Shown here: positions 1-64,000 of the stretch, in pieces
Numbering within the stretch: the stretch's first letter is position 1
Layout: every line of letters begins with the position of its first letter
Assembly (NCBI GenBank): GCA_025057155.1
Contig: JANWYD010000005.1
Location: forward strand, 124,001 to 188,000
DNA length: 64,000 nt
Direction: 5' to 3'
DNA from: Chloroflexaceae bacterium
GTDB taxonomy: Bacteria; Chloroflexota; Chloroflexia; Chloroflexales; Chloroflexaceae
The notes under the pieces: generated by a model
Told to the model about the DNA's origin: nothing
The model's input: only the letters and a program-made list of their open reading frames with translations
Database searches by the model: none
Position numbers and translations under genes: made by a program

Positions 1-699
1 CCCGACCAGCTTCACCGTCGCCGGCTGGAACACGCCGGAGCTGAGCAAGGCGTCAAACTCTTGTGAGGCAACAAAGGGCGCCAGCCGCTCGATAATCTCG
101 ATGAACTTCGGCGCCACGGCGACAAGCCGGGGGAGGTAGGGCAGCAGCACGGCCAGCGAGAGGATCTGGGCGATCACCTCGTTGCTTTCGCTGGGAATCG
201 CGCCGCGCACATCGTCGAGGCTGGAGCGGATATTGTCTGTCAATTCCTCGCCGCGCTGCAACAGGCTGTTCGCCGCCGTAAGCGCGAAGGCGACCAGTTC
301 GAGCTGGCCCAGGAGCTGGTTGATGGCCTGGAGCGTTGCCGGGTTGCGCAGGGCGGCAAGGGTGGCCTGAAACTCCGGTTGGGCCGACAGTTGCGCCAGT
401 TGGGTTGCCGTAGCCGTAATGGCGGGCAGTTCCTTGCCCAGGACCGCCAGTTCGCGCAGGTAGATCCCGCCGTCTGCTGGCAGGGCCTGCCGCACCTCAT
501 CGAGACTGGCGGCGACATTGTCGGTGATTGTCTCACCCCGGCGGATCAGCCCGTCCAGCGCACTGGCCGAATAGGCCAGCAGTTCGGCGTGGTCGAGCAA
601 CTGGTGCAGCGCCTCAACCGTGCGCGGCTCGTTCAGACGATCAAGCAGCGCCTCCAGCGAGGCGCTGCGGGAAGAAGTGGCGCCGTTGCTGCTCATCAT
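1..699 (-). CDS. Partial helical protein of unknown function with an internal duplication
   Basis: The frame opens at an ATG at 699 and stays open for 233 codons to the left edge, so the C-terminus is missing. The product is Leu/Ala-rich, predicted almost all-helical, with no signal peptide or membrane segment. It carries two related units: residues about 52-75 (RRGETITDN then SLDEVRQALP) and about 149-172 (QRGEELTDN then SLDDVRGAIP), each preceded by a similar leucine-rich helix. This points to an internal duplication of about 97 residues. The style resembles DUF1641-type helical proteins, but I could not test that. A good minus-strand promoter lies about 300 bases upstream. No function can be assigned. 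Confidence 0.75.
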   Translation of the reverse strand, partial: MMSSNGATSSRSASLEALLDRLNEPRTVEALHQLLDHAELLAYSASALDGLIRRGETITDNVAASLDEVRQALPADGGIYLRELAVLGKELPAITATATQLAQLSAQPEFQATLAALRNPATLQAINQLLGQLELVAFALTAANSLLQRGEELTDNIRSSLDDVRGAIPSESNEVIAQILSLAVLLPYLPRLVAVAPKFIEIIERLAPFVASQEFDALLSSGVFQPATVKLVG

Positions 700-1003
700 G
701 GGAACACTCTTCACCGGTCTCGAATGGGGAAACCGTTGCGCTTCCAGGAGCCTGTTCAAGAATAGCCAGAAGCCGACCGCGTCGAGATGCGCCGCACCCG
801 ATCAGCAATCGAAAATCTACTATCGCGCCGGGCTTTCTCGCTTCTCTATCCGCCGAAGGGAGCCTGTTACAAGAGCGCGGCTTGCCAGTGCCGCGCCTTT
901 AGAGCGCAAGATACTTTGTCCCAACCGGCGCGGTCAGGGAAAGCCTTCGCCGTGCACGCCCGCAACCAGGGGGAAGTATTTATTACTCTTGGTGATTGAC
1001 CTT

Positions 1004-1032
1004 ATTCTACCTGAGACAGATGACCCTGTCAA
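1004..1032 (-). promoter_or_regulatory. Sigma70-like promoter for the left-edge gene
   Basis: Reading the minus strand, TTGACA (1032-1027), a 17-bp spacer and TAGAAT (1009-1004) form a near-consensus promoter. Transcription would start near 997, leaving a leader of about 300 nt before the ATG at 699. The flanking sequence is locally AT-rich. Confidence 0.6.
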
Positions 1033-1333
1033 CTGCTTTGACAGTGAAAATAATTTTTCATTTGCTTTGCACGAGGCGAACGAGAGCTTGACGGCTCGCG
1101 CCGGCGGGGCCTTCTGTAAACGACTGGAGAATCTGGGAGGGCGATGCCCTGTCCCTGTCCATCCGGGAATGGACGGTAGCCGATGCCGAGGGTTGCAGGC
1201 GGGAGAGGGAAAGCTGGCTTTTCTCCGCAACTGTCTGCAAGGTGCAGCCTTCTCAGCAACTATCTTCCCTGACTTCTATAACCGAACGTGCCGGAGGCGC
1301 CGGTAAGGAAGGAGCAATCCGCGCCTATCGGCG

Positions 1334-1352
1334 CCCTGAGCTTGTCGAAGGA
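1334..1352. repeat. Short dispersed motif CCCTGAGCTTGTCGAAGGA
   Basis: The core CCTGAGCTTGTCGAAGG is a motif I know as a recurrent intergenic sequence in many bacterial genomes. Only one copy is seen in this window, so its repeat status rests on prior knowledge. Confidence 0.4.
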
Positions 1353-1393
1353 TGCTCGCTGCTCGTATACCTGGCTAACTCCTTAAACTGCAT

Positions 1394-1399
1394 TATAAT
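1394..1399 (+). promoter_or_regulatory. -10 box giving a predicted leaderless hypF mRNA
   Basis: A perfect TATAAT ends six bases before the hypF ATG (1406). Transcription would therefore begin at or next to the start codon. There is no Shine-Dalgarno sequence in the gap (CAAACC). The -35 region (CTGGCT at 1371-1376) is weak. Confidence 0.65.
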
Positions 1400-1405
1400 C
1401 AAACC

Positions 1406-3727
1406 ATGCAGACGGAAGAACGCGAGGGCGTGGCGCGCTGGCGAGTGCTGGCGCGGGGGATCGTGCAGGGGGTCGGCTTTCGCCCCTTTGTCTTCGGGCT
1501 CGCCCATCGGCTGGGGCTGGCGGGCTTCGTGCGCAACGACAGCACCGGGGTCACGATCGAGATCGAAGGGCCGCCCGGCAGCCTGGAGCAGTTCGTGGCG
1601 GCGCTGCGCTCTGAGGCGCCGCCACTGGCGCGGATAGAGACCCTGGAGCGCGCGCCAATGCCACCCCGGGGTGACAACGGCTTCACCATCGTCGCCAGCG
1701 CCGCCACGGCCACCCGGCGCACCCTGATCGCTCCCGATAGCGCCACCTGCGCCGATTGTCTGCGCGAACTGCGCGATCCCGCCGACCGGCGCTACGGTTA
1801 TCCCTTCATCAACTGCACCAACTGCGGCCCGCGCTTCACTATCGTGCTCGACATCCCCTACGACCGCGACCGCACGACCATGCGCCAGTTCACCCTCTGC
1901 CCCGCCTGCCGCGCTGAGTACGAGAATCCCCTCGACCGGCGCTTCCACGCCCAGCCCAACGCCTGCCCCGTTTGCGGGCCGCAGTTGCAGTGGGAGGCGC
2001 TGGACGAGTCCTTTGCCGCGGCGGGCGCGGCCCCGCTGGAAGCGGCGGCGGCGGCGCTGGTCGCCGGGGCGATTGTGGCGGTCAAGGGGCTGGGCGGCTA
2101 CCACCTGGCCTGCGACGCGCTCAATCCCGGCGCCGTCACCCGCCTGCGCCGGCGCAAACAGCGCGAGGCCAGGCCCTTCGCGCTCATGGCCCCCGATCTG
2201 GCCACTGTCCGGCGCCTGTGCGTCCTGAGCGCGGACGAGGAAGCGCTGCTCCTCTCCCCGCGCCGCCCGATCGTGCTGCTCGACCGGCTGCCCGACGCGC
2301 CCGTGGCCCCTGATGTGGCGCCTGGCCATACCACCCTGGGCCTGATGCTTCCCTACACCCCGCTGCACACCCTGCTGCTCGACGCCTTCGCCGCCCGCCG
2401 CGATCCGGCGCAGCCCGCGGTGCTGGTGCTCACCAGCGGCAACCTGAGCGACGAGCCGATCGCCTACCGCGACGATGACGCCCGCGCGCGGCTCGCTTCC
2501 ATTGCCGACGCCATTCTCAGCCATAACCGGCCCATCCACATCCGCTGCGACGACAGCGTCACCCGCGTGGTAGCCGGGGGCGAGCAACCCCTGCGGCGCT
2601 CACGGGGCTACGTGCCCGAACCGCTGCGCCTTGACCTGGCCGCCCCGCGGCCCATCCTTGCCGTCGGCGCGCACCAGAAAAACACCTTCTGCCTCTTCCG
2701 CGAGCGCGAGGCCGTCCTCAGCCACCACATCGGCGACCTGGAAAACCTGGAGACCCTCACCTCCTTCCGCGAAGGGATCGCCCACTTCGAGCGGCTCTTC
2801 GACATTGCGCCCGAGGTGGTGGCCTACGACCTGCACCCGGAATACCTGGCAACGAAAGAGGCCCTGGCGCTGTCAGTTGACATAAAAATCGGCGTACAGC
2901 ACCATCACGCCCACATTGCCAGCGTCCTGGCCGAGCACGGGCGCGCGGGGCCGGTGATCGGCGTCGCTGCCGACGGCACGGGCTATGGTCCCGATGGGGC
3001 GATCTGGGGCGGCGAGGTGCTCCTGGCGACCCTGGGGGAGTACACCCGCCTCGGCCACCTGGCCTACGTGCCGCTGCCCGGCGGCGACGCGGCAGTGCGG
3101 CAGCCCTGGCGCATGGCCCTGGCCTACCTGTGGCAGGCCTACGGCCCGGACCTCACCACGCTGGACCTGCCGCTGCTGAAGGAGCTTGACCCGCTCCGGA
3201 AGGGGCTGATCTTGCGCATGATCGAGCGGGGTCTCAACAGCCCGCCGACCTCGAGCATGGGCCGGCTCTTCGACGCGGCGGCGGCGCTGGCGGGCCTCCA
3301 CCCCGAGGCGTCCTACGAGGGCCAGGCGGCGATCGCCCTCGAGCACGCCGCCGAACCGGCGGAGCGCGGCTACCCCTTCTCGATCATCCTGGACGTCCCC
3401 TTCCGCCTGGATATGCGCCCGGCCATCCGCGCGCTGGTAGAGGACGTGCGACGTGGCGTGAGCGTAGGGGTCATCGCGGGGCGCTTCCATGCCACGGTCG
3501 CCGCCTGTCTGGCGGCGGCCTGCCGGCTGGCCCGTGAGCGCACCGGTCTGGAGGTAGTAGCGTTGAGCGGCGGCGTGTTCCAGAACCGGCTGCTGCTGGA
3601 GAGCCTGCTGCCGCGCCTCGCCGCCGACGGCTTTGAGACCCTGATCAACCGCCGCGTCCCGCCGAACGACGGCGGCCTGTCGCTCGGCCAGGCGGCCGTG
3701 GCGGCGTGGAGGATAAGAACGCATTGA
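1406..3727 (+). CDS. hypF: Carbamoyltransferase HypF, [NiFe]-hydrogenase maturation
   Basis: HypF makes the thiocarbamate that HypE turns into the cyanide ligands of the [NiFe] active site, using carbamoyl phosphate and ATP in the cytoplasm. The 773-residue length fits the family. Domains in order: N-terminal acylphosphatase (about 12-95, with GIVQGVGFRPF), two zinc-finger-like Cys clusters (CADC, CTNC, CPAC, CPVC, about 112-195), a YrdC-like domain (about 210-390, KGLGGYHLACDA) and a Kae1-like carbamoyltransferase domain (about 400-770, HHHAH near 499 and LSGGVFQNR near the end). The ATG at 1406 is chosen because a TATAAT box lies six bases upstream. No other hyp gene or hydrogenase subunit is in the window, so its partners must lie elsewhere. 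Confidence 0.96.
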   Translation: MQTEEREGVARWRVLARGIVQGVGFRPFVFGLAHRLGLAGFVRNDSTGVTIEIEGPPGSLEQFVAALRSEAPPLARIETLERAPMPPRGDNGFTIVASAATATRRTLIAPDSATCADCLRELRDPADRRYGYPFINCTNCGPRFTIVLDIPYDRDRTTMRQFTLCPACRAEYENPLDRRFHAQPNACPVCGPQLQWEALDESFAAAGAAPLEAAAAALVAGAIVAVKGLGGYHLACDALNPGAVTRLRRRKQREARPFALMAPDLATVRRLCVLSADEEALLLSPRRPIVLLDRLPDAPVAPDVAPGHTTLGLMLPYTPLHTLLLDAFAARRDPAQPAVLVLTSGNLSDEPIAYRDDDARARLASIADAILSHNRPIHIRCDDSVTRVVAGGEQPLRRSRGYVPEPLRLDLAAPRPILAVGAHQKNTFCLFREREAVLSHHIGDLENLETLTSFREGIAHFERLFDIAPEVVAYDLHPEYLATKEALALSVDIKIGVQHHHAHIASVLAEHGRAGPVIGVAADGTGYGPDGAIWGGEVLLATLGEYTRLGHLAYVPLPGGDAAVRQPWRMALAYLWQAYGPDLTTLDLPLLKELDPLRKGLILRMIERGLNSPPTSSMGRLFDAAAALAGLHPEASYEGQAAIALEHAAEPAERGYPFSIILDVPFRLDMRPAIRALVEDVRRGVSVGVIAGRFHATVAACLAAACRLARERTGLEVVALSGGVFQNRLLLESLLPRLAADGFETLINRRVPPNDGGLSLGQAAVAAWRIRTH

Positions 3728-3772
3728 TAGTGAAGATCTTCTTGCCTGCGGCCCCGTAGCACCCTGCAAGCG

Positions 3773-4312
3773 CTATGAGACGCCACCGTATTGCGCCAGC
3801 CAGGCCAGGGCCAGCGAGAGGCCGATCACCGTCTTGGCGTCGCTGAAGGCCCCTTCGAGCAGCGCCTGCTGCAAGCCCTCCAGGGGTCGCTCTTCGGGAT
3901 GCAGGTGTTCGTCCCAGTCGGCCGTGCCGTCAGTAGGTGTCAGGTCGAGGCCCAGGAAGATGTGGGTGCGTTCGTTGGTGTAGCCCGGTGATGTGTAGTA
4001 GCTCCCCAGCGGGATGAGCCGCCCGGCGCGATAGCCCAGTTCTTCGGCCAGCTCGCGGGCCGCCGCTTCCTCCGGAGCTTCGCCCGGATGTAACAGGCCC
4101 GCTGGCAGTTCCAGCATCTCCCGGCCCGCGGCGATGCGGTACTGCCGCACCAGCAGCACCTTCCCCGTGTGGATTGGCACGACCGCCACTCCGCCAATAT
4201 GCTCCACCACGTCCCGCCGGGCCGTCTGCCCATTGGCGATCCGCGCCGTGCCGGTGATCACCGTGAAGAAGCGGCCTCGAAACACCTCGTGTCGTTCGAC
4301 CCATTCTTCCAT
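3773..4312 (-). CDS. Nudix hydrolase, ADP-ribose pyrophosphatase type
   Basis: A 179-residue cytoplasmic hydrolase that probably splits ADP-ribose or a related nucleoside diphosphate derivative. It has a complete Nudix box, G-x5-E-x7-RELAEELGY, beginning at PAGLLHPGE around residue 91. The upstream motif VVEHIGGVAVVPI and the downstream PLGSYYTSPGYTNERTHIFL are typical of the ADP-ribose pyrophosphatase group, and the latter often contributes to the dimer. It converges with hypF, only 45 bases from the hypF stop. A purine-rich AAGAGGG precedes the ATG by about ten bases. Substrate choice within the Nudix family cannot be settled from sequence. Confidence 0.9.
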   Translation of the reverse strand: MEEWVERHEVFRGRFFTVITGTARIANGQTARRDVVEHIGGVAVVPIHTGKVLLVRQYRIAAGREMLELPAGLLHPGEAPEEAAARELAEELGYRAGRLIPLGSYYTSPGYTNERTHIFLGLDLTPTDGTADWDEHLHPEERPLEGLQQALLEGAFSDAKTVIGLSLALAWLAQYGGVS

Positions 4313-4547
4313 GCTATTGATCCCTCTTGAGACAGGGCTTCGCTGCGTGGCCTTGTACGGAACCGTTTGGAAGGGAAGCGCGGTTCGGAAGCGTCCGCTC
4401 CAAGCTCCCTGGAACAGGCGCGCGCTGCACGTTTACGTTGTCGCCAGCAGGCACGCGCAGGCGGTCGCGATGTCCGCCTCCGGCAGGTTGTCTCAGCATA
4501 GCGTCAGCAGGACCTCGCCCGCGACTGGCGGCTACAAAACGTAGCAA

Positions 4548-6740
4548 CTAGCTTTCCAGGCCCACCCCACGCACCACCAGCGCGCCGGCCGCCAGCGGGC
4601 GCAGGTGCAGCCGGGTCATACCGCTCTCGATGTCCAGAATGAACCGCTGGCGCGACCTGCCATCAGGCAATGATAGCGGCACGCGGTTCGCGCCGTTCAC
4701 GCGCACCTCGAGCTGGCCTGCGACGGGGCTTGTCAGGTCCAGTTCCAGCGTCACCCTGCGCGGGCGAGCGCTGTAGATCAGCACCTCGGCTTCGTCGCTG
4801 ATGTACCGCTCCACCCCGGCAGGCGTTACCCGCGGGGGCGACCAGCCCCCGCCGAGGCCCAGAAAGGGCAGCGGATCATCCGGCGGGACCACGCGGTAGG
4901 CCAGCACCGAGCCGGTGACCGGCGGCTCAAACGGCCCCATGGCCCGCAGCAGGCCCGAGGCGCTGCGCGTATCGGAGTAGGCCAGCATCGAAGGTTCGCG
5001 CCGGGGTTTGGCGCCGCCGGCTGCCGCTGCCGCGATGGTCTGGAGGTCGCCGTAACGCAGGGCGCCGCCGGCGCTGTGGAGCATCAGGTAACGGATGTTG
5101 AAGTAACTGAAGACGCTGGCGGCGATCCGCGCCGGCTCCTGGGTGATGATGTCCGGCGCGGGTTCCGCATAGGCAAACATGCGTACAGTAGGGATCTGTT
5201 CGACGAGGGGATAGGGTAGTCTGCGTGAGGTGTAGCCGCCCGCCAGATACTTGCCGTGCACAACCTGGAAGAGCATGTACACCGGGCTGGTGTTGTAGTA
5301 AAACGGCGACTCCAGGATCGCATAGCGTTCGGGGTCACGCCCCAGGGCCGCATACAGCGACGGGACGTAGACGCGCACGATGGGGAAGGGCGTGGTCAGG
5401 TTCTCGAAGGCGATCAGCGCGACCAGGCCGGCCAGGGCCAGATTGGCCGCGCGGGTGGGGTGTGCCGCGCGCCCCTCCAGGGCCGCGAGGAGGCGCTGCG
5501 CGCCTAGCGCCGCCAGGATGGCCAGCGCGAGCGTCGCATACACCGCAAAGCGGATGGGGTAGCGCGAAATCTTCACCAGCGGCAGTTCGTAGATCAGCGC
5601 TCCGGGCAGGGGCAGGCCAGTCCGCCACCCCAGGATCTGTAGCTGCGGTCCCAGGGCCAGTAGAGCGAACAGCAGCCCGCCGAGCAGCCAGAAGCGCCCG
5701 GCCCGTCCGCGCACGCCCAGGGCCGCCAGCGCCAGCGCCACGAATCCCAGATACACCGTCTTGTTCTGAATATGGGTCTCGGCCTTGTAGGTCTGCAGGC
5801 GCTCGGCCAGTGGACCGAGGAGCGGATGGATCTGGCTGGGAATGAAGAAGTCAGCCAGGTCCGCCGAATGCTCCAGCCGGAAGGTCGGGCCGCCCTCGCT
5901 TTCGGCGCCGGGCGTCTGGCTGGCGAAGCGCGCCGTGGGAATGGCAAACGGCGCCACCAGCAGCAGCGCCACCCCGATGGCTGCCATGACGGCCAGCGCC
6001 CCCGACGCGCGCAGGCGCGGGAGCGGGCCGCCGCGCGCGCCCGCCGGCTGGTGGGACAGCAACCGCGCGACGGCGTACCAGGCCGCCCAGATCAGCGTGA
6101 ACAGCAGGTACTGCCAGTCGCAGAGCGCGGTCAGGGCGATCAGCGCCCCCGCCAGGGTGATGCGCCCCCGGCCCGGCGCGTTAGCGGCGCGGTGCAGGGC
6201 CAGCGCCGCCAGCGGCAGCGGCCAGGCCGCCAGCATGTGCGTATGGCTGCCCAGCACCTGGGCCAGCAGGTAGCCGCTACAGGCAAAGATCACCCCTGCG
6301 ATCAGCGCGGCGCGGTGGCTGGTCGCCCGGAAAGAGCCGTTCTCGGCCAGGACGCCGCGCGCCAGCAGATAGGCCGCGTACCCGCTCATCGTCAGCGAGA
6401 AGAGCACCACGAAGTTGTAGGCGGCCACCAGTCCGAAGAGCGCGTGGATCGGCAAGCTGATAAGAAAATTGATCGGATTGAGCGTCTGCAACCACAGCCC
6501 TGCGCCATGCGGGTAGTAGAGGTAGGGGGTGAAGAAGGGGTTGCTGCCGGTAAGCAGCGCCTCCCGCAGCCACCATATGTTCCACATGTTCTGCCAGGTG
6601 TCGAAGCCGTTTCCCGGCACGGCGGTCGTCATTTGCAGCGCCATGGGCCAGGTCATCAGCAGGGCCAGGCCCAGGTAGAGCGCCAGGGCCATTCCCTGCT
6701 TCGCCATCTCTTCGCGCCAACGGACGGTTTGAGGGGTCAT
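4548..6740 (-). CDS. Polytopic GT-C-like membrane protein
   Basis: A 730-residue protein with about ten to twelve membrane segments in the first two thirds and a soluble beta-rich C-terminus. The layout (hydrophobic N-terminus, a first-loop acidic segment GNGFDTWQNMWN, a multi-span core, an extracytoplasmic tail) resembles GT-C glycosyltransferases that use lipid-linked sugars. The family is uncharacterised. The ATG at 6740 is chosen over the longer frame to 6902 because the paralogue at 52231-54420 starts at the same point (MT-x-PT/QT-x-RWR), and the extra 54 residues come from repeat-like DNA. The two paralogues share stretches of identical DNA. A more distant relative lies at 32667-34958. 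Confidence 0.85.
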   Translation of the reverse strand: MTPQTVRWREEMAKQGMALALYLGLALLMTWPMALQMTTAVPGNGFDTWQNMWNIWWLREALLTGSNPFFTPYLYYPHGAGLWLQTLNPINFLISLPIHALFGLVAAYNFVVLFSLTMSGYAAYLLARGVLAENGSFRATSHRAALIAGVIFACSGYLLAQVLGSHTHMLAAWPLPLAALALHRAANAPGRGRITLAGALIALTALCDWQYLLFTLIWAAWYAVARLLSHQPAGARGGPLPRLRASGALAVMAAIGVALLLVAPFAIPTARFASQTPGAESEGGPTFRLEHSADLADFFIPSQIHPLLGPLAERLQTYKAETHIQNKTVYLGFVALALAALGVRGRAGRFWLLGGLLFALLALGPQLQILGWRTGLPLPGALIYELPLVKISRYPIRFAVYATLALAILAALGAQRLLAALEGRAAHPTRAANLALAGLVALIAFENLTTPFPIVRVYVPSLYAALGRDPERYAILESPFYYNTSPVYMLFQVVHGKYLAGGYTSRRLPYPLVEQIPTVRMFAYAEPAPDIITQEPARIAASVFSYFNIRYLMLHSAGGALRYGDLQTIAAAAAGGAKPRREPSMLAYSDTRSASGLLRAMGPFEPPVTGSVLAYRVVPPDDPLPFLGLGGGWSPPRVTPAGVERYISDEAEVLIYSARPRRVTLELDLTSPVAGQLEVRVNGANRVPLSLPDGRSRQRFILDIESGMTRLHLRPLAAGALVVRGVGLES

Positions 6741-6784
6741 AGGAGGCCTTGAAGCGGGGATAAGCCTTGTAGGGAGGGCTGGTG

Positions 6785-6992
6785 CAATTTTGGATTGCCG
6801 ATTTTGGAGTGCGGATTGGAGCGGTGCATCTGGACGTGTCGGCGTTACGCTGATGCCCTGGCGGGTCGCCTGGTAGCGAACCAGGGAGAGCGCAGCCTTC
6901 ACCGGAAAAACCTATGGGTGTGCGGCTCCCTCCCTGACCCTCCCCCGCTGGGGGAGGGAACCGGGCGCATCCTCCCAGCAGGGAGAGGCTGA
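6785..6992. repeat. Degenerate TTTTGGA-type repeats and a CCCTCCCC-rich hairpin
   Basis: Positions 6785-6830 carry imperfect GGATTG/TTTTGGA words related to the heptamer arrays elsewhere in the window. Positions 6929-6992 hold a GC-rich hairpin segment (CCCCCGCTGGGGG) resembling the centre of the ~140-bp element at 18641. No gene is seen here. Confidence 0.4.
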
Positions 6993-7026
6993 GCGTGGGC
7001 GTGACCCTGCAACCTCCAGGGCGGCA

Positions 7027-7542
7027 TCACCCCCGCGCTTCCACCTGCCGCAACTCGGCCACCACGCTCGCCGGCAGGGCATGCTCCCAGAGCCGCCCAC
7101 CCAGGCGTTCGAGTTCCTGCACCGTGGCGTCCCGCTCCTGAACCGGGACCAGCGCCACCAGCGCCGCGCTACCCGCGTCGAGTTCCTGACCGATCTCATA
7201 GAGGGCCTGGTCGGGAAAGCCCGTGTCGCGCACCAGGCGATGCACCGCCTGGTTGGCTGCTTCCCCCGCCAGGGTTGCTGATTGGGGGCCAAGCATGCCA
7301 GCAAAGGTGTATACGAACCATGCCGCCCCACCTACGACAGTTGCGGCAAGCTCGCTCAACTCTTCGCGCAGGTCGCCCGGTTCGCGCAGGGTGATCCGCC
7401 CGTCGGGACGCTTCTGCACCACCGCCACGTGGCTCTGTGGTCCGCCGAGCCGCCGAGTCAGGTCAAGGATGGCATTCTTCGCCTCGCGCGCCTGCCGCGC
7501 GCTGTCGAAGGTGTAGACCAGGAGCAGCGTATCATCTTGCAT
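7027..7542 (-). CDS. DUF1269-like membrane-associated protein
   Basis: A 171-residue protein. The N-terminal half (LLLVYTFDSARQAREAKNAI, then HVAVVQKRPDGRITLRE) and the later VALVPVQERD resemble DUF1269, a family with a ferredoxin-like fold around a glycine-rich hydrophobic hairpin. Here that central part (about 70-100, VVGGAAWFVYTFAGMLG) is only weakly hydrophobic. The family function is unknown. GAGG lies seven bases before the ATG at 7542. The gene stands alone between a GT-C protein and a repeat fragment. Confidence 0.7.
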   Translation of the reverse strand: MQDDTLLLVYTFDSARQAREAKNAILDLTRRLGGPQSHVAVVQKRPDGRITLREPGDLREELSELAATVVGGAAWFVYTFAGMLGPQSATLAGEAANQAVHRLVRDTGFPDQALYEIGQELDAGSAALVALVPVQERDATVQELERLGGRLWEHALPASVVAELRQVEARG

Positions 7543-7559
7543 TGCGTTACCTCACTCAA

Positions 7560-7582
7560 TGGTCTGTGAACGAAGTTTCCTG
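7560..7582. repeat. Solo end of the ~140-bp AGTCTGTGAAC element
   Basis: GGTCTGTGAACGAAGTTTCCTG matches the terminal segment of the element seen at 18641, 28907 and 40999. The rest of the element is absent, so this is a relic. Confidence 0.5.
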
Positions 7583-7599
7583 ATCCAAAATCGCAAATC

Positions 7600-8667
7600 T
7601 CACCTCCACGTCAGGCGCAGCACCCGCAGCCAGTTGCGGTAGGCCAGGCATTCCAGCGCCGCCTCATCGTAGCCGTGGTCGCGCAGCGCCGCGATGAGCC
7701 TGGGCATACCGGCCACATCGCCGATCGCGGCGGGTATCGTCGCCCCGTCGAAGTCCGATCCGAAGCCGACCCGCTCCAGGCCCACTCGCTCAACCAGGTA
7801 GTCAATATGCCGGACCAGTGTGCTCAGCGGCGTATCAGGGTTGCGGGCGCCGTCTTCTCGCAGAAAGCTGACCGCGAAGTTCACTCCCACCATGCCGTCG
7901 GAGTCGCGGATGGCATCGAGTTGCCGGTCGGTAAGATTACGCGAATTGGCGCACAGCGCGTGCGCGTTGGAGTGCGTCGCCACCAGCGGCGCCTGGCTCA
8001 ATCGCGCTACATCCCAGAACCCCGCCTCGTTCAGGTGCGACACATCGAGCATGATCCCCAGCCGGTTGCAGGCCCGCACCAGGTTCTTGCCCGCCTCGGT
8101 CAACCCCGGCCCGGTGTCAGGCGCGTGCGGATAGGCGAAGGGCACGCCGTGCCCGAAGACGTTCGGCCGGCTCCATACCGGGCCGAGCGAACGCAACCCC
8201 GCCTGGTAGAAGACCTCCAGGGCGTCCAGATCCGGGTCAATCATCTCGGCGCCCTCGAAGTGGAGCACCGCTGCAAGGACGCCCGCATCGAGGCAATGCT
8301 CAATCTCGGCCACGCTCCGGCAGACGCGCATGCCACCTTCCGACTCGGCCTCCAGGCGGAACAGCAGCGCCGTCATGCGCATCGCCTCGTGCAGGGCATA
8401 GGTGGCCTCGAGCGGCGCGGGCAGCGGCAACATAAAGCCTGCGCCGGGGGGCGGGTCGGGATCGGGTGCGTCTGACTCCTCGGCGGGAGGCACAAACACA
8501 GCGAAAAGGCCGCCGGCAAAGCCGCCAGCGATTGCCCGGGGCGCGTCAAGATGGCCGTGAGGCGAGGCTCGGAAGAACGAGCGTTCCTGGCCCGCCTGGG
8601 GGCGGTAGAGGCGCAGCAGCGTATCGTTGTGGCCGTCGAAGATAGGAAGCATTGTCTGGGAAGCCAT
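7600..8667 (-). CDS. Membrane-dipeptidase family (M19) zinc peptidase
   Basis: A 355-residue enzyme of the renal-dipeptidase/amidohydrolase superfamily, which hydrolyses dipeptides with a binuclear zinc centre. Visible metal-site elements are H13-x-D15 (FDGHNDT), the bridging Glu in VLHFEGAEM, the His residues in DVSHLNEAGF and VATHSNAHAL, and the Asp in GFGSDFDG. No signal peptide is seen. The ATG at 8667 is chosen over the longer frame because everything upstream belongs to an inserted repeat; the ATG itself lies in the target duplication of that repeat. It lies downstream of an MFS exporter and a MarR regulator on the same strand. The present start has no clear ribosome site, so expression may be reduced. 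Confidence 0.9.
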   Translation of the reverse strand: MASQTMLPIFDGHNDTLLRLYRPQAGQERSFFRASPHGHLDAPRAIAGGFAGGLFAVFVPPAEESDAPDPDPPPGAGFMLPLPAPLEATYALHEAMRMTALLFRLEAESEGGMRVCRSVAEIEHCLDAGVLAAVLHFEGAEMIDPDLDALEVFYQAGLRSLGPVWSRPNVFGHGVPFAYPHAPDTGPGLTEAGKNLVRACNRLGIMLDVSHLNEAGFWDVARLSQAPLVATHSNAHALCANSRNLTDRQLDAIRDSDGMVGVNFAVSFLREDGARNPDTPLSTLVRHIDYLVERVGLERVGFGSDFDGATIPAAIGDVAGMPRLIAALRDHGYDEAALECLAYRNWLRVLRLTWR

Positions 8668-8668
8668 A

Positions 8669-8841
8669 TTCTCAGGTGTAGGGTGTTCCGGCGCGTCCTC
8701 GCGTCGCATGGGCCATCTGGGGCATCGGGAAGCCCGACTCCCCCCTCTCCCGCGAGCGGGAGAGGGGGGCGGGAGGGTGAGGATCATAAGCGCATTGGAA
8801 TGCCGAAAACCCCTTCTCGCTCAAAAACCCTGCACCTAGAG
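8669..8841 (-). mobile_element. MITE-like element, copy A
   Basis: About 173 bp with terminal inverted repeats (CTCAGGTGTAGGG at the left, CCCTGCACCTAGAG at the right) and a strong central hairpin (CCCTCTCCCGC / GCGGGAGAGGG). The flanks GGAAGCCAT (8659-8667) and GGAAGCCAT (8841-8849) form an 8-9-bp duplicated target. It lies in the opposite orientation to copies B (28985) and C (45001). It has no coding capacity. It sits between the MFS and dipeptidase genes. Confidence 0.85.
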
Positions 8842-8862
8842 GAAGCCATGGGCCGCGCATTC

Positions 8863-10122
8863 CTACAATGCCCGGAGAAAGGGCGCTCGCAGCGCGATCA
8901 TTGCCACCATCAGCCAGCCGGCCAGCGCGCTGCCGGCCACCACCAGCGGCACGCTGCCCGCCATCTGGGCGATGCTCCCGGCCAGCATCCCGCTCATCGG
9001 GCTGAGGCCCATCAGCAGCAAGGTGAACACGCTCATCACCCGGCCGCGCAGCCTGTCAGGAACGATCGCCTGGATGAGCGTGTTGGTCAGCGCCATTGTG
9101 GTCACTCCGGCCCAGCCCGTCAGGCCGATCAGCAGCAACGAGAGCGGCATCCAACGCGAGGCGCTGAAAGCGATCAACAGAAGAGGCTGCGCGAGCGCGG
9201 CTATGCGCAGCAGCCGTCCTCGAGGCATCGCATCGCCGAACTGCGCCAGCATCAGCGCCGCCGTCAGCGCTCCGAGGCCGCTGGTTGCCGAGAGCATCCC
9301 CAGCCCGCTTGCCCCGACATGCAGGATATCACGGGCAAACACCGGTAACAAGGGAATGTAGGTAAAACAGAAGAAACTGATCGCTGCTGCCTGCAAAAGC
9401 AAGGCCCGCACCCGCGGCTCGTTCTGGATGTACCGCAGCCCCTCGCGTAACTGCCCGCCCTGTCGGACGCCGCCGGGAGGTTGAAAGGCCGGCAGCCGCA
9501 TCAGTAACAGGCTGGCGATGACAAAGACAAAGCTCGCCGCGTTCAAGGCGAACGCCGGTCCCTCCCCGATCAGCGCCACCACTACCCCTGCCACTGCCGG
9601 CCCCACCGTGCGCGCCGCGTTGAAGATTGACGAATTGAGGGCAATCGCGTTCAGTAAATCCTCGCGCCCGACCATCTCTACCGTGAACGCCTGGCGCGTC
9701 GGCCCCTCGAAAGCGGTCACGGCGCCCAGCAAAGCGGCCAGCGCCACGACGTGCCAGACCTCGATGCGCTCGGTGAGCGTCAGCCCTGCCAGCACCATCG
9801 CCAGCGCCATCGCCACCGCCTGGCAGATGAGCAACAACCGGCGTTTCGATACCCGATCGGCAAGCGCCCCTGCCGGCAGCGATAACAGCAGCACCGGCAA
9901 CGAGGTCGCCGCAGCCACCAGGCCCAGCATTGCCGGCGAGTTACTGAGGCGCAGCACCAGCCAGCCCTGGGCGACACTCTGCATCCAGGTGCCGGTCAGC
10001 GAGATTAACTGGCCAGCGAAGAACAGCCGGTAATTCCGGTGGCGCAAAGCTCGGAAGATCGGAGGAAAACGGCTGGTTGACGCCGAGGCCTCCTGCGCGG
10101 AAGTCCTGGTTGATGCAGCCAT
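8863..10122 (-). CDS. MFS exporter (EntS/MFS_3-like)
   Basis: A 419-residue transporter with twelve predicted membrane segments after an N-terminal cytoplasmic tail of about 25 residues (FRALRHRNYRLFFAGQ is the classic start of this group). The loop 2-3 motif (GALADRVSKRRLL) and the loop 8-9 equivalent (FGDAMPRGRLL) are present. Relatives export siderophores, macrolides or other drugs by proton antiport. It starts five bases after the marR stop, so it is very likely controlled by that repressor. Before the repeat inserted, the dipeptidase ATG would have been 13 bases after this stop codon. The substrate is unknown. Confidence 0.92.
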   Translation of the reverse strand: MAASTRTSAQEASASTSRFPPIFRALRHRNYRLFFAGQLISLTGTWMQSVAQGWLVLRLSNSPAMLGLVAAATSLPVLLLSLPAGALADRVSKRRLLLICQAVAMALAMVLAGLTLTERIEVWHVVALAALLGAVTAFEGPTRQAFTVEMVGREDLLNAIALNSSIFNAARTVGPAVAGVVVALIGEGPAFALNAASFVFVIASLLLMRLPAFQPPGGVRQGGQLREGLRYIQNEPRVRALLLQAAAISFFCFTYIPLLPVFARDILHVGASGLGMLSATSGLGALTAALMLAQFGDAMPRGRLLRIAALAQPLLLIAFSASRWMPLSLLLIGLTGWAGVTTMALTNTLIQAIVPDRLRGRVMSVFTLLLMGLSPMSGMLAGSIAQMAGSVPLVVAGSALAGWLMVAMIALRAPFLRAL

Positions 10123-10127
10123 GGCGC

Positions 10128-10574
10128 TTATGCCTCGTCGGCCAGGGCGTCGTAGAGGGTTTTCATCGCGTCGTACATCGCTGCCAGTTGTTCAGGACTC
10201 AGGTGGCTCATCCGCTGCTCGACATACGCCCGATGCCTGGGACGCAACTCGTCAATCAGGGCCTTGCCCTGCGGCGTCAGTTGCACCAGCGTCACGCGCC
10301 GGTCGTGGGGATCGGCCGCGCGACGCACCAGCCCTCGCGCCTCCAGCCGATCAACCAGGCGCGTCAGGTTGCTGTTGTCGGCCAGCATCTCATGGCAGAT
10401 CTGGCTCAACGGCACCCCTTCGACACTGGCATGAAACAGGATCGCGTACTGTGGCGTCGAAAGGTCGTAGGGGCGAAACTCCTCGCGGTTCAGTTCCTGA
10501 AAACGCCGGTGCAACTTCAGGAACAACCGGTACGTCTCGATCTGCGGCGAATCCTGGCAGGCTATTTCAGGCAT
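10128..10574 (-). CDS. MarR-family transcriptional regulator
   Basis: A 148-residue winged-helix repressor. The recognition region (LSQICHEMLADNSNLTRLVDRLEARGLV) and the wing (RRAADPHDRRVTLVQLTPQGKAL, with the conserved D-x-R-R) are complete. It probably dimerises through its terminal helices and releases DNA on binding a small ligand. It heads the unit marR - MFS - dipeptidase. A consensus promoter with an overlapping TTGAC-TT-GTCAA palindrome about 230-260 bases upstream is the likely autoregulatory site. Confidence 0.94.
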   Translation of the reverse strand: MPEIACQDSPQIETYRLFLKLHRRFQELNREEFRPYDLSTPQYAILFHASVEGVPLSQICHEMLADNSNLTRLVDRLEARGLVRRAADPHDRRVTLVQLTPQGKALIDELRPRHRAYVEQRMSHLSPEQLAAMYDAMKTLYDALADEA

Positions 10575-10802
10575 AGTCCACCTCGGATATCCATGCGGCT
10601 ACACTACGGTAACCTGCTCCTGGGTGGAGGTACGGGGAACGCGGCGTGCCCCATACCCCTCCAGACGCCCATCTTTACGCTTCGCAGCCACGTGGCTTCG
10701 CCATGCGCCATCGGGATGAAGGGGCGCTTGTGTAGGAGAACGAGGCCCTTGCCACCTCTCCTCCAGGTAGGGCCGCAGGGATGGCCCTCATGCTTTCGTT
10801 TC

Positions 10803-10831
10803 AGTGTACGCGAATGTATTTGACTTGTCAA
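10803..10831 (-). promoter_or_regulatory. marR promoter with overlapping palindromic operator
   Basis: On the minus strand TTGACA (10831-10826), 17 bp and TACACT (10808-10803) form a strong promoter. The -35 box is embedded in the perfect palindrome TTGACTTGTCAA (10820-10831), a natural MarR-dimer target. The leader to the marR ATG is about 225 nt. Confidence 0.65.
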
Positions 10832-10843
10832 CCATTTAGATGT

Positions 10844-10877
10844 AAAAAAAGCGCCCCGGCGTCTATAGCCGGGGCGC
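10844..10877 (-). terminator. Intrinsic terminator
   Basis: A perfect 10-bp stem GCGCCCCGGC / GCCGGGGCGC with a 7-nt loop, followed on the minus strand by seven T residues. It closes the transcript of the 37-residue protein just upstream. Confidence 0.9.
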
Positions 10878-10893
10878 TGCGCGGATGCGATGC

Positions 10894-11007
10894 CTACCAG
10901 TAGAAGGCAAAAACCCAGACCATCAAAATGAAGGCGACCAGCCCGGTAATGCCAAGTAGCAAAAAGTAGCTCGGAACATCCGGGTTCTCACTCCACTCCG
11001 GTTGCAT
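10894..11007 (-). CDS. 37-residue single-span membrane protein
   Basis: An ATG at 11007 opens a 37-codon frame. The product has a short polar N-terminus (MQPEWSENPDVPSY) and one hydrophobic segment of about 21 residues (FLLLGITGLVAFI and on), ending in aromatic residues FAFYW. AGGAGAG lies five to six bases before the ATG, and a perfect intrinsic terminator begins 17 bases after the stop. The frame, ribosome site and terminator together make this a convincing gene. It lies about 190 bases downstream of the P450 gene on the same strand. It looks like a small subunit or regulator of a membrane complex, but I do not recognise the family. Confidence 0.75.
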   Translation of the reverse strand: MQPEWSENPDVPSYFLLLGITGLVAFILMVWVFAFYW

Positions 11008-11196
11008 GCCGCTCTCCTGTCTGATTCGTCGTGCAGAACTCCGATGCCATTGTACTGCTATCTGTCGAATTGCGCCAGCGGCGCGGAACTGGTTCAGGCG
11101 TACCGCCGAGCATGCAGGGGGGGCGCAGAGGCCAGGCTGTCGCCCCCCGCGCCCTCTGCGGCGAGCGTGCGTCCCTGCCCGCTGGACCGGCGCAGC

Positions 11197-12627
11197 CTAC
11201 ACCTCCACGACGCCGTTGGGCAGGTCAATGACCCTGGCAACGCTGCCCCGCACTGGCGCGCACCCGAACTGCCGATCCTGCGCGTAGACCCGCATCGGCA
11301 GGCCGCCCCGCACCCGCAGCGTTAGCCGCAGTTCCGGATCTACCCGCACGCCCTCCAGGAGCGCCAGGCGGAAGCGCTGGATGATCATCGCCAGGGCCAG
11401 TTTGATCTCCATCAGGGCGAAGGTGGCGCCAATGCACATACGTGGCCCCGCGCCAAAGGGCAGGTAGGCGTATGGCGAGGGTTCCAACTCTTCCCAGCGC
11501 TCTGGCTTGAACACCTGCGGCGCCGCGAAGAGATCCGGCATGCGGTGCGTGATGAACGGGCTGAGGAAAATGGTCGTGTTCGCGGGCAACTCGTAACAGC
11601 CAAGCTGGAAGGGCGCCGTGCTCACGCGCACCAGCACGCTCGCTGGCGGCATCAGCCGCAGGCTCTCCTTCACCACCCGGTCGAGCAGCGGCAGGCGCCC
11701 GAGTTGCTCGATTGTGGGCGCATCGCCGCGCAGCACGCTTGTGAGTTCATCGTGCAGATCGGCGAGCACATCGGGGTGCTGGTCCAGCAGGAAGAGCGTC
11801 CAGGTCAGGGCGTTCGAACTGGTCTCGTGGCCCGCCGCGAAGAGGGTGTACGTCTGGCCCACCAGTTCATCGTCGCTGAGCATCTGGCCATCTTCGTCAC
11901 GAGCGGCAATCAGGGTGGCCAGCACATCATTGCGGGTGTCGCCAAGGGCGCGGCGCTGGGCGATAAGCGCGCGCACATAGACCTCGATGCGTTCGGCCAG
12001 GTGCGCCAGCCGGTAGGGGCCCGTGCCCGGCAGGTTGGGCGGCAGCAGCATGTCCAGCGGCGAGAAGTTGATCTCCAGCGATTGCCGGAACAGTTCGCCG
12101 AGGGTGCGCGCCTCGGGCGTGGCCTCCAGGCTGAAGAGGGTCTTCAGCGCTACGCCCAGGGTCAGACGTTGCATCTCCTGGGCGACGTCGATCTGCTCGC
12201 CCGGCCGCCAGCGGCTCAATGCCCGGTCAATCACCGCCACCATGGTGTCGCGGTAACCGCTAACCTGCTGGCGGTGAAACGATGGCATCATCAACCGGCG
12301 CTGCTGGCGGTGTTTCTCGCCGTTCATCGCCAGCAGCCCGTTGCTGACGCGGGCTATCGCCGAGTCTCGTGGCATTGGCCGACTGCCGCCCAGATTGGTC
12401 CAGAAGCGTTGCCCATCGGAAAAGATCAGCCGATTGTGGTCCGGGCCGAAGGCCAGCACCATCACCGGTTCCGTTCGCGACAGGCCGACAATCGGGCCGT
12501 AGCGCTGGTAGGCGCGTACCAGGAAGCCGATCGGATCGCTGCCAAAGGGGATCAGCGTCCCGCGCCAGCCCAGAACGGGATCGGGACGGGGGCCGGGAAT
12601 GAACACCGGGGCGACCGAGAACTGCAT
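11197..12627 (-). CDS. Cytochrome P450
   Basis: A 476-residue haem monooxygenase. The I-helix motif AGHETSS, the K-helix KESLRLMPP (E-x-x-R), the PERW segment and the haem loop FGAGPRMCIG (ligand Cys398) are all intact. There is no membrane anchor, as in most bacterial soluble P450s, although the sequence style is close to the CYP102/CYP4-like class E group. The ATG at 12627 is preferred to a TTG two codons upstream because GGAGAGG lies seven bases before it. No redox partner gene is adjacent. A 20-bp tandem duplication lies about 75 bases upstream. The substrate is unknown. Confidence 0.95.
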   Translation of the reverse strand: MQFSVAPVFIPGPRPDPVLGWRGTLIPFGSDPIGFLVRAYQRYGPIVGLSRTEPVMVLAFGPDHNRLIFSDGQRFWTNLGGSRPMPRDSAIARVSNGLLAMNGEKHRQQRRLMMPSFHRQQVSGYRDTMVAVIDRALSRWRPGEQIDVAQEMQRLTLGVALKTLFSLEATPEARTLGELFRQSLEINFSPLDMLLPPNLPGTGPYRLAHLAERIEVYVRALIAQRRALGDTRNDVLATLIAARDEDGQMLSDDELVGQTYTLFAAGHETSSNALTWTLFLLDQHPDVLADLHDELTSVLRGDAPTIEQLGRLPLLDRVVKESLRLMPPASVLVRVSTAPFQLGCYELPANTTIFLSPFITHRMPDLFAAPQVFKPERWEELEPSPYAYLPFGAGPRMCIGATFALMEIKLALAMIIQRFRLALLEGVRVDPELRLTLRVRGGLPMRVYAQDRQFGCAPVRGSVARVIDLPNGVVEV

Positions 12628-12700
12628 GGGCAAACCTCTCCAGGGCGCCTGCGCGCCACGGGCCGGGAACCAGCCGGCTCCTGCTTATTGGTGAAGGCAA

Positions 12701-12740
12701 TACTCTCTAGGGATCGTGTTTACTCTCTAGGGATCGTGTT
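12701..12740. repeat. Perfect 20-bp tandem duplication
   Basis: Positions 12701-12720 (TACTCTCTAGGGATCGTGTT) are repeated exactly at 12721-12740, followed by a partial third TAC. It lies upstream of the P450 gene. Confidence 0.9.
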
Positions 12741-12750
12741 TACATCTACC

Positions 12751-12852
12751 GAACATCCTCAAACCGCAGAGGGCGCAGAGGGGCGCGAAAGGCTTCACAA
12801 AGCTCATCCTCTACGCTCCTCTGCGTGCTCCGCGATAAATCTGAACACGTTC
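12751..12852. repeat. CGCAGAGG-type inverted-repeat element, copy 1
   Basis: About 100 bp with GAACA at one end and GAACACGTTC at the other, containing ACCGCAGAGGGCGCAGAG and the loosely complementary CTCCTCTGCGTGCTC. A diverged copy is at 18999-19087, and a related CGCTCTCTGCGG segment occurs near 54775. Confidence 0.6.
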
Positions 12853-12930
12853 TCTCTAGTATCCTACCCCAGAATCGCCCCCACTGCGGGACAAAACCGC
12901 GTCAATTCCCGCGAAGATTAGCGCGGCCCG

Positions 12931-14607
12931 TCAGTCATGGATCCAGAGCACCGCCACCAGCAGCGCCAGGCCCGTTACCACCGTTCCTATCGCCACCAGG
13001 ATCAGCAGCGTCATTGGAATCAAACCAGACCAGCCGCCCACGCCCGCGGCGATCGCCAGGATGGCCAGGGTGAGCATCAGCGCCGCCAGCACCAGGGCGA
13101 TGGCGATGCGGTTGGCTGCGCCGATCAGCGCCCCCGCCACCCGTCGCAGTTCGCGCTCCTCGGTGTGCACGCGCAGCACGCCGTCGTTGAGTTGTTCGAG
13201 CACATCGCTCAGTTGGTGTGGCAACGCTATTGCTACTTCGCCGAGGGACTTTACTTCCTTAAGCACCTGCGCCCCCATTGCACCCGGCCCCATCTGTTCG
13301 GCGAGAGCCTGCCGCACATACGGTCGCGCAATCGCGAACACATCGAGCGTGGGGTCAAGCTGCACCCCCACTCCTTCCATGATCATCAGCGTCTTGAGCA
13401 GGATCGCCAGCGGCCCGGGCAGACGGATGTTGTGCCGGCGGAAGAGCACCAGCAGCTCGTTGATCGTATCGCGCGCCGAGATATCGCGCAGCGAGCGATC
13501 AACGAAGCTCTCCGTAAAGCGTTCCAGGTCCCGCCGCAACTGAGGCGTGATGTCCCGCCGCGACACCAGGTTCAGCCGCTCCATCGCTCGCAGCGCCTCG
13601 CTGCTATCATGATTGACCAGCGCCGCCAGGAGGAGCAGCAGGCTCTGGGTCGTCTGGCGATCCAGGGTGCCTACCTGGCCGAAGTCCACCACGCCGAGCA
13701 CCCCGCCCTCCATCACGAAGAAATTGCCAGGGTGCGGGTCGCTATGGAAAAAGCCAAAGCTAAACACCTCGCGCAGGATCAGTTCCGTGCAATTGCGCGC
13801 CAGCCGGCTCCGATCCACACCCGCGCGCTGCAGGCCGGCCTCGTCGGTCAGCTTCACCCCATACAGGCGCTCGGTGGTCAATACGCGCGTGTCGGTAAGC
13901 TCCCAGTAGACGATGGGAATATGCACCGTTGGCGTATCGGCGAAGAGGGCGCGGAAGCGATCAGCGTTGCGCCCCTCGCGCTTGTAGTCAAGTTCGGCCC
14001 GGAGCATCGCCGAGAACTCCCAGGCCAGTTCCAGAAGGTTGTATTCTCGTCCGAAGGGTAGCCGTTCCTGAGCCAGCGCTGCCAGGTCGGCCAGAATCGC
14101 CAGGTCGGTGTTGATGCGCGCCTCGATGTCGGGCCGTTGGACCTTGACGGCCACGTCGGCGCCGCTGTGCAGGCGCGCGGCGTGCACCTGACCGAGCGAG
14201 GCCGCGGCCAGCGGCTCCGGGTCGAAGCTGGCAAAGAGCGCGTCAATCGGCTGGCCGAAGGTCTGCTCAATGAGCGCCACTGCCTGGTCGCTCGAATACG
14301 GCGGCACGGTGTCCTGGAGTTTCTCCAGTTCGGCGATGAACTCCGGGGGCAGGAGGTCGGGCCGCGTGCTCAGCGCCTGCCCGAGCTTCACAAAGGTGGG
14401 GCCAAGGGCGATCAACGCTTCGCGGAGGCGCGCGGCAGTGCCCAGCGGCGCCGGCGGCGGCACGCGCAGGATCACCCGCTTTGGGAGGGAAAGCAGCGAA
14501 ACCAGGCCCAGTTGCTCGACCAGGTAACCAAAGCCGTGGCCGACCAGCACATGGGCGATCTCGCGGTAGCGGCCAAGGTAGCGCGCCTGGCGAACGAGGG
14601 GCCACAT
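12931..14607 (-). CDS. UbiB/ABC1-family atypical kinase-like protein
   Basis: A 558-residue member of the ABC1/ADCK/UbiB family, whose members support isoprenoid quinone synthesis or membrane lipid homeostasis through an atypical ATPase/kinase fold. Visible features are the family-specific KxGQ motif (FVKLGQALSTRPDLLP, about 72-89), the Ala-rich nucleotide loop (AAASLGQVHAARL), the catalytic-loop HSDPHPGNFF and the metal-binding DFGQVG. Two C-terminal membrane segments (about 500-555) are present. The start is three bases after the stop of dgkA, so the two are cotranscribed from the leaderless dgkA promoter. Confidence 0.94.
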   Translation of the reverse strand: MWPLVRQARYLGRYREIAHVLVGHGFGYLVEQLGLVSLLSLPKRVILRVPPPAPLGTAARLREALIALGPTFVKLGQALSTRPDLLPPEFIAELEKLQDTVPPYSSDQAVALIEQTFGQPIDALFASFDPEPLAAASLGQVHAARLHSGADVAVKVQRPDIEARINTDLAILADLAALAQERLPFGREYNLLELAWEFSAMLRAELDYKREGRNADRFRALFADTPTVHIPIVYWELTDTRVLTTERLYGVKLTDEAGLQRAGVDRSRLARNCTELILREVFSFGFFHSDPHPGNFFVMEGGVLGVVDFGQVGTLDRQTTQSLLLLLAALVNHDSSEALRAMERLNLVSRRDITPQLRRDLERFTESFVDRSLRDISARDTINELLVLFRRHNIRLPGPLAILLKTLMIMEGVGVQLDPTLDVFAIARPYVRQALAEQMGPGAMGAQVLKEVKSLGEVAIALPHQLSDVLEQLNDGVLRVHTEERELRRVAGALIGAANRIAIALVLAALMLTLAILAIAAGVGGWSGLIPMTLLILVAIGTVVTGLALLVAVLWIHD

Positions 14608-14610
14608 CGC

Positions 14611-15042
14611 TCAGCTACCTGATAGTCTGAATAGCAGCGGCAGGAGGTGGGGCAGAAAGATCAGACAGCCGACAACCACCGAGCCGATGGCGCAGATCAG
14701 CACTGTTCCTGCAGCGACGTCTTTGGCGATTTTCGCCAGTGGGTGGCGCGCGCTCGTCGCCAGGTCCACCGCTGCTTCAATCGCCGTGTTCACTCCCTCC
14801 GCCGCCAGCACCAGGGTGATGGTGATCACCAGCGCCAGCCACTCCCAGCGCTCGATCCTCAGGACCAGACCCAGGGCCACGGCGCATGCGCCCGCCAGAC
14901 AGTGGATCTGCGCGTTGCGCTGTGTGCGCAGCAAATAGCCCAGCCCCGCAAACGCGTACCGAAAAGCGGCGATCAGCGGCCCCATCCGCCAATCCACCGC
15001 TCGTCGCGGCGGATCGCTCTGGCTGTCGGCATCACGCTGCAT
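14611..15042 (-). CDS. dgkA: DgkA-family lipid kinase (undecaprenol/diacylglycerol kinase)
   Basis: A 143-residue integral membrane kinase that phosphorylates undecaprenol or diacylglycerol with ATP. It has three membrane segments and the family motifs EGVNTAIEAAVD and AKDVAAGTVL. The N-terminal extension of about 20 polar residues is short and probably cytoplasmic. The ATG at 15042 is chosen rather than the earlier in-frame codon at 15060, because a perfect TATAAT ends exactly six bases before it, so the earlier codon would lie in or before the promoter. It forms a two-gene unit with the downstream ABC1-family gene, which suggests a shared lipid or quinone theme. Confidence 0.92.
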   Translation of the reverse strand: MQRDADSQSDPPRRAVDWRMGPLIAAFRYAFAGLGYLLRTQRNAQIHCLAGACAVALGLVLRIERWEWLALVITITLVLAAEGVNTAIEAAVDLATSARHPLAKIAKDVAAGTVLICAIGSVVVGCLIFLPHLLPLLFRLSGS

Positions 15043-15048
15043 ATCTCG

Positions 15049-15054
15049 ATTATA
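15049..15054 (-). promoter_or_regulatory. -10 box giving a predicted leaderless dgkA mRNA
   Basis: TATAAT on the minus strand (15054-15049) is followed by CGAGAT and the ATG at 15042. The spacing is identical to that at hypF and at the kinase gene at 48027. Confidence 0.65.
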
Positions 15055-15136
15055 CACCACGTGGCGGGGGATGGTTCGGTAAGACGGCGCCTTTCCAGGG
15101 AGTGTGTAACGCCCTCGGGGCGAGACCCCACCCCCG

Positions 15137-15216
15137 GTTTGCCTGGCAGTTCTGCCCCAGCGCTACCGCCAGAACCGCCAGGCAAACAACCTGTGGGGCG
15201 GCATTGCCGCCCCACA
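15137..15216. terminator. Two consecutive stem-loops after the Ig/SH3b gene
   Basis: The first is an imperfect 18-bp stem (GTTTGCCTGGCAGTTCTG paired with CAGAACCGCCAGGCAAAC). The second is the perfect palindromic stem TGTGGGGCGGC-att-GCCGCCCCACA (15192-15216). They lie between dgkA and the gene ending at 15300. No long T tract follows, so termination is only likely. Confidence 0.5.
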
Positions 15217-15299
15217 TCCCGCTCCTTGCTTCAAGATGGTCTGGAAAGATGCAGCTCTCCCGGACCGTAACCGGATGACCGGGTTGCCCGACCGGACCT

Positions 15300-16559
15300 T
15301 TAATCGGGCTGTAACACCAGGTTCTCGCCTGCCACCCAGCCCTTCTGGCCACCCACGGTAGTGACCCGCCACCAGGTGAAGCCATCGGCGGATTGGGGGC
15401 CTTCATCCACCATCATTTCCGTCCCGATCGGCAGCCGGGCGATGATGTTATCGGGGCTGATCGCCGGCGCCGAGCGCATCCGCAGGTTAAGCCCGCCCGC
15501 ACGGGTCACCCAGGCGCGGCAGCCGACGGCGATCTCGGTGCAGGCCGGCCCGGTCTGGGCCGCCTCGCCGATGGTCACGCGCACCGGGCGAGTCAGGATC
15601 TGATCGGTGCCTTTGACCCGCGCGCTGATTGAGGCTGTGCCCTGCTCCAGGGGCGCTTCGACGCTCCACGTGCCATCGGCGCCAACCGTCACCTCGCCAA
15701 GCACCCGATCGCCGTTGAGGATCTCGAGCACTGTGCCAGGCTTGCCCTTGCCGCTGATCACATTCGGACCGGGCTGCAGCACCGCTCCCTCGGTGGGCGC
15801 GTCCACACTCACCCCCAGGCCCCCGGTCGCGTTCACCTCGATCGGCGCGCTCGCCGCTACCGCGTTCCCGCTGGCGTCCAGCGCTTCGACAATGATGGAC
15901 TGTTTGCCCGCGCCGAGGATCGTCTCCAACTCCCAGCGCCCATCAGGGCCAACCACGGTCGTTCCCAGGTTCGTGTCGCCTGCTCGGACGCGCACTCGCG
16001 CGCCCGGCGTGCCCGTGCCGCTCAGCGTGACCGGGCCGCTCTCCACCTCGCCGGCGGGCGCGTCGAAGGTCGGCGCTGCCAGGGCCTCGCCGACAGCCAG
16101 TTTCACTGCATCGCCGGTAGCGACGACCCGGCCCCCGGCGTCCACGGCGCGGGCCACAATCTCCGCCTCGCCCGCCGCCAGGGTGGTATCCAGGCGCCAG
16201 TTGCCATCGGCGCCGACCACCGCCTTGCCGACCGGCGCGCCATTCACCAGCACTTCGACCGTCGAGCCGGGCGTGCCCGTGCCGCGCACGGTGTAGGGGC
16301 CGGCGACCACCGCCTCGCGACTGCTGAGGATGACAGGGGCCGCCGGGGTCACCAGCGTGGGTACGGGTGTGCTGACCACCACCGGCACCTGCGTGGCCGC
16401 CACTGCTGGCGTGCTCGCCTCGGGCGGCGCCGAGACGCCGGGCCGCAGCAAGGCCAGCGCCAGCAGCCCGGTGATCCCCAGCTTGGCCCAGTCGCGGCCC
16501 TGCCAGCGTCGCTCATCGGGGATCTCGGTGACGGTCGTTGTCGTCGTCGTCCGCTGCAT
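15300..16559 (-). CDS. Membrane-anchored protein with three Ig-like repeats and an SH3b domain
   Basis: A 419-residue protein. A short positively charged N-terminus and one membrane segment (about 28-42, GITGLLALALL) suggest an N-in signal anchor with the rest outside. A Thr/Pro/Val linker follows. Three Ig-like beta-sandwich repeats of about 85-90 residues each contain a GTGTPG or GKGKPG turn, a GADG-W or GPDG-W strand and an Ala-rich ending. The C-terminal 75 residues form a bacterial SH3 domain (AGGLNLRMRSAPAIS, then VGGQKGWVAGENL), a fold that often binds cell-wall peptides. Its ATG overlaps the stop codon of the upstream HhH gene (TGATG), so the two are translationally coupled. It may bind the envelope or a glycan. 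Confidence 0.8.
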   Translation of the reverse strand: MQRTTTTTTVTEIPDERRWQGRDWAKLGITGLLALALLRPGVSAPPEASTPAVAATQVPVVVSTPVPTLVTPAAPVILSSREAVVAGPYTVRGTGTPGSTVEVLVNGAPVGKAVVGADGNWRLDTTLAAGEAEIVARAVDAGGRVVATGDAVKLAVGEALAAPTFDAPAGEVESGPVTLSGTGTPGARVRVRAGDTNLGTTVVGPDGRWELETILGAGKQSIIVEALDASGNAVAASAPIEVNATGGLGVSVDAPTEGAVLQPGPNVISGKGKPGTVLEILNGDRVLGEVTVGADGTWSVEAPLEQGTASISARVKGTDQILTRPVRVTIGEAAQTGPACTEIAVGCRAWVTRAGGLNLRMRSAPAISPDNIIARLPIGTEMMVDEGPQSADGFTWWRVTTVGGQKGWVAGENLVLQPD

Positions 16560-17482
16560 CAGCGCCTCCCCTTGCGATACGTGCCGTCACGCACCTGCTG
16601 GGCGAAGACCTTCGCCTCGGCGATCCAGGCCGGAATATCCACATTTTGCCAGGCTTCGGGCTTGATTATCGCGCGGATCTGCTCCTCGGTCATACTGGCC
16701 AGTTGCTCGAAGCTGGTCACGCCGGCATTCAGCAGCCGTTGCTCGTAGACCGGGCCGATGCCATTGATGTCAATCAGCGGATCGCGGCCGGGCAGGTGGG
16801 CTAGCTGGCGCGCCTGCTCGCGCCACGCTTCGGTATCCAGTTCGGTCGTCGTCTCGGGATCCGCAATCGCGCGCAAGCGGTCCGGATGCGTGGCCGCGAC
16901 CTGCTCAAAGGTCAGGACTCCGGCTGCGTACAGTCGCTCCTGGTAGGCGGGGCCGATCCCCCTGATGTCGGTCAAAGGATCGCCCTTGCTGCCAGCCAGA
17001 CGGCCCAGGGCCAGACGGGTGGCCGCCAGTTCATCATGAAGGGCCAGGTTGTACTCGCGCAGCATGGCTACGTCCGTAGTCTCGTCAGCAGTGCCCACCT
17101 GCTTTGCCATGAGCGTCTGGCCCTGGGCGCTGGCCGGGGCGCTGGCAGCGGCGCGCAGCGCGGCCAGTTCGGCGCGAAGCTGATCGTTTTCCTGGCTTAA
17201 CGTCGCGACACGGGTGCGCAGGCTGCCCAGTTCGTCCTGCACCGTCTGGAGCGTGCCCTGCGCCGTCTTCAGCTCACTTTCCAGCGCGGCCCGCCGATCG
17301 CCGCAGGCCCGCAGGTCGGCCGCCAGCTTGTCGCGCTCGCCGCGCAGGGCATTCACCTGCGTTTCAACGTCTACTGAGACCACCTGGCGGCGGCGGCGGA
17401 ACCAGATCCAGTCCCATATCCACTCGGCGACAAAACCGATCAGCACGCCCAGCGTCAACCACCAGAGATAGATCAGATTCAT
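16559..17482 (-). CDS. Membrane-anchored coiled-coil protein with twin helix-hairpin-helix domains
   Basis: A 307-residue protein with one N-terminal membrane segment (about 3-25) followed by RRRR, so by the positive-inside rule the bulk is cytoplasmic. A coiled coil covers about 40-115. Two tandem helix-hairpin-helix modules follow: LTDIRGIGPAYQERLYAAGV (about 172-191) and LIDINGIGPVYEQRLLNAGV (about 238-257). These belong to the DUF4332/HhH type, which is linked to nucleic-acid or protein binding. The ATG at 17482 is preferred to an upstream in-frame codon because GGGAGAT precedes it. The stop codon overlaps the start of the Ig/SH3b gene. Together the pair would place a DNA-binding-like module inside and an envelope-binding module outside. 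Confidence 0.82.
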   Translation of the reverse strand: MNLIYLWWLTLGVLIGFVAEWIWDWIWFRRRRQVVSVDVETQVNALRGERDKLAADLRACGDRRAALESELKTAQGTLQTVQDELGSLRTRVATLSQENDQLRAELAALRAAASAPASAQGQTLMAKQVGTADETTDVAMLREYNLALHDELAATRLALGRLAGSKGDPLTDIRGIGPAYQERLYAAGVLTFEQVAATHPDRLRAIADPETTTELDTEAWREQARQLAHLPGRDPLIDINGIGPVYEQRLLNAGVTSFEQLASMTEEQIRAIIKPEAWQNVDIPAWIAEAKVFAQQVRDGTYRKGRR

Positions 17483-17999
17483 CGAACCATCTCCCGCAAC
17501 TACAACTCCTGGTGCATCCAAAAACCCTGCCACGCTCCTCTGACGTGCCGCGACCGATGACCTGCGCGCTGTGCTACACGTCCCGGTCCTGCGCGCATAC
17601 ATGCCGGTATGGCCGGCGGAGCAGCAGGTCAGGTGGAAAGACGGACAGGTCTATAGGTGCAACGCGATCCGCTTTTACGCTACTACGGCTAGCAGCGCAA
17701 TTCCCTATCCAATTGGCTAGATCCGGGCACGCCTCCCGGCTACGCTTGCTGAAGGGAATGGAACGCTTCCATCAGGAGGAGGTTTGAGGAAATCTAGTTG
17801 CTTCACCAGACCGATGCAACGCCGGCCTCTGCCGGCAGGGCTTGGGGCCTGCTCCAACAAGGCGACATCGGCCCCGGAGATTCCTATGCCAACCGGCGCG
17901 CTTGCGGGGATCGGCTATAATGGCCGGTTGGAACAGCTCGGCGCCGGGGGCTGCGCTGTCTGCCCCTGGCGGCTGCACGCTCAACAGAGAGGCATTGCT
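17483..17999. other. Intergenic region with the phosphatase promoter
   Basis: About 517 bases between divergent genes. I see no supported coding frame. The only clear signal is TATAAT at 17916-17921. A short hairpin (GCCGGCctctGCCGGC) lies near 17821. Confidence 0.6.
17916..17921 (+). promoter_or_regulatory. -10 box for the histidine phosphatase gene
   Basis: Perfect TATAAT about 80 bases before the ATG at 18000, with no good -35 hexamer. The leader would be about 72 nt and includes an AGAGAGG ribosome site. Confidence 0.5.
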
Positions 18000-18641
18000 A
18001 TGCGACTGATCATCGTTCGCCACGGCGAGAGCGAATGGAATCGCATTCATCGCTACCAGGGACAACTCGACGCCCCGCTCTCCGAGCTGGGGTTACGGCA
18101 GGCCGAAGCGCTGGCAACGCGCCTCAAGGCCGAGCCGATTGACTACATCTACAGCAGTCCCCTCCAGCGCGCCGCTCGCACGGCGCAGGCCATCGCCGCC
18201 TACCATCCCCACGTCCCCCTGGCCTACAGCGACGCCCTGCTGGAGATTAACCACGGCGAGTGGCAGGGCAAGTACGCTCACGAGGTCGAGGCCCTCTACG
18301 GCCCGGGGTTGCGCGAGTGGCGCGAGCATCCTACCCGCTCCCAGATGCCCGGAGGCGAGAGCTTTTCCAACGTCCTCAAACGCACCCTCGACTTTCGCGA
18401 GGAACTCTGCCGGCGACACCCCGATCAAACCGTGCTGATCAGCACCCACGATGTGATCGTCAAGATCCTGGTCGCCGATGCGCTGGGAATGAACATGGAT
18501 CGGATAAACCGCATCTGGGTGACCAACGCCAGCATCTCGGTCATCGAGTACGGCGCCGATCTGCCCTATCTGGTCAGTCTCAGTGAAGCCTGCCACCTGG
18601 GAACCCTGGCCAGCACCCGTGAGGGGCAGAAGGCCCTCTAA
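18000..18641 (+). CDS. Histidine phosphatase (phosphoglycerate-mutase family)
   Basis: A 213-residue member of the histidine phosphatase superfamily. The N-terminal RHG motif (LIIVRHGESEWN) carries the phosphorylated His9. The second-site LLEINHGEWQGK, the YSSPLQRAARTAQA helix and the late ISTHDVIVK His are all present. It is of the cofactor-independent-looking, broad-specificity GpmB/CobC type rather than a glycolytic mutase, but substrate cannot be inferred. The ATG at 18000 is chosen because AGAGAGG lies nine bases upstream and the family begins there. A second member of the family lies at 51445-52074. The stop codon overlaps the end of a terminator-like repeat. Confidence 0.9.
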   Translation: MRLIIVRHGESEWNRIHRYQGQLDAPLSELGLRQAEALATRLKAEPIDYIYSSPLQRAARTAQAIAAYHPHVPLAYSDALLEINHGEWQGKYAHEVEALYGPGLREWREHPTRSQMPGGESFSNVLKRTLDFREELCRRHPDQTVLISTHDVIVKILVADALGMNMDRINRIWVTNASISVIEYGADLPYLVSLSEACHLGTLASTREGQKAL

Positions 18642-18782
18642 GTAGTGTGTGAACCAGGTTTTTCGCTAAACCCACCCCCTCCCCAACCCTCTCCCGCTGG
18701 GGGAGGGAGTTCGGCTCCTCCCCCCATGGGGGGAGGTTGGGAGGGGGGCGGAAAGGCAACGAACCTTCGTTCACAGACTACT
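18641..18782. repeat. ~140-bp hairpin element with AGTAGTCTGTGAAC ends, copy 1
   Basis: Ends AGTAGTGTGTGAAC and GTTCACAGACTACT are inverted repeats of 14 bp with one mismatch. Inside, TTTTTCGCTAAACCC leads into long CCCTCCCC / GGGGAGGG arms that would fold into a strong hairpin. It starts on the last base of the upstream stop codon, so it may act as a transcription terminator. Confidence 0.75.
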
Positions 18783-18784
18783 AA

Positions 18785-18928
18785 GCGGTCTGTGAATGCG
18801 GGTTTTCGCTAAACCCGCCCCCTTCCCAACTCAACCCTCCCGGGGTGAGGGCGCCTGGCTCCTCCTACCAACGGAGGGAGACCAGTAGAGGGGCGGAAAG
18901 GCAAGGAAGGGCAGTTCACAGACCAGTT
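18785..18928. repeat. ~140-bp hairpin element, copy 2 (tandem)
   Basis: A diverged second copy lies directly after copy 1. It begins GCGGTCTGTGAATGCGGGTTT, contains the TCGCTAAACCC word and ends AGTTCACAGACCAGTT. Confidence 0.7.
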
Positions 18929-18998
18929 GAGGCCAAAATCACACTGCGGTCAGGGGCGCTCCCCGCTGCCTCAACACGTGATAGTGTTCACATCTCCT

Positions 18999-19087
18999 GA
19001 ACACGTTCGCACCGCGGCGGGCGCGGAGGGCCGCAAAAAGTTCATCCTCTCCGTTCCTCTGCGTGCTCTGCGGTAAATCTCAACACG
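18999..19087. repeat. CGCAGAGG-type inverted-repeat element, copy 2
   Basis: Resembles 12751-12852: GAACACGTTCGCACCGCGG at one end and TTCCTCTGCGTGCTCTGCGG then TAAATCTCAACACG at the other. Confidence 0.55.
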
Positions 19088-19090
19088 CCC

Positions 19091-20650
19091 TCAACACGTC
19101 TGGTTGGTCATCAGGCGGCAGCGGTCAAAGAGCAGCGTCCACAGCTTCTCGACCACCTGCCGGGGCACTTCCACCAACTGGTAGTAGAGCATGTCATTCC
19201 AGACCAGTTCGCGACGGATCACCTCTGGCCGGATGAATGTGAACTGGGCGATCAGGCCGATGTTCCAGGCCACCAGGGCCACGGCCCCGATGAGAATGGG
19301 CCATCTGCCCGCCCGCGGCTGCAACCAGGCCAGGAACGTCGCGAGGCCAACCACGAAGATCGGCGTGCACTCGATCAACCGGCGAAAGCCAAAGGCGCCC
19401 CGCAGGTGCCAGGTCGTGCCAAAGGCGCCGTTGATATAGGTCTGCGCCAGGAACCCGGCCAGCAGCAACCCGGCCAGCAGCGCATCCCGGCGCGCCAGCC
19501 AGAGCAGACCCAGCAACCCCAGGGCCAGCACCGGCGCCCATACAAAGGCGCCCCGCCCCGGATCAATGAGCGTATTGAGGAAGTTCGGGCTGCTCCAGAT
19601 GAACTTGCTCGCCACGGTCGGCGAGGGGCCGGGCCGCCCGTTGAGGATCTGGTAGGCCAGCAATTGCGGCGTCAGCGTCACCCCCAGTGTTACGAGAAAT
19701 GCCGCATGGCGGCCGGCAAGCCCCAGGGCCGCGCGCCAGCGTTCCTCTGCCACAAACGCTGCCTGGTGATCCCTCCTCTGCGGAGCAGTTCGGAGAGGCG
19801 GACCCCCCGAAGAACCCGCCGCCAGGACCCCGTAGGTCCAGAGGGCTTCCAGGGCCGGGATGATCAACAACAGCCCCAGTTGTTCGCGGGTCATCACCAT
19901 CAACCCACCGATCAGCCCCAGGGCCATCCACGTACCCAGGCCCCGCTCCAGGGGTCGCCGCCAGTGACGCATCCAGACCGTCAGAAACAGCGCGAAGAGG
20001 AAGAAGCCGGGCGCGTGCGACCACGGCATCAGAATGATGCTGTAGAATACCAGCGAAGAGGCCAGAAAGACGGTGAGCGTCGCCACGGTGGCGGCAAAGT
20101 CGTCGCTGTAGCGGCGCGCCAGCCGGTAGGTCAGCAACAGGCCCAGCAGGCTATACAGCGCCGACATCATACACGTCGCGACGATGTACGCTCGCCCGTA
20201 GCCATCGCGTGGCAGGTTCGCCCCCAGAGCATTGGCGAGGCCCACGGCCATATCGGCCAGCACGAACCCCGGCGCCCAGAGGATCGCCGCGCCAACCGGC
20301 GCGACATTGCGCAGCAGCCCCGTCCGGGGATTGGGGTTCATCGCGTCTTCGCGCAGCAGCGCCCTGGTGATGGCCTGATCGCCGAAACGTTCGGCCTGCG
20401 CGGCGAAGTGCTCGTACTCGTTACGGAAATCGAGATCGCGATCAAAGTAGACCGAGCGCAGATAGGCGTAGTACTGCACCTCGTCGCTCAGGGCCACGCG
20501 CGGCACGCTGAAGGGCAGCAGCAGCAGAAATACCAGGGTAATCACCCACGGACCGGCGTCACCGGCAGCCAGCCAGGACCGGAAACGCACCAGCGCCCGT
20601 AGCCGCCCCGGAGTGGCGGGAGACGTCGTGTGGTCAACAGGTGTATGCAT
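19091..20650 (-). CDS. GT39-like polytopic glycosyltransferase
   Basis: A 519-residue membrane protein with about ten to eleven membrane segments. The first extracytoplasmic loop has the acidic DEVQYYAYLRSVYFDRDLDF, the typical position of the catalytic acidic residue in GT-C enzymes of the PMT/ArnT type. These enzymes transfer sugars from polyprenyl phosphates. The ATG at 20650 is preferred to the longer frame because the region upstream contains a terminator hairpin. It is the last gene of a minus-strand run that includes duplicated lectin/propeller cassettes and other glycosyltransferases. The acceptor and sugar are unknown. Confidence 0.82.
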   Translation of the reverse strand: MHTPVDHTTSPATPGRLRALVRFRSWLAAGDAGPWVITLVFLLLLPFSVPRVALSDEVQYYAYLRSVYFDRDLDFRNEYEHFAAQAERFGDQAITRALLREDAMNPNPRTGLLRNVAPVGAAILWAPGFVLADMAVGLANALGANLPRDGYGRAYIVATCMMSALYSLLGLLLTYRLARRYSDDFAATVATLTVFLASSLVFYSIILMPWSHAPGFFLFALFLTVWMRHWRRPLERGLGTWMALGLIGGLMVMTREQLGLLLIIPALEALWTYGVLAAGSSGGPPLRTAPQRRDHQAAFVAEERWRAALGLAGRHAAFLVTLGVTLTPQLLAYQILNGRPGPSPTVASKFIWSSPNFLNTLIDPGRGAFVWAPVLALGLLGLLWLARRDALLAGLLLAGFLAQTYINGAFGTTWHLRGAFGFRRLIECTPIFVVGLATFLAWLQPRAGRWPILIGAVALVAWNIGLIAQFTFIRPEVIRRELVWNDMLYYQLVEVPRQVVEKLWTLLFDRCRLMTNQTC

Positions 20651-20680
20651 GTTCGCGCGCCACACGCTTCTACCAGGCAG

Positions 20681-20710
20681 GGGTATGGGGAAACCATGTT
20701 TCCCATACCC
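20681..20710 (-). terminator. Hairpin between propeller A and the GT39-like gene
   Basis: GGGTATGGGGAAAC and GTTTCCCATACCC pair almost perfectly around a 3-nt loop. It lies between two co-oriented genes and could end transcription of propeller A or act as a processing site. Confidence 0.55.
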
Positions 20711-20798
20711 CGCCAGATGAAAACCTAGATGATTTGGCAAGACGGGACGGGAAAATCCGGTCTCCCGCACCCCGGTCAGTCCGCAATCCGCAAGCGCG

Positions 20799-23069
20799 CT
20801 AGCGTCGCATGACCGGCAGGTGTGTCCGCGTAAAGGTTACGCTGGTCAGATTAATGGTCGCTGTCAGATGGCCGTCGGTGGGATTGCCGGCGCCGTCAAG
20901 GAAGCGCGCATAGACATAATAGGCGCCAGGGGTGAGTTGATCGGCCCGCAGCCCGCTCGCCAGGCTCCAGTTGGTGATGGTAAAGGTCGTGCCGTCGCCG
21001 GGCGCCTGCACAGGCGTCCAGACCAGACTCGGATCGGTGGCGGGATTATTGACCGGTTGGCGGCTATTAGCCAGCCAGACCCCCCAGAAGCCCCGGCCTG
21101 GATAGGCATTATCGGTAACGGTGAAATTGCTGAAACTCAGGGTGGTCAGAATGGTAGCCTGAGCATTCGAGGTGATGCGCAGCGAGTCAGGCGTTGAACT
21201 CGCCAGCACCGGTTTTACGGGATCGTAGATCAGCGTTTGCTGATAATCCCGCTGATTGCCCGCCCGGTCGCTCACGCGCACAAGCAGATTATTCTCGCCG
21301 AGGGCGATCCGTCCGGGGTAGCCGAGCGCATTGGCGAAGAAGTCATTCTGCATCGGGATGGCGCGCGCGAAACTGGTAATGCTGCGACCGGCCGCCACAT
21401 CCTTGAGATTGCTGCAATCATTGACCCCCCGGACGTCCAGGTAGAAGCCCGGCTCGCGGGTATAGCCGGGATGGCCATCACTTGCCCCGGCGGCGCCGCT
21501 ATCAGCCGGCAGCAGTGGATCGTGCAGGTCATCGCCGGCAGGAGTGAACCGTGGCGCGCGCCGGGCGATGTGCGGATTGCTGATAATAACCGCCGCCTGG
21601 ATCCCCGGGTCAATGATAATATCGTCGCTCTGCGGAGCGCCGGTATCACCATCGGCCTCGCGCACCTGGGTGTACAACTTCACCGGCGTGCAATCCTGGC
21701 CGAACAGACTGGAAGGCAAGGGAATGGTCATCGGGTTGCTGAAGGGCTGCCATCCATTCGAGTCATTGGCCGTATCGGTTGGTGGAGAGTTCCAGCGCCA
21801 GCGGATCTGCGCGGGCTGGCCGCGAATGTTGAGGAAACTCACCCTGACGGTGTTCCTGCCTGGTATGTACTGCGCATTGTCTTCAATGTTGGGGTCCGCC
21901 CCCACATCGGCGCCCGGCTCGGCAGCGAAGAGCAGATACCGCAGCACCGAGGGTCCGCCCCCAAACAACTCGCCGGCCACGTGGGCGTAGGAGGCGTCAC
22001 TGACATTCGCCGACATGCGCGAGTTGAAAATCACCCCTGCGTCGTTCGGAGCGGCGATGGGGTTGGTGAAGGAGGTGCTGCCCCGCGGGCGCACGGCGTA
22101 GTACACGCGCTGGCCGATGTCCACCACGGCGTTCCACTGCAAATGCAGGTTGCCGCTGGAGTCGGCAAAAATATTGGCCGTGCCGAACGTCTTAGCGGGG
22201 CCGGTGATCCGGGTGACGGCCCAGGTATTGCCGTCGCTTGAACTCGACACAAAGATGCCGGAGCCTGAACCGCCCTCGGCGATGCCCCGGTACGCCACGT
22301 AGATGCGACCATCGAGATCGTAGGTTACCGTCGGATCCGCGTAGCCCTCATCAAGGCCCGAAACACGAGTGAGCGCAAATGTGCTCCCGTTCCAGGTGCC
22401 TGCGCGGATGACCAGGCGATCGCTCTCGCCCGCGGTCACCGCAATGGCCATCGCCCCGTTTGGCCCGGCTGCCAGAGCGGGAAAATTGACCGCCGCGTCG
22501 TTGCCGATGCTCACCCGGGGCGACCAGTTTTGCCCATCGTTGTTGGAACGCACGACGAAAGCGGGCCTGTCTGGCTCTCGCCAGGCAACATAGGCGTAAT
22601 TGTCGCTGGAGACCTCAACCACGGCATTGACCGGGAAGGCGCCGCTGGGGCCAGCATACACGGTGCGCTGCGGCCCCCAGTCGCCGTTGAGCGGTTTGCG
22701 CCGGTAGAAGATTGAGCGGCGCTCCTGGTTGATCCAGACATAGTGGACGGCGCCATCGGGGCCGATAGCTATACTGGTGGTCGAAAAGTCGGCCTGACCG
22801 GGGGCATCGCCAAGCCGCGTGGGGTTGGGGAAGTCAAGTGTGCGGTCGCGCTTCTGCCAGACGAAGGCATCGGCGCGATTGGCGTTCGCCGAGAGGAACA
22901 CCTCGCTCCGCGCGGCGACCACGTCGGGGAACTTGATCTCGCGAACGTTCGGGACAGTCGTCTGGCCGAGCAAGCGCGGACCGCTGCCCCCCTGGGCCAG
23001 GCCAGGCGCCGCGGGCAGGAGCAGGGCCACCAGGGTCAGGGCGCTAAGGATGAGAGTCAGGCGGCGCAT
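20799..23069 (-). CDS. Secreted beta-propeller protein, cassette A
   Basis: A 756-residue exported protein. A Sec signal peptide is clear (MRRLTLILSALTLVALLLPAAPGLAQ, cut near residue 25). About 350 residues of repeated propeller-like blades follow, with phrases such as AIGPDGAVHYVWINQ, SSDNYAYVAWRE and DLDGRIYVAYRGIAEGG, similar to sialidase/BNR-type folds but without regular Asp boxes. Two or more Ig-like beta domains make up the rest, ending in a YYVYARFLDGAGNPTDG module. It is a close paralogue of the protein at 24086-26350, and each is preceded by a lectin-like gene, here 21 bases upstream. It is probably a surface or matrix protein that binds or shapes glycan; no catalytic residues can be identified. 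Confidence 0.82.
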   Translation of the reverse strand: MRRLTLILSALTLVALLLPAAPGLAQGGSGPRLLGQTTVPNVREIKFPDVVAARSEVFLSANANRADAFVWQKRDRTLDFPNPTRLGDAPGQADFSTTSIAIGPDGAVHYVWINQERRSIFYRRKPLNGDWGPQRTVYAGPSGAFPVNAVVEVSSDNYAYVAWREPDRPAFVVRSNNDGQNWSPRVSIGNDAAVNFPALAAGPNGAMAIAVTAGESDRLVIRAGTWNGSTFALTRVSGLDEGYADPTVTYDLDGRIYVAYRGIAEGGSGSGIFVSSSSDGNTWAVTRITGPAKTFGTANIFADSSGNLHLQWNAVVDIGQRVYYAVRPRGSTSFTNPIAAPNDAGVIFNSRMSANVSDASYAHVAGELFGGGPSVLRYLLFAAEPGADVGADPNIEDNAQYIPGRNTVRVSFLNIRGQPAQIRWRWNSPPTDTANDSNGWQPFSNPMTIPLPSSLFGQDCTPVKLYTQVREADGDTGAPQSDDIIIDPGIQAAVIISNPHIARRAPRFTPAGDDLHDPLLPADSGAAGASDGHPGYTREPGFYLDVRGVNDCSNLKDVAAGRSITSFARAIPMQNDFFANALGYPGRIALGENNLLVRVSDRAGNQRDYQQTLIYDPVKPVLASSTPDSLRITSNAQATILTTLSFSNFTVTDNAYPGRGFWGVWLANSRQPVNNPATDPSLVWTPVQAPGDGTTFTITNWSLASGLRADQLTPGAYYVYARFLDGAGNPTDGHLTATINLTSVTFTRTHLPVMRR

Positions 23070-23090
23070 AGGGTTGTCCTCTTCTACCGG

Positions 23091-23876
23091 CTAGCGGCTC
23101 GTGACGCTGAAGTCGTCAAAGAGAATCCCTCCCATCGCCCGCGTATACACCCCTGCCCGCCCTGCCGGGAGGGGCTCCGGATCGTATCCCTCGACCACAA
23201 CCGTTCCGTCCAACGTAACGGTGATTGTGTCGCCGGTGACGTTCATTGCCAGCACATGCCACATTCGCTCATCGAACCCCGGTTCCCTGATCTCCACCAG
23301 CGTGGTGGCGACGCCCTGGTACACCCGTTCAAGCACCTGTTTGGGAGTAGCCGGGTACGCATTCTTCAAGATCCGGTAGCGGTAGTAGCTCGCAGTTAGC
23401 GGATCATTGCCGCTATAGCGGGCCACCAGCCCGGCGGTGCCATTGTACAGGTCGTAGAAACTGACCTGCACGGTGTAATCGGTCCACGCCGACGTGCCGG
23501 CGACCGCCGCCGTCTCCAGGGTTGAGGGGTTTCCTGCCGAGGCGGTAAAGCGTTGTTCGAGCCGCCCATTGGCGATCGTCCAGATAGGGCGCTGTTCAGC
23601 CAGCCGGATCGGCTCCAGCGGCACGAACGTCCAGGCGTTGATGGTTGCGGGATCGTCGAAAGTGTCTGCGGCAAGGATTGCAGCCGTCTGGGGCATCGTC
23701 GCCGCCGTCGGATTCGGGCCAATCGTCGGCGTGGGGGGAAACGGCGGATACTCGAGCAAAGGCTCTTGTTCCTGGGCGACACCACGCGGCGCCTGCCAGA
23801 GAGCCACGGCCACGAGCGCGGCGACCAGCAGCAATACCGCCCCGCCGGCAATAGCGGGTCTGATGTAACCTTTCAT
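23091..23876 (-). CDS. Membrane-anchored lectin-like protein, cassette A
   Basis: A 261-residue protein with a short cationic N-terminus, one membrane segment (about 7-28) and a Pro-rich spacer (PPFPPTPTIGPNPT). It ends in a concanavalin-A-like jelly-roll domain of about 190 residues (AWTDYTVQVSFYDLYNG, GLVARYSG, SYYRYRILKN, RAGVYTRAMGGILFDDFSV), the fold of LamG and DUF1080-type glycan-binding domains. The ATG at 23876 is chosen over one two codons upstream because AGAGGG lies eight bases before it. It is paralogous to 26603-27385, including the membrane segment and spacer. It is coupled closely to the propeller gene downstream and is probably outward-facing and glycan-binding. Confidence 0.82.
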   Translation of the reverse strand: MKGYIRPAIAGGAVLLLVAALVAVALWQAPRGVAQEQEPLLEYPPFPPTPTIGPNPTAATMPQTAAILAADTFDDPATINAWTFVPLEPIRLAEQRPIWTIANGRLEQRFTASAGNPSTLETAAVAGTSAWTDYTVQVSFYDLYNGTAGLVARYSGNDPLTASYYRYRILKNAYPATPKQVLERVYQGVATTLVEIREPGFDERMWHVLAMNVTGDTITVTLDGTVVVEGYDPEPLPAGRAGVYTRAMGGILFDDFSVTSR

Positions 23877-24020
23877 AGGCATCCCTCTCGATGGACGCGG
23901 CCCTCTTGCCGTGCGGGTCGCGCAAGGTGAACCTATTGTACTACTGAACGCCAGTGCTTGCGAATAGGAAGAAAGTCTTGACGCACATATGCATCCGCGC
24001 TTGCGCGTAGTATGCGAGAG

Positions 24021-24049
24021 GGTCTGGGAGGACGAGACACTCCCAGACC
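24021..24049 (-). terminator. Stem-loop after propeller B
   Basis: GGTCTGGGAG (24021-24030) pairs with CTCCCAGACC (24040-24049) around a 9-nt loop, just after the propeller B stop. No T tract follows, so the role as terminator is tentative. Confidence 0.5.
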
Positions 24050-24085
24050 CCGTGCGTTTGTGTGGCGGCCTTAACGAGCGGTCGG

Positions 24086-26350
24086 TTACCGATACATCCT
24101 CGGCAGCCAGAGTTGGGGCGGCGTTAGATTGCTGGAGGGCACGCGGATCTCGATGTATCCATCGCTGGCGTTGCCCGCCGCGTCAAGGAAGCGCACATAC
24201 AGATAGTAATCCTCGCCCGCCACCAGTTGCGCGCGGCTGAGACCGCTGGCCAGGCTCCAGTTCCTGATGTCGAAGGTGCCGTTTTGCACGCCGCTCGCCG
24301 GAACGATGAACCATCGCAGGTTCTGATCCCGCAGCGGGTCGGCTACGCGATCGGGCGAGTTGGCCACCCATACCCCCCAGATCTCATCAGGGAAGAAGTC
24401 GTCATCTACGGGGATGTTACTGAAGCGCAGGGTCTGCAGCAGGTCGAATTGGGGATGGGGAACGGCGCTGGCCTGTGAATTGTTGTTCGCGTCTTGCTGG
24501 TTCAGCCGCGGCCTCACATTGTCGTAGTTGACGGTCAGGTTAAAGGTCTGCCTGTTCCCCGCCCCATCACGCACTTCGACCACCATCGGCCAGGGCCGCG
24601 ATTGCTGGCCGCTGAAGCCGGGGATCGGCACAAATCCGGACCAGCCGTTCGGCCCGAGCTGGTAGGTGGTGCTGAAACTGGTTCCGGCGCCGCTGATCCG
24701 GGCCTCGGTCAGACCGCTACAGTCGGTGTCGGGAATGATGTTCAGGTAGGTAAACGGATAACGCGTGTGATCGGGCGCGCCGCCTGGCGCCTGGCCATCG
24801 TCGCTCACCGGTGCGTTCGTGACGCTTGCGGCCCGGGCGAGCGGATTTTCCAGGTATACCCAGGCTTCCACTACGCCATCTATGAGAATGCTATCCGAAC
24901 GCGCCTCAGCCTCGATCTCGCCGGTCTGCGTATTCCGAAGCTGGGTGAACAGGGTTGACGGCAGACAGGACGTATCGCTGTACAGCGCTTCCGGCACGGA
25001 TACCCGCAGCGGGTTGCTGAAGGGTTGCCAGCCGTTGGAGTCGCTCGCAGCGTCAGTTGGCGGGGAGTTCCAGCGCCAGCGGATCTGGTTGGGTGTCCCC
25101 TGAAGGCTGGGGAACGAGACCAGCACGGCCCGTTCGGCGCTTCGACCGGTTCGAGGCGCATCGCCCTCGATCACCGGCTGGCCGCCGAAGGCCGCCGCTC
25201 TGAACAACGAATAGCGCATGCGCAGCCCGCTGCCCGTGAACTCCTCACTGACCATGTGATTGTACGCGACACCCCCGACAATGCTGCCGGAAGCCCGCGG
25301 GTTAAAGAGCGTGCCACTGGCGGCCGAAGTGAGCGGTCCGCGGAAGTTGGCCGTTGGAGACTTGAAGGCATAGAAGGGCTGGATTCTGCCCGACGGCTGT
25401 CCGATCCACGAAACGTGCAGGTTGTTTTGCTCGTCGAGGCTGATATTGGCTGTACCAATCACCCGGCCAGACGTGAGCCGGCTGCGCGGCCAACTGCCGT
25501 CCGGCTGGCGCTCGGAGTAGAACACGCCCGAATTCGGCCCGCCCTCGGCGATACCGCGCCATGCGACATATACCCGGCCCTGGCGGTCGAAGCTGATGCT
25601 CGAGTCGGCCCATCCATCGCCGCCGGAGGTCACCTGGCTGATTTCAAAGCGCGACGTTCCCGCGTTCCACAATCCGGCGAAGATGTGCAGGCGATCCCCG
25701 GCGCCGGCGGTGAAGGTCAGACCGACCTGGCCGTTCGGGCCGGCGGCCAGGCCCAGCGGCGACGCATAGGCCTCGAAACTGGTGACATTGGTCAGCCCGC
25801 TCCAGCTTACGCCGCCATCGGTAGAGGTGCGGAACCGCACCGGCGTGCCGGGATCGCGCCAGGCGACGAAGATCTGATTGTTGCTCGATACCGCCACCTC
25901 GACCGAGACCGGAAAGGGCGACCCCCGGTTGACGATGCGGGTTGGCCCCCATTCTCCTTGCGGAGAACGCTGGCGCACGAAGATCGTTCGTGACGGCTGG
26001 TTGATCCAGGCGGCCCACACCGAACCATCAGGCCCCAGGGTAATCGAGGTGGGGGAGTAATCGGGTTGGCCCTCGGCAGGGCCCAGGTCTACAGGGTTAG
26101 GAAAGCTGGTTGCAGTTGCCCCCTTACTCCAGGCGAAGGCCGTGCGGCGAAAGGCGTTTCCAGAGGCGTGTACCTGATTGTTGCCTGCCACTACATGTGG
26201 GAACTTCACATCATTGGAGCTAGGCATGATGAATTCAGTGATTAATTGCAGGCCGCTTTCTTGCGCCCTGGCAGAGGGCGCTGGCTGCGCCGCGAACACG
26301 GCGGCCAGCATCGCAACGGTACACAGCGCGACAAGCGAGGTTCGCAACAT
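24086..26350 (-). CDS. Secreted beta-propeller protein, cassette B
   Basis: A 754-residue paralogue of 20799-23069 with the same layout: signal peptide (ending near PSARAQE), propeller-like blades (GPDGSVWAAWINQ, SSNNQIFVAWRD, RQGRVYVAWRGIAEGGP), and Ig-like modules ending in YYLYVRFLDAAGNASDG. Both copies share the phrase RWRWNSPPTD followed by SNGWQPFSNP near the middle. The divergence is spread along the whole length, so the duplication is not recent. It lies 252 bases downstream of its lectin-like partner. The likely site of action is the cell surface or extracellular matrix. Confidence 0.82.
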   Translation of the reverse strand: MLRTSLVALCTVAMLAAVFAAQPAPSARAQESGLQLITEFIMPSSNDVKFPHVVAGNNQVHASGNAFRRTAFAWSKGATATSFPNPVDLGPAEGQPDYSPTSITLGPDGSVWAAWINQPSRTIFVRQRSPQGEWGPTRIVNRGSPFPVSVEVAVSSNNQIFVAWRDPGTPVRFRTSTDGGVSWSGLTNVTSFEAYASPLGLAAGPNGQVGLTFTAGAGDRLHIFAGLWNAGTSRFEISQVTSGGDGWADSSISFDRQGRVYVAWRGIAEGGPNSGVFYSERQPDGSWPRSRLTSGRVIGTANISLDEQNNLHVSWIGQPSGRIQPFYAFKSPTANFRGPLTSAASGTLFNPRASGSIVGGVAYNHMVSEEFTGSGLRMRYSLFRAAAFGGQPVIEGDAPRTGRSAERAVLVSFPSLQGTPNQIRWRWNSPPTDAASDSNGWQPFSNPLRVSVPEALYSDTSCLPSTLFTQLRNTQTGEIEAEARSDSILIDGVVEAWVYLENPLARAASVTNAPVSDDGQAPGGAPDHTRYPFTYLNIIPDTDCSGLTEARISGAGTSFSTTYQLGPNGWSGFVPIPGFSGQQSRPWPMVVEVRDGAGNRQTFNLTVNYDNVRPRLNQQDANNNSQASAVPHPQFDLLQTLRFSNIPVDDDFFPDEIWGVWVANSPDRVADPLRDQNLRWFIVPASGVQNGTFDIRNWSLASGLSRAQLVAGEDYYLYVRFLDAAGNASDGYIEIRVPSSNLTPPQLWLPRMYR

Positions 26351-26602
26351 GGCTCGTTCTACCTCCAGGCGGGGATGGGCGAAGCGTTCGTGGCAGACGC
26401 CCCCGCATATCGTTCACCTAATGCTGACCTGGGTCCGGTGCTCCACAGCTCTCCAACCCTCCGCGACGTTCGTATGGAGGTGTGGAGCGGTAGAGAGAAC
26501 GCTACTGCGCATAGGTCCATCCTGAACCGCAGCCCGGCAAACTGGCCCGCCGATCGCTGGCTGCGTCGCCGGCCCTCGTGCGGGCCTGCCCCCTGACCCT
26601 GG

Positions 26603-27385
26603 CTACGGCTGGACGACGGCAAAGTCGTCGAAGATGATCCCGCCAATGGCGCGGGTGTAGATGCCGGCGCGGCCGGCCTTCAGCGGCGCGGGGTCCTGCG
26701 CCTGGGCCACGACCTGACCATCAAGGGTGACGGTGATGGCGCCGCCGTTCACGCTCAGGGCGAGGGTGTGCCATTCGCGCTCGGTGAAGCCCGGCTCGTC
26801 AATGGCCGCCAGGGTGGTCGCCACGCCGCCTTCAACCTTCTCCAGCACCCGCTTCGGCGTATCCTCGAAGGTGTTCTTCAGTATGCGGAAGCGATAGTAA
26901 CTGGCGGTTGCCGGGTCAGCGCCGCTATAGCGGGCCACCAGCCCGGCGGTGCCGTTGTAGAAGTCGTAGAAGCTCACCCTGACAGTGTAGTCGGTCCACG
27001 CAGCCTCGCCGGTAAGAGCGAGTGTCTCCTGGATCGAGGGGTTGCCGGCGGCCGCAGTAGCGTCCTGCGCCAGGCGCCCGTCGCGAATGGTCCAGACGGA
27101 GCGGCTCTCAGGCAGCACGAACTCGAGATCGACGATCTCCCAGGCGCGCAGATCGGCCGCATCGTCGAAGGCGGTCACCGCAAGTGGCGCCCGGCCTTGC
27201 GGAAGTGGAGGCGTTGTCGGGTTGGGACCGACGGTGGGGGTAGGCGGATAGACAGGGTATTCCAGGATCGGCTGTTGATCCTGGGCTACGCCGCGGGGGG
27301 CCTGCCAGAGGGTCACGGCAATGGCGCCGATGACCAGCAGCCCGACCGCCAGGCTTACGATCATAGGTGTGCGATATCGCTTCAT
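26603..27385 (-). CDS. Membrane-anchored lectin-like protein, cassette B
   Basis: A 260-residue paralogue of 23091-23876. The membrane segment runs directly into the shared WQAPRGVAQ word, then a Pro-rich spacer (YPPTPTVGPNPTTPP) and a jelly-roll domain with AWTDYTVRVSFYDFYNG, GLVARYSG, SYYRFRILKN and GIYTRAIGGIIFDDFAV. The core blocks are much more similar to cassette A than the rest of the protein is, which suggests selection on the binding fold. It lies upstream of the propeller B gene and downstream of a group-1 glycosyltransferase. The ligand is unknown. Confidence 0.82.
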   Translation of the reverse strand: MKRYRTPMIVSLAVGLLVIGAIAVTLWQAPRGVAQDQQPILEYPVYPPTPTVGPNPTTPPLPQGRAPLAVTAFDDAADLRAWEIVDLEFVLPESRSVWTIRDGRLAQDATAAAGNPSIQETLALTGEAAWTDYTVRVSFYDFYNGTAGLVARYSGADPATASYYRFRILKNTFEDTPKRVLEKVEGGVATTLAAIDEPGFTEREWHTLALSVNGGAITVTLDGQVVAQAQDPAPLKAGRAGIYTRAIGGIIFDDFAVVQP

Positions 27386-27478
27386 AGACCTGGTCTCCTT
27401 CTGGGTGAACGCTCCTCAGGACCGGGGGCGGGAGTAGACCGCGCTCGCTGCGGCTCGATGAGGGCCGCTGATCGTAGC

Positions 27479-28762
27479 TCAGTTCACTATCGTTGTCAAT
27501 GTTTCAAGCTGGCGCGACGGTAATGCGACATGTGGACCGAGAAACGGCTGGTACAGACGTAGCAGCTCGGCCGCGATATGCGCCGAGCTGAAGGCCGGGG
27601 CCATGGCCGCCGCGCGGCGGCTGCAGGCGGCCCAGGTCTCGCGATCGGTGAGCAATTCCTCGAGAGCTTCGGCAATAGACGCGCCGGAGCGGGGGTCCAC
27701 GACCTGACCGGCGGCATGGGCCGCTATATAGTCGCTGACTCCGGTGGTGCGAGTGACCACGGTAGGGGTGCCCACCGCCGCGGCCTCGACCGCCACGCGA
27801 CTGAACGACTCGGCTACCGAGGGCACCACGACGACATCGGCGGCGGCGAGGTAGGTGATGGCCTTGGCATGGGGAATGCCACCGGTAAAGTGCACGTCGG
27901 CGCCGACCCCCGCGGCGGCGGCCCGGGCCCGCAGGAAGGCCCCGTAGTCGCCAAAGCGGGGTGTGGAACGGTTAGGGCCAACAATAAGCGTCTGCGGCGC
28001 GATCCCGCGTCGCCGCAGATAGGGCAGCGCATCTATCAGGTAGGCGATGCCTTTGAAGGGGTGGAGGCGGTTCAGACTGACAACGATCGGCCGGGCGGGG
28101 TCGAGATGGTGTCGTTCCGCGACTTCCAGGCGACTGCGCTGGCGGAAGGCCATGAGGTCGCCAGAGGGCGGGAAACTGTCGGCGGTGATGTTGTAGGGGA
28201 TCGCGACAACCTTGCGCGGATCGGCGCCGAGGCGGACGGCGAGTTCGCGGATCTGGGGCGAGTCGGCGCGCAGCACAGCGGCGCGCCGGAAGACCCAGGG
28301 CAGGATGGCGCGCACGGCGGGGAAGCGCCCGTAGCCGTAGTCATATTCCGGCTCGGCCATAATATCGGCGCCGGGCAGGGTAATCGCCAGGGGCGGCGAG
28401 TGGCGGCGGGGGGCCAGCGCGGCGATCAGGCCAAGGGGAAAGGCGGTTTCGAGGTGGGCCAGAGCGTAGCGCCGCTCACGAATGAAACGCTGGTAGTGCA
28501 ATGCCGCGCCAGCGAGATAGGGATAGGGCAGCGCAGCGGCTACAGCGCGATTGGCGAGCTTCAGCGGCGCGCTGGCGCTTACCGGGAGGCGATGCACCGT
28601 CACCCCCTCTTCGGTGCTCGTGACCCGGCGCGTCAGACGGGCATCCAGGCTCAACACTTCGGCCTCGATGCCATGCCGCCGCCATTCGGCGATCACTTCG
28701 CTGTGAATGCGATTGCCCATCGCAGCGCTGTCGTAGCGCGGGATGCAGTAGAGAACGTTCAT
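27479..28762 (-). CDS. Group-1 (GT4-type) glycosyltransferase
   Basis: A 427-residue GT-B-fold enzyme that transfers a sugar from a nucleotide donor, acting at the cytoplasmic membrane face. The N-terminal domain begins MNVLYCIPRYD and the C-terminal domain carries the donor-binding region (VVSLNRLHPFKGIAYLIDALPYL, then the E-x7-E motif in ESFSRVAVEAAAVGTP). GAGGAACC directly precedes the ATG. It is the only clear GT-B enzyme in a run of GT-C membrane proteins, so it may build a lipid-linked or surface glycan intermediate for them. Confidence 0.92.
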   Translation of the reverse strand: MNVLYCIPRYDSAAMGNRIHSEVIAEWRRHGIEAEVLSLDARLTRRVTSTEEGVTVHRLPVSASAPLKLANRAVAAALPYPYLAGAALHYQRFIRERRYALAHLETAFPLGLIAALAPRRHSPPLAITLPGADIMAEPEYDYGYGRFPAVRAILPWVFRRAAVLRADSPQIRELAVRLGADPRKVVAIPYNITADSFPPSGDLMAFRQRSRLEVAERHHLDPARPIVVSLNRLHPFKGIAYLIDALPYLRRRGIAPQTLIVGPNRSTPRFGDYGAFLRARAAAAGVGADVHFTGGIPHAKAITYLAAADVVVVPSVAESFSRVAVEAAAVGTPTVVTRTTGVSDYIAAHAAGQVVDPRSGASIAEALEELLTDRETWAACSRRAAAMAPAFSSAHIAAELLRLYQPFLGPHVALPSRQLETLTTIVN

Positions 28763-28906
28763 GGTTCCTCAATCCGCTGAACTCGGCAAGGCGCGCCCAC
28801 GGCACGGCAGGCAGGATAGACGCGGGCTATTTATAAAACGAGCGAGATCCCTGTAAGGTTGCGCTGATTCACTGACAAAAGGGTGATATTCGGATTCCGT
28901 TATTCG

Positions 28907-29233
28907 TTAGTCTGTAAAGCAAGTTTCCTGGCATTTCCGCACCCTCCCGGCCTCCAACAGGGGTGGGAGCCGGGCGCTCGCCCTCTCTCAGGTGTAGGGT
29001 TTTTTGGGCGAGCAGGGGTTTTCGGCATTCCAATGCGCTTACGGTCCTCACCCCCCCCCCCGCCCCCCTCTCCCGCGAGCGAGAGAGGGGGAAGTGGGGC
29101 GTCCCAATGCCCCGGATGGCGAATGCGACGCGAGGATGCGCCGGAAAATCCTACACCTGAGAAGCGCCCGCCCCCAGCAGGAAGGGCTGGGGAGAGGGTA
29201 GGGCTTTAACGAGAAACTTTGTTTACAGACTAT
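28907..29233. repeat. ~140-bp hairpin element, copy 3, interrupted by MITE copy B
   Basis: Left end TTAGTCTGTAAAGCAAGTTT and right end AACTTTGTTTACAGACTATT are the inverted ends of the element family. The GC-rich centre is split at 28985-29163 by a MITE copy. Removing the MITE and one target copy leaves about 137 bp, the size of the intact copies. The right end abuts the stop codon of the gene at 29234. Confidence 0.7.
28985..29163 (+). mobile_element. MITE-like element, copy B
   Basis: A 179-bp element with ends CTCTCAGGTGTAGGGTTTT and AAAATCCTACACCTGAGAA as inverted repeats. The flanks GCGCTCGCCCT (28974-28984) and GCGCCCGCCCC (29164-29174) match at 9 of 11 positions, as an aged target duplication. 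The centre is a CCCCTCTC / GAGAGGGG hairpin. Confidence 0.85.
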
Positions 29234-31540
29234 TCATTCTTCCCGGCGTTCCCACAGTTCCAGTGCTCGTCCCGAGCGGCTCACCACGCGGATGAGGCGG
29301 TAGGATGGCTCCAGGGCCGCGCGGCCGCCAAAATAGTCGTCCCAGATGCGCGGTATGTAGGTTGGGCGCCGATGATGGAGGATGTACCCCGGATCGCGCT
29401 TTTCGTGACCGGGCACGCCCTCCCCCATGCCCGCGATTTGCAGCCGGCCAATGTGCCGGTCGGTCAGCCCGTACATGTCAATCGCTGTGCGCTGCCCGTA
29501 GAAGGCTACCGCGCCTGCGCCGGCCACGGCGATGCTGGCCTCGGGCGGGCTGTGGTCTTGCAGCCACCAGCCGATCTCGCGCCAGATCCACACGCTCTCG
29601 TCCAGGCCACGGATGGTGGTGTCGAAGGGCGCCGTGCGAGCGAGAGCGGCCAGGCTCCCGGCTGCCAGCCCGAGGGCCAGCAGGGTCCGCACCAGGCGCG
29701 CGGGCGCGGGCAGGGTCTGGATGCTGGTCGCCAGCCCGTCGGCGATGAGGAGCGCGAACCAGGGGACCAGGGGCACGAAGAAGCGTTCGCCGCGAAAGTG
29801 GTCGCCGCCCACAACGATGATGTAGGCGCTGTAGGTCAGGGTCACCAGCAAGACATAGCTGCGCCAGGAGGCCAGGGCCGCGCGCCAGGATCGCAGCCAC
29901 GGCGCGGCGATCACCAGCAGCAGCGGGCCGCCAATGGTCAGGGCGAAGGCCCCGGCATAGGCCAGGCCGCGCTCGATCTGCTTCAGGCCGCCGCCGGTTT
30001 TGGCGTAGAAGGTGTTCGGCAACAGGTCGCCGTAGTAGCCCAGCCGCCACAGGAAGTATGGCCCGAACAGAGCCAGGAAAGGCACGCCCAGGACCAGCAA
30101 CGGCGGCAGCGTCGCGCGCCAGCGTTCCGCCGGGCCCCTCTGCCGCCCCGGCGCTGCCGTGAGCCTGGCATGCAGGGCCGTGAGGGCGAACAACAGCAGG
30201 CCCTCGGGACGCGTGAGCGCGGCGAGTCCGAAGGCCAGCCCGGCGGCTGCCAGCCCGCGTGACCCCGATCGCTCGCGGGTGAGGTATGCGCCTCCGCCCA
30301 CGAGCGCAAGCAGCGTGAACAACCCCGTCTCCAGCCCGGAGCCGCGGGCGGTGTAGAGCAGCAGGCTCTGGCTCGTGCCGGTGAGCAGGGCCGCCACCAG
30401 CGCCCATGGCGGGCCGATGAGCGGCTCGGCCACCCGATAGGTTCCCACGACGATCAACAGGCCGAGCAGGACGCCGCTGGCGTGGCTCCAGAGCGCCAGG
30501 TCGCCGCCCAGGCGCAGCACTCCCGCCGCCATCACCGTCCACAGAAAATTGGTGTAGCCCTCGACTCGCTCGCCGACATTGTAGACCAGCCCGTGGCCCA
30601 GAGCCAGGTTCTGGGCGTAGCGGAAGGAGATGAAGGCATCGTCGGAGAGCCAGGAGGGCCAGATCAGGCTGGCCAGGGCGACAGGCGGCATCAGGGCGGC
30701 CAGACCGAGGCGCGCGGGGAAAGGTCGCGCGCTCAGGGCGGCCAGGAAGACACCGCTGAGCATCAGGGCCGCCAGCCAGGTCGGGGGCAGGGCCGCGGGC
30801 CGGTTGAGGATGGCCAGGGCCGCCAATCCGAGACCGGCCACGCCGGTGAGCGCCAGCGCGTCGCTCCGCGGCAGCCGGGCAGCGCGCAGCAATCCCCACA
30901 GCGCCGCCAGCCCCAGGCCGGCGAGCGCCGCTCCCGCCAGGTCGGGCCGGGTAAGCGGGCGCAGCCGCACGTCGGTCAGCATCACGCCCAGGGGGCGCGG
31001 GTCGCCAGCAGCGACGAAGGTGGGCGTCTGGAGAGCGAGCCATAGCTCGGCGCCCTCGCCGCCGGGGCCGATCAGCAGCCGGTAGAGGCGAAAGCGCGAC
31101 TCCGGGGTGACGCGGGCCACGGCTTGCCCGCCGACGAGCAACGTCAGCGGCTGCGGCCCCGCGGGGTTGTCGGCGCGCAGGCGCACCTCGGCGCGGTAGG
31201 CGGGCGCGGCGAAGAAGGCGCCGCGCACCTGGACCAGGGCGTTGCCGCTCGTCCAGCGGTAGAGGGAACCATCAAGGTGGCGTTCGGGGCCGTAGATGCC
31301 GTCAAGGAAGACCGGCCCGGGCGCGATCTCGCCGCCGGTCACCGGGGCGAGGGCCGGAGCCTGCGAGCGGCCAAGCGACACCAGAGCGGCGACAACCAGC
31401 AGCAGCGCCAGGAGGCCCGGCACAGTCCAGTTGACGGCGAGCCACTGCCTGGCTTCCCCCTGTCGCGCGGACGCGGGCGCGACGGTGACATCCAGGCGTC
31501 GTCGTTCGGCTTCCAGACCCTGGCGGGACTCGGCGTTCAC
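29234..31540 (-). CDS. GT-C glycosyltransferase resembling arabinofuranosyltransferases
   Basis: A 768-residue polytopic protein. A single N-terminal membrane segment is followed by a soluble beta domain of about 150 residues and then a multi-span core. The first catalytic-type loop reads [13 protein letters not shown] followed by [12 protein letters not shown], and a later loop has [14 protein letters not shown]. These words are characteristic of the AftB/AftC-like GT-C group, which uses decaprenyl-phosphate sugars. The start is a GTG at 31540 overlapping the methyltransferase stop (GTGA), so the two are cotranslated. The stop codon abuts a terminator-like repeat. The true sugar donor is unknown. 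Confidence 0.82.
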
Positions 31541-32394
31541 GGTTTATGCAGAGTGAACATCACGTAGAGCGGATCGCTGCGGTCGAAACGCTCTTCGAGG
31601 GGATGGACAATCAGGGCCAGCAACAGATCCTTGAGCACGAAGCGGCGCCAGTAGCGCGTGAGCTGCGTCTCGTGGTAGCGCCCGTTGAGGAGGGAGCGCC
31701 CGAAGCCCTCCAGCCGGCTCATGCGCAGGCCGGCGGGCCGGGCATAGGTGTGCTCAAGGTCCTCCAGGGTGTAGAAGCGGAAGAACGAACCGGGTTTACC
31801 CTCCTGCACGAAGGCGTTCCGCTCCACCGGCACAAACGGGCGAATGCCGCGGAAAAAGCCAGTGCGCTCACTGCTGGTAAAGGGCAGGGTCACGGCGGCA
31901 ATGCCGCCAGGGGCCAGAACGCGCCCGATTTCGCGCCCGACCGCCGCGTCGTCGGGGATGTGCTCGAGCGAGGAGATGGCGGCGATGCGCGCGAGGCTGC
32001 CATCGCGCACGGGCATAGCGGTGGCGCTGGCCACCAGGGGCAAGAACTGGCCGTCGCCGGGGCGGGCGGTGGCGCGCCGCTTGCGGAGTTGCCAGCGCAC
32101 CCGTTCCTGGTCCAGCTCCAGCACGATCACGTTAACGCCCTCTCTGGCGAGCATGTGCGGGTATGACGAGGTGCCCGAGCCGATGTCGAGCACCAGGTCG
32201 CCGCGGCGCAGGTCGAGAGCGCGGGTGGCCCAGGGATACTCGATGATGCGCCAGAGGCTGAAATCGTTGACCGTTTCAAGCAGAATGCGCCAGCCGTTCA
32301 GGGCCACCTCGTAGGCAACCGCGCGCCACTTGCTGAGGCGCACCGGCCGGCCCTCGCGCTCCTGTCGAGTAGATTGGAAGGTGGTCGTTGCCAT
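31537..32394 (-). CDS. Class I SAM-dependent methyltransferase
   Basis: A 285-residue enzyme. Motif I ([16 protein letters not shown], about 68-83), the acidic residue ending the next strand ([10 protein letters not shown]) and the LEHIPDD segment place it in the Methyltransf_11/25 type. The N-terminal basic region and a C-terminal amphipathic stretch suggest membrane association. It precedes and overlaps the GT-C gene by four bases, so it may methylate a glycan or its lipid carrier. Its target is otherwise unknown. Confidence 0.88.
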
Positions 32395-32460
32395 TGCCGC
32401 GGGCGGAACAGGGGTTGCGGGGAGGCTATGCCCGCGCCCTTTTATAAAGAAGTACTCGTC

Positions 32461-32521
32461 CTATAGCCCGGCGGCTGAAGCCGCGGGCTACGGTTGCGAA
32501 GCCCGCCTTCGCGGGCTATAC
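32461..32521. repeat. Double-hairpin palindromic repeat (REP-like)
   Basis: TATAGCCCG at one end and CGGGCTATA at the other enclose two stems: GCGGC-tgaa-GCCGC and GCCCGC-cttc-GCGGGC, joined by TACGGTTGCGAA. It lies upstream of the methyltransferase gene. A structurally similar unit lies inside the gene at 32667-34958. Confidence 0.7.
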
Positions 32522-32666
32522 CGGATCTATTTCTCAATGATATATTAGCTCTACGTTGTCACTCGCCGCGGCTGCCGCTGCGAGGAAGGGGAGATCTTCG
32601 GGGTCCTGCGGCCCCCGCAACCCCCGCCAGCAGCAGCGTGACCAAGTAGAGTTAGCCGTTTAACGT

Positions 32667-34958
32667 TTATTCAATAATCATCCCCATGAACGCCAGGCTC
32701 AGGCGCCGGGAGGGCTGTCCCGGCGGCGCGTCGGCGGGGGCGCTTAAGTATAGCACAGTCTCGCCAGGGGGCAGGATGACGTGCAGGGTGCGGCGCATGC
32801 GGGCGCGGCTGACGGTCAGGGTGAAGGGCGCGGCGTCGCCCGCGCGGACGGTGAGCGCGCGGGGTCGCTCGAAGGCTTCGAGGTCGAGGGTCAGGCGCGC
32901 AGGGCGCGGGGCGCCGGTCGGGTTGAGCAGGAAGACCTGTGCCGCCTCCCCCATCCAGCGCCACCGGGCGCCCGCGGCGTCCTGCTCCAGATCGCCCCAG
33001 CCGGGGCCGAGGTAGGCCAGAGGGCGGGGTCGCTCCGGTACGGGCACGGGGTAGAAAGTCACCTGTTCGTCGCGGTAGCTCTCGGTCAGACCCATCTCGG
33101 CGACCAGGTCGCGCATAGGCGGCAGCGACGAACCCATCGAGTCGTGGTGGAACACGACATAACGTATGGCGTAGGCCGCCAGGGTCTCGCGGGCCAGGTC
33201 GGGCCAGCCGGGGCTGAGGATGTCATCGCGTTCGACCTGCCCGAAGCGCAGCTCCTTGATCCCCGGAGCGTAACGGCCCAGGGGATAGGGCGGCTCGCGT
33301 CCGATGAAGCCCCCGATGATCGGCCAGTGGTGGCGGGTCTGGTACCAGAGGTGCTCGCTGTTGGAGAAGTTCAGGTGAAGCGGGACGGGCAGCAGGGCGC
33401 CGTCAGGTGCGGGCATGCTCAGGTAGGGTCGGGGCATGGGGCGCTGGAAGAGCGGCGCGGCGCCGGCCGTGCCGTCAATGGCGATAATGCTCGCCAGCAG
33501 CGCAGCGGCCAGCAGCGCTGCGCCCCGGCCCGCGCGGGCGAGCAGGGGGCGGGCGCCCGCGGCGGCGAAAAGGGCCGTGGTGAGGAGGCTGATGAGCACA
33601 AAATGGTTGGGCCGGTGGCTGGAGCGCACTCCGGGCAGGTCGCGGATCAGGGCGTAGGGGCCAGGGAGACCGGTGTTCCGCCCGAACACGAAGATCTCTG
33701 CGCCGAGGGCCATGGCCGCCGCAAAGACGCCCAGCGCCAGCCAGCGCCAGTGGGCGCGCCCGCTCAGGATGACGCCGTAGAGTGCCAGGGCGATCCCCAC
33801 CAGGCCCAGCGAAACGTTCCAGAGGATCTCGCCAGGGTGCAGCCGTTCGTAGAAGGCGGTGACGGCCCCTCCCCAGAGGGGATGGTTGGGATTGGGCAGC
33901 CAGAAGCTAATCAGGTCGGCGTAAGCCTGCTGCTCGCCGCGAGCGTCGCCGAGGAGCGCGTCGCCGGTGTACAGCAGGCTGAGGAGGCGCGGGGTCATGA
34001 CCGCGAACCAGAGGACAATCGGCGCCAGGCCCCAGAGCAGGGTGGTGGCTTGCAGGCCCACGGGCGCGCCGGGCAGCCGCAGGGTTGCCGGCGGCCCGGC
34101 GGGGCCGGCAGGGATGCGAAGCGCCCACAGTCCTGCCATCAGGCCGGTGGCAATCAGCGCGAACAGGCCGTAGTACCAGGTGCCCAGGCCGACCACGAGC
34201 AGCGCCGCGCCGCTAAGCAGGGCCAGCGGCCAGCGCGGGCGTTCGAGCAGCGCAGCGGTTGCCAGCGCCCACAGCGGCAGCCACTGGACGGAGGCGACCT
34301 CCAGTTGCGCGTCGAGCACCTTTTGCATATGGAAGGGCGCGAAGGCGTAGACCGCGCCGCCGATGAGCGCCGCCAGGATCGCGGCCCGCCGCTCGCCGGG
34401 TGCGAGGAAACCTTCTGCTCGTGCTGCCACCCACCGGTCCGCCGGGAGCCCGAAGGCTCCGGCTCGCGTTGCGAAGGCTACCTGCGTAGCCTGCCGGAGC
34501 CGGTGCGGGCCGGCTTCGCAACCAGACGTTACGCTGCACTGCCGCTCGCCCCCGTCGCGCAACACGTAGGCGATGAAGAGAAAGGTGAAGTAACCGCCGA
34601 GAATGAAACTGAGCAGGATCAGCAGATTGTAGGCCGGCAGCGGGCCGGCGGCGAGGGTGACCGGAAGGGCCAGCACCCCCTGAGGCAGGCTAAGGGTCTG
34701 CCAGAAGAGATCCAGCCCCTGGGGATGGAAGAGCAAGGGGGTCACGAACGGGTTCTGGCCGGTGGTGAGGGCCTGCGCCGTCCACCAGACGTTCCAGATT
34801 CCCAGGTAGCCATCCACCTGGCCGGGCTGGTTGGCGATGATGCGCTCGCCGAGGTGCAGCGGCAGGGGAAAGGTGACCACCAGGGCCAGCAGGGTGTAGA
34901 CCAGCAGGGCCAGGGCGTGGGAGGGCCAGTGACGGCGGGTTGTGGCGGCGAGGCGCAC
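32667..34958 (-). CDS. Polytopic GT-C-like membrane protein with an in-frame repeat insertion
   Basis: A 763-residue relative of the proteins at 4548 and 52231. The N-terminus shows a membrane segment ending in VTFPLPLHLG, then DGYLGIWNVWWTAQAL and NPFVTPLLFHPQGLDLFWQTLS, matching the paralogues in order. About ten to twelve membrane segments are followed by a soluble beta-rich C-terminus. Around residues 135-180 there is an extra Arg/Ala-rich segment absent from the paralogues, encoded by palindromic DNA. The start is a GTG at 34958 directly after the stop of the upstream gene, so the two are cotranslated. It is probably a GT-C glycosyltransferase of the surface-glycan locus. Confidence 0.82.
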   Translation of the reverse strand: MRLAATTRRHWPSHALALLVYTLLALVVTFPLPLHLGERIIANQPGQVDGYLGIWNVWWTAQALTTGQNPFVTPLLFHPQGLDLFWQTLSLPQGVLALPVTLAAGPLPAYNLLILLSFILGGYFTFLFIAYVLRDGGERQCSVTSGCEAGPHRLRQATQVAFATRAGAFGLPADRWVAARAEGFLAPGERRAAILAALIGGAVYAFAPFHMQKVLDAQLEVASVQWLPLWALATAALLERPRWPLALLSGAALLVVGLGTWYYGLFALIATGLMAGLWALRIPAGPAGPPATLRLPGAPVGLQATTLLWGLAPIVLWFAVMTPRLLSLLYTGDALLGDARGEQQAYADLISFWLPNPNHPLWGGAVTAFYERLHPGEILWNVSLGLVGIALALYGVILSGRAHWRWLALGVFAAAMALGAEIFVFGRNTGLPGPYALIRDLPGVRSSHRPNHFVLISLLTTALFAAAGARPLLARAGRGAALLAAALLASIIAIDGTAGAAPLFQRPMPRPYLSMPAPDGALLPVPLHLNFSNSEHLWYQTRHHWPIIGGFIGREPPYPLGRYAPGIKELRFGQVERDDILSPGWPDLARETLAAYAIRYVVFHHDSMGSSLPPMRDLVAEMGLTESYRDEQVTFYPVPVPERPRPLAYLGPGWGDLEQDAAGARWRWMGEAAQVFLLNPTGAPRPARLTLDLEAFERPRALTVRAGDAAPFTLTVSRARMRRTLHVILPPGETVLYLSAPADAPPGQPSRRLSLAFMGMIIE
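34445..34522. repeat. Palindromic repeat inserted within a coding sequence
   Basis: Two perfect short stems, GGAGCC-cgaa-GGCTCC and GGCTAC-ctgc-GTAGCC, are joined around GTTGCGAAG, with the complementary CTTCGCAAC at 34514-34522. This copies the architecture of the intergenic repeat at 32461. Confidence 0.6.
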
Positions 34959-37055
34959 TCAGGGACCTCGTTCGGCAGCGAGCACGGCGACGCCGGTGTA
35001 CCAGGGCGCCCGTTCCAGGTCGAGCAGGCTGGTGGGGCTGGTGATGCTGACAATCAGGGGCGTGGCGGGGTCGCACGGCGTTGCGCCGAGGGGCAGAATG
35101 ACTTCTTCCGGGGCGCCGCTGAGGACGACGCGGCGCTCAACCCCGGCGGCGCGGAGGGTCACGGGGCGACCGGCGGGGCCTCGGAGGGTCAGGCGCGGGT
35201 CGCCGCAGCCGCCCAGGCGCAGCCGGGCGGCGCCGAGGGTCCAGCGGCCGCCGGGCAGATCGAAGGTGGCGGGGGCGAAGCCGACGAAGTGGCCGATGGC
35301 GGTGGCGGCGCCGGGCGCGAGGCGCGAGGGGGCGGGGGTCGGGGCGACCTTCCAGGCCCAGAAGTAGAAATCGTTCGTATCACGCCCGAAGCTGGCGATG
35401 CGGGCATGGGCGCTGGCCGCTGCCGCGGTATCGCCGCGCAGGGTGGCGACCCAGGTCTCCATCGCCAGGGCGTACAGGCTACGGGGTTCAAGGGCGCTGG
35501 CCTCGGCGAACCAGGCCGCGGCGGCGGGGAGGTCGCCCCGGGAGAAGGCCAGGTCGCCCAGCGCGATAGGGCGCAGCGAATTGGCGGGGTCGGCGCGATA
35601 GGCGGCGCGGAAGGCGGCCTCGGCGGCAGGGGCATCGCTACGGGCCAGGGCCTGGCGTCCCTCGGCGGCGATGCGTTCGGCGCGCGCCCAGGTGAGGTAG
35701 CGGGTGCTGACGATCAGACTGGCGAAGAGCAGCCAGCCCGCCAGCATCGCGCCCGCGCGCAGCAAGGCGGTGCGGGTAAGGCCGCGGCCCAGCGCCCGCA
35801 TAGCCGCCGGCAGGCGCCAGAGGGCATAGGCGCAGAAGGGGACGCACACCGCCACCAGCGGCAGCCGCAGGCGGTGGTGGGCCACGGTTATCGCCGCCAG
35901 CAGCACGCCGAAGGCGAACCAGGCGACCGCGGGCGCGGCCCGCCGCCACGAGGGGGCGAAGCACAGCCCGGCGATGCCGCCATACATCAGGAGCACATAC
36001 TGGAGATCGGCGAGCGCGCTGAGGGGCCGTGGGTTCTCTCCGGCGCTCAGGGCGATCTGCTCATCGCGGGGGCTGATCGTCACCACGTCGCCCACAGCGA
36101 AGCTGCGCGACTGGAGCAGGAAGAGTGAGGCGATCTTGTAGCGCATGCGGTTGAGGAAGAAGAGCGGGTCCTCCCGGATACGCGCGAGTGTCAGCCGGAC
36201 GGCGAGGGCCTGGCGGTCGGCCAGGTTGGGCTGGCTGAAGATCAGTTCCGCCGTGGCGCGTTGCTCTTCGTCGCTGCGCACCAGGCCGAACCACATGCTG
36301 ATGCCGCCGTTGGTGTCGGATAGAATGAGCCGCTCGTGCACCAGGTAATTGCGCAGCGCCCAGGGGCCGATCACCAGGGTGGCGCCGAGGAGCAGCGCCA
36401 GCGGCAGGGCCAGGCGGTCGGCGAGGCGGGCGCAGGGAGAGCGGCGGGGGAGCGCGAGGACCAGCAGCGCGGCGATGGGGATGAACCACAGCGCCACGGC
36501 GCGGGTCAGGGCGGCAAGGGCCAGAATCAGGCCGGCGAAGAAGGCCGGGCGCCAGCGGCCCGTAACGATGGCGCCATCCAGCAGCGCCAGAGCGGCGACG
36601 ATCAGTATCACAAACAGCGCCTCGGCGAAGAGCACGCTGCCAAAACTGGCGAAGGGCACAAAGACTGCCGCCAGGGCGGCGCTGAGCAACCCGACGGCGC
36701 GGCTGGCGAAGAGCCGTTGCCCGAGCCAGGCAAAGGCCAGCACGCCAACGCCGCTCACGATGGCCTGGCCAAGCAGCGCCCAGCGCACATCAACCCCGGC
36801 GAGGGCAAACATCAGCGCGAGAAAGGCCGGATAGACCGGAGGGCGCAGCCACTTACCTGTGTCGTGGTAGCCGCCCCGAAGGATGTGCAGCGCAGCGCGG
36901 TAGTATTCTTCGGGGTCACCCGGCTGCACGGCGCCGGCGGGGGCCTGCCAGGACCAGAACCAGACCCGCAGGCCCACCGCCAGGGCGACGATCAATGCCA
37001 GGGCCAGCGCGTAGCCGCGGGCGGGCAGGCGGGGCAGCGAACGGGCAGGGGTCAT
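34959..37055 (-). CDS. GT39-like membrane glycosyltransferase with a TPR-like C-terminus
   Basis: A 698-residue protein. About ten membrane segments carry the loop PGDPEEYYRAALHIL in the first extracytoplasmic region, as in ArnT/PMT-type enzymes. After the last membrane segment (about 485-505) come TPR-like helical repeats (AERIAAEGRQALARSDAPAAEAAFRAAYRADPANS, and a second unit ending SALEPRSLYALAME) and then a beta domain. The ATG at 37055 is preferred because the upstream 65 codons are repetitive and the ACATCCT-ATG context is shared with the gene at 54420. It is the first gene of a minus-strand run. The sugar is unknown. Confidence 0.82.
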   Translation of the reverse strand: MTPARSLPRLPARGYALALALIVALAVGLRVWFWSWQAPAGAVQPGDPEEYYRAALHILRGGYHDTGKWLRPPVYPAFLALMFALAGVDVRWALLGQAIVSGVGVLAFAWLGQRLFASRAVGLLSAALAAVFVPFASFGSVLFAEALFVILIVAALALLDGAIVTGRWRPAFFAGLILALAALTRAVALWFIPIAALLVLALPRRSPCARLADRLALPLALLLGATLVIGPWALRNYLVHERLILSDTNGGISMWFGLVRSDEEQRATAELIFSQPNLADRQALAVRLTLARIREDPLFFLNRMRYKIASLFLLQSRSFAVGDVVTISPRDEQIALSAGENPRPLSALADLQYVLLMYGGIAGLCFAPSWRRAAPAVAWFAFGVLLAAITVAHHRLRLPLVAVCVPFCAYALWRLPAAMRALGRGLTRTALLRAGAMLAGWLLFASLIVSTRYLTWARAERIAAEGRQALARSDAPAAEAAFRAAYRADPANSLRPIALGDLAFSRGDLPAAAAWFAEASALEPRSLYALAMETWVATLRGDTAAAASAHARIASFGRDTNDFYFWAWKVAPTPAPSRLAPGAATAIGHFVGFAPATFDLPGGRWTLGAARLRLGGCGDPRLTLRGPAGRPVTLRAAGVERRVVLSGAPEEVILPLGATPCDPATPLIVSITSPTSLLDLERAPWYTGVAVLAAERGP

Positions 37056-37294
37056 AGGATGTGCGCTCTGAAACGAACCACGAACCTGGGAGCAGCCCCT
37101 ACGGTTGCTTCCAGGTGCTCCACGATGACCCGCCAATTGTACTCGAAACCACCGGTTGCGGCGCAACCCGCCGGGTTGCGGGCGGAGGTCTAAGAGGGCC
37201 AGGTCCCTGACGGGCGCAGATATGCGAACGGGGAAACCGGATTTCTCCATTGCCCCTGCCGGCGGGGCCGTGGAGACGGCCCACCGGGCCGTCT

Positions 37295-38290
37295 CTATGC
37301 CCGGATCTCCTGGCGCTGGAAGAGGACGTAGCCCAGGGCGAAGAGCAGGATGGTTCCGGCGATCAGGCCGACCATGTGCGGCCAGCCGAGCATGATGCTC
37401 TCGCCGAGGGGCAGGGGCGATCCCAGGATGGCGCCCTGGAGCTGTGAGGGCAGCACGAAGCCGAGCGAGCGCACCTCGGGGCGCAGCAGGGCCACGGTGG
37501 CCTCGGTGTAGAGCACGTTCGGCGAGAGGCGGCTCAGAGCCTGTTCGAGCTCGGCCTGGGCCAGCAGTTCAGCGGGCAGGCCGATTCGCACGGGCCGCAG
37601 AATCTGCGCCAGGATTCCGGCGATGATGCCCCAGAAGACGGTGAAGAAGAGCCAGGTGGCCAGGGCGGCCATGGCCGCCGTTGCCGGTTGCCGGAAGAGG
37701 ATGGAGGCCAGCATCCCCAGCGCCAGCCACACCCCGCCGTAAGCAATAGTCAGCACTAGGAACCAGAGCAGGCGCGCGGTCTCCTCGCCGCCAGGGGGCA
37801 CGCCGAGGCGCAATAGGCCCAGGCCGGCGATCAGCAGCCAGATCGTCGTCAACACCAGGGCGAGGGTGAACAGGCTCGCCAGGAACTTGCCCAGCAGCAG
37901 GGCATCGCGGTAGATGGGCTGCGCCAGCAGGCGGGACATGGTGCGCCCGTTCAGTTCACCGTTCACCGCGTCGAAGGAGAGGGCGATGGCGATGATCGGC
38001 ACCAGGAAGACCAGGAAGCCCACGAAGGCCGGCAGCGGCTCCTGGCTGGTGGTGAAGAGCCGCAGGAACAGGAAGCGATCCTGGCCGACGGTCTCGCGCA
38101 ACTGCGCCGTGGCGGTGAAGACCGTCCCGGCGGCGGTGAGCACGGTGATCAGCTCCAGGATGAGCATGCGCGTGCTGCTGAGGTAGTCGGCCATTTCTTT
38201 GCTCACCACGGCCCACAGGCCGGTCCAGGGCGAACCTTCGCGGCGCGTGGCCGCGGCGCCGCTGGCAGACGCTTTACGCTGCGCGAGCAT
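37295..38290 (-). CDS. ABC-2 type transporter permease (NosY-like)
   Basis: A 331-residue membrane subunit with six membrane segments and a short N-terminal cytoplasmic tail. The first large loop (TSQEPLPAF) and the conserved [29 protein letters not shown] coupling segment are typical of the NosY/ABC-2_5 group. The ATG at 38290 is chosen because a strong AAGGAGG lies upstream inside the end of the ATPase gene, and the two genes overlap by 17 bases. It works with the ATPase at 38274-39221 and probably the NEW3 protein. Its cargo is unknown. Confidence 0.88.
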
Positions 38291-39221
38291 GGCTGGCCTC
38301 CTTCTGGAAGTAGCGGGCGTAGACCTCTTCGAGGTTGGGCGCTTCGCTGGCCAGGGAGAAGAGCTGGCCCCCGGCTTCAACCACTGCCCGGGCCACGGCA
38401 GGACGCAGGTCGCCGATGGCTTCGAGCACGAAGCGGTTCGGCCCGGCCCGTTGCACCTTTTGCACCCCTTCGACCTGGCTCAGGGCCGTCTCCAGCCTGG
38501 CGTCGCCCTCGGCCTCGACGGTGATATGATAGCCGCCGCCGAGGACCTCGCGCGCCAGCACGTCCACAGGGCCTTCAAGCACCATTTTGCCCCTGGAGAA
38601 CAGCCCCACCCGATCGCAGACCGCCTGCACCTGGTGCAGCAGATGCGAGGAGAGCATGATGGTGATGCCTTCGCTCCGCAGGTCGCGAATCATCTCCAGG
38701 AACTCGCGGGCCGCCTCGGGGTCGAGGCCCAGGGTCGGCTCGTCCATAATGATCAGCTCGGGGTGCTTCATCAGGATCTCGGCCAGACCGAGGCGCTGGC
38801 GCATGCCCCGCGAGAAGGTTCTGACGGCCTTGTCCATCACTCCCTCCAGGCCCATGCGCTTCAGGGCGGCCTCGATGCGCGCGCCGGCCTCCTTGCGATT
38901 GAGGCCGTTGAGCTGGGCAATGTAGGCCAGGTTTTCGCGCGCCGTGAGGGTGTCGTAAAAACCGACCTGGTCGGGCAGGTAGCCGACGCGGGCCTTAACG
39001 CTCAACGGTTGGCGCGCCGGGTCGAGGCCCAGCACCTGCACCGAGCCCGCGCTTGGCTCGGTCAGGCCGAGAAGCATCAGGATGGTAGTGGTTTTACCCG
39101 CGCCATTAGGCCCCAGCAGGCCGAAGACCTCGCCCCGGCGGATGGTCAAGTTGAGCCGGTCAACGGCCACAAAATCGCCGTAGCGCTTGGTCAGCCCGCG
39201 AGCCTCGAGAACGATATCCAT
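38274..39221 (-). CDS. ABC transporter ATP-binding protein (NosF-like)
   Basis: A 315-residue ATPase. Walker A (GPNGAGKTT), the Q-loop, the signature region ([16 protein letters not shown]), Walker B ([12 protein letters not shown]) and the switch His (SSHLLHQ) are complete. The C-terminal ~80-residue domain is the extension seen in ABC-2 drug or copper-enzyme-assembly transporters. It precedes and overlaps the permease. The NEW3-domain gene lies 326 bases upstream in the same direction. Confidence 0.94.
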
Positions 39222-39547
39222 AGGTTAAGTTTCCTTCCACGTGATCTGCAAGCCGGGCTTGCAACCTTTCAGGGTCGGTGCAAAGTCCATTGCCCCCAGG
39301 GAGGTGAGGCGGCGTAGCCGCCCATCGGATTATGTTTGGGCGATTCTGGCGGCGTAGCCGCCAGAATCACCCCAATAACCGGTGGCCGGGGCGTGCCTGA
39401 TAGACGCTGCAACAGCCATGTGCAGCCTTTCGCCAGGGCAAATAAGGGGGTTATTTGAGGGGAGGGCAAGCCTTGCCGGGTCCTCCCGCTGGCAGCGGAA
39501 ACGGATTTCCGGGCGACCGCGCTCCTCCAAACCTCCCTGCCGGTTTT
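39222..39547. other. Spacer with GGCGGCGTAGCCGCC-type hairpins
   Basis: No gene seen. Two related palindromic hairpins occur: near 39309 (GGCGGCgtaGCCGCC) and near 39345 (TTCTGGCGGCgtaGCCGCCAGAA), with a CGCATGG-like spacer. They lie between two co-oriented operon genes and may reduce read-through. Confidence 0.5.
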
Positions 39548-40702
39548 TTAGCGACGCCCGAAGCGCGAGACGGCCAGGCCGACCACGCCCACGGCGATGG
39601 CAATCAGCACAATGCCCACGATGCCCCAGAGGGTTGAGGTTAGCACGGTGATGCGATAATCAATCGAGGAACTGCGTCCTTCCTCGGGGCGAGCGCTGAA
39701 GCTGACCACGTAGTCGCCAGCGACGGCCTTATCCGCCGGGCGCACGCTGACGGTGACCTCCTGCTCCGCCCCGGCGCCCAGTTCGGCAATGGTCGCCGGC
39801 TGGAACTCCACCGTCCATCCCGAAGGAGGTGTGCCGCTCAAGGTGATGTTGCGGGCAGGAGCGGCGCCCGTATTCCGCACCAGCAGCGTGTAGGTCGCGG
39901 TCTGGCCGATGGTGGCCTGGCCGGAGAGCCGCCCGTCGGGCGTGGTCAGGTTTACCTGAGGCTGGCCAACCACCTCGGCGGTCAGCGTCACTTCGGCGCG
40001 CACGTCGCCGCTCTCAGCTTTGATGTAGATCGGGAACGAGCCCAGTTCAACCCCTTCGGGCGCTTCCACTTCGACGCTGATGCTCTCCGAGCCGTTGGCG
40101 CGCACCGGCAGACTGGTCACCTCCTGGCCAGCAGCGCGGAAGCGCACGAACCATCCTGACGGCGCTTCGGCAATCAGGTTAGCGGTCAGGTCGGTGTCGC
40201 CTTCGTTACGCAGGGTGGTGTTGAAGCGGAAGGTGCTGTCAGGGGCTCCACGGACGCTGGGAAGGTCCACGTCGAACACCAGGCTTGGCGGGAGTTGCTC
40301 CTTGACAGTGATTTGCAGTTGCAGGGTTGCACTCTCGCCGTTACCCTCGGCGAGGACGCTGAGGCGGTACTCGCCCGGGGCGACATTGTCGGCCGGCTCC
40401 ACGCGCAGGTCTACACGGGTATCTTCATCGGGCAAAATATAGGCCGCCTCGATGACCCGGCCATCGCCACGGAGGGTGGCCGTCCAGCCGTCGGGCAGGT
40501 CGCGTATGCTGAGACGGGCAACCTGTGGCGTGGAAGCGCGCAGAATCAGGGGAAAGTTGATATCCTCGCCTTTCGCTACCTGTTGCGCCGGAAAGCGGGT
40601 AACGAGCGTGAGCCCTCCCTGGGCCAGGGCCGCCGGCGCAGACGGCAGCAGAAGCGTCAGAAGACTAAGCAGAACCAGGGCGGTCAGCACAAAACGTCGC
40701 AT
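39548..40702 (-). CDS. Secreted/membrane-anchored NEW3-domain protein
   Basis: A 384-residue protein with a Sec signal peptide (to about ALAQGG, residue 28). Three tandem beta-sandwich domains of NEW3 type follow, with repeated phrases PxGW (LPDGWTAT, APSGWFVRF, PPSGWTVEF) and GEYRLSV / GSFPIYIKA / GDYVVSFSA. The C-terminus is a membrane anchor (GIVGIVLIAIAVGVVGLAV) and RFGRR tail. The ATG at 40702 has AAGGAG seven bases upstream and a promoter 85 bases further out. Such proteins are commonly encoded next to NosFY-like ABC genes, as here, and may receive or organise an exported substrate. Confidence 0.86.
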   Translation of the reverse strand: MRRFVLTALVLLSLLTLLLPSAPAALAQGGLTLVTRFPAQQVAKGEDINFPLILRASTPQVARLSIRDLPDGWTATLRGDGRVIEAAYILPDEDTRVDLRVEPADNVAPGEYRLSVLAEGNGESATLQLQITVKEQLPPSLVFDVDLPSVRGAPDSTFRFNTTLRNEGDTDLTANLIAEAPSGWFVRFRAAGQEVTSLPVRANGSESISVEVEAPEGVELGSFPIYIKAESGDVRAEVTLTAEVVGQPQVNLTTPDGRLSGQATIGQTATYTLLVRNTGAAPARNITLSGTPPSGWTVEFQPATIAELGAGAEQEVTVSVRPADKAVAGDYVVSFSARPEEGRSSSIDYRITVLTSTLWGIVGIVLIAIAVGVVGLAVSRFGRR

Positions 40703-40785
40703 TGCCAGGCTCCTTGGATGAATGTGAATCTGCAAGATGCCACCAGTAGGCGTATACGCAGACAGTATAAGACCATAATTAGCGC

Positions 40786-40815
40786 AGTATAAGAGGAAGA
40801 TTAGAGTATTGTCGA
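40786..40815 (-). promoter_or_regulatory. Promoter of the NEW3-ABC operon
   Basis: Minus strand TCGACA (40815-40810), 18 bp, TATACT (40791-40786). A second CAGTATAAGA copy lies about 15 bases away, so the -10 word is repeated. Confidence 0.5.
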
Positions 40816-40998
40816 ACGTCGGGATCGCCGGCCGCGCTGGAGCAACCTGTGCGCGCAAGCCGGAGAGATACGAGGCTTAACATTTTCTTAACCTCTGTCA
40901 TGACACTGTAATCTGCGAAACTTGTACGGATGGGCGATGCACGGGTAGCATTCATAGCATGGATCAGTTGTCAAACTGGAGTTAGCAACCCTGAACTG

Positions 40999-41139
40999 AG
41001 TAGGCTGTGAACGAGGTTTTTCGCTAAACCCACCCCCTCCCCAACCCTCCCCCGCCGGGGGAGGGAGCCGGGCGCCTCCCTCCGACGGGGGGGTTGGGAG
41101 GGGGGCGGAAATGCCAGGAAACCCGGTTCACAGACTACC
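40999..41139. repeat. ~140-bp hairpin element, copy 4
   Basis: Ends AGTAGGCTGTGAACGAGGTTT and GGTTCACAGACTACC, with the TCGCTAAACCC word and a long CCCTCCCC hairpin. It lies just upstream of the HEAT-repeat gene, and an in-frame ATG at 41111 falls inside it. Confidence 0.75.
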
Positions 41140-41161
41140 AAGCCTCACGGCAGGGAATCCC

Positions 41162-44100
41162 GTGCTAACAAGTAAAACGTTCACCTTCCTTCTCGGCAAA
41201 CGCGCCGCGCGGGTGCAACGCGCGGCGCTAGAGGCGTTTTTGGGGCGCGAGCCGGGCCTGCAGGCGCTGCCGGGGTTGCTCGACGCGCCTCTGGGGCTTG
41301 AACCGCTTCCTGACCCGGCGGCAATTCTTGCCGCACCGTCGCATCTGGCCATCTGCGGCCCGCCGGCATCAGGGCGCACGCTGGCGTTGCTTCAGGTCGC
41401 CGCGCGCTGGTGCGCGACGGGATCGGGCGCGCCAGTGGTCTATCTGTCGCTGTCTGACGAGGATGCGCCCAATCTGCCGCCGCGGGCGATCCTTGCCGGC
41501 GCGTTCGAGCGCGCCGGGCTGCCCCCGGCGTTCGGCGCGCGTCCGGGGATTCTGCTGCTGGACGACTGGGAAACGCTGCCGACCGATCGCCGGCTTGCCT
41601 GGCGCGCGTTTCTGACCGCTACGGGGCGGGAGTGGCGCGCCCTGCGGCTGGTCGTCGTCCTGCCGGAGAGTGAGGAATGGACGGGTTTCCGCACCCTGGA
41701 TGTGCCCGGCGATGTGGAGACGCAGGCGGCCTGGCTTCGTCACCTGCTGCCGGCGGAGGCGCCAGAACGCCTGCTCGCCGCGTTGCGCGCCGGAAGCGGC
41801 GGCGCGGCTATCCGTCTTGCCGATGTGGCCCTGCTGGCCCTGACCTTGCCGGATCACGGGCTGCCGGCCTCGCGCGCGGAGCTGTACGCGCGGGCCTACG
41901 AGGCGCTTCGCCCGGCAGTGGAGCGCGGCGATCCCGACGATCCCGTCCCGCTCCCGGCGGTGGGCCGGGCGCTGCTCCGGCATTACCGAATGGCGCGGGC
42001 TTTTGCTGGCAGCGCCGAGATTGGCGGGCTGGCGAGCCTGCCGCCGATTGAGCGCATCGCTGTGGCGCCGCTGGCGGCCGGGTTGCTGGGCACGCCGGCG
42101 CCGGTGCTGGCGGCCCTGTGGTCCACCAATGCCCCGTCGGGGGCAAGCCTGGATGCCGGTGTCGCCTGTCTCCTCGCCATGCCCGATCAGGCGCCTGAAT
42201 GGGGCCTGCGGCTGGTCGAGCATCTGGCTCGACCGGAGGCAAGCGCCGAGGAACGGGCGGCCTTGCGGTCGCTGGCTCCCGTCCTGCCGCGTATCTTTGC
42301 CGCTTCGCCCGAGGTCGAGCGGGCCAGCGCGGCCCTGCGCGCCGCCGATGCCGCGCTGCCGCCTGTGGCGGGGCGCTGGCTGCCGCTGGTGGATGACGCT
42401 GACGCGCCTGCCGCCCTGCGCTGGGCCGCCGCGGATCTGCTGGCGCGCCACGGGCTGGAACGGGAATTGGCGACCGCGGTTCCCGAGGCGCCCGACTCGC
42501 CGGCGCTACAGATGCGGGCCTTTCTAGCGGCCACCGCTGTAGAAGGGGGCGTGGCGCTGCTGGCGACGCCGCCGCTGCGAGCGGGGGCTGTGGCCCTGCT
42601 CGGCGACGCCTCGATAGGCGAGCCCCGTCTGGCCGTCGCGCAGGCCATCCTTGCCGATGCCTCCTCGCCCGACGATCTACGCGCCCTGGCCCTGATCGGC
42701 GACCGCGCCGCGCTCGAGCAGGCGCTGTGTTCGCCCGTGACCGTGTTGCGCCGGGCGGCGCTGGCCATCCTCCGCGAGGAGGATCCGGCGGTCGCGGCGC
42801 CGCTGCTGGCGCGAGCGCTCAAACATCCCGAGGCTACGGTGGCGACCTGCGGCGAGGCCCTCGACACTCTGGCAGCGCTCGAGCATCCCGGCGCAACGGC
42901 GCTGCTCATCCGCGCGCTCCTTGACGAGCAACTCGGTCTGGTGACACGGCTGCGGGCGCTGAGATTGCTCGCGTCTAGAGGGCGAGCCGGAATCCAGGTG
43001 CTTCGCCGGGCGCTGGAGGCCGGCCGGCTGCCGCTGGCGGTGCGGGCCGCTGCCGCCGCGCACCTGGGGCGTCTGGAGGATGACGGAGCGTTGCCGCTGC
43101 TGCGCAACCTGCTCGAAAGCGACGCTCCGCCCATGCTGCGCCACAGCGCGGCGGAGGCGATCGGCGCTCTGGGGCGGCGCGCCGAACTGGCCGATCAGGC
43201 GGCTGCCGCGTTGATCACCGGCCTGCGCCGGGCAGGGGTGAACGCGGCCCTGATGGTCGCCATCGCACGCGGGTTGGGGCGCAGTGGCGCCAACGCCGCG
43301 CTGCCGCCGTTGCGTTCGCTGCTGGGGCTGGCACTGGCCGATGTGCTGCGCGCGGCCTGGGAGCGGCGCGTCCCTGAGCTGGCCAGCCTGCCCGCGCGCG
43401 CCTGGCTCGCTCTGGCCCTGTCCGCCGAAACGCGGGTGGCGCTCATAGACGCTCTGGCGCAAGGGGAGACCCTCGCCGACCAGCCTTCCAGCCTGGCCGA
43501 GTGCTGCGCCCGGCAGGCCGAACGGATCGCCGAGGCGGCGGCGCTGGCGCTTGGCGACCTGGCCCGCGCGCGCCCGGATCTCCAACCCGCGGTGCGCATC
43601 ACCCTGCGCCGAACGGCCGCCGCCGATACTCGACCTGCCGTGATACGCGCCGCCCTTGACAGCCTGGCTTCCTGTAGCGACCCGGCGGAGGAGCTGGAGG
43701 CGCTGCTTGATGACGCGGCGGTCTCGTTACCGTCTCAATGGCTGGCGTTGGAGCGTCTGGGCCGGCTGGCGCCCGCGCGCGAGGCGCTCACCCGCCGGTT
43801 GAATGGTGGCGATCCCTTCCTGCGGGCGGCGATGGTGACGCTCCTGGCCGCGCAGGGTCACGAGGCCGCCCTGCCGGCCATGCGCCGCCTGGCGCGTGAC
43901 CCCGCGGGCGACCCGCACCTGCGGCGCGCTGCCATCGCCGCCCTGGGACGCTTTCCTCCTGCCGAGGTGAGCGCGACCCTGGTTACGCTCGCCGCCGATG
44001 AGAGTGTTCCTGCCGACCTTCGCGCGCTGGCGGCGGCTACGTTGCCGGCCACCCTCTCGACCGACGAACGGGCGGCCCTGTACCGCGCGCTGCGCGTCGC

Positions 44101-44854
44101 GCGGCAGCCGGAGGAGGTGGAGGCGGCGCTGGCGCGGGCGCTGGCGCGGGCCGGCGAGCGCGAGGCGCTGCCGGTTCTACTACGGCTCGCGCGCAGCGAA
44201 AGCGGGGCCGCCGCCAGCGCCAGTCTCGAGGCCCTGGCCGAGGTTGGCGACGACAGCGTCGAGCCGGTGCTGGTGGCGGTGAGCCAGAGCCACCTGGCGG
44301 CCCCGGCGGTGCGCCTGGCCGCCGTCGCTGCGCTGCTGCGCCTGTGTGGCCCGGCGCATCTGACCCTGCTTCGCGAATACCTGACCAGCGCGTCTACACC
44401 CCTGCGCATACGCGCCTACGCTGTCCTCGCCGCCGCCTGTCCTGACGATCCGCGGCTCGGCGAGCCGCTGACCGACCCTGCCGCTCCGCTCGCGCTTCGG
44501 CTCCAGGCGCTGGAGCACCTTGCCGCCCGCGATCCCGCCGCGCCCGCGCTAGAAGCCGTCCTGACCCGTCCCGACGAAGAGCCGCAGATCCGTCTGGCCG
44601 CCGCCAGGGCCCTGATGCGCGGCGGGCCAACCGCCCCGGCGGCGCTTGCCGCCGCCCTCGCGGATGCTCCCGATCAGCCGCCGGCCCCCCCTCTGTTGCG
44701 CCGGCGCTGTATCGAAGCCCTGGCTACGCTGGCCCAGGGCAACAACGCCGCCGCGTCAGCGGCCCTGGAGCGCCTGAACGCCCTGGCCGAAACGCCAGAC
44801 CAGCCGGAAGCGCAACACTGGGCGGGTGAGGCGTTGTGGCATTTTGGATTTTAG
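41162..44854 (+). CDS. NACHT/STAND-like P-loop protein with HEAT repeats
   Basis: A 1230-residue cytoplasmic protein. Residues about 55-210 form a P-loop domain: Walker A-like GPPASGRT (66-73, with Arg in place of the usual Lys), Walker B ILLLDDWET (about 131-139), and then a helical region (LADVALLALTLPDHGLPASRAELYARAYEAL) matching the winged-helix part of NACHT ATPases. From about 330 on there are some twenty-five alpha-alpha HEAT-like repeats (RRAALAILREEDPAVAAPLLARAL; RRAAIAALGRFPPAEVSATL). No N-terminal effector domain is recognised. The GTG at 41162 with AGGGA upstream is preferred to an ATG at 41111 that lies inside a repeat element. The last residues (WHFGF) are encoded by heptamer-repeat DNA. 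It may be a ligand-sensing STAND protein or a scaffold. Confidence 0.75.
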   Translation: MLTSKTFTFLLGKRAARVQRAALEAFLGREPGLQALPGLLDAPLGLEPLPDPAAILAAPSHLAICGPPASGRTLALLQVAARWCATGSGAPVVYLSLSDEDAPNLPPRAILAGAFERAGLPPAFGARPGILLLDDWETLPTDRRLAWRAFLTATGREWRALRLVVVLPESEEWTGFRTLDVPGDVETQAAWLRHLLPAEAPERLLAALRAGSGGAAIRLADVALLALTLPDHGLPASRAELYARAYEALRPAVERGDPDDPVPLPAVGRALLRHYRMARAFAGSAEIGGLASLPPIERIAVAPLAAGLLGTPAPVLAALWSTNAPSGASLDAGVACLLAMPDQAPEWGLRLVEHLARPEASAEERAALRSLAPVLPRIFAASPEVERASAALRAADAALPPVAGRWLPLVDDADAPAALRWAAADLLARHGLERELATAVPEAPDSPALQMRAFLAATAVEGGVALLATPPLRAGAVALLGDASIGEPRLAVAQAILADASSPDDLRALALIGDRAALEQALCSPVTVLRRAALAILREEDPAVAAPLLARALKHPEATVATCGEALDTLAALEHPGATALLIRALLDEQLGLVTRLRALRLLASRGRAGIQVLRRALEAGRLPLAVRAAAAAHLGRLEDDGALPLLRNLLESDAPPMLRHSAAEAIGALGRRAELADQAAAALITGLRRAGVNAALMVAIARGLGRSGANAALPPLRSLLGLALADVLRAAWERRVPELASLPARAWLALALSAETRVALIDALAQGETLADQPSSLAECCARQAERIAEAAALALGDLARARPDLQPAVRITLRRTAAADTRPAVIRAALDSLASCSDPAEELEALLDDAAVSLPSQWLALERLGRLAPAREALTRRLNGGDPFLRAAMVTLLAAQGHEAALPAMRRLARDPAGDPHLRRAAIAALGRFPPAEVSATLVTLAADESVPADLRALAAATLPATLSTDERAALYRALRVARQPEEVEAALARALARAGEREALPVLLRLARSESGAAASASLEALAEVGDDSVEPVLVAVSQSHLAAPAVRLAAVAALLRLCGPAHLTLLREYLTSASTPLRIRAYAVLAAACPDDPRLGEPLTDPAAPLALRLQALEHLAARDPAAPALEAVLTRPDEEPQIRLAAARALMRGGPTAPAALAAALADAPDQPPAPPLLRRRCIEALATLAQGNNAAASAALERLNALAETPDQPEAQHWAGEALWHFGF

Positions 44855-44935
44855 ATTTTGGATTTTGGATTGATTTGCGTAGTGTCGCGGTGAGATCTGG
44901 GGATGATGCGGATGTAGTCTGTTCAACAGGAACCG
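44847..44935 (+). repeat. TTTTGGA heptamer array with conserved tail, copy 1
   Basis: TTTTGGA-type heptamers start inside the end of the HEAT gene and run to about 44872. A tail follows containing GATGATGCGGATGTA and TTCAACAGGAACCGGTA. Similar tails occur at 54556 and 61307. Confidence 0.6.
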
Positions 44936-45000
44936 GTACTGTTCGGGCTGGTGGAACTGGAAGGTCTGCAAGAGCTTCGCCTCAGGCGGGAGAGAACCGG

Positions 45001-45178
45001 CTCTCAGGTGTAAGGGTTTTTTGGGCGAGCAGGGGTTTTCGGCATTCCAATGCGCTTACGGTCCTCACCCCCCCCCGCCGCCCGCGACCGCGAGGCGGGG
45101 TGGGTGGAGTCGGACGTCCCAATGCCCCGGATGGCGCATGCGACGCGAGCATGCGCCGGAAAACCCTACATCTGAGAA
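45001..45178 (+). mobile_element. MITE-like element, copy C
   Basis: A 178-bp element with ends CTCTCAGGTGTAAGGGTTTT and AAAACCCTACATCTGAGAA. It is flanked on both sides by an exact 11-bp repeat, GAGAGAACCGG (44990-45000 and 45179-45189), a clear target-site duplication. The central hairpin is CCCCGCC / GGCGGGG, a different sequence from copies A and B. Confidence 0.9.
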
Positions 45179-45279
45179 GAGAGAACCGGAGGCCTCGCTC
45201 CGGCGAGGGGAGGCCGAGAGGGAAGCAGAACCCTGCGAGCGGCGACGTGTCTGCAAAATCAGCGTCCAGGGAGGGCATC

Positions 45280-46095
45280 GTGGCAACTCGCATTCTGGTG
45301 ATTGACGATGAACCGGTGATCTGCCGGTTGATCGAATACCAGCTTGGCAGCGCGGGCTACCGAGTCATGGCGTGCCAGCGCGCGCACGACGCGCTGCTGT
45401 TGATTGCCAACGAGGCCCCGGACCTGATCCTGCTCGATGTTATGATGCCGGGGATCAGCGGCTGGGATCTGTGCCGCCAGATCCGCGCCAGTTCGACGGT
45501 GCCGATCATCATGCTGACGGCGAAACACGGCGATGAGGACATCGTCACCGGACTGACGAGCGGCGCCGACGACTATGTAGGCAAACCGTTCAGCGCCGCT
45601 GCGCTGATCGCGCGCATCGAGGCGGTGCTGCGGCGCAGCCGGAGCGCCAACGGTCAGCGCCGGCCAACGCCGGCCCCCATAGAGCCAGCAGCGGCGCCCG
45701 CGGCGGAAACTCCTGCGCCAGGGGTCGCTTCCTCTCTCGCTGACCGTCCGCGGGCGCGTGAAACCGAGCCTGTAGAAAACCGGCTGCCGCGCCTCGGCCC
45801 GCTGCTCGCCGAAGCGCGGCGCCAGCGGCGCCTCAGCCTGCACGATGCCGGTGAGGTCTGCGGCGTGCGTTGGGAGTTCCTCCAGGCCATTGAGCGAGAG
45901 CAATTCAGCTACGTGCCGCGCGACGAACTGCGTCACGCCCTGCGGACCTACAGCGCCATGCTCGATGTTGATCTCAGCCCCTACCTGGGGCATGGCGGGC
46001 AACGGCGCCGTCGGATTCCGGGGGCGCTGCCGTTGACTGTCGGGGTGGTGGCGGTGCTGGCGATGGCGCTGGTGGTGGTGATTCTGATTCTGTGA
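45280..46095 (+). CDS. Response regulator with RodZ-like HTH and C-terminal membrane anchor
   Basis: A 271-residue protein. Residues 1-120 form a receiver domain with the acidic pair D9/D10, phospho-acceptor D53 (LILLDVMMPG), conserved Thr in IIMLTAKHGD and Lys in VGKPF. A Pro/Ala-rich linker of about 55 residues follows. Residues about 180-245 form a helix-turn-helix of the RodZ/HTH_25 type (LGPLLAEARRQRRLSLHDAGEVCGVR, then the ALRTYSAML helix). The last ~20 residues are a membrane segment. The start is GTG 45280 with GGGAGG upstream. The combination differs from OmpR/NarL regulators and suggests a membrane-tethered, phosphorylation-controlled DNA-binding or cytoskeletal protein. A kinase is not adjacent; the nearest is at 48027. 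Confidence 0.86.
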   Translation: MATRILVIDDEPVICRLIEYQLGSAGYRVMACQRAHDALLLIANEAPDLILLDVMMPGISGWDLCRQIRASSTVPIIMLTAKHGDEDIVTGLTSGADDYVGKPFSAAALIARIEAVLRRSRSANGQRRPTPAPIEPAAAPAAETPAPGVASSLADRPRARETEPVENRLPRLGPLLAEARRQRRLSLHDAGEVCGVRWEFLQAIEREQFSYVPRDELRHALRTYSAMLDVDLSPYLGHGGQRRRRIPGALPLTVGVVAVLAMALVVVILIL

Positions 46096-46104
46096 AACGA
46101 AAGG

Positions 46105-46177
46105 GAGCCGGCCCGCCGGACCGGCTCTACGCGTGCTATGGGTGGGGAGCCGGCCCGGCGGGCCGGCTTTACTTTTC
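46105..46177. terminator. Bidirectional double-hairpin terminator
   Basis: Two related stems, GAGCCGG-cccgccgga-CCGGCTC (46105-46127) and AGCCGGCCC-ggc-GGGCCGGCT (46148-46168), the second followed by TTACTTTT. They separate the convergent genes ending at 46095 and 46169; the second overlaps the region before the minus-strand stop. Confidence 0.75.
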
Positions 46178-47218
46178 ATTACGGGCGTGCATCCAATCCA
46201 GGATGGCAGGCCACACCTCCTGATGGGCGCGGCGCCCAACCAGCATGCCCAGGTGTTGCAGCACCACCCCCACATCGCCCTCGTACCACAGCACACGGGT
46301 GTCGCGGCTTCCCACGGCGGAGTGAAATGGCAAGACCGATTCGGGCGGGATGATCGCCGAATGCCGTTCGATGACGCTAATGAGCGGCACGGTAATCGCC
46401 GCCGGCGCTGCCAGGCGCCCGCCGACGCTGAGCGTCCCCTCGATGAAACGGTTTTCACGGTACAGCAACTCCACCATCTCCTCGAAGAGCCGCCGGGGCA
46501 GGGGTTGCTCATCGAGGGTCCAGCGCATGACCCGCAGGTGGGTGTTCAGGGCCTGGGGGTCGGCAAGGCTGTACCACCAGTCCGTCAGGCGTTCGCCCTC
46601 GAAGGTGGCGGGCGCGGCCAGGATGCTTACGGTGTTCAGAAATGTACCTGGCACATTCGCAGGCAGCAGGGCGGTAAGGGTCTCGGTGCGCGGGGCGCGG
46701 GCCACCACCGGGCCAAAGGCGCCCGTGCCGGGGCCAAAGCATAGCGGTGCGCTGAGCAGCACCAGACCCTTGAGCCGTTCAGGGTAGAGGGCCGCGTAGA
46801 TCGCCGCCAGCACGCCGCCGAGGGAGTGACCGGCCACAAAGGTCGCCGGTTCGCCGGTCTCGGCGGCGATGGCTTCCTGACAGGCCAGCAGGTACTCCGC
46901 GGCATATTCTGCCAGCCCCAGATGGTAATCCTCTGTGTCAGGGCGTTCCCAGCGGATCAGGTAGGGGCGAATGCCGCGCCGGAGACAGTGTCGGATGACA
47001 CTGACCGAGGGCGCGAGGTCCCACAGGTAGGCGCGTTTGATCGGTGCGGGGACGATCAGCAAAACCGGCCCCGAGGCGTCGGCTTCAGCATAGGCGTTGA
47101 GGGTCAGGAGTCGCGTTGAAAACACCGCCCGCGACGGCGTTTCAATAGGCGCAAGCCCCGCCATATCGAACCAGTGCCCGCGCGCGCGCCGCAGGCGATC
47201 AAGCTGATCGTAGATCAT
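46169..47218 (-). CDS. PhaC-like alpha/beta hydrolase with a serine nucleophile
   Basis: A 349-residue alpha/beta-fold protein closely patterned on class III polyhydroxyalkanoate synthases (LLIVPAPIKRAYLWDLAPSVSVIRHCLRRGIRPYLIRWERP is the hallmark PhaC N-terminal segment). The lipase-box nucleophile is Ser132 in GHSLGG, where PHA synthases have Cys. The late catalytic His is in QHLGMLVGRRA. Ser would favour hydrolysis rather than polymerisation, so it may be an esterase of this subfamily. The ATG at 47218 follows AAGGGG by ten bases, and an earlier in-frame codon has no such site. No phaE or phasin gene is adjacent. Confidence 0.78.
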   Translation of the reverse strand: MIYDQLDRLRRARGHWFDMAGLAPIETPSRAVFSTRLLTLNAYAEADASGPVLLIVPAPIKRAYLWDLAPSVSVIRHCLRRGIRPYLIRWERPDTEDYHLGLAEYAAEYLLACQEAIAAETGEPATFVAGHSLGGVLAAIYAALYPERLKGLVLLSAPLCFGPGTGAFGPVVARAPRTETLTALLPANVPGTFLNTVSILAAPATFEGERLTDWWYSLADPQALNTHLRVMRWTLDEQPLPRRLFEEMVELLYRENRFIEGTLSVGGRLAAPAAITVPLISVIERHSAIIPPESVLPFHSAVGSRDTRVLWYEGDVGVVLQHLGMLVGRRAHQEVWPAILDWMHARNEK

Positions 47219-47355
47219 CGCGGTGCACCCCTTCAGGTTGCGCCAGGCGCCTGCATGAAGGCGAAAGGTACAGCTTTTCTGCAAGCGCGCCGGGGAGTCT
47301 ACTCTCCATCCCGATCCTGCTCTGGCCTTCCGGGAAGCCTCTGCGAGCCAACCTC

Positions 47356-47384
47356 AGTATACCTTTCCAGTTAGAAATGGGCAA
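47356..47384 (-). promoter_or_regulatory. Promoter of the PhaC-like gene
   Basis: Minus strand TTGCCC (47384-47379), 17 bp, TATACT (47361-47356). The leader to the ATG at 47218 is about 130 nt. Confidence 0.5.
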
Positions 47385-47496
47385 ACGTGGGATCGAGGCA
47401 CTCATATCCCCCAGATGCACTCCTATGGATGCGCTCGAAACCGCCTCCCGGCAAATATCGTGATAGTTTTCACGTAAATTGCCGCGCCAATTCCGC

Positions 47497-47502
47497 TATA
47501 CT
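47497..47502 (+). promoter_or_regulatory. -10 box of the small membrane-protein gene
   Basis: TATACT about 67 bases before the ATG at 47570; the -35 region is weak. The rest of the 351-base gap holds nothing else that I recognise. Confidence 0.4.
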
Positions 47503-47569
47503 GCATGAAAGGGTTTATCACTACGATCAGGTCCGTTCCCCTGGCCTGATAGTCTAGCGGAGTCTGACG

Positions 47570-47920
47570 ATGAACATCACCATGTGGGCCGGGATCTTGC
47601 TGCTGGTCCTCGGCACGGCCGGCGTGGTGGCAACGGCTGCGCCAACATCGGCGATCCCGATCCTCTTCGGATTGGTCCTGATGGTCCTGGGTGCGCAGAT
47701 GCGTCATCCAGCGCGCGCTCCGGTGGCGCGGCGGATCGCGGCGGGGGTTGGCGCTCTCGGCTTGCTTGCTACGGTGGCGAATATTCTGACGCGCCTCGCC
47801 TCGGGATCGTTTCAGCTTAACGCCGCCGTCTTCGCCAATGCCGCCATGGCTCTGATCTGCGCCCTGTTTCTGGGGTTGCTGATCTGGGAGCAACAACAGG
47901 GACGCCGCCGGTGGCCGTAG
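47570..47920 (+). CDS. Small four-span membrane protein of unknown function
   Basis: A 116-residue protein with four membrane segments (about 5-23, 27-45, 52-74 and 85-106), separated by short loops with a basic stretch RHPARAPVARR inside by charge. The C-terminus is QQQGRRRWP. GGAG lies nine bases before the ATG. It is followed after about 100 bases by the sensor-kinase gene in the same direction. I do not recognise a family; codon use and base composition match the neighbours, so the gene is probably real. Confidence 0.65.
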   Translation: MNITMWAGILLLVLGTAGVVATAAPTSAIPILFGLVLMVLGAQMRHPARAPVARRIAAGVGALGLLATVANILTRLASGSFQLNAAVFANAAMALICALFLGLLIWEQQQGRRRWP

Positions 47921-48014
47921 GGTTGGGCGCCTCTCCGGCGCTACGCCTTCTTACAGGTGCACGCGCCAGGCGCCACCGTGGTACCGTGGTACGCGTGGGT
48001 ACGGAGGTCTGGGC

Positions 48015-48020
48015 TATAAT
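48015..48020 (+). promoter_or_regulatory. -10 box giving a predicted leaderless kinase mRNA
   Basis: Perfect TATAAT, then CGTGGC and the ATG at 48027, the same six-base spacing as at hypF and dgkA. Upstream, CCGTGGTAC is repeated (47977-47994) and followed by GTGGGTAC, a possible activator site replacing the missing -35. Confidence 0.65.
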
Positions 48021-48026
48021 CGTGGC

Positions 48027-50054
48027 ATGGACGCTCCTCGCCCGAACTTCACGTTATCACACGTGCCAGTCCTGGTGAGCTACGTGGTGGCCGTGGTCAC
48101 CGGCGTGGCAGCGGCGCTGCTCACGAACCTGCTCGCGCCTCCTGTCGAGCAGCGCGGTTTTGTGTTATTTCTTCTTGCGGTTACGATAAGCGCCTGGTAC
48201 GGCGGGTTCGGGCCGGGATTGCTGGCCACGATATTCACGGCGCTGGTGGGCGTCTATGAGTTGCAGGCCTCCCCGCCGTCATCCGGGGTGAAGAGTTCCT
48301 ACGTGCTGCATCTGGGGTTCTTTCTCGGCGCGGCCCTGGTCGTCAGCGCACTCAGCGAGTCCCGCCGGCGCTCGGAGGGTTTTGCCCAGGCTGAGCGCGA
48401 GCGTTACGCGGTCATCCTCAGCAGTATTGGCGAGGCCGTTATCGTTACCGATGCCGCTGAGCGGGTGACCGTGATGAACCCTGTTGCCGAGCAACTTACC
48501 GGCTGGCGCTTCGACAAGGCGCGCATGCGTCCTCTGAGCGACGTGTTGCGTGTCGTCGAGGAGACCACACGGGCGCCGCCGGAACGTCTGGTCGAGCGGA
48601 CCTTGCGCGAGGGCCAGGCGGTTGCGCTGGCGTCGGGCACGTTGCTGCTGACTCGCGATGGGGCCGAACGCCCCATCGAGGGCAGCGCCGCGCCGGTACG
48701 CTCCCGGAGCGGCGCGCTGATCGGCGCGGTGCTGGTCTTTCGCGACGTCAGCGCGCGACGCGCCGAGGAACGCGCTCGCGAGGAGACCCTGCGCCGCGAG
48801 CGCGAAGCCCGCGACCAGGCGCAGCGGGCCGAACGGCGCGCGGCCTTTCTCGCCCAGGCCAGCGCCATCCTGTCCTCATCCCTGGCCTCTGAGGAGACGC
48901 TCCAGGCGATTGCCCGCCTCGCTATTGCCGAAGTCGCTGATATGTGCGTCGTGTTCGCCCAGGAACCCGATGGCATGCTCCGCCGCGTGGTCACTGTGCA
49001 CGTTGACCCTGATCTGGAGCAGCAGTTACGTGCCCTCCAGTCGCTGACGATTGATCCGCGGAGCGATCATCCCGCCGCGATTGCCGTTCGTACCGGCCAG
49101 GCGCTGCTCAATCCGCCCATCCCGGACGCGCTCGTCGCTGCCGCCGCTGCTGATGCCGAACACCTGGCGCGTCTCCGCGCCACCCTTCCCCGTTCCCATA
49201 TTGTCGTGCCGCTGGTTGCCCGCGGCGTGGCGACCGGCGCGATTTTGCTGGGAATGAGCGCCTCAGGGCGGGTCTTTACCGAAGCCGATATCGGCCTTGT
49301 GCGTGAACTGGCCGGCCGGGCCGCCGTCGCGCTGGATAATGCCCGCCTGTATGAGGAAGCGCAACGGGCCATCCAGGTGCGCGACAACTTCCTTTCTCTC
49401 GCGGTTCACGAATTGCGTGCGCCGCTTGCCGCCGCTCTCGGCAACGTGCAGTTGCTCATACGGCGCGCCGAGCGAGCCAATCTGTCGGACGAACGCTTCG
49501 GTCGCAATCTGCGCCTGATCGAGGAGCAACTACGTCGTCTGGCTAACCTGGTCAGTATGCTGCTCGATGTCTCGCGTCTGGAGGCGGGCCAGTTGAGCAT
49601 TCAGCGCGCCCCGCTGGATCTGGCGGCCCTGGTGCGTCGGGTGCTTGAGCGCGCCGAAGCCTCGCTTGTCACCCATGTGCTGCGCTATGACGGGCCTGTC
49701 GGCCCCCTTCACATCGAGGGCGACGCCGTGCGCCTTGAACAGGTGCTCGACAATCTGCTGCAGAATGCAGCCAAGTATAGCCCGCCCGGCAGCGCCATTA
49801 CCGTGCTGGCGGGCCAGCAGCACGAACGGGTCTGGTTCGCCGTGCGCGACGAAGGCGTGGGGATCGATCCAGCGGTGTTGCCCTACCTGTTCGAGCGCTC
49901 ATACCGCGCTCCTGATCCCTCCACCCGCGCTATGCCAGGCATGGGTATCGGTCTCTACGTCGTGCGCGAGATCGTCGCCAGACACGGCGGAACAGTAGAG
50001 GTGGAGAGTGAGCCGGGCAAGGGTACCACCTTCACGGTCTGGTTGCCGCGATGA
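48027..50054 (+). CDS. Hybrid-input sensor histidine kinase (DUF4118-PAS-GAF-HisKA-HATPase)
   Basis: A 675-residue membrane kinase. Residues 1-115 hold three to four membrane segments in a KdpD-like DUF4118 layout (ISAWYGGFGPGLLATIF). A PAS domain (about 125-240), a short coiled coil, and a GAF domain (about 270-440) follow. The phospho-acceptor is His461 in AVHELRAPLA, and the ATPase domain has the N-box (LEQVLDNLLQNAAKYS), DEGVGI and GMGIGLYVV glycine motifs. It autophosphorylates on His and passes phosphate to a response regulator; no such gene is adjacent, although the orphan regulator at 45280 lies 2 kb away. The signal sensed is unknown. Confidence 0.93.
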   Translation: MDAPRPNFTLSHVPVLVSYVVAVVTGVAAALLTNLLAPPVEQRGFVLFLLAVTISAWYGGFGPGLLATIFTALVGVYELQASPPSSGVKSSYVLHLGFFLGAALVVSALSESRRRSEGFAQAERERYAVILSSIGEAVIVTDAAERVTVMNPVAEQLTGWRFDKARMRPLSDVLRVVEETTRAPPERLVERTLREGQAVALASGTLLLTRDGAERPIEGSAAPVRSRSGALIGAVLVFRDVSARRAEERAREETLRREREARDQAQRAERRAAFLAQASAILSSSLASEETLQAIARLAIAEVADMCVVFAQEPDGMLRRVVTVHVDPDLEQQLRALQSLTIDPRSDHPAAIAVRTGQALLNPPIPDALVAAAAADAEHLARLRATLPRSHIVVPLVARGVATGAILLGMSASGRVFTEADIGLVRELAGRAAVALDNARLYEEAQRAIQVRDNFLSLAVHELRAPLAAALGNVQLLIRRAERANLSDERFGRNLRLIEEQLRRLANLVSMLLDVSRLEAGQLSIQRAPLDLAALVRRVLERAEASLVTHVLRYDGPVGPLHIEGDAVRLEQVLDNLLQNAAKYSPPGSAITVLAGQQHERVWFAVRDEGVGIDPAVLPYLFERSYRAPDPSTRAMPGMGIGLYVVREIVARHGGTVEVESEPGKGTTFTVWLPR

Positions 50055-50116
50055 CTGACCGATGTTTTGGCCCCCCTAAAGCCTGGCGCCGGGCTGCGTA
50101 ATTTTTCGGCGCGTTC

Positions 50117-50151
50117 TTGCCAAAATGCGCTCATAGTCGTTACACTATGAG
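50117..50151 (+). promoter_or_regulatory. Promoter with inverted-repeat operator before the CDF gene
   Basis: TTGCCA (50117-50122), 18 bp, TACACT (50141-50146). The -10 box lies inside the inverted repeat CTCATAGT-cgttac-ACTATGAG (50130-50151), so a bound regulator would block the promoter. A leader of about 215 nt with two short stems follows. Confidence 0.55.
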
Positions 50152-50368
50152 TGAAAAAGGCAGGTCCTTGCAAGCTCCGCTTGCGCCTTTAAGGGGTGGC
50201 AAGAGGGGGTTTTTTTTAGGGGAGGGCAACATCTCCCTGCCGCGAAGAGTTTGTAGCGTCTTTACAACCCGGAAATGACGGGTTGATATCTGTCAGGACG
50301 GTTGCGTCCTTTAGCCACTGCCCCTGGCTGTATTCAGGGTCTCAAACCACCAGAGTTTTAGCACACGA

Positions 50369-51265
50369 ATGGCGCATCTTCCATCGCTGGCGCGCTTTAT
50401 GTGGCTATCGATCGCCGCGGCGATCCTCACTATTAGCCTCAAGCTAGCCGCCTTCTGGCTGACCGGTTCGGTCGGGTTGCTCTCCGACGCGCTCGAGTCG
50501 CTCGTCAATCTCGCCGCTGCGGTGATGGGCCTGGCAATGCTCGCCATCGCCGCGCGGCCCGCCGATGAGGACCATGCCTACGGCCACACCAAGGCCGAGT
50601 ACTTCGCCAGCGCCACCGAGGGCCTGCTGATCCTCGTCGCCGCGGGCAGCATTATCTGGACCGCCGTGCCGCGCCTGATTGCCCCCGCGCCCCTCGAGCA
50701 GCTTGGCCTGGGCCTGGCCGTGTCCATGGTCGCGTCGCTGATCAACTTTGTGGTCGCGCGCATCATGCTCCGCGCCGGTCGCAGGCACGCCTCCATCGCT
50801 CTCGAGGCTGATGCGCATCACCTGATGACCGATGTCTGGACCTCGGCGGGCGTCGCGGTCGGCGTGGCGCTGGTCTGGCTCACCGGGTGGGCGTGGCTCG
50901 ACCCGCTGATCGCCCTGCTGGTGGCGGCGAATATCATCCGCTCGGGCATCGACCTGGTGCGTCGCTCGGCGCTGGGGTTGATGGATACGTCCATCCCTCC
51001 GGAAGAACTGGCCCAGGTGCGGGCGGTGCTCGACGAGTACGCCGCGCGAGGCGTAGATTACCACGCCCTCCGCACGCGCCAGGCTGCCGCGCGGCGCTTT
51101 GTATCTATGCACCTTCTGGTGCCCGATACCTGGACCGTTCAGCAGGGGCACGACCTGGCCGAGGAGGTCGAGCGCGATATTCGCGCGACGCTTCCCAACA
51201 CGTCGGTGTTCACCCACGTCGAGCCGCGCGGTGATCCGGCCTCCTGGGAAGATGTGAAGTTGTAG
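50369..51265 (+). CDS. Cation diffusion facilitator (CDF) family metal transporter
   Basis: A 298-residue divalent-metal/proton antiporter. Six membrane segments are followed by a cytoplasmic domain of about 85 residues. The first metal-site motif is [11 protein letters not shown] (helix 2) and the second is [10 protein letters not shown] (helix 5), as in Zn/Fe-type CDF proteins. The C-terminal domain ([24 protein letters not shown], then THVEPRGD) is the regulatory metal-binding fold. There is no clear ribosome site before the ATG. A promoter with an operator-like inverted repeat lies about 220 bases upstream, consistent with metal-dependent control. Confidence 0.92.
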
Positions 51266-51353
51266 GGTCGCGGTGAACATGCCCCCGGATTTCTAGAGCG
51301 TGGGGAAACCGGCTTTCCTCACGCTCTTACGGTAGCTGTAGAGAAGGTTGGGG

Positions 51354-51441
51354 ATTTGGGATTTTGGATTTTGGATTTTGGATTGTCTTTTCGGAAAGGT
51401 ATGCGGATCAATCCGCAATCCGCAATCCAAAATCCAAAATC
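51354..51441. repeat. Inverted TTTTGGA heptamer arrays
   Basis: GGGATTTTGGATTTTGGATT at the left and CAATCCAAAATCCAAAATCC at the right are opposite-strand versions of the same heptamer array, giving a large inverted repeat between convergent genes. The conserved tail seen at other arrays is missing. Confidence 0.65.
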
Positions 51442-51444
51442 CCA

Positions 51445-52074
51445 TTACTCTCCTCCTTCGGCGACCATATCTTCGACATGAGCGGCGTCGTTGAGGCGCA
51501 TCAGGCGCCAGCCATTGCGTCCCAGGCGCAGCTCGGTCAGCGAGCCGTTGTCGAGCCACATGCGCCCGAAGTTGCCCAGGTCCAGACCGATCACGTGGCA
51601 GAGCAGGGCGCGGATGGTGCCGCCGTGCGACACGGCGACCACCACCTCGCCCTGGGCATGGCTCTCCTGGATGCGCTGGAGCGCCACCAGCGCCCGGGCC
51701 TGCAACTGCGCGTAGCTCTCGCCGCCGAGACGCACGGTGCGCGCCGGGTCGCGCCGGTACTCGGCCATATGGTCGGGGAAACGCCGGTAGAGTTCTTCGG
51801 GTGTCAGGCCCTCCCACTGCCCGACGTCAATCTCGCGCAACTCGGGCATCGGCACGGGCGTCTGGCCGATGGCCGCGCCAATGATCTCGGCGGTCTCCCA
51901 GGCGCGGGCGATGTCACTGGCGTACAGAGCGCGCACCTCCAGCGGCCGCAGGCGCGCGGCGGCGCGGCGGGCCTGCTCACGCCCGCGTTCATTCAAGGGA
52001 ACATTGGCGTGACCCTGGTACTGGAGGGTGACGTTCCACGGCGTCTCGCCGTGACGGACGAGGATAAGGCGCAT
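51445..52074 (-). CDS. Histidine phosphatase, second paralogue
   Basis: A 209-residue histidine phosphatase like that at 18000. His9 lies in LILVRHGETPWN, followed by the REIDVGQWEG segment and the VVAVSHGGTIRALL late His. It shares the family core with the first paralogue but differs widely elsewhere, so the substrates may differ. A perfect TATAAT lies 68 bases before the ATG. It may be an alpha-ribazole or phosphosugar phosphatase, but context does not tell. Confidence 0.9.
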   Translation of the reverse strand: MRLILVRHGETPWNVTLQYQGHANVPLNERGREQARRAAARLRPLEVRALYASDIARAWETAEIIGAAIGQTPVPMPELREIDVGQWEGLTPEELYRRFPDHMAEYRRDPARTVRLGGESYAQLQARALVALQRIQESHAQGEVVVAVSHGGTIRALLCHVIGLDLGNFGRMWLDNGSLTELRLGRNGWRLMRLNDAAHVEDMVAEGGE

Positions 52075-52141
52075 AGGATCTCACTTGTGGTGATGGATGT
52101 GGTTTGTTCGCAAAGGCTGCCGCTACCTTCATCTGGGGCCT

Positions 52142-52147
52142 ATTATA
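52142..52147 (-). promoter_or_regulatory. -10 box of the second histidine phosphatase gene
   Basis: TATAAT on the minus strand (52147-52142), about 67 bases before the ATG at 52074. No good -35 hexamer. Confidence 0.45.
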
Positions 52148-52196
52148 CCGTTGGCCGGGTCGTTCCGGCTTGACACAACGTTCATCCAGGTCAGGG

Positions 52197-52213
52197 GCAA
52201 CCTGAAGGGTTGC
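52197..52213. repeat. GCAACC-tgaag-GGTTGC stem-loop
   Basis: One of three related stem-loops; the others are at 58338 and 60301. It lies 17 bases after the stop of the gene at 52231-54420 and may act as a terminator for it. Confidence 0.55.
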
Positions 52214-52230
52214 TAACCCTGCTGTCCCCC

Positions 52231-54420
52231 TCATTCTTCGAGCCCCAGGGAATATACCGCCACCTCCCCATCGGGTGCATGCAAATACACCGGGGTCATG
52301 CCGCTCACGATGCGCAGCGCTACCGTGTGGCGCTCCAGGCCTCCGCGCAGCGCAAGGCTGGCCCGTTCCTGCCCGTTGGCGCTGATAACCAGGCGACCCG
52401 GCGCCGGGCTGTTCAGGTCCACGGTGAGGATAACGTCACGGGGGCGGGCGCTGAAGATCAGCACCTCGGCTTCGCTACGGATGCGCCGCTCGATTCCGCC
52501 GCTGCTCGCCGTCGGCGGCGACCAGCCGGCCCCGATGCCAAGAAACGGCAGCGGGTCGTCTGGCGGCGCCACCTTATAGGCCAGCACCGACCCCGCCGGG
52601 ATCGGCTTCAGTGGCCCCATGGATCGCAGCAACCCCGAGGCGCGAAACGGGTCGGAGCAGGTCAGTACCGCAATCTCGCGCCGGGGCGGCGCTCCGCCCG
52701 CGGCGGCTTCGGCGACTTTCTGCAGGTAGTGGTAGCTCAGCGCCCCTCCGGTGCCGTGGAGCATCAGATAGCGGATGTTGAAATAGCTGAACACGCTGGC
52801 GGCGATGGTCGTTGGCTTCTGGGCGATAATGTCTGCCTGAGGACTGGCGTAGGCGAACATGCGCACCATGGGGATCTGCTCCAGCAGAGGGTAGGGCAGG
52901 GTGCGCGAGGTGTAGCCGCCCGCCAGATACTTCCGGTGGGCGATTTGAAAGAGCATGTACGTCGGGCTTACGTCGTAGTAGAAGGGTGACTCGAGAATGG
53001 CGTATTCGTCGGGATCTTGTCCCAGTTCGTTGTAGAGCGGCGGAACATAGACCCAGACCATCGGGAAGGGCGTGGTCAGGTTCTCGAAGGCGATCAGCGC
53101 GACCAGGCCGGCCAGGGCCAGATTGGCGGCCCGGCCAGGGCGCGGCGCGCGCTCCTCCAGCACGCTCAGCAAGCGGTGCGCGCCCAGGGCGGCCAGGATC
53201 GCCAGCGCGAGCAGCGTATAGACGATGAACCGCAGCGGGTAGCGTGAGATCCGCAAGAGGGGCAGGTCGTAGAGCAAGGCGCCGGGGAGGGGTATGCCGG
53301 TGCGATGTCCGAGCACCTGCAACTGCGGCCCCAGGGCCAGCAGGGCAAACAGCGCGGCGCTCAGCAACCAGAATCGGCGCCGGTCGTCGCGCAGGCCAAA
53401 GGTTGCCAGCACCAGGGCCGCCACGCCGAGATAGGCGGTCTTGGACTGGATGTGGATGTTGTCCTTGTAGCTCTGCATGCGCTCGGCCACCGGCCCGAGG
53501 AGGGGATGGAGCTGGCTGGGGATGAAGAAGTCGGCCAGGTCGGCCGAATGATCCTGGCGGAAGGTGGGGCCGCCCTCGGTTGCGACGGCGGGCATACGGG
53601 CCGCGAAGCGCGCAGCGGGAAGAGCCAGCGGCGATGTCAGCAGCAGCGCCAGCCCGATAGCCGCCGCGACGGCCAGCGCCCCCGACGCGCGCAGGCGCGG
53701 GAGCGGGCCGCCGCTTGCGCCCGCCTGCCGGTGGAGCAGCAGCCGGGCTACGGCGTACCAGGCCGCCCAGATCAGCGTGAACAGCAGGTACTGCCAGTCG
53801 CAGAGCGCGGTCAGGGCGATCAGCGCCCCCGCCAGGGCGATGCGGCCCCATCCGGGCTGATTGGCGGCGTGGTGGATGGCCAGCGCCGCCAGCGGCAGCG
53901 GCCAGGCCGCAAGCATGTGCGTATGGCTGCCGAACACCTGGGAGAGCAGGTAGCCGCTGGTAGCGAAGATGACCCCGCCGACCAGCGCGGCGCGGCGCGC
54001 CGTTGCCGGGCGCGCGCCGGGCGCGACGAGGATGGCCCGTGCCAGTAGATAGGTCGTGTAGCCGCTCATCGTCAGCGAGAAGAGCACCACGAAGTTGTAA
54101 GCCACGACCAGCCCGAAGAGCGCGTGGATCGGCAGGCTGACCAGAAAATTGATCGGATTAAGCGTTTGCAGCCATAGTTCGGCGCCATGGGGGTAGTAGA
54201 GGTAGGGGGTGAAAAAGGGATTGCTACGGCTGAGCAGCGCCTCCCGCAGCCACCACATGTTCCACATGTTCTGCCAGGTGTCGAAGCCGTTGCCCGGCAC
54301 GGCGGTCGTCATTTGCAGCGCCATGGGCCAGGTCATCAGCAGGGCCAGGCTCAGGTAGAGGGCCAGGGCCGCGCCGTGGCGCCCCAGCGCATCGCGCCAA
54401 CGGATAGTTGGTAGGGTCAT
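52231..54420 (-). CDS. Polytopic GT-C-like membrane protein, paralogue of the gene at 4548
   Basis: A 729-residue protein with the same plan as the one at 4548-6740: acidic first loop GNGFDTWQNMWN, multi-span core, the phrase ESPFYYDVSPTYMLFQ, and a beta-rich tail. The two share long exact stretches of DNA, including 87 identical bases (53751-53837 against 6071-6157), though other parts have diverged. This suggests gene conversion or a duplication whose parts evolve at different rates. The start at 54420 sits in the ACATCCT-ATG context without a Shine-Dalgarno site. It is probably a glycosyltransferase acting on a surface glycan or lipid. Confidence 0.85.
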   Translation of the reverse strand: MTLPTIRWRDALGRHGAALALYLSLALLMTWPMALQMTTAVPGNGFDTWQNMWNMWWLREALLSRSNPFFTPYLYYPHGAELWLQTLNPINFLVSLPIHALFGLVVAYNFVVLFSLTMSGYTTYLLARAILVAPGARPATARRAALVGGVIFATSGYLLSQVFGSHTHMLAAWPLPLAALAIHHAANQPGWGRIALAGALIALTALCDWQYLLFTLIWAAWYAVARLLLHRQAGASGGPLPRLRASGALAVAAAIGLALLLTSPLALPAARFAARMPAVATEGGPTFRQDHSADLADFFIPSQLHPLLGPVAERMQSYKDNIHIQSKTAYLGVAALVLATFGLRDDRRRFWLLSAALFALLALGPQLQVLGHRTGIPLPGALLYDLPLLRISRYPLRFIVYTLLALAILAALGAHRLLSVLEERAPRPGRAANLALAGLVALIAFENLTTPFPMVWVYVPPLYNELGQDPDEYAILESPFYYDVSPTYMLFQIAHRKYLAGGYTSRTLPYPLLEQIPMVRMFAYASPQADIIAQKPTTIAASVFSYFNIRYLMLHGTGGALSYHYLQKVAEAAAGGAPPRREIAVLTCSDPFRASGLLRSMGPLKPIPAGSVLAYKVAPPDDPLPFLGIGAGWSPPTASSGGIERRIRSEAEVLIFSARPRDVILTVDLNSPAPGRLVISANGQERASLALRGGLERHTVALRIVSGMTPVYLHAPDGEVAVYSLGLEE

Positions 54421-54481
54421 AGGATGTCCGGGTTAAGATGTGCCTGTATGGGAGCGCGCGGGTTTCGGTGCCGATGCCGCT

Positions 54482-54592
54482 TTGGATTTTGGATTTTGGA
54501 TTTTGGATTTTGGATTTTGGATTGTCGGATGTGGCTTCCCGATCAGACCTGGCGATGATGGGTATGTGGGCCATTCAACAGGAACTGGTATA
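54482..54592 (+). repeat. TTTTGGA heptamer array with conserved tail, copy 2
   Basis: Six near-perfect TTTGGAT heptamers (54482-54523), then a tail containing GATGATGGGTATGTG and TTCAACAGGAACTGGTA, matching copy 1 at 44847. Confidence 0.7.
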
Positions 54593-54835
54593 AGCCATGG
54601 TTCATGCTCGAGTTACAGTTTGAGGAGCGCAGGGAGGCACGGTCTCCCCGCGCTCTCCGTTGTACCCGTAGCGGTTGGCGGTATGCGGGTGGCGAAGGGC
54701 GCGGACCTTCGCGCTTTCTCCTGCCGTCGCGGAGCATGCGGGGGACGAGCTTTCGGAAGTCCCATACGCCCCTCCGCGCTCTCTGCGGTGCGAACGGGTG
54801 CGATAGCGGTGAACGCTATCGCGGTTCGCCGCAGG
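54593..54835. other. Spacer with CGCAGAGG-related repeat
   Basis: No gene seen. The segment around 54640-54800 contains GCGCTCTCCGTTGT and CCGCGCTCTCTGCGGTGCGAA, weakly resembling the inverted-repeat element at 12751. It lies downstream of fruK. Confidence 0.4.
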
Positions 54836-55789
54836 TCACACCAGTGCTGGCATGACGACGGACACGGCGACGCGGCGGGCCAGGTCGGCGAGGGTGGCCC
54901 GGTCGCCCAGGCCGGCCCCCACGCGGCTGATCGCGTCCACGGCGAAGGCCGTCGCCAGCCTGGCGGTAGCTTCAAGGTCATAGCCCCGCGCCTGCGCGGC
55001 GACAATGCCCGCCACCATCGCGTCGCCCGCCCCCACGGTGCTGCGCGCCGTTACCTGCGGGGGCACGGCGCGCAATGCTTCGCTGGCGGTGATAAAGAGC
55101 GCCCCCGCGCTACCCATCGAGACGACCGCCAGCTCGATCCCCGCCGTGAGGAGTTTCCGCGCTGCCGCGATGATGGCCGCCTCGCCGGGGAGGGGGGCGC
55201 CGATCAGCGCCTCCAGTTCGTGAATGTTGGGCTTGATGATCCGCGGCGCGGCAGTGATGGCCGCCGCGAGCGGCTCGCCGCTGGTGTCAAGCGCCACGCT
55301 CCGCCCCCGGGCCCTTAGCTCGCCGATCAGATCACGATAGAGCGTTGGTGCGACGCCGGGGGGCAGGCTTCCCGCCAACACCACCCACGGCGCCGGCGAG
55401 GCTGCCAGGCGCGCTCGCAGCGCGTCCAGGTCGAGCGGCGCAGGCGCCGGGCCGGGAAAGTTGATGTCGGTCGTTTGCTGCCGCACCGGGTCAATAATCT
55501 TGATCCCCACCCGCGTGCGCCCGGCGATGCGCACAAACTGGTCGGCAATGCCTTTACGAGCGAACAGATCCTCGAAGCTCGTCGCATTCTCGCGGCCCAG
55601 GAACCCCGTCGCCGCTACCCTGTGGCCGGCGTCGGCCAGGGTTACTGCTACGTTGACCCCCTTGCCGCCAGGGTGATCCTGAACCTGTTCAACCCGGTTC
55701 ACCTTGCCCGCGGCGAAGTCGGTGATGGTCACGGTGCGGTCAATCGCCGGGTTGAGGGTAACCGTGATCATCTCAGGGGTGGCGCTCAT
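54836..55789 (-). CDS. fruK: 1-phosphofructokinase
   Basis: A 317-residue PfkB/ribokinase-family enzyme that phosphorylates fructose 1-phosphate to fructose 1,6-bisphosphate with ATP. The LNPAIDRTV N-terminus, the PfkB motif 1 (PGGKGVNVA, about 40-48) and motif 2 with the catalytic Asp (STVGAGDAMVAGIV, about 248-262) are all present, and the WVVLAGSLPPGV segment is typical of FruK. Its ATG overlaps the fruB stop (ATGA), with AGGAGG just upstream. It is the last gene of the fruA-fruB-fruK operon and gives the PTS product entry to glycolysis. Confidence 0.96.
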   Translation of the reverse strand: MSATPEMITVTLNPAIDRTVTITDFAAGKVNRVEQVQDHPGGKGVNVAVTLADAGHRVAATGFLGRENATSFEDLFARKGIADQFVRIAGRTRVGIKIIDPVRQQTTDINFPGPAPAPLDLDALRARLAASPAPWVVLAGSLPPGVAPTLYRDLIGELRARGRSVALDTSGEPLAAAITAAPRIIKPNIHELEALIGAPLPGEAAIIAAARKLLTAGIELAVVSMGSAGALFITASEALRAVPPQVTARSTVGAGDAMVAGIVAAQARGYDLEATARLATAFAVDAISRVGAGLGDRATLADLARRVAVSVVMPALV

Positions 55790-58281
55790 GGCTGGCCTCC
55801 TCCCGGACTGGCGGCGCGCGCGCCGATAGTTAGACCACGCACCTCTTCAGCGGTGCGGCATGCCAGAGCCTGGCGCGCCAGGTAGCGGGCCTGCTCCAGC
55901 GACAGCGAGCGCAGCTGCGCCTTGACTGCGGCCACGCTGGGAATGCTCACGCTTAACTCGTGGACGCCCAGTCCTGCCAGGATCGCCGCGCCGTGAGGTT
56001 CGCCCGCCACGCCGCCGCAGACTCCTACGTGGCGTCCGGCGGCTTGCGCTGCGCGCGCCACCTGATCAACCAGCCGCAGCACCGCTGGGTGCAGGCCGTC
56101 CACCTGCCTGGCCAGAGCCGGATGCAGCCGATCCATCGCCAGGACATACTGGGTCAGGTCGTTGGTGCCGATGGAGAAGAAGTCCACCTCGGCGGCGAAC
56201 TCGGCGGCCATTAGCGCGGTGGAGGGCACTTCGACCATAATGCCGATGTCAACTGGCGGCGCGCCGACTTCGAGGCGCACCTCCTCGGCAATGGCCTTCG
56301 CCTGGCGCAGTTCCTCCAGCGTGGCGACCATCGGGAACATAAGCCGGAGGGGGCCGAGACATGCTGCGCGGTAGATGGCCCGCAGTTGGGGACGAAACAG
56401 ATCGGGCCGGCGCAGGCAGAGCCGCAGCCCGCGCACTCCCAGGAAGGGGTTGTCCTCCGGCGGCAGATCGAGGTAGGGTACGGCCTTGTCGCCGCCGATG
56501 TCGAGGGTGCGAATAGTGAGCGGCAGGCCGTTGAGCGCGCGGACCATGGCGGCGTAGGCTTCGTACTGCTCCTCTTCGCCGGGAGGCGTGGCGCGCTCGA
56601 GGAACAGAAACTCGGTGCGCAGCAACCCGATGCCCTCCGCCCCGGCGTTGATCGCCGGTTCGGCCTCGACGGGGCGTTGCACATTGGCGACCACCTCGAT
56701 GCGATGGCCGTCGGTGGTCAGGGCCGGTTCATACCGCGTCTGGTACTCTACGTCGCGCAGGCGAGCCAGTTCGGCCTGGGCGCGCCGGGCCGACTCCAGG
56801 TCGTCCGCTTCTGGATTAACGTACAACGCGCCAGCGCCGCCATCGAGGATGCCGGGCGCGCCAGCGGGCTGCTCCAGCAAGGCGGGTCCGGCGCCGACGA
56901 TGGCGGGGATGCCCAGAGAGCGGGCGATAATCGCGGTGTGGGAGGTCGGTCCGCCGCTGGCGGTAGCCAGGCCGAGGATCAGCTTTGGATCGAGGCGGGC
57001 GGTATCGGAGGGCAACAGATCCTCGGCAATGAGAATGACCGGCCCGGCGGGCAGGGCGGGCGCCTCGGCCTCGACCGCGACCATGAGCCGCAGCACCCGT
57101 TGTCCGACATCGTTCAGATCCGCTGCGCGGGCCGCCAGGCGCTCATCGGCCAGGCGTTGCAGCGCGCCGACGCGCTCCTCGATGGCCCGGCGCCAGGCCC
57201 AGGCCGCGCTATGCCCTTCGTCAATCAGCCCCTCGACCTGGGCGACCAGTTCCGGGTCGGCGAGGAGGGCCTGGTGGGCGCGGAAAATTGCCGCCTCGCC
57301 CCGCCCGGCGCGCTCGCGTACCGATTCGTAGATCGTGCCCAGCTCCTCGCGGGCGGTGGCGAGGGCCGCGTGGAGCCGTTCGCGTTCGTGGGCCGGATTT
57401 TCGGCCACGTCACGCACGACGAGGCGCCGGGTCTGGTAGTGGTAGAGGGGGCCAATCGCCAGGCCCGGAGAGGCGGCGACGCCGATTACCGCCCGGTCGG
57501 CCCTGGCGGGGCGCCAGCGGAACGTTTCGCTGGCCGGCGTGAGCGTGGGGGTCTCGTCCTCCAGCCCGGCGGCCACTGCTGCGCCCAGGGTGGCTACAGC
57601 CGCCTCGGCGTCGGGGCCGCGGGCCGCGATGCGGATCAGCGCGCCGTGGGGGGCGCCGAGGCGCAGCAGCGCCGCCAGGGCCTTGCCGTTGGCCGTCTGG
57701 CCGTTGTAGCTCACCTGGATCTCGGCGGCGAACTGGTTCGCCAGTTCCACGAACACCGTGGCGGGGCGGGCGTGCAACCCGGCGTGGCTGCCAATAGGCA
57801 CAGTCACCGCTGGCCCGTCCTCCCAGACCGCCTCGGCGGAGGCGCCGGGTGTTCGGGGACGGATCAGGTGGCGGATGATCACCTGCGGATCGGTGGTGGT
57901 GGCGAGCCGGGTCGCCAGCTCGGCGTGACCCAGCACGTCCACCAGATTGGCCAGCAAGGGCAGATGCTCGTCAGAGCGAGCGGCGATGCCAATCAACAGG
58001 CGCGCCTGGGCATCATCCTTCCAGGGCACGGCGCTAGCCAGTTGCAGGACGGCGATCCCCGTCCGGCGGATCAACTCGCGGTCCTGGCCCATACCGTGAG
58101 GAATAGCGATGCCGTTGCCGAGGTAGGTATTGGCCTGTTGCTCGCGGGCCAGCATGCTCTCGACATAGGCGGGGGAGATATAGCCGGCCTCTACCAACAT
58201 CTGCCCGACCTGGCGGATGGCTTCTTCTTTATTCGCGGCGGTGGCGCCGAGGCGCACCGTGGCAGGGGTAAGCTCAAGCAT
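55786..58281 (-). CDS. fruB: Fused PTS protein EIIA(Fru)-HPr-Enzyme I
   Basis: An 831-residue fusion that carries phosphate from PEP to the fructose transporter. The EIIA domain (about 1-148) has its His62 in GIAIPHG. HPr (about 158-245) has His170 in GLHARPA. Enzyme I (about 265-825) has His448 in GGPTSHTAII, the RTEFLFLER arginine and the C-terminal PEP-site IGTNDLTQY and DGLHPAVLR. The whole chain of general and specific phosphocarriers is in one polypeptide, so no separate ptsH or ptsI is needed. AAAGGAG precedes the ATG. It lies 90 bases after fruA across a strong stem-loop. Confidence 0.96.
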   Translation of the reverse strand: MLELTPATVRLGATAANKEEAIRQVGQMLVEAGYISPAYVESMLAREQQANTYLGNGIAIPHGMGQDRELIRRTGIAVLQLASAVPWKDDAQARLLIGIAARSDEHLPLLANLVDVLGHAELATRLATTTDPQVIIRHLIRPRTPGASAEAVWEDGPAVTVPIGSHAGLHARPATVFVELANQFAAEIQVSYNGQTANGKALAALLRLGAPHGALIRIAARGPDAEAAVATLGAAVAAGLEDETPTLTPASETFRWRPARADRAVIGVAASPGLAIGPLYHYQTRRLVVRDVAENPAHERERLHAALATAREELGTIYESVRERAGRGEAAIFRAHQALLADPELVAQVEGLIDEGHSAAWAWRRAIEERVGALQRLADERLAARAADLNDVGQRVLRLMVAVEAEAPALPAGPVILIAEDLLPSDTARLDPKLILGLATASGGPTSHTAIIARSLGIPAIVGAGPALLEQPAGAPGILDGGAGALYVNPEADDLESARRAQAELARLRDVEYQTRYEPALTTDGHRIEVVANVQRPVEAEPAINAGAEGIGLLRTEFLFLERATPPGEEEQYEAYAAMVRALNGLPLTIRTLDIGGDKAVPYLDLPPEDNPFLGVRGLRLCLRRPDLFRPQLRAIYRAACLGPLRLMFPMVATLEELRQAKAIAEEVRLEVGAPPVDIGIMVEVPSTALMAAEFAAEVDFFSIGTNDLTQYVLAMDRLHPALARQVDGLHPAVLRLVDQVARAAQAAGRHVGVCGGVAGEPHGAAILAGLGVHELSVSIPSVAAVKAQLRSLSLEQARYLARQALACRTAEEVRGLTIGARAASPGGGQP

Positions 58282-58337
58282 CGGAGCGCTCCTTTACACT
58301 GAGGCTGAACCATAGCCGTGGTTATCCATCTGGCCCG

Positions 58338-58364
58338 GTGGTGCAACCTGGAGGGTTGCACCAC
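58338..58364 (-). promoter_or_regulatory. Perfect 11-bp stem-loop between fruA and fruB
   Basis: GTGGTGCAACC pairs exactly with GGTTGCACCAC around a 5-nt loop. There is no T tract, so it is more likely an mRNA-stabilising, processing or partial attenuation element that sets the ratio of transporter to phosphocarrier. Confidence 0.5.
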
Positions 58365-58371
58365 TCTCCGG

Positions 58372-60177
58372 TCAGGCCGTCACCGGCTGAGTCGCGTCCG
58401 CTGCGGCAGACGACGCAGGTACGGCCAGGGGGCGCTTCAGGGCGTAGAGCATCGCCGCGGTGACGAGCGTGCCGGCCAGAATAGCGACCAGGTACATCGG
58501 CAGGTTGCCGACCGCATTGGGGATGGGCAGGACGAAGACGCCGCCATGGGGCGCCTGGAGGGTGCAGCCGAAGAGCATCGAGAGCGCGCCGGCAACCGCC
58601 GAGCCGGCGATGATCGCGGGAATGACCCGGAAGGGATCTTTAGCCGCGAAGGGAATGGCGCCCTCGGTGATGAAGGAGATCCCTAGCACGGCGGCGGCCT
58701 TGCCAGCCTCGCGCTCCTCGGCGCTGAAGCGATCCTTGAACAACCAGGTCGCCAGCGCCAGCCCCAGAGGCGGGGTCATCCCGGCGGCCATCACTGCGGC
58801 CATGGGGGTGAAGACCTGGCTGGCCAGCAACCCCGTCGCGAAGGCGTAGGCTGCCTTGTTCACCGGGCCGCCCATATCGAAGGCCATCATCGCGCCAAGA
58901 AGGAGTCCCAGAACCACGGCGCTGCTTGATTCCATCGTCTGGAGCCAGCCGGTCAGCGCGGCGAGGGCGGCGCTGACCGGGCCGCCGACGACGTAGATCA
59001 TCAGCAGACCGGTAATGCTGGCGCCGAGCAATGGCAGGATCAGCACTGGCTTGAGACCGGCCAGGGTTGGCGGCAGGTTGAGCATCCGGTTTAGCCAGGC
59101 GACGCTATAGCCGGCGATGAACCCGGCGATAATGCCGCCGAGGAAGCCGGCTCCGCTCGAAGCGGCGAGCATGCCGCCAATCATACCGGGAGCGAGGCCC
59201 GGGCGGTCGGCGATAGAGAAGGCGATAAAGCCGGCCAGAATGGGCACCATCAGGGCGAAGGCCGACGGGCCGCCGATCTGGAACAGCGCCCAGCCCAGGG
59301 TTCCTGTCTTGGCCTCCTCGTAGACGTAGATTCCGCCGAGGGCGAATGCCAGGGCGATCAGCAGGCCGCCAGCGACGACGAAGGGCAGCATATAGCTCAC
59401 CCCGGTCATCAAATGCTTGTAGGGGCCGCTGGCGCTGGCGCTGCGGGCGGCCTTCGCCGCCGCAACCTGGGCAGTCAGGTCGGCGCCGCCGCCGGCCGGA
59501 GCGCCGCTATGCACCGTCGCCTCCTTGAGGGCCGTGGCGATCACCGCCGCCCCATCGTGGATGGCGGCTTTGGTTGAGGTGCTGTACACCGGCTTGCCCG
59601 CGAAACGGCTCAGATCGATTTTGGTGTCGGCGGCGATGACCACCGCGTCGGCAGCGGCGATTTCCTCTGGCGTCAGGGTGTTTTGCGCGCCCACGGAACC
59701 CCGGGTCTCGACCTTGATCTGGTGGCCGAGCTGTTCGGCGCCCTTGCGCAGCCCCTCGGCAGCCATGAAGGTATGGGCGATACCGGTGGGGCACGAGGTA
59801 ATGCCCACGAGTCGCTTTGCGACCGGCGCAACCGGGGCGGAGGGCGCCGGCGCGGGTGGCGAGGAGGAAGCGGGGAGGAGCGCCAGCGCCGCCTCGAGCA
59901 CGGCGCGGGTCTTCGTAATCGCCTCGCTGGTGCGGGTCTCGTACACGGGTTTGCCGACGAAACGGCTGGCATCAACCCGAATATCAGCCGCGACCACCAC
60001 CACGTCGGCGGCGGCGATGCTCTCAGCGCTGAGGACGTTGCGGGCGCCCTCGGCGCCCTGGGTCTCTACCTGGATCTCGTGTCCCATGGCAACGGCGGTC
60101 CTCCGGAGGGCCTCGGCGGCCATCAGCGTGTGGGCCACTCCAGTTGGACAGGCAGTGATCGCGACGATGCGACTCAT
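58372..60177 (-). CDS. fruA: PTS fructose transporter EIIB-EIIB-EIIC
   Basis: A 601-residue permease that imports fructose and phosphorylates it to fructose 1-phosphate. Two EIIB domains are in tandem: the first with Cys10 in [11 protein letters not shown], the second (about 120-220) with Cys129 in [11 protein letters not shown]. Both keep the phospho-acceptor Cys. The EIIC domain follows (about 245-590) with about nine membrane segments and the conserved [14 protein letters not shown] loop. The ATG at 60177 with GGGGAGG upstream is preferred to an earlier in-frame codon. It is the first gene of the operon. Three DeoR-type operators lie upstream. Confidence 0.95.
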
Positions 60178-60230
60178 GGCGTTCCTCCCCTGATTTCTAT
60201 TCCATTGCGGTGATTTGTTGTAAGCTACCA

Positions 60231-60250
60231 TTGACTTTCGAATTTGTCAA
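60231..60250. promoter_or_regulatory. Candidate FruR operator 1
   Basis: TTGACTTTCGAATTTGTCAA: arms TTGAC/GTCAA. On the minus strand it contains TTGACA, a -35 box for fruA, so binding would block transcription. Confidence 0.55.
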
Positions 60251-60262
60251 GATATGTTTTCG

Positions 60263-60278
60263 TTTACTTTTGATAATC
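60263..60278. promoter_or_regulatory. Candidate FruR operator 2
   Basis: TTTACTTTTGATAATC matches operators 1 and 3 at most positions and lies about three helical turns from operator 1. Confidence 0.4.
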
Positions 60279-60300
60279 CGCGGGAAGATTCTTGGGGGGG

Positions 60301-60317
60301 GCAACCCGAAGGGTTGC
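60301..60317. repeat. GCAACCC-gaa-GGGTTGC stem-loop
   Basis: Perfect 7-bp stem of the same family as 52197 and 58338, between the divergent fruA and regulator promoters. Confidence 0.5.
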
Positions 60318-60364
60318 TCGCTACAGGAACATTGCCCCGGCCCTGAGCCTTGCGCACATTTTCC

Positions 60365-60392
60365 TTGACTTTCGATATTTCTCGCGTACAAT
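60365..60392 (+). promoter_or_regulatory. Promoter and operator 3 of the DeoR-family gene
   Basis: TTGACT (60365-60370), 16 bp, TACAAT (60387-60392). The -35 region is TTGACTTTCGATATTTC, whose first eleven bases equal those of operator 1, so the regulator probably controls itself. Confidence 0.6.
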
Positions 60393-60428
60393 AGAGGCGC
60401 AACCACTACTGCATGTAAGGAGGGCGCA

Positions 60429-61238
60429 ATGGAGGAGTCCCTTACCGCAGCGCCGCCCCGGGATGACCTCGAAGCGCCGCTGATGCTCGACCGGCGCAGC
60501 CGCATCGCGGCGCTGGTGCGTCAGCGAGGTTCGGTGCGGGTGCAGGAACTGGCCGAGTTGTTCCAGGTCTCCCCGGTGACGATCCGTAGCGACCTGGCCC
60601 ATCTGGAACAGGAGGGGTTGCTGGTGCGCGATCGGGGCGGGGCAGTGGCGCCCGCCACGCGCAGCGCGTTGATCGCCTTCGACCAGCGTGCCACGATGAA
60701 CCGCGCCGCCAAGCAACGTATCGGCTGCGTTGCCGCCAGCCTGGTCGCCCCTGGCGATGCCATCTTGATGGACGCCGGCACCACGGTAGTGGAAATGGTT
60801 CCCCATCTGCCCCGCTCCGGGCCGCTCACCGTGGTTACGAATGCGCTCAATGTGGCCCTGGAGCTCCGGTCGTTGCCCGAGGCGCGGGTGATCCTCCTCG
60901 GCGGCACGGTCAACTACGCCACCTTCGGCACCCTTGGGCCGCTGGCCGAGCAGGCCCTGGAGGGCATGGCCGTGACCAGGCTCTTTCTGGCCGCCGAAAC
61001 CGTGGATCTGGCAGCAGGGGTGACCGATTCGACCATCGAGATCGCCCAGATCAAGCGCGCCATGGTGCGCGCGGCGCGCCAGATTGTTCTGCTGGCCGAT
61101 TCGAGCAAGTGGGGCCGCACGGGGTTCATCAAGGTCGCACCCCTGAACGCCATCCATACGGTCGTGACCGACGCCGGGCTGCCGGAAGACGCTCGCGCCG
61201 CCCTTGAGCGCCTCGGGGTGCGGGTGCTGATCGCCTGA
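60429..61238 (+). CDS. fruR: DeoR-family transcriptional regulator of the fructose operon
   Basis: A 269-residue repressor with an N-terminal HTH_DeoR domain (RIAALVRQRGSVRVQELAELFQVSPVTIRSDLAHLEQEGLLVRDRGGA, about 22-70) and a C-terminal sugar-phosphate-sensing domain (DAGTTVVEMVPHL, then LADSSKWGR). In relatives fructose 1-phosphate or a related ester is the inducer. AAGGAGG lies seven bases upstream of the ATG. It is divergent to fruABK, with shared TTGACTTTCGA sites in both promoters. The N-terminal ~20-residue tail is extra. Confidence 0.9.
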   Translation: MEESLTAAPPRDDLEAPLMLDRRSRIAALVRQRGSVRVQELAELFQVSPVTIRSDLAHLEQEGLLVRDRGGAVAPATRSALIAFDQRATMNRAAKQRIGCVAASLVAPGDAILMDAGTTVVEMVPHLPRSGPLTVVTNALNVALELRSLPEARVILLGGTVNYATFGTLGPLAEQALEGMAVTRLFLAAETVDLAAGVTDSTIEIAQIKRAMVRAARQIVLLADSSKWGRTGFIKVAPLNAIHTVVTDAGLPEDARAALERLGVRVLIA

Positions 61239-61241
61239 TGC

Positions 61242-61343
61242 CATTTTAGATTTTGGATTTGGGATTTTGGAGTTGTTGTATCTGGGGCGCCTATGAGACC
61301 GGGCGGTGATGCGCATGCGCCAGATACAACAGGAATGGCCAGG
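61242..61343 (+). repeat. TTTTGGA heptamer array with conserved tail, copy 3
   Basis: TTTTAGATTTTGGATTTGGG starts four bases after the regulator stop. A diverged tail contains GGTGATGCGCATGCG and ACAACAGGAATGG, as in copies 1 and 2. Confidence 0.6.
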
Positions 61344-61361
61344 AAGCGCAGGGAGGCCGCC

Positions 61362-62516
61362 ATGACCCGTCGCTCGCGCAAATCCTCCGCTCGCGCCGCC
61401 GGGGCGCCTGGAGCGCTCCCGGCGACGGATGCGGCCCTTGCCTCCGAGATCTGGCTGCCGCCTCTCTCCGGCGACCCCTGCCCCCAGGAGGCCGATCTGG
61501 CGCGGCTGGTGGCCGCTACCGGCGTTGGCCTGCTGGCCCTGGATCGGGATCTCCGGCTGCGCCGGGCCTCTCCCGCGGCGGTTGCCATGCTGCACCTCCA
61601 GGCCGCCGATCTGGGCAAACGCCTGGATGACCTTGCCTGGCCGCTCACCCCGTTGAATCTCGGCGCCGATGCTGTTCGCGTGCGCGAGACGCTCGCGCCG
61701 CTGGAGCGCGAAGCGCGCCATCCTGATGGGCGCTGGTTCCTGGTTGCCTTGCGGCCGTTGCGTGGCCTCGAGCCGGTCTTCGAGGGGCTGGTGGTGAGCT
61801 GGGCTGACATCTCGCGCGTTCGTTCCGCCGAGTCCCACGCCGGGCACCATCAGTTGCGCGCCCTCTCCCAGCGCCTGCTGGAGGCCCAGGAGGCCGAGCG
61901 GCGCGCCCTCGCCGCCGAGATGCACGACGAGATCGGCCAGTTGCTCACCGGCCTCAACTTGCTGCTGCTCTCGATTGACCCGCAGGGCGACGCTGCTGTC
62001 GCTGCCGCCTACCTGTCTCAGGCCCGCCGCACCGTTGGCGAGCTGATCGCCCGTGTGCGCCACCTCTCCCTCGACCTGCGCCCGCCTATGCTCGATGACC
62101 TGGGCCTGCGCCCGACTCTCGACTGGCTCGCCGAGCGCTACACTGCTCAGACCCGCGTCAGGGTCCATCTCACGCAGATCGGCATTGACCGGCGCTTTTC
62201 CCCGATGCTCGAGCTGGTCGTCTACCGCATTATCCAGGAGGCTCTGACCAATGTGGCTCGCCATGCTGAAACTACCGAGGTGACGGTGCGGGTGTGGATC
62301 GAGGATGACCAGTTGCACGTGCTGGTGGAGGATCAGGGGCGCGGCTTCGACCCCGCCGCGCTTGACCCGTACCGCTCTAGCGGGTTGTCGGGCATGTCCG
62401 AGCGGGTGGCGCTCCTCGGCGGCACGCTGACGATCACCTCGGCGCCCGGCGCAGGCACGAGCATTCGCGCCGCCCTGCCCCTCACCTCTCCTGAACAGAT
62501 GCCGGGACGCCGCTAG
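61362..62516 (+). CDS. NarL-type soluble sensor histidine kinase
   Basis: A 384-residue cytoplasmic kinase without membrane segments. A PAS-like domain (about 45-160, GLLALDRDLRLRRASPAAVAML) is followed by the HisKA_3 region with His188 in EMHDEIGQLLTGLN and a HATPase domain (ALTNVARHAETTEV N-box; EDQGRGFD; GLSGMSERVALLGG). The layout is that of NarX/DegS-type kinases, which pair with LuxR-type regulators; none is adjacent. The ATG at 61362 is preferred for its GGGAGG site. The N-terminal ~40 residues are basic and of low complexity. Confidence 0.9.
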   Translation: MTRRSRKSSARAAGAPGALPATDAALASEIWLPPLSGDPCPQEADLARLVAATGVGLLALDRDLRLRRASPAAVAMLHLQAADLGKRLDDLAWPLTPLNLGADAVRVRETLAPLEREARHPDGRWFLVALRPLRGLEPVFEGLVVSWADISRVRSAESHAGHHQLRALSQRLLEAQEAERRALAAEMHDEIGQLLTGLNLLLLSIDPQGDAAVAAAYLSQARRTVGELIARVRHLSLDLRPPMLDDLGLRPTLDWLAERYTAQTRVRVHLTQIGIDRRFSPMLELVVYRIIQEALTNVARHAETTEVTVRVWIEDDQLHVLVEDQGRGFDPAALDPYRSSGLSGMSERVALLGGTLTITSAPGAGTSIRAALPLTSPEQMPGRR

Positions 62517-62535
62517 GGTCGTCGGCTGAGCCTGT

Positions 62536-62633
62536 GGGGAGGTGTGGAGATGTGGAGATGTGGAGATGTTAGTAGAGTCGGCGTCTCTCCACACCTCCAC
62601 ACCTCCACACCTCTACACCTCCACACCTCCACG
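62536..62633. repeat. Inverted octamer minisatellite
   Basis: Three TGTGGAGA octamers (to about 62568) are followed, after about 20 bases, by six CCACACCT-type octamers on the other strand sense (62589-62633). The two arrays can pair into a long hairpin after the kinase gene. Confidence 0.75.
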
Positions 62634-62676
62634 CCCCCTCGTACCACTACGGGGCGGCATCCCGGAGAAGTACGAG

Positions 62677-62704
62677 TAGACAGCGCGCCGGGTTGCGCTA
62701 TAAT
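62677..62704 (+). promoter_or_regulatory. Promoter of hsp20
   Basis: TAGACA (62677-62682), 16 bp, TATAAT (62699-62704). The leader to the ATG is about 180 nt. No CIRCE-type inverted repeat is seen. Confidence 0.55.
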
Positions 62705-62892
62705 TACGGCAGGTGCGAGCGGACTGCCTGGCGCCCGTTGAGGTTGTTCCAAACAGGCAGGACGCTCGAAGGTGTACCTATAGACAGTCGCCGGGCACAG
62801 GGCCGTGCCGCGTGCGTTATACAACAACTGGTTACGCATTCCCGACCTGATAGGCTGGCCCTGTCCCGGCGGCTGGAAGGAGGGATGCAACC

Positions 62893-63357
62893 ATGATTGA
62901 GCGCTGGGATCCGTTCCGTGAGATGCGAGCGCTACGCGATTCCTTTAACCGCTTCTTCGATGAGGCGCTCCTGCGGCCGAGCAGCGACTGGCTGGCGGGC
63001 TTCCGCGACCAGCCGGCGATGAACATCTACGAGACCGACGCGGGGCTGACGGTGGAGGTGCATCTCCCCGGCATCAAGCGCGAGGAGATTGACATCACTC
63101 TCAGCGGCAACACTCTGACGATCAAGGGCGAGCGCCGCGCTAGCGAGGAGGTGAAAGAGGAGCACTATCTGCGCCGCGAGGTGCACTACGGCGCCTTCCT
63201 CCGCCGGGTGACGCTCCCCGAGTACGTTGATCTCGAGAAGCCTGAGGCCACCTTTGTGGACGGCGTGTTGAAGATCGTCTTCCCCAAACTGGCTGCGCCG
63301 CAACCCAGGAAGATCGAGTTGAAGGAGGAGGCCAGGCCCGCGGAGGTTTCGGCGTGA
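62893..63357 (+). CDS. Small heat-shock protein, Hsp20 family
   Basis: A 154-residue ATP-independent chaperone. An N-terminal WDPFREMRALRDSFNRFFDE segment precedes the alpha-crystallin domain (about 42-135: PAMNIYETDAGLTVEVHLPG, GNTLTIKGER, FLRRVTLPEYVD, ATFVDGVLKIVFPK). A C-terminal tail lacks a clear I-x-I motif (PRKIEL is nearest). AAGGAGGG precedes the ATG by eight bases. It forms oligomers that hold unfolding proteins. It has its own promoter and an intrinsic terminator. Confidence 0.95.
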   Translation: MIERWDPFREMRALRDSFNRFFDEALLRPSSDWLAGFRDQPAMNIYETDAGLTVEVHLPGIKREEIDITLSGNTLTIKGERRASEEVKEEHYLRREVHYGAFLRRVTLPEYVDLEKPEATFVDGVLKIVFPKLAAPQPRKIELKEEARPAEVSA

Positions 63358-63380
63358 TCGGCTGATGAGCGATTAATCAT

Positions 63381-63434
63381 AGCGCCACGGGGGTGAAAAG
63401 ACCAGCTTTCCGCGCCCGTGGCGCTCGTATTTTC
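63381..63434 (+). terminator. Terminator after hsp20
   Basis: AGCGCCACGGG (63381-63391) pairs exactly with CCCGTGGCGCT (63415-63425) around a 23-nt loop, followed by CGTATTTTCC. It lies 24 bases after the hsp20 stop. Confidence 0.75.
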
Positions 63435-63529
63435 CGGCAGATGAGGAAACCGGCGTTCACAGTATGTTAGCAATGTTCCCGGAAGGGCCTGGCCCTCCCG
63501 GAACCTCAACCTCGCGCAGGATCTTTGCC

Positions 63530-64000
63530 GTGCCCCCTGGGTGGACAATCTGGTTCACGGGCTTGCCCGGCGCGGGCAAAACGACGCTCGCCCGCGCGGT
63601 GCAGGAGCGTCTGTGGCGCCGCGGAGTCGTAGCCGTGGTGCTGGACTCTGATGCGGCGCGCCCGGTGCTCGCGCCGGAGGCGGGGTACAGTGGGCCGGCT
63701 CGCGACCGGTTCTACGGCCAGTTGGCGGCCCTGGCGCGCCTGTTGAACCAGGAAGGCGCCAATGTGCTTGTCGCTGCTACAGCCCACCGGCGCGCCTATC
63801 GCGCCGTGGCGCGGCTGGCCCTGGCGCCGCGCTTCGCCGAGGTCTGGGTGCGTTGCTCGCCGGAGGTGTGCCGTAAGCGTGATCCGAAGGGTCTGTACGC
63901 CCGCGCCGCCGCTGGCGAGATCGCCGATCTGCCGGGCCTGCACGTACCCTACGAGCCGCCCGAGGCGGCCGAGGTGATTGTGGATAGCGACCGCGAGCCG
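63530..64000 (+). CDS. Partial adenylylsulfate-kinase-like P-loop kinase
   Basis: The frame runs off the right edge after 157 codons. It begins WTIWFTGLPGAGKTTLARAV, the APS-kinase (CysC) opening with Walker A GLPGAGKT. VVLDSDAAR replaces the usual LDGDN-x-R, and VWVRCSPEVCRKRDPKGLYARA matches the later CysC motif. APS kinase makes PAPS from APS and ATP; the changed DGDN motif leaves open a related kinase, for example for another small molecule. The start is uncertain: GTG 63530 with AGGA upstream is preferred, but ATG codons at 63473 and 63464 are in frame, and a TTCCCGG / CCCGGAA hairpin lies between. No sulfate-assimilation gene is visible nearby. Confidence 0.7.
   Translation, partial: MPPGWTIWFTGLPGAGKTTLARAVQERLWRRGVVAVVLDSDAARPVLAPEAGYSGPARDRFYGQLAALARLLNQEGANVLVAATAHRRAYRAVARLALAPRFAEVWVRCSPEVCRKRDPKGLYARAAAGEIADLPGLHVPYEPPEAAEVIVDSDREP

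Follow-up and report, generated by a model that had tools for sequence, protein, structure and literature searches.

We describe a duplicated two-gene cassette, a jelly-roll lectin-like gene followed by a beta-propeller gene, in the window, the 64,000-nucleotide stretch of Chloroflexaceae DNA analysed here. Its four open frames lie on the minus strand in the transcription order lectin 1, propeller 1, lectin 2, propeller 2, amid a conserved cluster of glycosyltransferase genes (Table 1). As the best explanation we tentatively propose, at just short of an even chance, that the cassette is a two-part cell-surface glycan-recognition module for the glycan of its own operon, or decorated by it. The pair constitutes undescribed, putative surface proteins of the filamentous green bacteria and their relatives; within open-licence PMC text, no paper was found on the pair, the gene cluster or the propeller tail discussed below.

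The tandem duplication proposed in the earlier note is real. Identity is 66% between the lectins (232 aa, E 2e-111) and 39% between the propellers (783 columns, E 3e-151), likenesses which, judged from the sequences, are far beyond chance. Further proposed features were likewise found, namely the WQAPRGVAQ word and the Pro-rich spacer in both lectins, a signal-like segment at the N-terminus of both propellers, and surrounding glycosyltransferase genes, with GT4 and an AftB-like GT-C on one side and a PMT_2/ArnT-like GT-C on the other. The supposedly identical membrane anchor of the lectins stood only in part: both carry an N-terminal hydrophobic segment, the sequences of which are alike in kind. 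Ahead of the two lectins, at 86 and 53 bp, promoter-like sites were noted but discarded, as their count did not exceed that of shuffles (4 vs 2.2, sd 1.5).

Table 1. Features of the cassettes and their gene cluster (window positions)
Feature	Position	Strand	Basis
Methyltransferase-like gene c5, SAM-dependent	31537..32394	-	Weak NCBIfam methyltransferase matches; conserved position
AftB-like GT-C membrane glycosyltransferase c4	29234..31540	-	Family profile matches AftB structure 9dlf_C, E 2e-16
GT4-family glycosyltransferase c3, upstream of lectin 1	27479..28762	-	Pfam Glycos_transf_1 E 1.3e-31; position kept in relatives
Lectin-like gene 1, 260 aa	26603..27385	-	Open frame; above cut-off for PF06439 (E 1.2e-9) and for the GH59 C-terminal lectin domain (E 8.6e-8)
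Lectin 1, N-terminal membrane anchor, residues 7-28	27302..27367	-	Model helix 7-28
Lectin 1, Pro/Thr spacer, residues 33-62	27200..27289	-	YPxxPPTPTxGPNPT type; conserved
Lectin 1, jelly-roll (concanavalin A-like) domain, residues 63-260	26606..27199	-	AlphaFold2 model
Propeller gene 1, 754 aa	24086..26350	-	Open frame; model mean pLDDT 81.9
Propeller 1, seven-bladed head, residues 32-387	25190..26257	-	Model strands; Z 32.6 CylK, 28.3 PLL4 lectin
Propeller 1, Ig-like beta region, residues 388-745	24116..25189	-	Model strands; sub-threshold Big_13 in 2/11 members
Propeller 1, C-terminal tail LWLPRMYR, looser tail form	24089..24112	-
Lectin-like gene 2, 263 aa	23091..23882	-	Open frame; 66% identity with lectin 1
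Propeller gene 2, 756 aa	20799..23069	-	Open frame; 39% identity with propeller 1
Propeller 2, C-terminal tail THLPVMRR	20802..20825	-
GT-C membrane protein c2, PMT_2/ArnT-like	19091..20770	-	PMT_2 in 3/10 family members

According to its AlphaFold2 model (mean pLDDT 72.5), lectin 1 would be a single-pass anchored protein with a jelly-roll. Among 43 aligned lectins conservation is lowest at residues 1-27, and the orthologue N-termini of the Herpetosiphon group and of genome G045 display a lipobox-like Cys in place of the anchor helix. The predicted fold agrees with the jelly-roll suggested beforehand, with the galactocerebrosidase lectin domain (VIA-align Z 19.9, rmsd 3.4, 176 aligned) and CBM66 (Z 18.5, rmsd 2.3, 156 aligned) as the nearest folds, and the comparison extends the concanavalin A-like jelly-roll across the whole lectin domain (residues about 65-260 aligned). 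Identity to CBM66 and to the C-terminal lectin domain of galactocerebrosidase (GH59, PF21708) is 17-21% in these structural alignments; the lectin described here is not part of a glycosidase but a protein of its own, anchored in the membrane and carried on a Pro/Thr stalk. All nine lectin family members match PF21708 at E<=0.01, and distant homologues of the domain sit in GH59, GH5, GH42/GH10-like and ADP-ribosylglycohydrolase proteins.

The propeller is predicted to be a secreted protein composed of a seven-bladed head, the blades being counted from DSSP strands 34-385 of propeller 1, and an Ig-like region. The propeller blades of the earlier note are thereby supported by the model as a propeller-lectin-type fold, while its Ig modules are visible as model strands with sub-threshold Big_13 as the sole Pfam support. 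CylK is the nearest fold (Z 32.6, rmsd 3.1, 336 aligned), followed by the sugar-binding PLL lectins (Z 28.3, rmsd 2.9, 307 aligned). PLL-type lectins from Photorhabdus and Burkholderia have the seven-bladed head in common with the propeller (Z 27-28) at 9-11% identity, but the Ig-like stalk and the C-terminal tail are features of the propeller. The integrin alpha head shows a similar fold order, a propeller followed by an Ig-like thigh (Z about 27 over the head), but identity is about 10% and neither common descent nor integrin function is supported. The family profile gave no match to PDB sequences at E<=0.01, a result that is compatible both with a sequence relationship to the PLL lectins and with none. 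Both window propellers score below every BNR cut-off (best propeller 2, with BNR_4 18.9 vs 27.3 bits and BNR_2 15.8 vs 31.4), and given these scores and the seven blades a sialidase reading was dropped.

These matches also bear on a quite improbable alternative, in which the pair acts enzymatically on a surface glycan, either through a jelly-roll of the 3-keto-disaccharide hydrolase type (PF06439) or through a propeller functioning as lyase or glycosidase. Lectin 1 exceeds the PF06439 cut-off (39.0 vs 26.8 bits), a profile matched by 9/9 family members at E<=0.01, and ulvan/rhamnose-glucuronate lyases accompany CylK among the propeller fold matches. However, lectin 2 remains just under the same cut-off with 25.1 bits, the BNR scores of the propellers are all too low, and the lectin fold is nearer to the galactocerebrosidase lectin and CBM66 domains than to 3-keto enzymes.

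The propeller family ends in a tail of the type [FY]-hydrophobic-P-hydrophobic-hydrophobic-x-R-stop, of which propeller 1 has a looser form; the tail is also found on other secreted proteins of Chloroflexales, and we regard it, from its sequence, as a candidate surface-sorting signal. Within 400 kb of genome G031 and leaving out frames cut by the region edge, the tail was present in 0/39 secreted-like and 1/155 cytosolic-like frames. A general mark of all secreted proteins was thus rejected, and the tail instead marks a subset.

Across 61 neighbourhoods from Chloroflexales genomes, a propeller lies next downstream on the same strand for 65 of 67 lectin genes, with a median gap of 27 bp, and the two exceptions are both situated at contig ends. 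The pairing is therefore close to obligate, and the co-occurrence of the two families, which the earlier note had put forward as a check, held. The pair was seen only within the order Chloroflexales. Propellers without a lectin do exist, in one propeller family (f2) and as a third propeller copy in the source genome. No lectin-propeller fusion was detected when the propeller profile was run on 18 loci with distant lectin-domain proteins (no frame at E<=0.01).

The cluster has the conserved order methyltransferase, AftB-like GT-C, GT4, one or two lectin-propeller cassettes and second GT-C. At least one same-strand gene of the c2-c5 set precedes the pair in 31/47 loci and none does in 16/47. Of 43 testable loci, 31 have the second GT-C downstream of the propeller at no more than 5.5 kb, 26 of them within 500 bp, and the other 12 lack it over this distance; the true start of this GT-C is probably later than that of the frame in Table 1, since relatives measure about 500 aa. 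While the upstream GT-C is related in sequence to the arabinofuranosyltransferase AftB, itself a GT-C (9dlf_C, E 2e-16), its score against the NCBIfam AftB equivalog is far under the cut-off (37.2 vs 1050 bits).

This neighbourhood would also suit a structural role, which we consider unlikely. Here, lectin and propeller would be acceptors of the operon glycosyltransferases, O-glycosylated on the TP-rich stalk and the Ig-like parts, and would form an envelope layer in which the sugar-binding folds are mere scaffolds. Conservation of the stalk motif indeed matches that of the folded domain (mean majority fraction 0.65 vs 0.61, 43 rows), and the pair adjoins a PMT_2-like GT-C with an AftB-like one upstream, but PMT_2 is recognised in just three of ten members of the c2 family.

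Tandem cassettes show concerted evolution of their lectins alongside divergence of their propellers. In G061, a single-contig Chloroflexus genome, the cassettes share an identical tract of 1,945 bp that starts at the first residue behind the anchor of the lectin and stops where blade 7 of the propeller ends; anchor and Ig region remain cassette-specific. No other observation hints as strongly at a joint unit as this co-copying of lectin and propeller head. In G031 (which we take to be C. aurantiacus), G034 and G036, homogenisation is limited to the lectin and consequently both heads are not always copied together. An apparent reciprocal head swap between G063 and G036 was not used, because the G063 contigs are short and frameshifted, the exchange spans whole propellers, and unequal crossover cannot be distinguished from an assembly chimera. 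A comparable case is found in primate Siglec-11/Siglec-16 (PMC5701461), where gene conversion has homogenised the extracellular lectin domain while other parts of the paralogues differ; these are animal receptors and unrelated proteins, whereas in Chloroflexales the unit that is copied can extend over two genes.

For the glycan-recognition module, we envisage a lectin that is anchored in the membrane through a single transmembrane helix, or through a lipid in some relatives, and that displays its jelly-roll on the conserved Pro/Thr stalk. The propeller would be secreted and would probably stay at the surface by means of its C-terminal tail; the Ig-like region would serve as stalk, with the seven-bladed head facing outward. 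Both heads would jointly act on a surface glycan, and the likeliest candidate is the glycan that the co-encoded GT4, AftB-like GT-C, second GT-C and methyltransferase build or modify; the pair may thereby organise or retain the envelope glycan or glycoprotein layer of the cell itself. Two diverged propeller types combined with a shared lectin could provide two specificities or two positions. Of the glycan-binding surface complex suggested earlier, pairing, predicted lectin-type folds and glycosyltransferase context stand, while sugar binding and complex formation are inferred, as are the surface location and the self-glycan target of our own proposal. The pairing, the conserved cluster, the carbohydrate-binding-type folds, the lipobox-like anchors and the co-copied heads of G061 speak for the module. 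Against it, fold alone shows no function, and the protein that the propeller matches best, CylK, is an enzyme; likewise, there are lectin-less propellers, loci devoid of c2 or of the upstream genes, and cases of lectin-only homogenisation.

The paired heads might instead bind foreign glycans, on mat cyanobacteria, sheaths or substrates, for adhesion or gliding, with the glycosyltransferases decorating the adhesin. We give this only a minor chance. Restriction of the pair to Chloroflexales, an order with named gliders (Chloroflexus, Roseiflexus and Herpetosiphon, which we presume to be represented by G031, G042, G053 and G061), would fit, and tandem heads copied between cassettes look like variable surface receptors. 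Gliding is reported in C. aggregans and Herpetosiphon (PMC13104615), and the machinery of C. aggregans is still to be identified according to PMC11434263. Yet the conserved cluster lacks a motor-like gene, and G031 has the same double cassette. PMC11434263 describes C. aurantiacus as gliding at about 1/100 the rate and C. aggregans self-aggregation as non-adhesive. A bolder version, which we likewise rate as unlikely, is a two-gene surface receptor with exchangeable head, in which lectin domain and propeller are copied as a unit, anchors and Ig stalks stay fixed and the lectin is kept common while propellers diversify, yielding a glycan adhesin of filamentous gliders with a C-terminal sorting tail.

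These results name a compact, near-obligate gene pair and a conserved glycan operon with defined parts, for bacteria in which surface biology, gliding and adhesion are little understood. The C-terminal tail, being shared, may be the mark of a Chloroflexales pathway for secretion or sorting. Cross-gene, domain-limited copying would be evolutionary evidence for two proteins acting as one unit, and the exchangeable-head receptor, if real, would be an adhesin of filamentous gliders lacking known motility and adhesion genes.

The tandem duplication described in the earlier note, in which lectin, propeller, lectin and propeller follow one another on the minus strand between glycosyltransferase genes, was confirmed as four open frames (see table), with lectins 66% and propellers 39% identical to each other, in a genome (G000) of 5.13 Mb and 189 contigs. 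By neighbourhood search we additionally could establish co-occurrence of the two families elsewhere: 61 loci, the window included, contain 67 lectin genes with a length of 500 bp or more, from 50 genomes, and 65 of these genes are followed on the same strand by a propeller at a distance of up to 700 bp, the gap having a median of 27 bp. This count describes linkage and not presence, since loci were picked by match to either family. The remaining two (in G035 and G013) lie at contig ends, with a propeller 289 bp upstream in G035. Nine loci carry a complete double cassette (G000, G001, G002, G004, G008, G031, G034, G036 and G061), while G007, G022 and G029 hold two cassettes, each on a different contig. 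Propellers without lectin occur in G037, G040 and G049 of family f2 and, as a third copy, in the genome of the window; G002 and G016 likewise have propeller matches on contigs that lack a lectin match.

Features of the window and of related loci
Feature	Position	Strand	Description
Lectin 1	window 26603-27385	minus	open frame; first in transcription order
Propeller 1	window 24086-26350	minus	open frame; second in transcription order
Lectin 2	window 23091-23882	minus	open frame; third in transcription order
Propeller 2	window 20799-23069	minus	open frame; fourth in transcription order
Ig-like protein	window 15300-16559		three Big_6 Ig-like stretches and SH3_3 domain
Further long frames	window 32667-34958, 34959-37250, 4548-6902, 52231-54420		several with many membrane segments
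Third, diverged propeller	L106:8883-11177 (G000:C20)		window's own genome; no lectin adjoining
Lectin-profile match outside order	G092:C489:6710-7267		301-aa frame
Identical tract over two genes	L176:7071-9015 (G061)		1,945 bp; ends at domain borders

The placement among glycosyltransferase genes is conserved in relatives, in the order methyltransferase-like c5, AftB-like GT-C c4 (family profile matching the AftB structure with E 2e-16), GT4 c3, one or two lectin-propeller pairs and a second GT-C, c2 (PMT_2 in 3 of 10 members). Of 43 testable loci, 31 have c2 at most 5.5 kb downstream, and in 26 the distance is no more than 500 bp; upstream, a same-strand member of c2 to c5 is present in 31 of 47 loci, with c3 at most 1.5 kb away in 22 loci and c4 in 7. 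Relatives of the Big_6/SH3_3 protein were observed near the cluster in five genomes, and the window frames starting at 32667, 4548 and 52231 form one family (c6) frequently found near the cassette; an NCBIfam search gave no match for the frames at 52231 and 32667.

Of 61 genomes, the window's own and 60 relatives, 50 carry the lectin and 44 the propeller; across the order Chloroflexales, the lectin was found in 59 of 82 genomes. In a phylum-wide draw of 301 genomes, the lectin profile matched 40, 28 inside the order and 12 outside, where all frames are at least 627 aa long except one in G092. Ten of the long lectin-domain proteins, two of these ten (L203, L209) from inside the order, were scanned and include GH59, GH5, GH42/GH10-like and ADP-ribosylglycohydrolase proteins. 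The propeller profile matched 23 of the 301, 22 of these in the order. This search was limited to scoring three candidates for each genome and overlooked copies of Herpetosiphon type, which a profile built from 48 propellers recovered beside the lectin.

The predicted structures support the lectin label as a jelly-roll fold, while sugar-binding activity is putative. For the lectin, the model (9 sequences; pLDDT 72.5 on average, below 50 in the spacer) shows a helix at 7-28 and a jelly-roll at about 63-260, with the galactocerebrosidase lectin domain, a galectin-like protein of Bacillus, the thrombospondin C-terminal domain and CBM66 as nearest neighbours (Z 18-20). Membrane anchoring is supported by lipobox-like sequences replacing the helix in orthologues of the Herpetosiphon group and G045. 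Over 43 lectins, conservation in the spacer (33-62) equals that of the domain (66-260), at 0.65 and 0.61, and exceeds that of the anchor (1-27), at 0.42. The propeller model (11 sequences, pLDDT 81.9, pTM 0.54) displays seven blades, counted by hand from strands and closed by strand 34-41, followed by an Ig-like beta region; CylK is the best neighbour (Z 32.6), before PLL lectins (27-28) and integrin alpha heads (about 27).

The lectins evolve in concert. When all copies are placed in trees, the propeller paralogues within the window's genus split before several genera, whereas lectins cluster by genus or genome. In genus g9, which as a whole we take to be Chloroflexus, the two mature lectins of a genome are 87% identical in DNA in G031 (presumably C. 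aurantiacus J-10-fl), 98% in G034, 97% in G036 and 100% in G061 (presumably C. aggregans), compared to 71-78% between these genomes; G063 is an exception with 75% within the genome. The 27 preceding codons are 42-53% identical within a genome and 51-88% between same-position downstream copies of different genomes. A tree that unites first-cassette lectins in one clade was rejected (p-AU 2e-118). The G034 propellers share 49% DNA identity. In 10 of 11 copy pairs (exception G001) the propeller head is more similar than the Ig region, although the difference is clear only in Chloroflexus and G008. In G061, the single case of an exact two-gene tract, 1,945 bp without mismatch (1,950 bp at 99.95% by BLAST) cross the intergenic gap, from codon 38 of the lectin 1 frame, the first residues past the anchor, to the position matching residue 384 of propeller P0002, within the final strand of blade 7; the propeller proteins are 99% identical in the head and 37% in the Ig region. 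We read this as conversion that begins in the lectin and leaves a lasting tract only where it stops at a domain border. A joint lectin-propeller head is one explanation of such domain-bounded tracts, plain folding constraint another. Propeller types appear swapped between cassettes in G063 (L177, L178) relative to G036, possibly by assembly chimera or unequal crossover, since both contigs are short and frameshifted.

A strict C-terminal tail pattern was found in 32 of 47 full-length propellers and in 0 of 49 lectins. The DNA pattern for [FY]-hyd-P-hyd-hyd-x-R-stop gave 8, 17, 21 and 3 matches in G000, G031, G042 (presumably Roseiflexus sp. RS-1) and G053 (presumably Herpetosiphon aurantiacus), against 0, 2, 2 and 0 for a codon-permuted and 1, 2, 1 and 6 for a reversed control; 28 of the 30 matches fetched, out of 49, end an open frame. 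Of 20 tail proteins (14 from G031, 5 from G000, 1 from G042), all are free of membrane segments after the N-terminus and 18 have a signal-like N-terminus, by a lax test that also accepts 30 of 57 control frames. Among 151 phylum genomes, tail excess over control was clear in G044, in 9 of 9 genomes drawn from the family of the window and in some further genomes such as G157, G112 and G214, few in number, and not clear in the Herpetosiphon-type genus g20. Many large, secreted-looking Chloroflexales proteins end in the tail (L127-L156, L214-L233; G000, G031, G042, G053), which is a putative signal for sorting or retention.

The finding of the earlier note is sound and more general than visible from the window alone. 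What is new is the pairing of lectin and propeller, together with its operon, the copying confined to heads and the C-terminal tail; the component parts are members of known fold families.

Follow-up and report, generated by a model that had tools for sequence, protein, structure and literature searches.

What does a response regulator do when its receiver is followed by an HTH domain of the RodZ type and a predicted membrane anchor? The question is raised by a gene in the 64,000-nucleotide stretch of Chloroflexaceae DNA analyzed here (hereafter, the window). As a rule, response regulators are soluble proteins that, in most cases, target DNA or have an enzymatic output. The product of this gene, denoted type A together with its orthologs, shows the domain order receiver, linker, HTH_25 and transmembrane (TM) helix (Table 1), and its only conserved neighbor encodes a protein with a predicted NACHT module and HEAT repeats.

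Domain architecture of the type A protein

Pfam searches identified Response_reg at aa 5-114 of the type A protein (E=6e-30) and HTH_25 (PF13413) at aa 175-232 (E=2.3e-8, above the cut-off). The winged-helix domain Trans_reg_C was not detected by Pfam in this protein, HTH_25 being the only match after the receiver, and the PF00486 proteins of the genome are located elsewhere than the type A gene. The start codon is at the same point in the orthologs. An earlier note on this DNA, made from the sequence alone, described the receiver as complete, which was borne out by the comparison of 33 orthologs: D10, D53, T80 and K102 are the same in all of them, whereas residue 9 is D in 29 and E in 4 of these proteins. 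By profile, fold and tree, the type A receiver groups with those of the OmpR/PhoB family (PhoB, YycF/VicR, MtrA), with which it shares sequence, fold and the full phosphorylation site, the likeness extending to the GADDY..KPF...L.ARI.A.LRR region. However, the winged helix of this family is replaced in type A with the linker, HTH_25 and the C-terminal membrane anchor.

Table 1. Coordinates of the type A gene, of the upstream partner gene and of their parts in the window
Feature	Position	Strand	Basis or remark
Type A gene, 271 aa, GTG start	45280..46095	+	receiver, linker, RodZ-type HTH, C-terminal membrane anchor
Shine-Dalgarno-like AGGGAGGG	45268..45275	+	just 5' of the type A GTG; read from the sequence
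Receiver, OmpR/PhoB type (D9, D10, D53, T80, K102)	45292..45621	+	Pfam; YycF/VicR/MtrA matches; receiver (REC) tree
Pro/Ala-rich disordered linker	45640..45780	+	low pLDDT; dN/dS 0.28-0.72, weak constraint
HTH_25 (RodZ-type), signature GVRWEFLQAIE...VP..ELR..LR.YS	45793..45975	+	Pfam; profile matches; model
Single C-terminal TM helix	46027..46089	+	AlphaFold2 and hydropathy; RRRR directly before (positive inside)
Partner gene, NACHT-like N-terminal part, HEAT-repeat remainder, 1247 aa	41111..44854	+	Pfam HEAT_2; NLR fold model
NLR-like NACHT module of partner	41183..42400	+	AlphaFold2 model
Lysine-less P-loop GPPASGRT (Arg for Lys) of partner	41357..41380	+	sequence

In the AlphaFold2 model of the type A protein, built from the 33 orthologs, the receiver has pLDDT mostly above 90, the linker (approximately aa 127-168) is disordered, a four-helix HTH spans aa 172-228 (pLDDT 93-98), and a C-terminal helix covers aa 250-270. 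When the full model was used for fold searches, the matches were taken up by receivers, so that the assignment of the HTH fold derives from sequence matches to RodZ structures and from the helices of the model. The closest relatives of the HTH by sequence are RodZ-type proteins (3fym, 4gqm, 2wus), in agreement with the type named in the earlier note; among the weaker profile matches are SinR and ClgR, which are transcription regulators. The mean Kyte-Doolittle hydropathy of the last 19 residues is 3.15, whereas none of 200 shuffled versions of the same protein exceeded 2.75, and the most hydrophobic stretch is the C-terminal end in all 33 orthologs, with 0-7 residues beyond it. Type A is thus predicted, from the model and hydropathy, to be tail-anchored by a single membrane span. 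The complete receiver, the RodZ-type HTH and the predicted anchor of the original description are thus supported, as is the idea that two-component signaling reaches a membrane-bound HTH protein.

RodZ itself (PF13413, TM helix and PF13464) likewise carries an HTH of this type ahead of its one membrane span, and has basic residues beside the membrane, but lacks the receiver. Conversely, type A lacks RodZ_C, the protein stopping directly after the TM helix, and differs in helix 4: the RodZ motif RGF(I/L)RxYA is absent in all 33 orthologs, and the conserved Pro is separated from the helix-4 Tyr by 11 residues in each of them, as compared with 12 in nearly all RodZ and type B (see below) sequences checked (the spacing is 11 in L095/L146). 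The host genome encodes a separate canonical RodZ (HTH_25 and RodZ_C, L001/L105; PF13464 is present in L001), which adjoins a rimO-like gene, whereas the neighbor of type A is the NACHT-HEAT gene. With a canonical RodZ present elsewhere in the genome, type A was ruled out as a RodZ ortholog.

The conserved NACHT-HEAT neighbor

The HEAT gene lies directly upstream of type A, on the same strand, in 32 of the 32 named loci with sufficient contig (34 loci minus L053 and L057, where the contig is cut), and in the first set of loci (L006-L035), HEAT homologs occupied the neighboring position in 30 of 30. The carriers of the pair include a cultured species, Herpetosiphon aurantiacus (L073). The gap between the two genes has a median of 9 nt, and in 13 of 31 cases, the genes overlap, the overlap being ATGA in L044, L048, L049 and L051, and GTGA in L071-L074; in the window, 425 nt separate them. 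Overlaps of this kind, seen in many lineages, are typical of translational coupling, and the adjacency could reflect shared regulation alone.

Among 61 genomes, the HEAT gene was found in 49, and type A in 39 of these 49 (one of the 39 is frameshifted), compared with none of the 12 genomes without the HEAT gene (Fisher 4e-7, a value that carries no phylogenetic correction). In the frameshifted case (L123, G011:C354, 1829-2665, minus strand), the type A gene is split over several frames, representing either a pseudogene or a sequencing error. Eight genomes, five of genus g9 and three of g4, encode the HEAT protein without type A, and the scaffold is therefore able to function in the absence of type A; in two further HEAT genomes (G001 and G026), the contig ends. 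In the HEAT-only loci that were read (L118-L121, L124), unrelated genes are located downstream. By eye, the gene after HEAT in L118 of g9 (4106-5029, minus strand) resembles an R2-like ferritin-fold protein, and that in L120 of g4 (4150-5388, minus strand), which follows a short antitoxin-like frame, resembles a DNA methyltransferase.

No other conserved neighbors of type A were found across the orthologous loci. In the window, a DUF4118-PAS-GAF-HisKA histidine kinase is encoded at 48027-50054, and the earlier note had pointed to it as a possible kinase for type A. An ORF with a histidine-kinase H-box near type A was detected in the window and in none of the orthologous loci, so that this kinase was discarded as a conserved partner. 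An alpha/beta hydrolase with weak PhaC_N similarity (46169-47284, minus strand) adjoins type A only in close relatives, and was accordingly excluded from the unit.

The N-terminal part of the partner is predicted to adopt an NLR-like fold, resembling that of the NLR scaffolds of animal immunity. Its AlphaFold2 model (pLDDT 87.7, pTM 0.84) matched NLRC4 with Z 16.5 (355 residues, 5.4 A), NOD2 with 16.1 and NLRP3 with 15.1, the first non-NLR structure following at Z 11.4, and NACHT (PF05729) matched the orthologous partner L062 with E=2.3e-6. Across most of the order, the P-loop has the form GxxxxGR[ST], rather than the Walker A form with Lys, GxxxxGK[ST], in nearly all copies of the partner that possess the NACHT domain (no clear motif was found in L069/L070). 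In the Roseiflexus branch (L058-L060, L067), the whole NACHT domain is missing. Judging from these sequences, the partner probably has an unusual NTPase activity or none and, because the P-loop Lys is lacking and NACHT is absent in the Roseiflexus branch, the scaffold is probably not reliant on ordinary NTP hydrolysis. As in NLRs and bacterial NACHT proteins, the predicted NACHT-NLR fold is followed by a repeat solenoid, but the partner differs from these in the P-loop Arg, in that no effector domain was found, and in the broad conservation of the gene in the order. PADLOC yielded only weak, repeat-type matches for the partner, and the label of anti-phage defense was not adopted for the gene pair. 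In two loci (L063, 8261-10249; L125, 5398-7386), the N-terminal half of the partner is fused directly to the type A HTH-TM part, the receiver being removed, as a result of either a deletion or an assembly join.

Spread of type A and a second group of the same domain order

Relatives of the HTH-TM part of type A are present in 38 of the 61 genomes, and 35 of these 38 were confirmed to have an in-frame receiver. From 84,980 species scanned, 34 named type A loci were recovered, 32 of them with the complete fusion. The domain order REC-HTH_25-TM, for which a search had been suggested in the earlier note, is conserved; the scan pattern was the single peptide W[ED][FY]LQA[IL]E, which divergent relatives elsewhere may have escaped. 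All these loci belong to Chloroflexota (Chloroflexales and Herpetosiphon), except for one on a MAG contig labeled Candidatus Gracilibacteria (L041, JAAUTF010000329.1). This contig carries a Chloroflexales type A locus and is probably mis-binned. Thus, the type A architecture is conserved across Chloroflexales and Herpetosiphonaceae. In a phylum-wide profile search of 301 genomes, type A proteins scored at least 82 bits and the next group at most 61 bits; in every case read, the latter consisted of receiver-less RodZ-type proteins and of type B. A mobile or horizontal origin of type A was rejected given that the receiver tree groups by lineage and the scan recovered almost solely Chloroflexota.

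Among close orthologs of type A, dN/dS is 0.07-0.12 in the HTH and 0.12-0.21 in the receiver, compared with the higher values in the linker (Table 1). Because these ratios are low, and lowest in the HTH, the architecture cannot be attributed to chance. Within the HTH, W198, Q202, A203, E205, P213 and Y224 are invariant.

A second REC-HTH_25-TM group, type B (L002 in this genome, L098-L103 and many of L127-L145), was found in all four families of the order examined. In this genome, a type B member is located in L104 (6804-8228, minus strand). Type B shares with type A the order of receiver, linker, HTH_25 and TM helix, but differs in the RodZ-like 12-residue spacing, in a longer tail, and in the phospho-acceptor Asp, which is replaced with Glu in many members; in this genome, the Asp is retained and type B is unlinked to the HEAT gene. 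The receivers of the two types form separate clades in the tree (support 0.891 for type A and 0.996 for type B) that do not group together, and accordingly, a single fusion event giving rise to both is unsupported. Judging from this tree, the REC-HTH_25-TM architecture was probably built twice, or else is old and strongly diverged.

Possible roles of the anchored regulator

We estimate at about 45% the probability that type A is a tail-anchored response regulator that functions at the membrane, under the control of phosphorylation, as the partner of the upstream NACHT-HEAT protein. More tentatively, the two genes might constitute an undescribed system in which a phosphorelay controls the NLR-like NACHT-HEAT scaffold via the tail-anchored receiver, with the RodZ-type HTH serving for docking and recruitment of the scaffold to the membrane as the output. 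Under this scheme, D53 of type A would be phosphorylated by an unlinked histidine kinase. Receivers of the OmpR/PhoB kind dimerize on phosphorylation, and such pairing would join two HTH_25 domains on the inner side of the membrane. Acting as a protein-docking module, as it does in RodZ, the HTH would then bind the partner through its HEAT solenoid or its NACHT module, the HEAT part appearing to be the likelier docking surface, and the docked type A would recruit, cluster or release the scaffold at the membrane. The HTH, with its invariant residues, is the most constrained part of the protein, which fits a single, fixed partner surface.

In the open-access literature that we searched, no paper was found to call a response regulator membrane-bound or membrane-anchored or to use a similar phrase, and searches for RodZ with receivers or with Chloroflexota returned nothing on the type A architecture. 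If the proposed role is correct, the combination of a conserved, tail-anchored regulator with an NLR-like scaffold would connect two-component signaling with the STAND/NLR proteins of Chloroflexota, and would show receivers combined with the RodZ HTH in two distinct groups of a single order. What two-component signaling governs here might then be a scaffold at the membrane and not the shape of the cell. The interest of type A lies mainly in its NLR-like partner, and its small size and conservation make the two-gene unit amenable to direct testing.

The main rival to this role as a scaffold partner is that of a transcription factor tethered to the membrane: once phosphorylated, the receiver would dimerize the HTH, which would bind promoters from the membrane and perhaps control the upstream HEAT operon. 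CadC and ToxR bind promoters from the membrane and, as in type A, their HTH is held there by one TM helix. However, these proteins lack a receiver and combine a winged helix with a periplasmic sensor, whereas in type A, the HTH is not a winged helix, a receiver is located in front, and there is almost nothing beyond the membrane span. Promoter binding would accord with the OmpR/PhoB kind of the receiver, which normally precedes a DNA-binding domain, with HTH_25 being an Xre-type HTH that also matches SinR and ClgR, if more weakly, and with the location of the invariant W198 and Q202 in the third helix, the recognition helix of DNA-binding Xre proteins. Nevertheless, the closest relatives of this HTH are RodZ-type proteins, and the HTH of E. 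coli RodZ binds proteins, not DNA (PMC6946637). Moreover, a general regulator would not need to be strictly paired with one NACHT-HEAT gene. The net charge of the HTH (0 in the window protein, -2 to +5 in the orthologs) is weak evidence against DNA binding, with which a neutral charge is compatible. Overall, we consider a tethered transcription factor unlikely.

Still less probable is that the anchored receiver serves chiefly as a phosphoryl sink or kinase-holding module at the membrane, in which case the NACHT-HEAT protein would act upstream of type A rather than downstream. The orthologous loci lack a nearby kinase gene, and the frequent loss of the phospho-acceptor Asp in type B implies that the architecture can serve without phosphorylation, both of which fit such a module. 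In type A, however, all the residues of the phosphorylation site are kept, and the stronger constraint on the HTH than on the receiver points to output through the HTH.

Finally, a RodZ-like MreB adaptor under two-component control, involved in cell shape or filament growth as the earlier note had surmised, would explain why HTH_25 is located, as in RodZ, on what is predicted to be the cytoplasmic side of the one membrane span, in a genome that encodes two strong MreB homologs, but is very improbable considering the separate canonical RodZ, the lack of RodZ_C, the shorter helix 4 without GF in all 33 orthologs, and the constant HEAT neighbor, with nothing linking the type A gene to the MreB homologs.
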